Shown here in pieces: positions 1 to 24,505 of a stretch of 24,505 nt of DNA; position 1 is the first letter of the stretch; the number at the start of each line of letters is the position of its first letter. The DNA is taken from positions 8,473-32,977 of the IMG/VR virus record IMGVR_UViG_3300030106_004348; one strand, written 5' to 3'. The translations under genes and the position numbers were made by a program. Under the pieces are notes generated by a model, which was given only the letters and a program-made list of their open reading frames with translations, ran no database searches and was not told the origin of the DNA. The DNA is from a virus.

Positions 1-5
1 ATCCC

Positions 6-34
6 TTGACACGGGAGGACCAGCATATTACAAT
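6..34 (+). promoter_or_regulatory. sigma-70-type promoter
   Basis: TTGACA at 6-11 and TACAAT at 29-34 are separated by exactly 17 bases. This matches the bacterial housekeeping consensus used by early genes of T4-like cyanophages. It would start RNA near 41, giving a leader of about 30 bases before the gene at 72. The TTG of the -35 box is in frame with that gene and could be mistaken for its start codon. Confidence 0.75.
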
Positions 35-71
35 AGCAACATCCTCAGCAGGTACTTCCGAAAAGACTACT

Positions 72-293
72 ATGATGGAAACTGAAGAAATTGTACTAAG
101 AATTCGAGAATGGGCAATCAATAAAGTTCAAGAATATAATAGTGAAGGTATTGATAGGATTTACGATCAAATGGCAATTATGGATGAGTTTGATGAATGG
201 TTTGATCCAAAATTAGATATTGAGGTTGTAACCCTTGACGAAATTACTGAGGAAGAGTATGATAATTATGTTGATGGCATCGAAAGAGCATAG
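72..293 (+). CDS. small acidic protein of unknown function
   Basis: This 73-residue protein is not recognised. It is strongly acidic, with DEFDEWFDPKLD in the middle and a Glu/Asp-rich C-terminal third; no signal peptide or membrane segment is visible, so it is probably cytoplasmic. I place the start at the ATG at 72 (a second ATG follows at 75) because the longer in-frame TTG at position 6 is the -35 box of the promoter at 6-34. No Shine-Dalgarno sequence is visible, which is common in cyanophage and cyanobacterial messages. It is probably an early gene, since it directly follows the sigma-70-type promoter. It could be one of the many small phage proteins acting on host functions, but nothing in the sequence shows that. 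Confidence 0.7.
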   Translation: MMETEEIVLRIREWAINKVQEYNSEGIDRIYDQMAIMDEFDEWFDPKLDIEVVTLDEITEEEYDNYVDGIERA

Positions 294-312
294 TCAACTG
301 CGGTGACCTCCT

Positions 313-347
313 TGCTAGTTCAGGGTTAGCGGCGATAGGAACTAGCA
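313..347 (+). repeat. 9-bp inverted repeat upstream of tRNA-Arg
   Basis: The arms at 313-321 and 339-347 (TGCTAGTTC / GAACTAGCA) are perfectly complementary over 9 bp around a 17-base loop. The hairpin ends four bases before the 5' end of tRNA-Arg. It has no T-tract and so is not a terminator. It may guide processing of the tRNA precursor or belong to the structured RNA region further downstream. Confidence 0.5.
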
Positions 348-350
348 CTT

Positions 351-424
<74 letters not shown>

Positions 425-426
425 TT

Positions 427-655
427 GGGAATCGACGGATTCCCATAGGGTATGACTGAATAACGCTTGTGGAGGCACGGCGTAATGTATAGTAGGACAG
501 GGGTGGTGCCCGCTGTGGAAACACAGAAGCTGATACTAAGGTGTCCGAAAGTCTGAGTGACCTAATTACACTACCAGTGTATCCCGCTCAGTGGAGGTAT
601 AGTAGAATCCTCTTACCCACCACAACATAACCATGGGTAGACATCTCCCCAAAAT
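427..655 (+). ncRNA. candidate structured non-coding RNA between tRNA-Arg and tRNA-Gly
   Basis: No open frame of useful length crosses this stretch, and it looks richer in G+C than the neighbouring genes. It holds several perfect hairpins: GGGAATC-GACG-GATTCCC (427-444), CTGTG-GAAA-CACAG with a GNRA loop (513-526) and TACACT-ACC-AGTGTA (567-581). A possible closing helix joins GTGGTG (about 502-507) to CACCAC (about 619-624), and a terminator follows directly at 656-680. T4 itself encodes stable RNAs of unknown role beside its tRNAs. I do not recognise this one as tmRNA, RNase P RNA, 6S RNA or a group I intron. Its 5' end is uncertain because I see no good promoter; it may be cut from the tRNA-Arg precursor. 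Strand is inferred from the terminator. Confidence 0.5.
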
Positions 656-680
656 TGCAGGTTGGTTCACCTGCATTTTT
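656..680 (+). terminator. rho-independent terminator before tRNA-Gly
   Basis: TGCAGGT (656-662) pairs with ACCTGCA (669-675) around a 6-base loop, followed by five T (676-680). The T-tract ends on the base before the first base of tRNA-Gly. It would end the RNA covering tRNA-Arg and the structured region. Confidence 0.75.
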
Positions 681-751
681 GCGAATTTGGTGTAGCGGTA
701 ACATCCCATCCTTCCAAGTTGGTGTCACGGGTTCGATCCCCGTAATTCGCT
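681..751 (+). tRNA. tRNA-Gly (anticodon TCC)
   Basis: The acceptor stem GCGAATT (681-687) pairs with AATTCGC (744-750). The anticodon loop CTTCCAA gives TCC, which reads GGA and GGG. The T arm is ACGGG-TTCGATC-CCCGT (727-743). One T-T mismatch lies in the anticodon stem. CCA is not encoded. Confidence 0.92.
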
Positions 752-767
752 TGTCCATCTCTTTATT

Positions 768-983
768 ATGAATTCTTTAAAAGATTATGAATTTGGTGGT
801 CGTGAAGTAACACCAGTTAATCTCCTTTTACTATTAAGTGAGATGGAGGGAACATACCAACATCTTAAATATATGGGGTTCAAAGAAGAGATGGATATTA
901 TTGACCTTATGAAAAAAAGGTTTTATAAAATGTATTTCCAACTCAAAAAACAACAACGCTTGATTAACTCAGCGGTAGAGTGA
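768..983 (+). CDS. small protein of unknown function whose end overlaps tRNA-Val
   Basis: This 71-residue protein is not recognised. The N-terminal half is mildly hydrophobic (a run of five leucines near residue 20) and the C-terminal third is basic and probably helical (MKKRFYKMYFQLKKQQR). The ATG at 768 lies 16 bases after tRNA-Gly and has no clear ribosome binding site. The unusual point is the end: codons 64-71 and the TGA stop (981-983) lie inside tRNA-Val on the same strand. RNase P cutting at 957/958 would remove the stop codon from any RNA used to make the tRNA. The frame is probably real because it fills the gap between two tRNAs and is uninterrupted, but its last eight residues may simply be tRNA sequence read through. 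Confidence 0.6.
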   Translation: MNSLKDYEFGGREVTPVNLLLLLSEMEGTYQHLKYMGFKEEMDIIDLMKKRFYKMYFQLKKQQRLINSAVE

Positions 984-1029
984 CTCCTTTACACGGAGTA
1001 GGTCGGCGGTTCGATCCCGTCATCAAGCA
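958..1029 (+). tRNA. tRNA-Val (anticodon TAC)
   Basis: The acceptor stem GCTTGAT (958-964) pairs perfectly with ATCAAGC (1022-1028), with discriminator A at 1029. The anticodon loop TTTACAC gives TAC, reading GTA and GTG. The T arm is GGCGG-TTCGATC-CCGTC (1005-1021) with one G-T pair. The first 26 bases overlap the 3' end of the gene at 768-983. Confidence 0.95.
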
Positions 1030-1052
1030 TCATCCAATTAGGTCCATGAAAA

Positions 1053-1301
1053 ATGATTACCATCAGATGCAAAGAATGTAAAAAGGAATTGACAAGCACT
1101 AGTAAAATTCAATTTTGTGGGTGTCCCAATCAAATGAGTATTGTGGGTAATAAAATTGGGGCCAAAGATTTAGATAAGGTCGTTATGGTATCCAACAATA
1201 CAGAGAAAAAGATTGATAGTCATTTTTCCACTCAAGAACTTCTATATCAAGAAGAAAGACGCAGACGCAAAGTTCGTAGATTGGACTTTGATGTGAGATA
1301 A
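1053..1301 (+). CDS. small zinc-ribbon-like protein
   Basis: The 82-residue product has a CxxC pair at residues 6 and 9 and a CxC pair at 22 and 24, the spacing of a small zinc-binding ribbon. The C-terminus carries a basic stretch (QEERRRRKVRR, about residues 66-76) suited to nucleic-acid contact. No membrane segment is seen. The ATG at 1053 is the first in this frame and is preceded by TAGGT at about 1039-1043. The gene starts 23 bases after tRNA-Val. A regulatory or nucleic-acid-binding role is a guess from the cysteines and basic tail; no named family is recognised. Confidence 0.7.
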   Translation: MITIRCKECKKELTSTSKIQFCGCPNQMSIVGNKIGAKDLDKVVMVSNNTEKKIDSHFSTQELLYQEERRRRKVRRLDFDVR

Positions 1302-1378
1302 ATTATTATTTCCTAATATTTAATCTTTCTGTAACAGTCCGATACATTAAATAACACTGTAGACACTTACTTTCTACC

Positions 1379-1534
1379 ATGCATCCTGACGAACTAGCAA
1401 ACTGGACAAAAATCAAAGAAACATTTGAGCAAAACGGTACAACTGATAACTACTATTACAAGCGAGCTTGTGCTATAGTTGGAGGGTTACCAGACCCTAT
1501 GAGTAATCTACCAAATGTCTCACAGGATGAATGA
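1379..1534 (+). CDS. very small protein of unknown function (51 residues)
   Basis: An ATG at 1379 opens a frame of 51 codons ending in TGA at 1532-1534. The protein starts MHPDELANWTKIKETFEQNG and contains YYYKRACAIVGGLPDPMS, a compact, mixed composition unlike chance translation. I believe similar short proteins beginning MHPDELANW occur in other cyanophages, but this is from memory and unverified. The gene fills what would otherwise be a 213-base gap after 1301, and its end overlaps the start of the next gene. No Shine-Dalgarno site or clear promoter is seen in the 77-base spacer upstream. Confidence 0.65.
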   Translation: MHPDELANWTKIKETFEQNGTTDNYYYKRACAIVGGLPDPMSNLPNVSQDE

Positions 1535-1733
1535 GATTAAACCGTCACATTATGTGACCAAAGAAGAATGCCAGGAGATGATTGATGCTGCAATACGAAG
1601 ACATAATCGTAATGCTTCGATTATTTCAATGTGTGTTGGCTGGGTTGTTCTCGCACTTTTTGCTGAGGGACTCCTTCGACTTATTGGAGTAATCGATCCC
1701 ATATTCCCATGGCTCAAAATAACATTGAACTAA
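1515..1733 (+). CDS. small single-pass membrane protein of unknown function
   Basis: The product is 72 residues from the ATG at 1515, or 68 from the ATG at 1527. Both starts overlap the previous gene's stop (1532-1534) and neither has a clear ribosome binding site, so the start is open. A soluble N-terminal part with KEECQEMIDAAIRRH is followed by one hydrophobic segment at about residues 37-59 (MCVGWVVLALFAEGLL), giving a likely N-in inner-membrane protein. It belongs to a run of tightly spaced small genes, three of which are hydrophobic. Function unknown; small phage membrane proteins can act in lysis or exclusion, but no holin signature is seen. Confidence 0.65.
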   Translation: MSHRMNEIKPSHYVTKEECQEMIDAAIRRHNRNASIISMCVGWVVLALFAEGLLRLIGVIDPIFPWLKITLN

Positions 1734-1888
1734 TAGGAACAGTTCTTCTTTTTATTTTTGGAGTTACCATGATTTATCAAGGTCACTTGATATTTCATGG
1801 TAAATATGGTTATAGACATTGTGAACGTGAAAAGAGAAAATCCGAGGACACCAGAAGACAAATAGAAAATCTATTAAAAGACAAATGA
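1709..1888 (+). CDS. very small membrane protein of unknown function (59 residues)
   Basis: An ATG at 1709, inside the end of the previous gene, opens 59 codons ending in TGA at 1886-1888. The N-terminal part contains a hydrophobic segment at about residues 8-29 (LIGTVLLFIFGVTMIYQG), followed by a strongly charged, basic helix-like tail (HCEREKRKSEDTRRQ). This is the layout of a small membrane protein with a cytoplasmic tail. It overlaps the upstream gene by 25 bases and the downstream gene by 4 (ATGA), typical of translational coupling. Function unknown. Confidence 0.6.
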   Translation: MAQNNIELIGTVLLFIFGVTMIYQGHLIFHGKYGYRHCEREKRKSEDTRRQIENLLKDK

Positions 1889-2094
1889 ATCCATTAATCT
1901 TAATTGCTTGTTTATCACCGATAGCGATTATTTGGATTGTGATGAAACTAAGTTTATTGTTGTTTTCAGCGAATGACGAACGAAGGTATGTCAAAGCAGA
2001 ATCCAGAAAACCCCATGGACCCTATGTGGGAAATGCATATGCAGACGTTGATGAGGAGGATGAAGAGTATGGAGATCGCACAGACTATCGATGA
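1885..2094 (+). CDS. small membrane-anchored protein of unknown function
   Basis: The 69-residue product begins at the ATG at 1885, coupled to the previous stop by ATGA. Residues 3-28 form a hydrophobic segment (LILIACLSPIAIIWIVMK), with a hydrophilic tail that becomes very acidic at the end (DVDEEDEEYGDRTDYR). It overlaps the gene at 1973-2218 in another frame for 122 bases. Both frames have protein-like composition, so either one is spurious or this is genuine overprinting. The ATGA coupling and the clean membrane segment speak for this one; the tail is the less certain part. Confidence 0.5.
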   Translation: MNPLILIACLSPIAIIWIVMKLSLLLFSANDERRYVKAESRKPHGPYVGNAYADVDEEDEEYGDRTDYR

Positions 2095-2218
2095 AGCACT
2101 TTATCAATACTATGTGGTAGAACGTGGCGAGGAAGTTCCCAACTGGAGATATATGAAAGATCAAGATTGGTGGTTAGAGTATCTTAAAAGTTTGGGTATT
2201 GACCCCAGAAACCCTTAG
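1973..2218 (+). CDS. small soluble protein of unknown function overlapping its upstream neighbour
   Basis: The 81-residue product is read in the +1 frame relative to the gene at 1885-2094. The N-terminal part is rich in methionine (NPMDPMWEMHMQTLMRRMKSM), and the C-terminal half, which lies outside the overlap, has normal globular composition with a tryptophan-rich end (YMKDQDWWLEYLKSLGI). That non-overlapping half makes the frame convincing. Start is the ATG at 1973; the ATG at 1988 is an alternative that would shorten the overlap by 15 bases. The last codons contain the -35 box of the promoter at 2199-2227. No family recognised. Confidence 0.6.
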   Translation: MTNEGMSKQNPENPMDPMWEMHMQTLMRRMKSMEIAQTIDEALYQYYVVERGEEVPNWRYMKDQDWWLEYLKSLGIDPRNP

Positions 2219-2227
2219 GAGTATAAT
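2199..2227 (+). promoter_or_regulatory. sigma-70-type promoter of the antitoxin-tRNA unit
   Basis: TTGACC (2199-2204) and a perfect TATAAT (2222-2227) are spaced by 17 bases. The -35 box lies within the last codons of the gene ending at 2218. Transcription would start near 2234, 16 bases before the antitoxin gene, and continue through tRNA-Ile and tRNA-Met. Confidence 0.8.
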
Positions 2228-2249
2228 AAACCTTATACATACTACAACT

Positions 2250-2429
2250 ATGGATGACATTCCTTTTTATACCGTGAAACATTGGCAAGAGAACTGGGAA
2301 GAACTTATGGATAGAGTCGAGAATGGAGAAACACTTGGTGTGGTAAATGAAGATGGAAATAAGGCAGTAATGGTTCCAGCGGATGATGAACTCATACGCT
2401 TATATACCGACCACGAGGAAGGATCCTGA
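2250..2429 (+). CDS. Phd/YefM-type antitoxin-like protein without adjacent toxin
   Basis: The 59-residue product has the pattern of the Phd/YefM antitoxin N-terminal domain: YTVKHWQENWEELMDRVENG (conserved xxLxxxVxxGE), then LGVVNEDGNKAVMVPADD, matching the strand pattern 'xxITxxGKxxAVLVPxxD' of the family. Phd/YefM proteins bind DNA as dimers through this fold and neutralise a Doc or YoeB toxin with their C-terminal tail. Here the tail is only about ten residues and no toxin gene follows; the stop codon is instead directly joined to tRNA-Ile at 2430. The start is the ATG at 2250, since the longer in-frame TTG at 2199 is the -35 box. It may neutralise a host toxin or act as a repressor; both are inference. 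Confidence 0.7.
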   Translation: MDDIPFYTVKHWQENWEELMDRVENGETLGVVNEDGNKAVMVPADDELIRLYTDHEEGS

Positions 2430-2501
2430 GGGACTGTCGCCTAATGGTTAAGGCCCATTGCTTATAACGGTGTGACCTGGGTTCAATTCCCAGCAGTCCT
2501 A
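2430..2501 (+). tRNA. tRNA-Ile (anticodon TAT)
   Basis: The acceptor stem GGGACTG (2430-2436) pairs with CAGTCCT (2494-2500, one G-T pair), with discriminator A at 2501. The anticodon loop CTTATAA gives TAT, reading ATA. The T arm is CTGGG-TTCAATT-CCCAG (2477-2493). Its first base follows directly on the stop codon of the antitoxin gene. ATA is rare in many bacteria but common in AT-rich phage genes. Confidence 0.95.
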
Positions 2502-2505
2502 CCTT

Positions 2506-2578
2506 GGGGGTTTAGCAATCTGGTGAATGCAGCAAACTCATAATTTGCCTAAGGTGAGTTCGATCCTCACAATCCCTA
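2506..2578 (+). tRNA. tRNA-Met (anticodon CAT)
   Basis: The acceptor stem GGGGGTT (2506-2512) pairs with AATCCCT (2571-2577, two G-T pairs), with discriminator A at 2578. The anticodon loop CTCATAA gives CAT. The T arm is GTGAG-TTCGATC-CTCAC (2554-2570). The anticodon stem is GCAAA/TTTGC rather than the three G-C pairs of an initiator, so it is an elongator tRNA-Met, or a tRNA-Ile2 whose C34 is converted to lysidine; the sequence alone does not decide between them. Confidence 0.9.
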
Positions 2579-2596
2579 TTGACGAATTTTCGTCAA
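2579..2596. repeat. 8-bp perfect palindrome covering the -35 box, possible operator
   Basis: TTGACGAA (2579-2586) is followed by TT and then TTCGTCAA (2589-2596). A two-base centre is too tight for a stable RNA hairpin of full length, and no T-tract follows, so a protein-binding operator is more likely than a terminator. A dimeric regulator bound here would cover the -35 element. Confidence 0.5.
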
Positions 2597-2607
2597 ACAC
2601 TTATAAT
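2579..2607 (+). promoter_or_regulatory. sigma-70-type promoter with palindromic -35 region
   Basis: TTGACG (2579-2584) and TATAAT (2602-2607) are spaced by 17 bases. The -35 box begins on the base after the tRNA-Met discriminator. Transcription would start near 2614 and drive the small genes from 2630. The -35 box forms the left arm of the perfect palindrome at 2579-2596. Confidence 0.82.
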
Positions 2608-2629
2608 ACTAGAGTCAACAAGCAAGACA

Positions 2630-2845
2630 ATGACACTGACTAGCAAGTTCAAGAAAGACATTCAAACCCTTCGTGGTGCTGTAAATGGCGACTTCTTCCT
2701 GGACGTAAAGAATCCAAAACTTCTAAAAAAGGTTCGTCGTTATTATGAAAACAATGGATTTGTTTTCTCTGGTGACCCTCTTGACGATTATGATATTCTG
2801 ATGGAGCAGGTTGCTATTGATCTTGAGACTGTGGAGGCAAAGTGA
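2630..2845 (+). CDS. small protein of unknown function
   Basis: The 71-residue product is not recognised. The basic N-terminal helix-like part (SKFKKDIQTLRGAV) is followed by KNPKLLKKVRRYYENNGF and an acidic C-terminal third (DPLDDYDILMEQVAIDLETVEAK). The ATG at 2630 is chosen because the longer in-frame TTG at 2579 is the -35 box. It is the first gene after the promoter at 2579-2607 and has no clear Shine-Dalgarno site. Its stop overlaps the GTG start of the next gene (GTGA), so the two are likely co-translated. Probably an early cytoplasmic protein. Confidence 0.7.
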   Translation: MTLTSKFKKDIQTLRGAVNGDFFLDVKNPKLLKKVRRYYENNGFVFSGDPLDDYDILMEQVAIDLETVEAK

Positions 2846-3084
2846 AAGTTCTTCTAGAACGTTTTCCCTATCGTTATGTTGAGTCTGGTACATTGGAAAT
2901 CAACGGTATGCCAGACTATCGTATTCAAAAAGCAGATCCTTGGACCAAACGATATAAAGACATGTATCTTTTAGATAATCAAATGCAACTTCTGACTGCC
3001 ATGGATGATTTTGAATATACCAAATGGTTAGACCCTGATGGTGTGCCTTGCTATATAAAAGACAAGGTAAGCCGAGTCTCCTAA
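2842..3084 (+). CDS. small protein of unknown function, GTG start
   Basis: The 80-residue product starts with GTG at 2842, overlapping the previous stop (GTGA). A GGAGG motif at about 2833-2837 gives a good ribosome binding site that supports this start. Composition is that of a small globular, aromatic-rich protein (ERFPYRYVESGTLEING, DDFEYTKWLDPDGVPCY). No membrane segment, signal peptide or known motif is seen. Its stop TAA shares its last base with the ATG of the next gene (TAATG at 3082-3086), continuing the coupled chain. Confidence 0.68.
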   Translation: MKVLLERFPYRYVESGTLEINGMPDYRIQKADPWTKRYKDMYLLDNQMQLLTAMDDFEYTKWLDPDGVPCYIKDKVSRVS

Positions 3085-3359
3085 TGGTTAAAAAGGACAA
3101 GTGGTATTACGATTGCATCAACTTTGAAAAAGATGCTATGCATTTAACATTTGTTCATCCATGGATGACAGTATCTGATGCACGCCTTTTGTTTGGTGAT
3201 GCTTTTGAAAGATTTCAATCTTATAAAAAGTATTACGGATGGAAAAATGTATGGACACTAATGAATATAAGTTATGGTATATGGCAAAGAGAACCAGAAG
3301 AATATGTAAGAGCTAGATTAGATCTTATTAAGTCGAAGATGGACTGCACTAATAACTAA
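3084..3359 (+). CDS. small protein of unknown function
   Basis: The 91-residue product begins at the ATG at 3084, overlapping the TAA stop upstream by one base; an in-frame TTG at 3048 would lengthen it by 12 residues but would run deep into the upstream gene. The sequence is rich in Tyr and Trp (KDKWYYDCINFEKDAM, FVHPWMTVSDARLLFGD, YKKYYGWKNVW) and looks globular and soluble. No family recognised. It is the third member of the coupled set 2630-3359. Confidence 0.65.
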   Translation: MVKKDKWYYDCINFEKDAMHLTFVHPWMTVSDARLLFGDAFERFQSYKKYYGWKNVWTLMNISYGIWQREPEEYVRARLDLIKSKMDCTNN

Positions 3360-3362
3360 ATA
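3356..3362 (+). promoter_or_regulatory. possible late-type -10 element (CTAAATA)
   Basis: CTAAATA lies 27 bases upstream of the ATG at 3389 and overlaps the preceding stop codon. It resembles the core of the T4 late promoter TATAAATA, which has no -35 box. AT-rich stop regions can produce this by chance, so the call is weak. Confidence 0.25.
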
Positions 3363-3388
3363 ATTTTCAGAGTTTATTCGTTAGTAAA

Positions 3389-3580
3389 ATGGCAGCAAGA
3401 GGATCGGCAGCAAAGTCTGCTAGTGGGGCAGCAATGTCAAAATATGACGTTGAGGTTGAAGCAAGACTTAAAGAACTTGAAGCAAAGGTAGCAGCGTTAG
3501 AAGCAAGTGATAAAGCACAACAAGAAGTTGATGCTAGATTCATTGCAATGGAGAGTAAAATAGAAAAACTTTGGAATTGA
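3389..3580 (+). CDS. short coiled-coil protein
   Basis: The 63-residue product has a flexible Ala/Ser-rich N-terminus (residues 1-18, MAARGSAAKSASGAAMSK) followed by a clear heptad pattern: VEVEARLKELEAKVAALEAS and VDARFIAMESKIEKLWN, with hydrophobics at a/d positions. It is predicted to be a two- or three-stranded coiled coil about 45 residues long. Start is the ATG at 3389; an in-frame ATG at 3434 (residue 16) is possible. It stands alone between a possible late promoter element and the terminator at 3586, and so may be its own unit. Function unknown; short coiled-coil proteins can be virion components or oligomerisation factors. Confidence 0.7.
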   Translation: MAARGSAAKSASGAAMSKYDVEVEARLKELEAKVAALEASDKAQQEVDARFIAMESKIEKLWN

Positions 3581-3585
3581 TGATA

Positions 3586-3613
3586 GAGACCCTTGACTTC
3601 AAGGGTCTTTTTT
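3586..3613 (+). terminator. rho-independent terminator before the glycan operon
   Basis: AGACCCTT (3587-3594) pairs with AAGGGTCT (3601-3608), extended by G3595-C3600 around ACTT, and six T follow (3608-3613). It closes the small-gene region 7 bases after the stop of the coiled-coil gene. The 3' part of its left arm is the -35 box of the next promoter. Confidence 0.85.
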
Positions 3614-3621
3614 AGTATGAT
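3593..3621 (+). promoter_or_regulatory. sigma-70-type promoter of the surface-glycan operon
   Basis: TTGACT (3593-3598) and TATGAT (3616-3621) are separated by 17 bases. Transcription would start near 3628, about 18 bases before the first operon gene at 3646. The -35 box lies in the arm and loop of the terminator hairpin, so one short sequence ends one unit and begins the next. Confidence 0.75.
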
Positions 3622-3645
3622 ATATAGGAAGAAACTTTTTAATTA

Positions 3646-4761
3646 ATGTCTGAATATAGTAAGACAGCACTGGTGCTTGGTGCTGGTGGCTTTATTGGAA
3701 GTCATATGGTTAAACGTTTACGCTCAGAAGGATATTGGGTGCGTGGCGTTGACCTTAAGTACCCTGAGTTTTCTGAGACAGAAGCAAATGAGTTTGTGCA
3801 GGGGGACCTACGTGATGTAGAATTTGTTCGTCGAGTTATTCAATTTAAAGGATATCAAGGCAACTTCTTTGCCAGTGTTCCTTACCGATATATTCGTCCC
3901 TTTGATGAGATCTATCAGTTTGCTGCTGATATGGGTGGTGCAGGTTTTGTTTTTACTGGTGAGAACGATGCAGACATTATGCACAACTCTGTGTCTATCA
4001 ATCTGAACGTTCTTGAAGAGGTTCGTAAGTTCAACGGGACCTTTGATGGTAAAGAGAATGGTACTGAGTGTGTCAGACCGTTTCTAGACTATCAGACTAA
4101 GATTTTCTACTCTGGTTCTGCTTGCATGTACCCAGAGCACAATCAACTGGACCCTGATAACCCTGATTGCCGTGAAGAATCAGCATACCCCGCCAACCCA
4201 GACTCAGAATATGGATGGGAGAAACTATTCAGTGAGCGTCTCTACTTTGCTTACAACCGTAATCATGGTATTCCTGTCCGTGTTGCCCGCTATCATAATA
4301 TCTTTGGTCCCGAAGGAACCTGGGACGGTGGAAGAGAAAAGGCACCGGCTGCAATCTGCCGCAAAGTCGCTTTCCTCCCAGAGTCGGGTGGAGCAATTGA
4401 GGTGTGGGGAGATGGCCTACAGACTCGTTCCTTCCTGTTCATTGATGAATGCATCGAAGCAACTAGAAGACTGATGGATAGTGACTTCATGGGTCCTGTA
4501 AACATTGGATCTGAGGAGATGGTTACTATTAACGAGTTGGTTGATACTGCTGCTCGTGTTGCTGATAAGGAAGTTCAGAAGATTCATATTGATGGTCCTC
4601 TTGGTGTTCGTGGACGTAATTCTAATAATGATATCATCCGTAAAGAACTTGATTGGGATTATTCTCAAACACTGGAAGAAGGTATTCGTAAGACTTATAA
4701 TTGGATTAAATCTCAGATTAAAAAATCTGAACTATATGTTCCATTTCATCATTCGGTATGA
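3646..4761 (+). CDS. GDP-mannose 3,5-epimerase-like SDR (GDP-L-galactose synthesis)
   Basis: This 371-residue extended SDR has the NAD-binding GAGGFIG at residues 12-18 and the catalytic YxxxK at Tyr189/Lys193. It closely follows the plant GDP-mannose 3,5-epimerase pattern: AADMGG with GF, the active-site Cys160 in GSACMYPE, Lys232 in GGREKAPAA, the stretch GDGLQTRSFLFIDE and GVRGRNSNND. GME double-epimerises GDP-D-mannose to GDP-L-galactose (and GDP-L-gulose). Length agrees with plant GME (about 375). It is the first gene of the operon, 25 bases after the promoter's -10 box, and overlaps the next gene by ATGA. Twenty-one of 25 arginines use CGN, unlike its immediate neighbours. A related epimerase acting on another GDP-hexose cannot be excluded. 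Confidence 0.88.
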   Translation: MSEYSKTALVLGAGGFIGSHMVKRLRSEGYWVRGVDLKYPEFSETEANEFVQGDLRDVEFVRRVIQFKGYQGNFFASVPYRYIRPFDEIYQFAADMGGAGFVFTGENDADIMHNSVSINLNVLEEVRKFNGTFDGKENGTECVRPFLDYQTKIFYSGSACMYPEHNQLDPDNPDCREESAYPANPDSEYGWEKLFSERLYFAYNRNHGIPVRVARYHNIFGPEGTWDGGREKAPAAICRKVAFLPESGGAIEVWGDGLQTRSFLFIDECIEATRRLMDSDFMGPVNIGSEEMVTINELVDTAARVADKEVQKIHIDGPLGVRGRNSNNDIIRKELDWDYSQTLEEGIRKTYNWIKSQIKKSELYVPFHHSV

Positions 4762-5459
4762 GTAAATTAGGACCTTATGCTTCTTATAGTAAGGAGACTG
4801 GATATGCCACATGGGATCATCCAACAGCAGAGTATGTTGGTATTTTTGAAAGAATAAACGTTGATATTAATGGAATCTTACATGTTGGTATGTGGGATTT
4901 TGTTGAGCATGATTGCTACACTAAATTAGTTGGGACTAATGTAATTGGTGTAGAGGCAAACAAATTTGTTTATGAAACAATCTCCAAACCTGTTGCTGAT
5001 AGATGTGGATATAAGTCTTTTAATGCCTGTGTTTATAGTGAGGATGGTTTAGAGAAACAATTTTACTTAGCAAATGATTCTTCTAGTCTATCTCCAGTTA
5101 GTAAAAACTATGTGAAAGTAGTTACGAAAAAATTATCTACACTTGTTGAAGAAAATAATATAGATATGACTCAATATGATTTTCTAAATATCGATGCTGA
5201 AGGATCTGAACTTGAAATTTTAAAAGGATTTGAAGATCATCTGCCGTATATAAATGTTATTGACTTAGAAACATCATATGATGACAGAAATAATACTGGA
5301 GCATCACATGACACTATAGTTGAGTGGTTGAATGATAGAAATTTTACTCTCACAGAGATGTCTGACTCTTATAACTATGAGAGGTGGGGAGATTCTGTAT
5401 TTGTGAGAAATAATAAAGAGTTGATCCCCTTTAACAATGACAAATATTTATTGAAATGA
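4758..5459 (+). CDS. FkbM-family SAM-dependent methyltransferase
   Basis: The 233-residue product ends its Rossmann core with FLNIDAEGSELEILKGF (residues 142-158), the hallmark FkbM motif (Asp146, Glu148, Gly149, Glu151). The N-terminal part GILHVGMWDFVEHD corresponds to the SAM-binding start, where the usual GxNxG is replaced by VGMWD, followed by NVIGVEANKFV with the acidic SAM-ribose ligand. FkbM enzymes O-methylate sugars and polyketides; in this operon the substrate is probably a hydroxyl of the glycan or its precursor. The ATG at 4758 couples to the GME stop (ATGA). All six arginines are AGA/AGG, in sharp contrast to the gene upstream. Confidence 0.85.
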   Translation: MSKLGPYASYSKETGYATWDHPTAEYVGIFERINVDINGILHVGMWDFVEHDCYTKLVGTNVIGVEANKFVYETISKPVADRCGYKSFNACVYSEDGLEKQFYLANDSSSLSPVSKNYVKVVTKKLSTLVEENNIDMTQYDFLNIDAEGSELEILKGFEDHLPYINVIDLETSYDDRNNTGASHDTIVEWLNDRNFTLTEMSDSYNYERWGDSVFVRNNKELIPFNNDKYLLK

Positions 5460-6259
5460 AAAGAAAATTTAACCTTATAGGTAATACTTTTACCCATCTT
5501 ACGAACGGAAATAAAGGATACTCGGTTCACGGTAAAGAATCCAAACATATTGAGTGGGTTTCCAGTGGTGGAGATGCAACTTTTTATATTGATGATACTA
5601 TTAATAATGGTATTAACGATTCACGAAGTGGTGCTAAGTACTTATGGCTTCTTGAATCAAAGAACATTAAAAGGGGTCTTGTTGAAAGTATCATCAAAAA
5701 TCAAAAATTAGTTGAAGACACTTATGATACTATTTTTACTCACGACCAAAGACTTCTCACTCTAGGAGATAAGTATAAGTGGGTTCCCGCACAAGGTTTT
5801 TGGATAAAAGATCCAAAAATTTATGAGAAATCAAAAATGATTTCTATGATTTCCTCAAATAAAAGAATGTGTGATGGTCATGTCACAAGACTTGAGTGGG
5901 TTGAGAGAATTGGAGAACAACTTGATCTATATGGTCGTGGATTTAATGAAATCTCTGATAAAGAAGAGGGACTATGCGATTATATGTTCTCTGTTGCAAT
6001 TGAGAATGGTCAGTACGAAACATATTTCACTGAAAAAATTCTTGATTGTTTTGCAACTGGCACCATTCCTGTTTACCTTGGAGCACCAGATATTGCAAAT
6101 CATTTCAATAAGGATGGTATTATTGATCTAACTGAGGAGTTTGAAGTTTCTGAAGACATCTATTATAGTAAAATAGATGCCATTCAGGACAATTTAGAGA
6201 GAGCAAAGAAAATGGAAGTTTTAGAAGACTTCATCTGGCAAAATTATTTCGGAGAATAA
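5456..6259 (+). CDS. GT10-family (alpha-1,3/1,4-fucosyltransferase-like) glycosyltransferase
   Basis: The 267-residue protein carries the GT10 donor-binding motif at residues 178-212: FSVAIENGQYETYFTEKILD, then CFATGTIPVYLGAP, with Glu183, Asn184, Tyr190, Glu193 and Lys194 matching the FENS...YxTEK...GxVPVxxG pattern. GT10 enzymes move L-fucose from GDP-L-fucose to acceptor sugars and some accept GDP-L-galactose. No signal peptide or anchor is seen, so it is cytoplasmic like bacterial GT10s. No gene for making GDP-L-fucose (GMD) is visible in the window, while a GDP-L-galactose-forming epimerase is encoded two genes upstream, so L-galactose may be the sugar transferred (inference). The start overlaps the previous stop (ATGA). 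Confidence 0.85.
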   Translation: MKRKFNLIGNTFTHLTNGNKGYSVHGKESKHIEWVSSGGDATFYIDDTINNGINDSRSGAKYLWLLESKNIKRGLVESIIKNQKLVEDTYDTIFTHDQRLLTLGDKYKWVPAQGFWIKDPKIYEKSKMISMISSNKRMCDGHVTRLEWVERIGEQLDLYGRGFNEISDKEEGLCDYMFSVAIENGQYETYFTEKILDCFATGTIPVYLGAPDIANHFNKDGIIDLTEEFEVSEDIYYSKIDAIQDNLERAKKMEVLEDFIWQNYFGE

Positions 6260-6262
6260 ATC

Positions 6263-6823
6263 ATGGTTGACAAGGAAAAGTATTATCAAGAATCAATTTC
6301 ATCTGGTATCCCAACTTATTACTTTCTTATGAGGGATTTTGGTATTGGTAAAGATTGTAAAAATTTTGTAGAGACTGGAACTTATCTTGGAGATGCAGTT
6401 CAATACGCATTAGATCAAGAATTTCAACAAATACTTAGTTGTGAAATGATGGAAGATCGTTATGAATATTGTATGAATAAATTTAAGGAGAATGATAATG
6501 TTAGTCTTTGGCTTGCAAAATCTGATGATTGTTTCTCTGAAATGGTAGAATCTCTTAAAGAAAAGTCTTGTTTCTGGTTAGATGCTCATGATGAAGGTGG
6601 AGGGATTCCAACTTTTAATGAACTTGATGTGATTGCAAAACATGATATTAAAGATCATACAATTATCATTGATGATATTCCTGTTTACTTCCCTGGAAGA
6701 GAAGAATTATTAGAACAAAAACTCTACTCAATTAATAAAGACTATAATATTGAGTATTTCCCTGTAGATATGGGAAGTAAAGGTAGAATTGATGGATATG
6801 AACTCGTTGCATATATCGAATGA
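6263..6823 (+). CDS. predicted class I methyltransferase-fold protein
   Basis: The 186-residue product has a Rossmann-like layout: FVETGTYLGDAVQYALD (glycine-rich loop after the first strand), ILSCEMMEDRYEYC (acidic end of strand 2), then FWLDAHDEGGGIPTFNELD and HTIIIDDIPVYFPG. The WLDAH(x)GG...ELxxI pattern is shared by small methyltransferase-like proteins often found in polysaccharide loci. The substrate is unknown, and catalytic activity cannot be confirmed from sequence. GGAG about 10 bases before the ATG at 6263 is a good ribosome binding site, and the gene follows a 3-base gap. Its stop overlaps the next ATG (ATGA). Confidence 0.65.
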   Translation: MVDKEKYYQESISSGIPTYYFLMRDFGIGKDCKNFVETGTYLGDAVQYALDQEFQQILSCEMMEDRYEYCMNKFKENDNVSLWLAKSDDCFSEMVESLKEKSCFWLDAHDEGGGIPTFNELDVIAKHDIKDHTIIIDDIPVYFPGREELLEQKLYSINKDYNIEYFPVDMGSKGRIDGYELVAYIE

Positions 6824-7527
6824 GACCTTGTTTAATAAAACAACCTGCGGGAATTGGTGACGTATTCTTCTGCCAGAAGATTGCTAGAGTGATGATGGAA
6901 AAAGGTTATGATGTTATATGGCCTTTGCGACCAGATATTCATTGGATTCAGAGATATATTAAAGATATTTGGTTTCCCATGACTACGGATGACTTTCCTA
7001 TGAAAGATATTTACTTTCGTGGTGCTGGTGCTGTGATTGAGGAGAATGGTGCTTTTATTAGTCTTGCAACTGCAGATATGACTCATAATGATGGTAAGAT
7101 TATGAGTTCAAAGTATGCTACTGTGGGTATTGATTATTCTGATTGGAAAAATTATTTTAAGTTTGAACGTAATTTTGCCAAAGAAGAAGATTTATACTAT
7201 AATGTTCTTGATCTTAAAGAAGATTCTGAATTTATATTGATAAACAATCTTTATAATACAGACATTAGAGATTGTGAATTATTATCACCTAATAATTATA
7301 ATTTACCTGTTGTGGAACTTAAGATCTATGAGGGATTTACCCTTTTTGACTGGTGTAAAGTTATTGAAAGAGCAAATAGTGTCTTTACAATCAATACATC
7401 GATTAATTATCTTATTGATGTATTAAAAACATCCTATGAGAGATACGTAATTATTGCACACAGTGAGCAAAACAAGACTGAAATTGATTATCTTTTTAGT
7501 ACACCACATGAAATGATATGCAAATAA
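6820..7527 (+). CDS. putative GT-B glycosyltransferase, GT9 (heptosyltransferase)-like
   Basis: The 235-residue protein begins with IKQPAGIGDVFFCQKIARVM, similar to the GxGD(V/L) motif with which GT9 heptosyltransferases start their N-terminal Rossmann domain, and ends with WCKVIERANSVFTINTSINY, reminiscent of the C-terminal segment that senses the sugar nucleotide. It is shorter than typical GT9 enzymes (about 330-350), so it may be a reduced GT-B enzyme. Transfer of a heptose-like sugar would fit the HldE-type genes further down, but this is inference. It is coupled to both neighbours: ATGA upstream and a 10-base overlap downstream. Confidence 0.55.
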   Translation: MRPCLIKQPAGIGDVFFCQKIARVMMEKGYDVIWPLRPDIHWIQRYIKDIWFPMTTDDFPMKDIYFRGAGAVIEENGAFISLATADMTHNDGKIMSSKYATVGIDYSDWKNYFKFERNFAKEEDLYYNVLDLKEDSEFILINNLYNTDIRDCELLSPNNYNLPVVELKIYEGFTLFDWCKVIERANSVFTINTSINYLIDVLKTSYERYVIIAHSEQNKTEIDYLFSTPHEMICK

Positions 7528-8006
7528 TCGAATATAAGAAAAATTGGTATCCTGAGTTTCAAACTAAAGGAAATGCATCTCAGTTTGCAATTCCTTTTGC
7601 AAAGCATGTCTGTAGTGGAGTTGGATATGATATTGGATGTATGAAGCAGGAGTGGGCATTTCCTGGTTCTACTCCTATTGATCTTGATTTTGATGATCCA
7701 TGGGATGCGGATAATCTCCCACCAATTTTAGTAGATTATATTTTTTCTAGCCATTGTTTAGAACATGTTCCTGATTGGGTTGAAACAATGAATTATTGGT
7801 ATAATCGTATTAAGGGTGGTGGTACATTATTTTTATATCTACCAGACTTCAGTCAAGTGTATTGGAGACCTTGGAATAATAGAAAGCATAGACATGTATT
7901 CACTCCTGATATTATTGAGTCTTACATGTTTGATCGTGGATACAAAAATATATTTGTGTCTGGAGTTGATTTAAATAATTCTTTTATGGTTATGGGGGAG
8001 AAATGA
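7518..8006 (+). CDS. SAM-dependent methyltransferase (Methyltransf_11/23 type)
   Basis: The 162-residue product contains VGYDIGCMKQEW (motif I region), TPIDLDFDD (motif II acidic residue), and YIFSSHCLEHVPDWVETMNY followed by GGGTLFLYLPD, the classic S-HxLEHV(P/D) ... GGxLxxxxP signature of small methyltransferases. The motif I glycine loop is short (GYDIGC), as in other LPS-cluster members. It probably methylates a sugar hydroxyl or amino group of the glycan or a sugar nucleotide. The ATG at 7518 lies within the end of the preceding gene (10-base overlap) and its stop overlaps the next ATG (ATGA). Confidence 0.78.
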   Translation: MQIIEYKKNWYPEFQTKGNASQFAIPFAKHVCSGVGYDIGCMKQEWAFPGSTPIDLDFDDPWDADNLPPILVDYIFSSHCLEHVPDWVETMNYWYNRIKGGGTLFLYLPDFSQVYWRPWNNRKHRHVFTPDIIESYMFDRGYKNIFVSGVDLNNSFMVMGEK

Positions 8007-8827
8007 AAAAAATTGCAATCTCAACTTGGTGTACAGATGATTATGCTATTCTTTTGGGAGTCGAAAAACTTACAAACTCAATTAAATATTTTCATCCAGA
8101 GGTAGATCATTTTATCGTAGATACTAAAATGACTGAGAAAATTCATGAGAATTATTCTTGGATGAAACCTGTATGGATGATGGCACCAACTTGTATGCCA
8201 TTCATTGACGAATATGATATGGTCATTCATTTAGATGCCGATGCTGTTGTTACTGGACCTCTTGATGAGATGTTTAATAGCACTGCTGATGTAATCGGAG
8301 TTAGAAATAATACTAGTAAAAATACGGCAGGAGCTCATAGGGGAATAACAATTTCACATAGTCCTCCTTTTGGTGATGGTAATCCTATTCCAATGCAGCA
8401 GTTTATTAATGCTGGAATGGTTGGTGTAAATAAAAAAGAATTTTGGTATGATTGGCATAACTTAAATGAACAGGTTGCTAAAACTGGAATGAGTGATGAG
8501 CAAGATACTCTTAACAATCTTTTTCATTGGAAAAAATATAATTCAGAAGTTATTGATGTGATGGGAACAGGAGTTTCTTATGGACTTTGTAATGCCTGGG
8601 GAACAGGAAACAATCATTGGGAAAGTTGGTCGCAAATTTACGTAAAACATGATAGACTATACCTTGATGACCCTATAACCGGAGAGGCGATGTGTATTAA
8701 GGTAATGCATCAAGCAGGTGGTGGTGCTGCCATAGAACATAATAAATCATTGGGATTTAGAAATTGGTTGTCCTCTGTCGTATCTAATGAAGTTAATGAT
8801 TACTTGAACGAGGTTCAAAATGGTTGA
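8003..8827 (+). CDS. GT-A glycosyltransferase with DxD motif (GT8-like)
   Basis: The 274-residue protein has the nucleotide-sugar transferase fold: ISTWCTDDYAILLGVEKLTN at the N-terminus, YDMVIHLDADAVVTGPLDEM with the metal-binding Asp78-x-Asp80, then QQFINAGMVGVNK (typical N-AGV/GM motif of GT8) and DEQDTLNNLF. A late His in KVMHQAGGG could be the third metal ligand. The donor sugar is unknown. It is cytoplasmic by composition. The gene is coupled by ATGA upstream and overlaps the following rfbH-like gene by 8 bases. A non-GT8 member of the same clan is possible. Confidence 0.75.
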   Translation: MKKIAISTWCTDDYAILLGVEKLTNSIKYFHPEVDHFIVDTKMTEKIHENYSWMKPVWMMAPTCMPFIDEYDMVIHLDADAVVTGPLDEMFNSTADVIGVRNNTSKNTAGAHRGITISHSPPFGDGNPIPMQQFINAGMVGVNKKEFWYDWHNLNEQVAKTGMSDEQDTLNNLFHWKKYNSEVIDVMGTGVSYGLCNAWGTGNNHWESWSQIYVKHDRLYLDDPITGEAMCIKVMHQAGGGAAIEHNKSLGFRNWLSSVVSNEVNDYLNEVQNG

Positions 8828-10091
8828 TATTGAAGCACTTCTTGAAGGTGTAAATCCACCCTACTTTGCCAATAGTAAGTGGGAGCCAGGTAATCCTGTA
8901 TATTATTCTGGTCCTTACTGGGACAATCAGGAGTTGGGAGCAGCTGTCAACGGACTTTTAAATGGTAAGTGGTTGGCATCTGGTGAGAAAGTTTATGAGT
9001 TTGAGAAGAAGTTCTCTAAACAATTTAACAAGGGTCACTCCTTGATGGTGAACTCTGGTAGTTCTGCCAATTTGGTAATGATTGCTGCTCTAAAAAAACG
9101 GTTTGGTTGGCAGGATGGTGATGAGATCATCGTATCATGCGTTGGTTTTCCTACCACTATTGCACCTATTGTTCAGAACGGATTAAAACCTGTTTTTGTT
9201 GATATTGACTTCACTGATCTAAACTGGAACATTGAAGAGATTGAAGAAAAAATTTCCACTAAGACCCGTGGTATCTTCTCTTCACCCGTTCTTGGCAATC
9301 CTTACAATGTTGATGAGATCCTAGACATCTGTGATCGTAATAAGATTATGTTGATCTCAGATAACTGTGATAGTCTGGGTAGTAAGTGGAATGGTCGTTT
9401 CTTAACCGACCACTCTATTGCTGCCTCTTGTTCTTTCTATCCTGCTCATCACATTTGTACTGGTGAAGGTGGTATGATTTCTTCTGATGATGAGGAACTA
9501 ATCAATATCGCACGTAGTCTGGCATGGTGGGGTCGTGATTGTTATTGTGTGGGTCAGCAAAATCTACTTGCTTGCGGCACTTGTGGCAAACGATTTGATA
9601 AGTGGATTGAGCATTACGATGGCATTATTGACCATAAGTATGTGTATTCTCAGATGGGATATAATCTTAAACCTATGGACTTTCAGGGTGCTATCGGCAC
9701 TGTTCAATTGACTAAGCAGGATGAGATTCATCGTCTTCGTCGTAAGAATAAAGTTCTCATGCAAGAAATTTTTGAACGTATTCCTGGTGTTCGTAGTGTA
9801 AATGAACTGCCCGAAGCAGAGACCAGCTGGTTTGGTGTTCCTATTATTTGTGATAGTGCAGACACTAAAACTAAACTGACTAAGCATCTGGAAGATAACA
9901 AGGTTCAGACTCGTAACTATTTTGCTGGTAATATTCTAATGCACCCTGGTTATCGTCACCTTGATTATTATCGTAACTATCCGAATGCATGTAAGGTTCT
10001 TGATTTAGTCTTTTTTGTTGGTTGCTCTCCTACCATCACAGAAGACATGATTAAATATGTCGGCACTGTTGTAGATTCTTTTAAAAAATGA
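8820..10091 (+). CDS. rfbH: RfbH-type CDP-4-keto-6-deoxyglucose 3-dehydratase (E1), Fe-S and PMP dependent
   Basis: This 423-residue DegT/DnrJ/EryC1-fold protein has SFYPAHHICTGEGG, where His210 takes the place of the PLP lysine of the aminotransferases, the hallmark of E1 (AscC/RfbH) and ColD dehydratases. It also has the cysteines of the E1 [2Fe-2S] cluster: Cys183 (NCDSLGSK), Cys241 and Cys243 (RDCYC) and Cys255 (CGKRF), with Cys252 nearby; the gap before the last is four residues longer than in Yersinia E1. ColD lacks these cysteines, so RfbH is the better call. The reaction removes the C3 hydroxyl of CDP-4-keto-6-deoxyglucose with an E3 reductase; no E3 gene is visible here and the host may supply electrons. 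All 15 arginines are CGN codons, unlike the AGA-rich genes just upstream. Confidence 0.88.
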   Translation: MVDIEALLEGVNPPYFANSKWEPGNPVYYSGPYWDNQELGAAVNGLLNGKWLASGEKVYEFEKKFSKQFNKGHSLMVNSGSSANLVMIAALKKRFGWQDGDEIIVSCVGFPTTIAPIVQNGLKPVFVDIDFTDLNWNIEEIEEKISTKTRGIFSSPVLGNPYNVDEILDICDRNKIMLISDNCDSLGSKWNGRFLTDHSIAASCSFYPAHHICTGEGGMISSDDEELINIARSLAWWGRDCYCVGQQNLLACGTCGKRFDKWIEHYDGIIDHKYVYSQMGYNLKPMDFQGAIGTVQLTKQDEIHRLRRKNKVLMQEIFERIPGVRSVNELPEAETSWFGVPIICDSADTKTKLTKHLEDNKVQTRNYFAGNILMHPGYRHLDYYRNYPNACKVLDLVFFVGCSPTITEDMIKYVGTVVDSFKK

Positions 10092-11773
10092 GAGTAGCAG
10101 ATTATGTTGTAGACCAAATTTACAAGGCTGGATGTGAACATATCTTTCTTGTAACTGGTGGCGGTGCGATGTTCTTGAATGATGCAATTGCTGCTCATGA
10201 AAAAATTGAACCTATCTGTAATCATCATGAACAAGCATGTGCAATGGGTGCAGTTGCATATGCAAAGTATAAAAATAGTTTGAGTGCTGTTTGTGTTACT
10301 ACTGGGTGTGGTGGAACTAATGCTATCACAGGACTTCTGGACGCATGGCAGGATAGTGTTCCTGTTATCTTTGTCTCTGGTAATGTTAATCGTCCTCACA
10401 TGGCACCAGAGGGTGTTAGGAACCTTGGAGTTCAAGAAGCAAATATCATTGACATTGTGAAACCAATCACTAAGTATGCGACTGTGGTTGAAGATCCTGA
10501 GATGATTGATGAGGTAATGAAAGATGCGATTCGGATTGCTACTCACGGTCGTCCTGGCCCTGTATGGATTGACATTCCTATGGACGTACAAGGTGTTGAA
10601 TGTTTTAGTATTGAGGATGCTGTAAAGAGAGCAAAGAGACCTTTGATTCTTGCTGGCAACGGTATCAACTGTGCTCAAGCAAGAGAAGAGTTTAAGTTCT
10701 TTGTTGACCAAACAAACATTCCCGTTGTTACCTCATATAATGGTGTTGATCTTATTTCCTCTGATGATAGAAATTTTGTTGGTAGAGTTGGAGTAAAAGG
10801 AACTCGTGCTGGTAACTTTGCAATGCAAAATTGTGATCTACTTCTTGTGATTGGTTGCCGTCTTCCTGTTCCTGTGACTGGATATAACTATAAAACTTTT
10901 GCCAGAGAAGCAGAAGTTATTGTTGTTGATATTGATAGGGACGAACACTCAAAGGATACAGTAAAGATTGATAGATTTATTAATCGTGATGCAAAAAACT
11001 TTCTTGATCTTTATTGGTTTGATCGTAGAAAGAGTGATTGGAATTATCTTTGTGAAGAGTGGAAAGAAAAATGGCCAGTATGTCCTACAGAGAATCCATC
11101 TGAAAAAGTAGATCTCTATTACTTCATGCAGTGTCTGAATACTCTCAAGAGAGACGATGATGTTGTAATTTCTGATGCAGGTTCTGCATTCTATGTTTGT
11201 TCTCAAGCAACCACAATTAAAAATCAACAAAGATACATCACCTCTAGTTCTCAAGCAGAGATGGGATTTACTATTCCTGCCTGTATCGGTGCTGCATTTG
11301 CTAAAGATGGTGACGTGATTGGAGTGACCGGTGATGGGTCATTTATGATGAACCTACAAGAACTTCAAACTATTATTCATTACAATCTTCCAGTTAAACT
11401 ATTTGTGTGGAACAATGATGGGTATCTTTCCATCAGAACTACACAGAAGAAGTTTTTTGAAGGTAGGGAGATTGGAACTGATAAATCTAGTGGAGTATCG
11501 ATTCCAAATATTCGTAAGGTGACTGAAAGTTTCGGAATTGAATATGCTCTTGCTGATGCTGATGGATTGGAAGGAGCAATTAGATACACTCTAGATTATC
11601 CTGGTCCCGTTGTTTGTGAAGTTTTCTGTGAAAGATGGCAGGAAGTTGTTCCTACTCTGATGGGAAAAAAGAATGAAGACGGAACCATCACTGCAAAACC
11701 TTTAGAAGACATGTATCCTTTCTTGTCTAGAGAGGAATTTTATGATAATATGATTGTGGAGCCTTTAGACTGA
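10088..11773 (+). CDS. ThDP-dependent enzyme of the acetolactate synthase type (YerE-like candidate)
   Basis: The 561-residue protein has all three domains of acetolactate synthase-like enzymes: a PYR domain with the catalytic Glu48 (CNHHEQACAMGA), a middle domain (about 190-320), and a PP domain with the ThDP motif GDGS...NN (Gly415-Asp416-Gly417 to Asn442-Asn443). Ordinary members make acetolactate from pyruvate. In Yersinia, YerE of this family adds a two-carbon acetyl unit from pyruvate to C4 of CDP-3,6-dideoxy-4-keto-glucose, the product of the RfbH/E3 step. The gene here directly follows rfbH with an ATGA overlap, so a branched-sugar role is attractive, but is inference. A biosynthetic role with the next gene, panB-like, is the main alternative. 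Whether it binds FAD cannot be read reliably. Confidence 0.85.
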   Translation: MRVADYVVDQIYKAGCEHIFLVTGGGAMFLNDAIAAHEKIEPICNHHEQACAMGAVAYAKYKNSLSAVCVTTGCGGTNAITGLLDAWQDSVPVIFVSGNVNRPHMAPEGVRNLGVQEANIIDIVKPITKYATVVEDPEMIDEVMKDAIRIATHGRPGPVWIDIPMDVQGVECFSIEDAVKRAKRPLILAGNGINCAQAREEFKFFVDQTNIPVVTSYNGVDLISSDDRNFVGRVGVKGTRAGNFAMQNCDLLLVIGCRLPVPVTGYNYKTFAREAEVIVVDIDRDEHSKDTVKIDRFINRDAKNFLDLYWFDRRKSDWNYLCEEWKEKWPVCPTENPSEKVDLYYFMQCLNTLKRDDDVVISDAGSAFYVCSQATTIKNQQRYITSSSQAEMGFTIPACIGAAFAKDGDVIGVTGDGSFMMNLQELQTIIHYNLPVKLFVWNNDGYLSIRTTQKKFFEGREIGTDKSSGVSIPNIRKVTESFGIEYALADADGLEGAIRYTLDYPGPVVCEVFCERWQEVVPTLMGKKNEDGTITAKPLEDMYPFLSREEFYDNMIVEPLD

Positions 11774-11774
11774 T

Positions 11775-12641
11775 ATGCCTGCTGACAATAAAGATAAGGT
11801 AACTATTCTAAAGTTACGCAAACAAAAACAGAACAATGTAAAGACGGTTGGTGTAACTGCCTATGATTATCCTCAGGCATTGATGGCAGACAACGCGGGT
11901 GTTGATTGGATTCTGGTTGGCGATTCTCTTGGTATGACCACATTGGGATATAAGAGCACCATTCCAGTCACTATGGATGATATGCTGCGCTCTGCTAGAG
12001 CAGTAGCAAGAGGTTCAAGTCGTGCTTTTACTGTTGGCGATCTGCCTTATATGTCCTATCAGGTTTCTAACGAAGAAGCAGTTAGAAATGCTGGTCACTT
12101 TATTCAGGCTGGTATGGATGCAGTAAAGGTAGAGGGTTGTATGGTTGAGAGAGTCAAAGCAATCTGCGATGCTGGTATTATGGTGATGAGTCATCTTGGA
12201 CTAACTCCTCACACTCGTGCTAAACTTGGTGGGTATCGTGTTCAGGGTAAGACTGCAGATCAAGCAAAAGTTATTCTTGATCAGGCTCTGCGTTTACAAG
12301 ATGCTGGATGTACTTTCCTTCTTCTTGAGGGTATGCCTAGAGAGTCTGCTGAGATGATTGCAACTAACCTTGAGATTCCAGTATATGGTATCGGTGCCGG
12401 TGATAGGGTTGATGGTCAGTTGGTTATTATGCATGACTTGGTTGGACTCTTCTGGGAGTTCAAATCTAAGTTTGTGAAAAGATATTGTGAGGCAGGTCAA
12501 ATGATTCAGTCTGCTCTCACTGAATATGTAAATGAAGTTCGCGATGTCAAGTTCCCATCTCAAGAAAACTTCTATGAGATTAAAGATGAAGAACTTGAGA
12601 AACTATTAGGTCAAGGTGCAGGATGGAAGCATGACAAGTAA
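11775..12641 (+). CDS. panB: PanB-like ketopantoate hydroxymethyltransferase
   Basis: The 288-residue protein shows the PanB signature throughout: VTAYDYPQA (residues 27-35), WILVGDSLGMTTLGY with Mg ligand Asp50, TVGDLPYMSY with Mg ligand Asp89, DAVKVEGC, VMSHLGLTPHT, GGYRVQGK, LLLEGMP with the catalytic Glu, and YGIGAGDRVDGQ. PanB transfers a hydroxymethyl group from 5,10-methylene-tetrahydrofolate to 2-ketoisovalerate in pantothenate synthesis. Finding it inside a glycan operon, one base after an acetolactate synthase-like gene, suggests it may build a branched carbon unit for a sugar or acyl decoration rather than, or besides, coenzyme A. It overlaps the next gene by 11 bases. It is slightly longer than the E. 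coli protein (264). Confidence 0.88.
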   Translation: MPADNKDKVTILKLRKQKQNNVKTVGVTAYDYPQALMADNAGVDWILVGDSLGMTTLGYKSTIPVTMDDMLRSARAVARGSSRAFTVGDLPYMSYQVSNEEAVRNAGHFIQAGMDAVKVEGCMVERVKAICDAGIMVMSHLGLTPHTRAKLGGYRVQGKTADQAKVILDQALRLQDAGCTFLLLEGMPRESAEMIATNLEIPVYGIGAGDRVDGQLVIMHDLVGLFWEFKSKFVKRYCEAGQMIQSALTEYVNEVRDVKFPSQENFYEIKDEELEKLLGQGAGWKHDK

Positions 12642-13479
12642 GAAAATTCTTTTTACTGGCGGCAATGGTTTTATTGGCCGTCAGATTATTCCTTTTTTGG
12701 AGAGAGATGGGCATTTAGTAGTTCGACCTAGATCAACACAAGTTCGTCTTGAGGTTGATAAAGAGGTTGCTACTTTATTTGAAAATGGACAACAATATGA
12801 TGCCATTATTCATGGTGCGATTGTTGGGGGTAGAAGAGACACTGATGATAGTGCAAAAGTTCTTGAAATTAATCTCAGAATGTTTGAGACTTTGTATAAG
12901 TATGCTACTCGTTCCACGTCTAAGTTTATCAACTTAGACAGTGGTGCTTCATATGGTAGACCATCTTCAGTGCCTGAACCAACCACTAAAAATTTTGGAG
13001 ATGTAATCCCTAGGGATCCATATGGACTATCAAAATATATCATTGCTAAACGTGTATTGAGTAGTTCAATTGGAGTGAACCTTCGTGTTTTCGGGTGCTT
13101 TGGTACTCACGAAGAACCATCTAGATTTTTTAATACCAACATCAATAACTATATTAATCATAGACCTATTCGCTTGCTCAAGGATAGGAAGATTGATTTT
13201 ATCTACGCAAACGACTTGTATAAAATTGTCAAATATCATCTTGATGATAATTATGCACCGGTCGATATGAACTGTGTGTATTCCGAGAAGTATATGCTTA
13301 GTGACATTGCCAAAATAATTAATCGAATGGGAGATCATGAAGTTGATGTTATCATGGAAGGTCAGTATCCAGAGTTTCCATATTGTGGAAAATCACATAC
13401 TCTTCCTATCAAATACGATGGTTTAGAAAAAGGAATTCGTGAGTGTTATGAAACATATCTTTGTCAACGGAACGTTTGA
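12631..13479 (+). CDS. NAD(P)-dependent SDR, GDP-fucose synthase (WcaG)-like sugar reductase/epimerase
   Basis: The 282-residue protein has the Rossmann motif TGGNGFIG at residues 9-16 and a catalytic YxxxK in RDPYGLSKYIIAK, preceded by a Ser in LDSGASYGRP. The pattern of GASY(D/G)RP and (K/D)YGxSK is typical of WcaG-like and dTDP-4-keto-rhamnose reductase-like proteins from LPS loci. It could reduce the 4-keto group of a sugar made by the RfbH/ThDP pair, the role of YerF in yersiniose synthesis, but substrate is not visible in the sequence. I choose the ATG at 12631, preceded by GGATGG; an in-frame GTG at 12616 would only add five poorly placed residues. It overlaps the next gene by 32 bases. 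Confidence 0.75.
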   Translation: MTSKKILFTGGNGFIGRQIIPFLERDGHLVVRPRSTQVRLEVDKEVATLFENGQQYDAIIHGAIVGGRRDTDDSAKVLEINLRMFETLYKYATRSTSKFINLDSGASYGRPSSVPEPTTKNFGDVIPRDPYGLSKYIIAKRVLSSSIGVNLRVFGCFGTHEEPSRFFNTNINNYINHRPIRLLKDRKIDFIYANDLYKIVKYHLDDNYAPVDMNCVYSEKYMLSDIAKIINRMGDHEVDVIMEGQYPEFPYCGKSHTLPIKYDGLEKGIRECYETYLCQRNV

Positions 13480-13849
13480 CATCCTGCATCCAGGACACGT
13501 TCAACTTCTTAACTATGCTAAGTCTTTGGGAGACTCTTTGACTGTTGGTATCGATAGTGATAGAAGAGTAAGAGAAAAGAAGGGTCCAACCAGACCAATA
13601 AACAGCGTAGGTGATAGGGCGTACATGCTTCAAAATTTAGAGGCTGTTGACTACATCGTAATCTTTGATAGTGATGAAGAGTTGGAGCGTTGTATAAAAA
13701 CAGTAAAACCTGATATAATGGTTGTAGGATCTGACTGGAAAGATAAGTCAGTTATTGGTGGAATGTATGCCGCTGAGTTGAGGTTCTTTGATAGAATAGA
13801 AGAGTATGCAACAACAAAAACAATTCAAAGTATTATTGATCGGGGATAG
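13448..13849 (+). CDS. RfaE2/HldE C-terminal-type sugar-phosphate nucleotidyltransferase
   Basis: The 133-residue protein has the cytidylyltransferase-like signature FVNGTFDILHPGHVQLLNYA (HxGH nucleotide-binding motif), followed by KGPTRPINSVGDRAYML and DIMVVGSDWKDKSVIGG. The KG(P/x)TRP and VGSDYK...GG elements are those of the adenylyltransferase half of HldE, which makes ADP-D-glycero-beta-D-manno-heptose, rather than of TagD. The ATG at 13448 is chosen; an in-frame GTG at 13439 with AAGGA upstream is possible. It overlaps the previous gene by 32 bases and the kinase gene by 44. Its conserved C-terminus (EEYATTKTIQSII) is encoded in that overlap, so both frames are truly coding there. Confidence 0.85.
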   Translation: MKHIFVNGTFDILHPGHVQLLNYAKSLGDSLTVGIDSDRRVREKKGPTRPINSVGDRAYMLQNLEAVDYIVIFDSDEELERCIKTVKPDIMVVGSDWKDKSVIGGMYAAELRFFDRIEEYATTKTIQSIIDRG

Positions 13850-14564
13850 TTGTGCTGATGAATATGTGTATGGTGTCTGTGAAAGATTAAATCCTGAGGC
13901 ACCTGTACCTATTCTCAGAAGGACAAGAGTTGATACTCAGAGAGGTATGGCTTTGAATGTGCAGCAAAATCTTTTATCATTTGATATTCAGGTTACTCTT
14001 ATAACTCAAGGGGAACCCATCATTAAACGTCGATTTATTGATGAGAGGTATAATCAACAACTATTGAGAGTTGATATTGAGGATGAGATAAAACCTTTTA
14101 ATGGTAACTTACCTAATGAGGATTTTGATGCTCTTGTCATATCAGACTATGATAAAGGTTTTCTAACATCTCAAAGAATATTTGAATTGGTTGAGTGGTT
14201 TGATGGACCTATCTTTATTGATAGTAAGAAGACGAATCTACCAGTTGACTATGCATACATTAAAATCAATGATGATGAATATTCTAAACTTGATGAAGAA
14301 CTGAAAGTCTCACCCAACCTGATTGTCACCAAGGGAGCACAGGGTGTTGACTATCAAGGTAAGAATTATCCAGCAGTTGGAGTGAGTGTCTTTGATGTTT
14401 GTGGTGCTGGCGACACATTTTTATCTGCACTTGTTTACTTTTACTTGAGATATGGTAAGATAGAAACTGCTATACCATATGCCAATAAAGCAGCTGCGAT
14501 TGCTGTAACGCATTTTGGAACTTATGTATTACAAAGGAGGGACATTCATGAGATATGTGATTGA
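13806..14564 (+). CDS. PfkB-family kinase, HldE N-terminal-type (RfaE1)
   Basis: The 252-residue protein begins VLLIGDSCADEYVYG, continues with LNPEAPVPILRR, which is the characteristic substrate region of HldE kinases, and carries the PfkB C-terminal motif DVCGAGDTFLSAL with catalytic base Asp203. VTKGAQGVDY is the usual pre-catalytic strand. HldE kinase phosphorylates heptose 7-phosphate at C1. It is shorter than the E. coli domain (about 318), with a missing stretch after MALNVQQNL where family members have a longer substrate lid. In most bacteria kinase and nucleotidyltransferase are fused kinase-first; here they are separate, in reverse order, and overlapping by 44 bases. The overlap downstream is 17 bases. 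Confidence 0.82.
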   Translation: MQQQKQFKVLLIGDSCADEYVYGVCERLNPEAPVPILRRTRVDTQRGMALNVQQNLLSFDIQVTLITQGEPIIKRRFIDERYNQQLLRVDIEDEIKPFNGNLPNEDFDALVISDYDKGFLTSQRIFELVEWFDGPIFIDSKKTNLPVDYAYIKINDDEYSKLDEELKVSPNLIVTKGAQGVDYQGKNYPAVGVSVFDVCGAGDTFLSALVYFYLRYGKIETAIPYANKAAAIAVTHFGTYVLQRRDIHEICD

Positions 14565-14901
14565 TATTGATGGAACTATTTGCACTCCTGGTGAAGGATG
14601 TGGCAATTGTCAGTATGAAAATGCAACTCCAAAGAAGGAAAGGATTGCCACAATTAATGAATTGTATGATGAAGGTAATTACATCATCTATTTCACTGCC
14701 AGAGCAATGGGTAGATCCAGTGATAAACCCTATGAAGAAGCACGGGAGATCGCGCATAAATTACTATACCCACTCACTAAAGCACAACTAGATATGTGGG
14801 GATGTAAGTATCATGAATTAATTATGGGTAAACCACACGCAGATATGTTCATTGATGATAAAGCATGGCCGGACCATGTATTTTTTAACGATAGGAAATG
14901 A
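14548..14901 (+). CDS. HAD-family phosphatase of the polysaccharide-locus type
   Basis: The 117-residue protein starts RYVIDIDGTICTPGEGCGN, with nucleophile Asp6 and acid/base Asp8, motif II Thr in IIYFTARAMG, and motif III/IV in GKPHADMFIDDKAW. It contains WGCKYHELIMGKP, shared with the second HAD gene at 18552. Minimal HAD phosphatases like this are common beside HldE-like and nucleotidyltransferase genes and could do the GmhB step (removing the 7-phosphate of heptose bisphosphate). A textbook Shine-Dalgarno site, AAGGAGGG at about 14534-14541, sits 7 bases before the ATG at 14548 and fixes the start. This is the strongest ribosome binding site in the operon. Confidence 0.8.
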   Translation: MRYVIDIDGTICTPGEGCGNCQYENATPKKERIATINELYDEGNYIIYFTARAMGRSSDKPYEEAREIAHKLLYPLTKAQLDMWGCKYHELIMGKPHADMFIDDKAWPDHVFFNDRK

Positions 14902-15251
14902 CATCAGAGATCAAACATGTCCCCAAAGGATGGGGATATGAAAAATGGATCGTCAATACTGAAGAGTATTGTGGAAAACTCTTATTTTTTAATGAGGGTA
15001 AAAGGTGTTCCTGGCATTTTCATAAGTTAAAAGACGAGACCTTTTATCTTCAATCAGGAAAAATTTTATTATACTATGGAGAAACTGATAATCTTGAAGG
15101 TGCAAAAGATAAGGTTTTAGTTCCAGGAGATAAGTTTCACATTCACCGTGGACTCAGACATCAGATGATTGCTATCGAACCATCTGAATTATTTGAATTC
15201 TCCACACAACATTTTGATGAAGACAGTTACAGAGTAAAGAGAGGAGATTAA
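14898..15251 (+). CDS. cupin-fold sugar-modifying protein
   Basis: The 117-residue protein is a single cupin barrel: metal ligands His40, His42 and Glu47 in CSWHFHKLKDETFYLQSGK and His88 in HRGLRHQM. The N-terminal KGWGYEKWIVN resembles the entry strand of type II mannose-6-phosphate isomerase/GDP-mannose pyrophosphorylase C-terminal domains and their stand-alone relatives. Such cupins in polysaccharide loci isomerise or epimerise sugar phosphates. It sits between a HAD phosphatase and a double nucleotidyltransferase, so it may act on a sugar phosphate before activation. Coupled upstream by ATGA and followed by a one-base gap. Confidence 0.75.
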   Translation: MTSEIKHVPKGWGYEKWIVNTEEYCGKLLFFNEGKRCSWHFHKLKDETFYLQSGKILLYYGETDNLEGAKDKVLVPGDKFHIHRGLRHQMIAIEPSELFEFSTQHFDEDSYRVKRGD

Positions 15252-15252
15252 T

Positions 15253-16818
15253 ATGAAAGTTGTTATTCCAATGTCAGGTCAAAGCAGTAGATTTACCTCT
15301 GCTGGATATATGACACCAAAACATCTCATTGAGATTGATGGTAAGAAAGTCATTGAGCACATCATTGATCTCTATCCTAAAGATAGTGAGTTTGTTTTTA
15401 TCATTAATGATAAACATAAAGAAGAAACTGATGTAGTCAAAATATTAACGAAGGCTGCACCAGACTCTACAATCGTTACAATACCTTCTCACAAGAAGGG
15501 TCCAGTTCATAGTGTCCTGCAAGCAAGTAAATACATTGATGATTTTGAACCAGTCATAGTTAATTACTGTGATTTTTCAATGTATTGGGACTATGATGAT
15601 TTTGAAGAGTTTGTTGTGCAGACTGAGTGTGATGGATGTGTAGTTTGTTACACTGGATTCCATCCACACATGCTTGGTAGTGATAATTATGCATTCTGTA
15701 AAACAGGAGACAGTAATCAAATATTAGAGATTAGAGAGAAGCAACCTTTTACTGCTGATAAGATGTCGGAGTTTGCTTCTACTGGCACTTACTATTTTAA
15801 GAAAGGTAAGTACGTCAAACACTATTTTCAACAGTTGATTGATGAGGACATCAATATTAATGGGGAGTATTATGTAAGTCTGGTTCATAATCTACTGAAT
15901 AGAGATGAACTAACAAATCTTGTATATGAAATTCCTGTGATGCTTCAATGGGGAACACCATTAGATATGAATATGTATCTGCAGTGGTCAAATTATTACA
16001 AGGCAGTTCTTGAAGGAAATAAACCACTAAAGATTAAAAATTGCGTGACTGCTTTACCGATGGCAGGTGCCGGTAGCAGATTTAAGTCAGATGGATTTGC
16101 TGTTCCTAAACCATTCCTAATTGTTAATGATAATTATATGGTTGATCAAGCAGAGTATTGCCTACCACGCACGGATAAGACAGTATATGCTTGTCTAAAG
16201 TCTCATATGAGTATGCTTCCTTTAGAGGACTACAGTCATGTTGTATGGATTGATGATGTTCTTGATGGTCAAGCTCGCACCACTGAAAGGATTATGAATG
16301 AGATTGATGATGACACATCAATTCTTTTGTCTGCTTGTGATAATGGTGTATTGTATGACTCAGATAAATTTGCAGATCTAATTGAGGATCCACAGAATGA
16401 TATCGTTGTTTGGAGTTATAGAAACAATTATACGTCATATCGTAATCCTGATATGTATTCTTGGTTGGATGTGGATGGTGATGATATTAAGGGCGTTTCT
16501 GTTAAGAAATTTACAGGTGGTGACCCTATAAATGAGTATGCCATCGTTGGTACAATGTTCTTCCGTAATAAGGATGTATATCTTGAATCTCTGAAGCAGA
16601 CATATGAAAAGGATATTAGAACTAATGGTGAGTTCTATGTTGATAGTATTTTAAATGAGGCAATCTCACTTGGATATAGAGTTAAGAATTTTGAGGTTGA
16701 TCATTATATCTGTTGGGGAACACCTGATGACTTGAAGACATATAGATACTGGCAAAAGTTCTTTGCATCCGTAAATTGGCATCCTTATGACTATAGAAAA
16801 GATTACCTTACCTATTGA
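15253..16818 (+). CDS. tandem two-domain sugar-phosphate nucleotidyltransferase
   Basis: The 521-residue protein contains two NTP-transferase domains in a row. Domain 1 (about 1-255) starts VVIPMSGQSSRFTSAGYMTP with the catalytic Lys in TPKHLIEIDG. Domain 2 (about 263-510) starts TALPMAGAGSRFKSDGFAVP with PKPFLIVND. Each continues with the family's order of elements and ends with a WGTP motif (MLQWGTPLDM; YICWGTPDDL). The family activates sugar 1-phosphates with UTP, CTP, GTP or dTTP. Domain 1 has GQSSRF in place of GxGxRF, which may alter nucleotide choice. Fusion of two such domains is unusual; they may make two sugar nucleotides or work as a catalytic/regulatory pair. GAGGAG before the ATG is a strong ribosome binding site. 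Confidence 0.85.
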   Translation: MKVVIPMSGQSSRFTSAGYMTPKHLIEIDGKKVIEHIIDLYPKDSEFVFIINDKHKEETDVVKILTKAAPDSTIVTIPSHKKGPVHSVLQASKYIDDFEPVIVNYCDFSMYWDYDDFEEFVVQTECDGCVVCYTGFHPHMLGSDNYAFCKTGDSNQILEIREKQPFTADKMSEFASTGTYYFKKGKYVKHYFQQLIDEDININGEYYVSLVHNLLNRDELTNLVYEIPVMLQWGTPLDMNMYLQWSNYYKAVLEGNKPLKIKNCVTALPMAGAGSRFKSDGFAVPKPFLIVNDNYMVDQAEYCLPRTDKTVYACLKSHMSMLPLEDYSHVVWIDDVLDGQARTTERIMNEIDDDTSILLSACDNGVLYDSDKFADLIEDPQNDIVVWSYRNNYTSYRNPDMYSWLDVDGDDIKGVSVKKFTGGDPINEYAIVGTMFFRNKDVYLESLKQTYEKDIRTNGEFYVDSILNEAISLGYRVKNFEVDHYICWGTPDDLKTYRYWQKFFASVNWHPYDYRKDYLTY

Positions 16819-17896
16819 GTTTTGGAACAAGGGAAGGACTAAGACACTCTGCCCTGAGGATGAGAACGGCCGAGTTCTTGAATGTGCTTTCTTCTCCTCC
16901 ATTCAATTTACTGGACACTCAAAGCATTATCCAATGCCTTTGATGTATTCTCATAAGGACAAGAAATTACGCTTGCCAACCATTGAGCGGTTCATGTCTT
17001 TAGGTAGGGGAACTGTGTATGAGGAGTGGATGCAATATGATATGGAGTTATGCTCATCGTGGTCGTGTTGTGATATTCCAGTATTCTACTTTGTATATAA
17101 TACTGCAAACTATTTTCATTTCATTTATGACACCCTCCCATATCTCTACACATACTTTGAGGGTAAGAAGATACATCCAGATTTAAAATTACTGATGAGT
17201 CCTGCTGAGGATAAGGATGATCTGTATCCCTTTGTTTGGGAAACATTAAAACTACTTGGTATAACCAGAGAGGATGTTATTTTCCTGAAGCCGGATGTCA
17301 TCTATAACTATGTCTTGGTTGGGTCTTCTCTGACTCATGGTGGTCTCTCAACTAAACCTCCCCATAGATTTACTTTTGATATTATCAATAGACTTACAGG
17401 AGACTATAAGGGTCCTGAGAGGGTTTACATATCGCGTAGAACATGGACGCACAATAAACTTGATAACATTGGTACAAACTACACTGAAAGGCGTAGGTGT
17501 ATGAATGAAGACCAGATGGCACAGATCTTTAGTGTGTATGGATTTAAAGAAGTGTTCTGTGAGAACTTGACAATGAAGGAAAAGATTGGTATCTTTAATT
17601 CAGCAAAGTATGTTGCTGGTCCGATTGGTGGCGGAATGGCTAATGTTCTATTTTGTCCACCAGAGACCAAAGTTCTATCAATTAATAGTCCATTATTTTT
17701 TGACGTTAATGATAGATTGAGACATGCTATGGAACACACTCAACTGAGTCACTTTGATTACACCAGTTTTACTGATGAAAAAGAAGAGACAGTTGACGAC
17801 TTGGGATCATTATCAATCTCTGGAGGAATGAATTCTCCATGGGAAGTAGATCTAAATAAACTATCCAAAATCTTAGATGAATGGTTAACCTCTTAG
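16787..17896 (+). CDS. GT61-family glycosyltransferase (DUF563)
   Basis: The 369-residue protein carries the GT61 pattern: YNTANYFHFIYDTLPYLYTY (Asn108-Tyr109-x-His111), VYISRRTWTHNKL, then the C-terminal signature NEDQMAQIFSVYGFKEVFCE with LTMKEKIGIFNSAKYVAGPI and GGGMANVLFCPP. GT61 enzymes transfer pentoses, hexosamines and other sugars from UDP donors; the donor here is unknown. Length is normal for bacterial members. The ATG at 16787 lies 32 bases inside the previous gene. No signal peptide or membrane anchor is present, so it is cytoplasmic or membrane-associated. Confidence 0.85.
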   Translation: MTIEKITLPIEFWNKGRTKTLCPEDENGRVLECAFFSSIQFTGHSKHYPMPLMYSHKDKKLRLPTIERFMSLGRGTVYEEWMQYDMELCSSWSCCDIPVFYFVYNTANYFHFIYDTLPYLYTYFEGKKIHPDLKLLMSPAEDKDDLYPFVWETLKLLGITREDVIFLKPDVIYNYVLVGSSLTHGGLSTKPPHRFTFDIINRLTGDYKGPERVYISRRTWTHNKLDNIGTNYTERRRCMNEDQMAQIFSVYGFKEVFCENLTMKEKIGIFNSAKYVAGPIGGGMANVLFCPPETKVLSINSPLFFDVNDRLRHAMEHTQLSHFDYTSFTDEKEETVDDLGSLSISGGMNSPWEVDLNKLSKILDEWLTS

Positions 17897-18555
17897 AATT
17901 AGCACATGCACTTGGACCTTACGCAATTTGCGGTGAGGGAAATGTGTCAGCTAAAGCAGAAGACGAATATCAAACTCTTTTTTATATTAAGGCAAGTGGA
18001 ACTTCTTTAGACACTTTGGAGAAAGATCAACTCGTTGCTTGTAAGATGAGTGGTGTTCCCTTTGATTCACTTGGACCTAAACCAAGTATTGAGACTGGAT
18101 TTCATGCATGGATTTTGAGAGAGTTTGGAGATATTAAATTTATAGCACATACTCACCCACTCAAAACAATGCAGGTAGTATGTTCAGAACAAATTCATTC
18201 ATTTGCTGAACATAGATTATTTCCGGATCAGGTTGTGAGGAATGGCGCAAAGTCTTGTGTCGTTCCTTATGCGATGCCAGGTAGACCTTTGCTTGATGAA
18301 ATAAAGAAGAGTGTTCTTGTATTTGTGGAAGAGGAGGGATACTTTCCCAAATTGATACTGTTACAAAATCATGGTATAATTGTAGCATCTGCATCTGCTA
18401 AAGAATGTATCGCATCTACAATGATGTGTGAGAAGTCTGCAGAGATTTTTGTTGGGTCTAAGATTCTTGGACAAACAAACTTCCTTACAGAAGAACAGGT
18501 CAGTGAAATCGATAAGTGTCCCAGCGAAGAACGCAGGAGAAAAATGTATCAATGA
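17881..18555 (+). CDS. class II aldolase/adducin-family protein (FucA/RhaD-like)
   Basis: The 224-residue protein shows the class II aldolase pattern: GEGNVSAK (18-25) and KASGTSL (37-43) bind the phosphate, SIETGFH with the catalytic Glu71, and the zinc ligands His90 and His92 (AHTHP) and His164 (LQNHGI). Family members cleave or form sugar-phosphate C-C bonds (L-fuculose-1-P aldolase, L-ribulose-5-P epimerase, MtnB-like dehydratase). All metal ligands are present, so it should be active. In this operon it may build an unusual sugar by aldol addition or recycle a precursor. It overlaps the previous gene by 16 bases and is joined to the next by ATGA. Confidence 0.85.
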   Translation: MVNLLELAHALGPYAICGEGNVSAKAEDEYQTLFYIKASGTSLDTLEKDQLVACKMSGVPFDSLGPKPSIETGFHAWILREFGDIKFIAHTHPLKTMQVVCSEQIHSFAEHRLFPDQVVRNGAKSCVVPYAMPGRPLLDEIKKSVLVFVEEEGYFPKLILLQNHGIIVASASAKECIASTMMCEKSAEIFVGSKILGQTNFLTEEQVSEIDKCPSEERRRKMYQ

Positions 18556-18863
18556 AAGTGATTTATGTTGATATTGATGAAACAATTTGTCATCGAGAAT
18601 CTAATACTGACTTTGGTGTGACTCATGATTATACAAAGGCAGAACCAATTCAGGAGAATATTGACAAGATCAATAAACTTTATGATGAAGGAAATACCAT
18701 TGTATATTGGACAGCCAGAGGAAGTAGAAAACAGATTGACTGGACTAATCTAACAGAACAGCAGTTATCCGATTGGGGTTGCAAATATCATGAACTCCGC
18801 ACGGATAAACCGTTCTATGATCTTTTTATTGAGGATAAATCATTGCGTATTGAGGAAGTATGA
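18552..18863 (+). CDS. second HAD-family phosphatase
   Basis: The 103-residue protein starts MKVIYVDIDETICHRESN, with nucleophile Asp7 and Asp9, followed by TIVYWTARGSRK (motif II) and DKPFYDLFIEDKS (motif III/IV). It is a paralogue of the protein at 14548: both share the LYDEGN...Y(F/W)TAR and WGCKYHEL...KP segments. The start is the ATG at 18552, overlapping the aldolase stop (ATGA); an upstream in-frame TTG/GTG extension would only translate the aldolase tail in another frame. It probably removes phosphate from a sugar phosphate, perhaps the product of the aldolase immediately upstream. Confidence 0.8.
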   Translation: MKVIYVDIDETICHRESNTDFGVTHDYTKAEPIQENIDKINKLYDEGNTIVYWTARGSRKQIDWTNLTEQQLSDWGCKYHELRTDKPFYDLFIEDKSLRIEEV

Positions 18864-19309
18864 AAATCATATCTCATCGAGGTAATATCAGGGGACGTGT
18901 TCCTGGTAGAGAAAATTCTCCCAGTTACATTGATTGTGCTCTTGGTAATGGATATGATGTGGAGATTGATGTATCAGAATATGATAATGAATTGTGGTTA
19001 GGTCATGATAGACCACAATATAAAATATCTTGGAATTGGATTTCTAAGAGACAAAACAATCTGTGGATTCACTGTAAGAATGTTGAGGCAGCAAAGACAT
19101 GTCAAGTTTTTCAATCCTTCTGCCATAGTAGTGATCCATACTCATACACATCAAATGGAAAAATTTGGTTGCATGATCTTGAAAAAACTTTTGATCAATC
19201 AACTATCATTCCTCTTCTTGATTGGGAGATGGTAGATAGTTTTAAGACTCACATTGAAAATGAAGTGCCATATGGCATTTGTACAGATTATCCTTACATG
19301 TTACCATGA
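18860..19309 (+). CDS. short glycerophosphodiester phosphodiesterase (GDPD)-like protein
   Basis: The 149-residue protein opens with the GDPD catalytic pattern: ISHRGN with His6-Arg7, REN at 17-19, DCALGNGYDVEIDV with metal ligands Glu35 and Asp37, and LGHDRP with His49. GDPDs release glycerol 3-phosphate from glycerophosphodiesters. The usual length is about 230-260, so the C-terminal part of the TIM barrel is shortened, with LLDWEMVDSF and CTDYP matching the last strands; a reduced family common in polysaccharide loci is likely. It might modify or cleave a phosphodiester-linked glycan substituent. Coupled on both sides by ATGA. Confidence 0.75.
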   Translation: MKIISHRGNIRGRVPGRENSPSYIDCALGNGYDVEIDVSEYDNELWLGHDRPQYKISWNWISKRQNNLWIHCKNVEAAKTCQVFQSFCHSSDPYSYTSNGKIWLHDLEKTFDQSTIIPLLDWEMVDSFKTHIENEVPYGICTDYPYMLP

Positions 19310-20049
19310 CAAAAATTGCATTGTGTTACTCAGGAAGACCAAGAAGTATTCTTGAGTGTTATGAAAACCATAAAAAATATTTTCGTTTAGGTCAAGATAA
19401 TGTAGATGTTTTTGCACACATGTGGTTTGATGAATCCCTGCAGGGTTCTCAATTCCGAAATGATGTTGGTCAGGGAACATGGCCAGATTCTGGTATTAAG
19501 GATTGGATTGACAAAAATTGGAAACCAAAAAGAATTACTTACGAGCAACCAAAGTCTTTTGAAAAGATGTTTTCTGATACTTGGGATATTAAGTGGCACG
19601 CATGTCACCCAAAAGATAATCAGATTTCTATGTTTTATGGGATTGAGAAAGTAATCGATCTTAAAAGAGAATATGAAGAGGAACACAATTTTAAGTATGA
19701 CTATGTTATACGTATGAGGACCGATCTTGTATTTGTGCGATCACCTGGAGAGTTTGAAGATTATGATCAAAATAAACTTCATGTATATAATATGATTCCT
19801 GGATCAGATTGGATTCAAACTGGAGTTGACGATTTTGCTATTCTTGATATCATTGCTTGGGGTGGTTCTGATGTAATGAATAAATATGGTACAACCTATT
19901 CTAATTTACAAAGAATTGTTGATGAAGGGTGTCCTATGTTTACCCCAGATTCAGTTTTAGGTTATAATGCTAAAAGGATTAATAATCTAGAGTATGAAAA
20001 ACATCCTTGGGTGTTTAAAATATTTGTAGGTAATGTTTATAGTAATTGA
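19306..20049 (+). CDS. putative glycosyltransferase of an uncharacterised family
   Basis: The 247-residue protein starts TKIALCYSGRPRSILECYEN, continues with VDVFAHMWFD and has a central YDYVIRMRTDLVFVRSPG, where RTD resembles the DxD-like metal site of GT-A enzymes. The combination of an N-terminal 'CYSGRPR', 'VDVFxHxW' and 'R(M/T)R(T/P)D' is found in proteins of LPS and capsule loci in phages and marine bacteria, mostly annotated as hypothetical or as glycosyltransferases. I am fairly sure it acts on sugars, not which one. The start is the ATG at 19306, overlapping the previous stop (ATGA); an in-frame start at 19279 is less likely. Confidence 0.6.
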   Translation: MTKIALCYSGRPRSILECYENHKKYFRLGQDNVDVFAHMWFDESLQGSQFRNDVGQGTWPDSGIKDWIDKNWKPKRITYEQPKSFEKMFSDTWDIKWHACHPKDNQISMFYGIEKVIDLKREYEEEHNFKYDYVIRMRTDLVFVRSPGEFEDYDQNKLHVYNMIPGSDWIQTGVDDFAILDIIAWGGSDVMNKYGTTYSNLQRIVDEGCPMFTPDSVLGYNAKRINNLEYEKHPWVFKIFVGNVYSN

Positions 20050-20057
20050 ATATACAA

Positions 20058-20909
20058 ATGAAAGTTTTAGTTCTTGGGTCTAGTGGACAGATTGGTGCTT
20101 ACTTGACTGAATATCTTCGTAAGAAAGGTCATGAAGTTATTGAGTATGATAAGAATCTTGGGCCACAATATAACCTTACTGCCATCCCTAGCACTTGGTT
20201 GGAGTCCTGTATCAAACAGGCAGACTTTGTTTTCTTCCTCGCATTTGATGTGGGTGGATCTAGGTATCTGAAAAAGTATCAGCATACCTTTGACTTTATC
20301 AATAACAACACCAGACTGATGGCAAATGTTTTTGACCATCTTGAAAAGTATAAGAAGAGATTTGTATTTGCATCATCTCAAATGAGTAATATGTCTTACT
20401 CTCCTTATGGTGTGATGAAACGTGTTGGTGAACTTTATACCACGTCACTAAAGGGACTGACTGTAAAGTTCTGGAATGTGTATGGTATTGAGAAAGACAT
20501 GGACAAGGCTCATGTCATCACTGACTTCATTAAGAAAGGATTTGAAGAGGGTGATTTTGAGATGATGACTGATGGTACTGAAGAACGTCAGTTCCTCTAT
20601 GCTGAGGACTGCTGTGAAGCACTTGAGACTATCATGGAAAACTATACTGACTTTAAACCAGAAGACCCTCTACATATTACATCTTTCCATGCAACATCTA
20701 TTAAAGAAGTTGCACAGATTATCATGGGGCAGTTTAATCTAATTGGTAAACCAGTTAAAATTAATCCCGGTCTTGCTAAGGATAGTGTGCAGATGGATAA
20801 GAGGAATGAAGCAAACAGTTATATTATGGACTGGTGGTTACCCGAAACTAATATGCAAGACGGTATCAAAGCAGTCTTTGATGAAATGAAAAAGGAGTAT
20901 GGTTACTGA
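20058..20909 (+). CDS. NAD-dependent sugar epimerase/dehydratase (SDR)
   Basis: The 283-residue protein has LGSSGQIGAYL at residues 6-16 as the Rossmann loop (GxxGxIG), a Ser-rich FASSQMSNM before the catalytic Tyr-x-x-x-Lys in SPYGVMKRVGE, and EERQFLYAEDCCEAL near the C-terminal substrate domain. It is shorter than GDP-mannose dehydratases (about 340) and lacks the GME active-site Cys motif, so it is a third, different SDR in the operon. A 4-epimerase or 4-reductase role on a nucleotide sugar is likely. The ATG at 20058 is chosen; an in-frame TTG at 20046 lies within the previous gene. It joins the next gene by TGATG. Confidence 0.78.
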   Translation: MKVLVLGSSGQIGAYLTEYLRKKGHEVIEYDKNLGPQYNLTAIPSTWLESCIKQADFVFFLAFDVGGSRYLKKYQHTFDFINNNTRLMANVFDHLEKYKKRFVFASSQMSNMSYSPYGVMKRVGELYTTSLKGLTVKFWNVYGIEKDMDKAHVITDFIKKGFEEGDFEMMTDGTEERQFLYAEDCCEALETIMENYTDFKPEDPLHITSFHATSIKEVAQIIMGQFNLIGKPVKINPGLAKDSVQMDKRNEANSYIMDWWLPETNMQDGIKAVFDEMKKEYGY

Positions 20910-21766
20910 TGTTATCTTTTAATAAACTTGGTAAGTCTGGTCGTCTTGGTAACCAGATGTTTCAATATGCAGCACTGAGAGGTATTGCTGCTAATCGTGG
21001 ATTTGATTGGGTTGTTCCACCTCCAGGCACGTCAGGTGTTGATGAGTATGGTTGTGAGAACAACTATTGTATGTTTGAAACCTTTAAAATGACTGGTGCT
21101 ACAGAAGAGCACTACGGTATACCTGGTGATAGACAGTGGGCAATCTGGAAGGAGTTTCATTATAATGATCAACTCTTTAATCAGTGTCCAGACAATGTAA
21201 ACCTTGACGGATATTTCCAGACTGAAAAGTATTTCAAGAATGTAGAGAAAGAGATTCGTGAAGACTTCCAGTTTCAGGATTCTATCTACAAACCCTGTAA
21301 AGAGATGATGGATAGTCTTGAGGGTGATCGTAAGATCTTCCTACACATCCGTCGTGGTGATCCTAAGTTGCCCTGGGCCTATGTAAACCTGGAGGCAGCA
21401 CATCCTGTCTGTACGTTTGATTACTATGAGAAGGCACTTGCTGAATTTCCTGATGATATTCCTGTTGTTGTATTCTCTGATGTTATTGAATGGTGTAAAG
21501 AACAGGAATTCTTCAAATCAGACCGATTTATCTTCTCCGAAACCACAGATGAATTAGCAGATGGTCAGAGAGTTCCTTGGACTGATTTGTGTTTAATGTC
21601 TCTCTGCACCGATGCAATCATTGCTAACTCATCATTCTCCTGGTGGGGAGCATGGTTGATTGATAATCCTGATAAGACTATTGTTGCTCCAAAGAAATGG
21701 TTTGGTCCACAATATAACCACTATCATATGGATGATCTGATTCCTAAGAGTTGGATAGTATTATGA
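20909..21766 (+). CDS. GT11-family (alpha-1,2-fucosyltransferase-like) glycosyltransferase
   Basis: The 285-residue protein has the GT11 motifs in order: GRLGNQMFQYAALRGIA (about 11-27), YFQTEKYFKNVEKEIREDFQ, the donor-binding HIRRGDP (His146 to Asp151; family HxRRxDY, here with Pro in place of Tyr) and LCTDAIIANSSFSWWGAWL. GT11 enzymes transfer L-fucose from GDP-L-fucose to galactose. The operon makes GDP-L-galactose by the first gene and no GDP-fucose route is visible, so the donor may be L-galactose (inference). It is a paralogue of the gene at 22569. It is linked to the SDR upstream by TGATG and overlaps the next gene by 4 bases. Confidence 0.88.
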   Translation: MLSFNKLGKSGRLGNQMFQYAALRGIAANRGFDWVVPPPGTSGVDEYGCENNYCMFETFKMTGATEEHYGIPGDRQWAIWKEFHYNDQLFNQCPDNVNLDGYFQTEKYFKNVEKEIREDFQFQDSIYKPCKEMMDSLEGDRKIFLHIRRGDPKLPWAYVNLEAAHPVCTFDYYEKALAEFPDDIPVVVFSDVIEWCKEQEFFKSDRFIFSETTDELADGQRVPWTDLCLMSLCTDAIIANSSFSWWGAWLIDNPDKTIVAPKKWFGPQYNHYHMDDLIPKSWIVL

Positions 21767-22572
21767 TGGATCTTACTTTTCTCATCCCCACGAGGATTGA
21801 GACTGAAGATCGACTTAGAAATATTATATCCTCTGTCTCTTATCTTCTAAGACATGTGCCAGCAAAGGTCATTGTCAAGGAAGTGTCTGGACGTAATACT
21901 TTTCTGCACAGGGCTTTGCCTGAGATAAGGAAGTATGCAAACACAGACAACCTTACTTATTTGTATGAAGAGAATAATGAACCTCTGTTTTGTAAGAGTA
22001 AAGTTCTTAATGATCTTATTGTCGCATCTGACACAAAAGTTGTAGCAAATTACGATGTAGATTGCATTCTTCCACTTACTTCTTATCGAAAAGCATATGA
22101 ATTAATTATTGATGATACAGCAGATGTAGTATATCCCTATCAAATTGGTATCTATCAGTGGTGTGCAAAATATGATATGCAGATTTATGAGCAGTTTGTA
22201 AAGTCTTGGGAGGGTACGTCTGTTCTTGATAAAGATAAAACTTTATCAAATTCTACGATTGGTTGGTCACAATTTATTAGTCGTCAAAAGTATATTGATT
22301 CTTATATGATGAATGAAAATTTTGTATCATGGGGATGTGAAGATGATGAATTTTATTTCCGTATGAGTACACTTGGGAATAGAATTGCAAGGATTGATAA
22401 TTATGTTTATCATCTTGAGCACAGTAGAACACATAACTCTTGGTTTACTAATCCAAACTTTAATAATAACTATCAACTTTGGAATACAATCAAAACATTT
22501 GACAGAGAGCAATTGGTGGAGTATTATGAAAACCAGGACTATCTGAAAATACGTAAAGAACAACTGAAATGA
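21763..22572 (+). CDS. GT-A glycosyltransferase with GT2/GT7-type features
   Basis: The 269-residue protein begins LTFLIPTRIETEDRLRNIIS, a GT2-like N-terminus, has VVANYDVDCILP with the metal-binding Asp-x-Asp, and a C-terminal FVSWGCEDDEFYFRMSTLGN that matches the galactosyltransferase C-terminal (Glyco_transf_7C) pattern WGxEDDEF. It would add a hexose or N-acetylhexosamine. The ATG at 21763 overlaps the previous stop (ATGA); a second ATG at 21766 follows at once. The gene lies between the two GT11 paralogues, as if inserted between duplicate copies. Confidence 0.8.
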   Translation: MMDLTFLIPTRIETEDRLRNIISSVSYLLRHVPAKVIVKEVSGRNTFLHRALPEIRKYANTDNLTYLYEENNEPLFCKSKVLNDLIVASDTKVVANYDVDCILPLTSYRKAYELIIDDTADVVYPYQIGIYQWCAKYDMQIYEQFVKSWEGTSVLDKDKTLSNSTIGWSQFISRQKYIDSYMMNENFVSWGCEDDEFYFRMSTLGNRIARIDNYVYHLEHSRTHNSWFTNPNFNNNYQLWNTIKTFDREQLVEYYENQDYLKIRKEQLK

Positions 22573-23375
22573 TTGGATTTAATGCGTTAGGACGAATGGG
22601 TCGTCTTGGGAATCAGATGTTCCAGTATGCAACTCTAAGGGGGTTAGCAAGAAATATTGGTGCAGATATTACTATCCCATATTATCAGGATGCTGTAGAT
22701 GATGGTATCGGTAACATGCTTAGAACAGAGTTATTTGATTCGTTTGATTTGATAACTAATGTTGGTCTTTTAAATAAAGGCCATGCACCAACGCTGCATG
22801 AAAGACATTTTCATTTTGATGATGAACTTTTTCGCATGTGTCCTGATCATGTGAGTCTTCAGGGATATTTTCAGACGGAGAAATATTTCAAGCATATTGA
22901 AGGTGAAATTCGTGAGGATTTTACCTTTAAGGAAGAAATTCTCACTCCATGTAAGGAACTTATGTGGCAGTTGGATCTTCCAATCGCACTTCATGTTCGT
23001 CGTACAGATTATATCTCCAATAGTGCCAATCATCCACCGTGCCCTCTCAGTTATTATGAGAAAGCATTAAAGCACTTTGATGATGATAGAGAGGTGATTG
23101 TATTCTCAGATGATCCTGAATGGTGTAAGGAGCAAGAACTATTCTCTGATGATCGATTTATGGTTTCAGAGAATGAAGACAACAGGATGGACCTTTGTCT
23201 AATGAGTCTTTGTTCTGATTTTATTATTGCTAACTCAACTTTCTCTTGGTGGGGAGCATGGCTTTCTACCAACAAAGATAAGAAAGTTATTGCCCCCGTC
23301 CAGTGGTTTGGAACTGGATACACTAAAGACCACGATACTTCTGATTTAATTCCCGATGACTGGACACGAATTTAG
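22569..23375 (+). CDS. GT11-family (alpha-1,2-fucosyltransferase-like) glycosyltransferase, second copy
   Basis: The 268-residue protein has GRLGNQMFQYATLRGLA near the N-terminus, the canonical HVRRTDY (His142 to Tyr148) and LCSDFIIANSTFSWWGAWL. It shares with the first copy YFQTEKYFK, EIREDF, FSD...EWCKEQE and DRF...SE, so the two arose by duplication, with the main differences in the acceptor-facing segment after residue 27, which is shorter here. Both copies keep the donor site, so they probably use the same donor on two acceptors. The start overlaps the previous stop (ATGA). Confidence 0.9.
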   Translation: MIGFNALGRMGRLGNQMFQYATLRGLARNIGADITIPYYQDAVDDGIGNMLRTELFDSFDLITNVGLLNKGHAPTLHERHFHFDDELFRMCPDHVSLQGYFQTEKYFKHIEGEIREDFTFKEEILTPCKELMWQLDLPIALHVRRTDYISNSANHPPCPLSYYEKALKHFDDDREVIVFSDDPEWCKEQELFSDDRFMVSENEDNRMDLCLMSLCSDFIIANSTFSWWGAWLSTNKDKKVIAPVQWFGTGYTKDHDTSDLIPDDWTRI

Positions 23376-23379
23376 TAAG

Positions 23380-24213
23380 ATGGACAAAAATAAGTCCACT
23401 TTTAAACTTAAGGGACTTCCTACGATTTATTGGATCAATTTAGATGCCGATGAGAATCGACGGTTCTATATGGAAGAACAGTTCAAATATTGGCAAATTG
23501 AAAATCATGTTCGTATCTCTGGTTATGATGGCAGAGAGGATGATGTCACTTCCCATATGAAGGGAAGATTTCCTGACATGATGAACCAACAAGAAGTTGG
23601 ATGTTGTATGTCTCACCTTAAGGCAATTAAGAAGTTTTATTATGAAACTGATGACGAGTATTGTATGATCATGGAAGATGATGCAGTTCTTGAGACTGCA
23701 AGGTTCTGGAACTTTACATGGAAAGAATTTTTCTCCCTTGTTCCATATGACTGGGACTGTCTTCAGTTAACTACAATTACAACTGGGGACATTTATGTTA
23801 AATTGCACTTGAAGTTTGTTAATGATTTCTCTGCTGCTGTTTATCTAATTACACGTCATCATGCAGGAAAAGTTCTTCGTAATCATATGCGTGGTGATAA
23901 ATGGAAATTGGACAACAAGGTGAAACCAAGGGCAGTGTCTGAGGATACTATTCTTGAGAGTGGAAAAACTTATTCTATTCCAATCTTCCTTTATAATCTT
24001 GACTTCCAGTCAACCATTCACCCTGAACACATCAATGTGTTTCATCAGGGCCCATACAATGCACTCTGGAACTTCTGGAGTCAGTCTGGTACAACAGTTG
24101 ACATTAGAAACTGGATGGATTATGATCCATACTTAGGCAGAGCAACACCAAACTCTGTCCCTCCTCAACAAGAGGAGAAAAATGAAGGAGGTGAGGAAAA
24201 CCCCACTCCTTGA
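23380..24213 (+). CDS. GT25-family LPS glycosyltransferase
   Basis: The 277-residue protein (285 from the alternative ATG at 23356) has IYWINLDADENRRFYMEEQF at the N-terminus, then QQEVGCCMSHLKAIKKFYYE and CMIMEDDAVLE, the GT25 pattern (E-x-GC-x-SH ... EDDA). GT25 members such as LgtB add galactose from UDP-galactose to LPS. I prefer the ATG at 23380, four bases after the previous stop; the 23356 start would overlap the GT11 gene by 20 bases. The last 25 residues are rich in Pro, Glu and Gln (SVPPQQEEKNEGG), probably a disordered tail. It is the last gene of the operon. Confidence 0.85.
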   Translation: MDKNKSTFKLKGLPTIYWINLDADENRRFYMEEQFKYWQIENHVRISGYDGREDDVTSHMKGRFPDMMNQQEVGCCMSHLKAIKKFYYETDDEYCMIMEDDAVLETARFWNFTWKEFFSLVPYDWDCLQLTTITTGDIYVKLHLKFVNDFSAAVYLITRHHAGKVLRNHMRGDKWKLDNKVKPRAVSEDTILESGKTYSIPIFLYNLDFQSTIHPEHINVFHQGPYNALWNFWSQSGTTVDIRNWMDYDPYLGRATPNSVPPQQEEKNEGGEENPTP

Positions 24214-24243
24214 CAAAATACTAAGGTTTTGTTAGTATAAATA
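24210..24243 (+). promoter_or_regulatory. late-type promoter TATAAATA (24236-24243), with a TTGACA at 24210
   Basis: TATAAATA at 24236-24243 is identical to the T4 late promoter core, which needs no -35 box. A perfect TTGACA also occurs at 24210-24215, but the spacing to TATAAA is 20 bases; at the normal 17-base spacing the hexamer is TAGTAT (4 of 6 consensus bases). Both early and late polymerase forms might therefore start here. The gene it serves begins at 24358. Confidence 0.6.
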
Positions 24244-24357
24244 CTTAACCTTTTGTCTTTCAGTAATTAAAGTAACAAGGGGTATACTTAAAACGGGACA
24301 GTCGAGTCCCTATCCATCTGCGGGTAACCATTCCGCAAGTAACTAAAGGTACAAAAA
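24244..24357 (+). promoter_or_regulatory. structured 5' leader of the exported-protein gene
   Basis: About 110 bases separate the promoter and the ATG, much more than elsewhere in the window. Two hairpins are visible: GGGAC (24295-24299) with GTCCC (24306-24310), and TGCGG (24319-24323) with CCGCA (24333-24337). GTAAC recurs near 24273, 24324 and 24339. AAAGGT near 24344 is the likely ribosome binding site. No known riboswitch is recognised. Confidence 0.45.
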
Positions 24358-24505
24358 ATGTTTAAAACGACTATCGCTGCAGCTGCCGCTGCTATCGCTT
24401 TTGCTCCAGCTGCTGCTCTAGCCGGTCCCTACGTTAACGTAGAGACAAATGCTGGTTGGGTTGGAGATGACTACTCTGGAGCAGTCACAGATCTCCACGT
24501 AGGAT
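24358..24505 (+). CDS. exported protein, N-terminal part only (possible outer-membrane or virion protein)
   Basis: The window ends after 49 codons. The start MFKTTIAAAAAAIAFAPAAA is a classic Sec signal peptide: a basic n-region, an alanine-rich hydrophobic core and an AxA-type cleavage site (ALA) before GPYVNVETNAGW. The mature start, with alternating hydrophobic and polar residues (YVNVETNAGWVGDDYSGA), would suit a beta strand, as in porin-like barrel proteins, but too little is present to assign a family. The ATG at 24358 has AAAGGT upstream. It follows a late-type promoter and a long leader, so it is likely expressed late. Alanine codons are mostly GCT and GC-rich compared with the operon before it. 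Confidence 0.75.
   Translation, partial: MFKTTIAAAAAAIAFAPAAALAGPYVNVETNAGWVGDDYSGAVTDLHVG

Follow-up and report, generated by a model that had tools for sequence, protein, structure and literature searches.

The window considered here, the whole 24,505-nucleotide stretch of DNA that was analysed, is part of a 33-kb virus record and carries four consecutive plus-strand genes between positions 8820 and 13479. An RfbH/E1-type PMP and [2Fe-2S] 3-dehydrase (8820..10091; 423 aa) is overlapped, through an ATGA, by a putative YerE/JanthE-like ThDP carboligase (10088..11773; 561 aa). A ThDP-linked member of the PanB (ketopantoate hydroxymethyltransferase) family (11775..12641; 288 aa) starts one base past the ThDP stop, and is in turn overlapped by 11 bases by an extended SDR (12631..13479), for which the ATG at 12631 is the likeliest start. 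All four lie within a surface-polysaccharide cluster (3646..24213, plus strand) of nucleotide-sugar epimerases, glycosyltransferases, a split HldE and nucleotidyltransferases. Parts of the window share approximately 80% DNA identity with Synechococcus phages, and the virus is thus likely a T4-like cyanophage; the surface-sugar cluster is partly common to these phages.

Family assignments for the core of the locus are solid, with the exception of the RfbH equivalog score. The RfbH protein matches DegT with 253 bits and reaches 368 bits against the NCBIfam equivalog model, under its cut-off of 423, and is thus related but divergent. The hallmarks of E1 are nevertheless kept: equivalents of the Asp, Cys193, His220, Cys251, Cys253 and Cys261 are all present, with His replacing the PLP lysine at E1 position 220 and none of the four Fe-S cysteines missing. 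By these residues the protein is an E1-type 3-dehydrase. Across 80 viral loci with a related PanB, described below, a 3-dehydrase of the His type (E1-like or ColD-like) was found within the locus DNA examined in 69, and in none of the 80 did that DNA contain a Lys-type aminotransferase only. The weaker RfbH matches (26-31%) were considered as ordinary aminotransferases and this was ruled out, as all carry His, none carries Lys and their appearance is ColD-like. The SDR (PF01370, 81 bits) has TGGNGFIG and YxxxK motifs in its translation and recurs beside ThDP and PanB genes in other phages. Neither a glucose-1-phosphate cytidylyltransferase nor a CDP-glucose 4,6-dehydratase scored above cut-off (TIGR02622, TIGR02623) in the window record and 11 related phage records, so both the sugar acceptor and the nucleotide it carries are assigned tentatively; these genes may be supplied by the host or by unsequenced parts of the genomes.

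The ThDP protein contains all three TPP_enzyme domains and, in alignment, Glu48, Gly415-Asp-Gly417 and Asn442-443, corresponding to the catalytic Glu and the GDG/NN motif. General models label it an acetolactate synthase, with scores far under the AHAS cut-offs. Compared with sequences in the PDB, it matches JanthE best (389 bits, versus 233 for the best AHAS), and a Foldseek search with its predicted model (mean pLDDT 72) also ranks JanthE first (E 4.6e-46, versus 4.0e-38 for AHAS). The position of the AHAS acceptor Arg is Pro, as in JanthE (P293 in the numbering of the JanthE paper), and that of the AHAS donor-pocket Trp is Thr in both proteins. Three of five JanthE pocket residues are kept, the equivalents of Val121 and Tyr297 among them, while Tyr268 is replaced by Lys and Lys567 by Thr. 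JanthE (PDB 8rph, 8rpi, 8rpj) is thus the nearest solved relative, with the pocket Val, Pro and Tyr and a C-terminal DGT...PLED segment in common; it differs in having a CDG rather than a GDG ThDP motif and Tyr/Lys where the window protein has Lys/Thr, at 38% identity in the alignment. A comparison of active sites with YerE and acetolactate synthase had been proposed in a first-pass annotation of this DNA; the residues set against JanthE and AHAS, together with the predicted model, support a YerE/JanthE-like ligase rather than an acetolactate synthase.

The PanB-adjacent ThDP enzymes of other phages are diverse, with identities to the window protein down to approximately 30%. Arg is retained at the AHAS Arg position in 28 distinct phage ThDP sequences, and one phage ThDP protein encoded beside PanB scores equally with an AHAS and with JanthE. 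On account of this diversity the reaction may not be alike everywhere, and the PanB-linked enzymes with Arg may, judging by this residue, act on other substrates. These sequences, along with the general AHAS similarity of the window protein, also lend something to a different explanation, in which a catabolic or biosynthetic enzyme of the acetolactate type would act with PanB to yield free ketopantoate-like or branched 2-hydroxy acids as acyl decorations. The missing Arg and Trp, the scores far under AHAS cut-offs and the adjoining 3-dehydrase and SDR, which indicate a sugar, make this very unlikely for the window.

The first-pass annotation had also drawn attention to the row of RfbH, ThDP, PanB and SDR genes and proposed that the first three be sought in other phages and bacteria. 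Coordinates and family matches confirm the row, and in an IMG/VR scan with the window PanB each of the 80 loci found had ThDP and PanB as immediate neighbours, in one gene order or the other, an arrangement which on this basis is not attributable to chance. As a guard against bias, a second IMG/VR scan was led by the E. coli PanB, many contigs being common to both scans. A ThDP gene occurred within 400 bp of PanB in 77 of its 80 contigs and within 1.0-1.8 kb in two more. In these 79 contigs, the PanB that has a ThDP gene next to it or close by also carries the residue pair Leu212 and Ile214, and the sole contig without ThDP is also the sole one with a housekeeping-type PanB. Curated phage records contained no PanB-ThDP pair, and their PanB matches were host-like sequences or unannotated fragments. 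One such match, in Microcystis phage MaAM05 (L226; MW495066.1 254372-273139), was set aside as bacterial in appearance, since the gene adjoins panC and sufBCDS in what resembles bacterial DNA inside a phage record. In three phages with the reversed gene order (L027:8446-9996, L028 and L050), a B12-binding radical SAM protein is encoded next to the pair; it could methylate the sugar or its branch.

The PanB of the window is full length, matches PF02548 with 325 bits and exceeds the cut-offs of the PanB NCBIfam models (317 against 272 and 278 against 207). It belongs to the same fold family as E. coli PanB (1m3u) and retains all of the catalytic and metal residues (D45, S46, D84, K112, E114, H136 and E181). 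The two differ at three positions, however: housekeeping enzymes carry Ile or Val at 212, Val at 214 and, in E. coli, Ile at 200, whereas the window protein has Leu212, Ile214 and the Tyr200 found in most ThDP-linked PanBs. The Leu212 and Ile214 pair was present in 82 of 82 ThDP-linked PanBs and in none of 73 housekeeping PanBs drawn from cyanobacteria and their relatives, the phylum of Thiomicrorhabdus, E. coli and others. Position 212 is a specificity position in E. coli PanB, where the variants I212A and I202A alter the substrate range (PMC7611260). The signature residues suggest that ThDP-linked PanBs act on a substrate other than ketoisovalerate and, being bulkier at 212 and 214, perhaps on a smaller one. 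This bears on a further suggestion of the first-pass annotation, that the ThDP and PanB enzymes make ketopantoate-like acyl groups: it came near to the role of donor maker argued for below, while the pocket residues speak against ketoisovalerate as the starting compound.

The ThDP-linked PanBs form one clade, so the signature may in part reflect common descent. Sister to this clade, at weak support (0.51), is a bacterial PanB, likewise ThDP-linked, from a Gastranaerophilales genome (L167) that has a second, ordinary PanB as well. When the ThDP genes of 192 genomes from the order of this organism were surveyed (at most 30 loci examined), PanB lay beside ThDP only in L167. Three YerE-like ThDP genes occur in that locus (L167:3333-11770): two flank PanB, and the third adjoins genes for a 4-hydroxy-2-oxovalerate aldolase and an acetaldehyde dehydrogenase.

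In an oxygen-minimum-zone virome, panB was the most abundant vitamin-related viral gene, and viral pantoate transferases were suggested to be pantothenate genes (PMC8940887). By analogy, the PanB of the window could be an auxiliary metabolic gene boosting the pantothenate and CoA levels of infected cells, and its scores over curated cut-offs and complete set of catalytic residues are what such a role would call for. We nevertheless regard this role as highly improbable. The 73 housekeeping PanBs compared lack the residue pair described above, and the phage PanBs differ from them in context too, lying almost invariably beside a sugar-branching ThDP gene and without panC: the pantoate ligase (PF02569) was absent from 17 of 17 phage records of up to 194 kb, some of which may be partial.

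What PanB contributes may be judged from the genes which take its place. Among phage ThDP genes of a subclass that lacks a PanB neighbour, 13 of 14 adjoin a NeuB-like synthase gene, which suggests that the donors of the encoded enzymes are longer, NeuB-made 2-oxoacids. In 80 bacterial loci with ThDP genes of the same family, frequent neighbours include a class I/II aminotransferase, an HpaI-type aldolase, an HMGL-like aldolase, a NeuB-like synthase and PanB, as well as 4-hydroxy-2-oxovalerate aldolase with acetaldehyde dehydrogenase. The enzymes that replace PanB are all able to release a 2-oxoacid, the substrate of YerE-like ligases. Of 76 bacterial loci, 39 have a 2-oxoacid-forming gene no more than two genes away from ThDP, as do 25 of the 26 closest; among genes farther off the share is 1.5% (odds ratio 13, p ~3e-18, for gene categories chosen after inspection). 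This exchange is one reason why PanB is better supported as the maker of the donor; the other is that ErwE, a YerE-like enzyme, uses 4-hydroxy-2-oxobutanoate (PMC12247030). Whereas the YerE donor is pyruvate, ErwE does not accept it and favours longer donors with functional groups, among them 4-hydroxy-2-oxobutanoate, -pentanoate and -hexanoate (PMC12247030). E. coli PanB, for its part, converts 2-oxoacids including pyruvate, with formaldehyde, to 4-hydroxy-2-oxoacids in vitro (PMC10127515). A product which PanB is able to make is therefore a donor of the ErwE type.

We consequently read these four genes, carried by marine cyanobacterial viruses, as a module for a C4-branched 3,6-dideoxyhexose in which PanB supplies the 2-oxoacid donor to the ThDP ligase, and place the probability of this reading at about 0.6. 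RfbH would remove the C3 hydroxyl from an NDP-4-keto-6-deoxyhexose, giving the NDP-4-keto-3,6-dideoxyhexose acceptor. PanB would transfer a one-carbon unit from methylene-tetrahydrofolate onto a small 2-oxoacid, likeliest pyruvate or 2-oxobutyrate, to form what is probably 4-hydroxy-2-oxobutanoate or else its 3-methyl homologue. The YerE-like enzyme would decarboxylate this product and attach the resulting hydroxyacyl group at the C4 ketone, forming a tertiary alcohol, after which the SDR would reduce the ketone of the branch. Glycosyltransferases of the cluster would then place the branched sugar in a surface glycan, probably altering receptors of the infected cell. The analysis establishes what the genes are, that their catalytic residues are conserved, that PanB and ThDP are strictly linked, that these PanBs have a signature of their own and that other 2-oxoacid-forming enzymes stand in for PanB elsewhere. 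From this gene association we infer the substrates, products and steps, their order and the biological role.

The same genes would permit the reverse order, in which the ThDP enzyme attaches a YerE-like acetyl branch from pyruvate and PanB then puts a hydroxymethyl group on the methyl of that branch, or on the keto sugar. The resulting 3-hydroxypropanoyl branch would be identical, and the window enzyme shares three of five pocket residues with JanthE, which accepts pyruvate. Direct action of PanB on a keto compound had been one proposal of the first-pass annotation, and with a keto sugar in this place it is the less supported order: the metal and carboxylate site of PanB, all residues of which are kept, binds a 2-oxoacid; positions 212 and 214 are bulkier, whereas a nucleotide sugar would presumably need a more open site; and the enzymes found in place of PanB beside related ThDP genes make free 2-oxoacids. 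We consider it unlikely.

With PanB as donor maker, the locus is most likely a variant of the YerE and ErwE pathways, and its enzyme set matches a C-branched 3,6-dideoxysugar pathway, as had been anticipated. As in yersiniose A synthesis in Yersinia pseudotuberculosis, an RfbH/E1-type dehydrase would feed a ThDP enzyme (in YerE, a flavoprotein) that acylates the C4 ketone, with later reduction of the branch; there, however, pyruvate is the donor and no donor-making enzyme is reported, whereas the window has PanB between ThDP and SDR. ErwE (erwiniose, Pectobacterium atrosepticum) and MMAR_2332 (caryophyllose) resemble the window enzyme as YerE-like ligases preferring hydroxylated 2-oxoacids; the source of their donors is unstated in a review of these enzymes, which does not describe PanB as such a source (PMC12247030). 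Bacterial YerE-like clusters likewise place the ligase beside a 2-oxoacid-forming enzyme, often together with an RfbH-type dehydrase. They differ in the donor-making enzyme (4-hydroxy-2-oxovalerate aldolase, HpaI-type aldolase, aminotransferase or NeuB-like synthase) and in often having CDP-sugar genes within the same locus. The open-access literature searched yielded no described pathway with PanB beside an RfbH-ThDP pair, in agreement with the first-pass annotation, and we know of no sugar with the predicted branch in marine Synechococcus.

More broadly, we see an even chance that a distinct PanB subfamily, found in phages and at least one bacterium, is a folate-dependent donor maker for C-branched sugars, wiring one-carbon metabolism into surface glycan diversity, and that YerE-like ligases are as a general rule encoded beside the enzyme which makes their 2-oxoacid. 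If so, the donor specificity of such a ligase could be predicted from the adjoining gene. The pathway predicts a specific new branched sugar and an origin for the functionalised 2-oxoacids that ErwE-type enzymes require as donors, and its enzymes could provide a one-pot route to tertiary alcohols. Phage genes labelled panB may serve sugar pathways rather than CoA metabolism, and their interpretation as vitamin B5 genes (PMC8940887) merits re-examination.

Several further features of these loci may be recorded. The NeuB-like synthase beside the different YerE-like ThDP subclass of phages occurs in L124-L137 (for example at L137:8953-9993, and in L125-L128), and one is found near bacterial YerE-like ThDP genes in L185, L194, L199, L203, L209 and L213. 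Two families of 173 and 252 aa, encoded between ThDP and SDR in phages of the NeuB type (L125:10913-11431 and L126:11743-12498), had no Pfam or NCBIfam match. A family of approximately 308 aa directly follows bacterial ThDP genes in 10 loci (among them L143:11803-12726 and L155:11788-12684), and the members checked had no NCBIfam match (L143) and no Pfam match (L155). In the window itself, HldE is encoded at 13439-14564 as two overlapping genes, the adenylyltransferase-like part ahead of the kinase part, and the 521-aa nucleotidyltransferase at 15253-16818 apparently consists of two NTP-transferase-like halves, each opening with a similar G-x-x-S/G-R-F loop.
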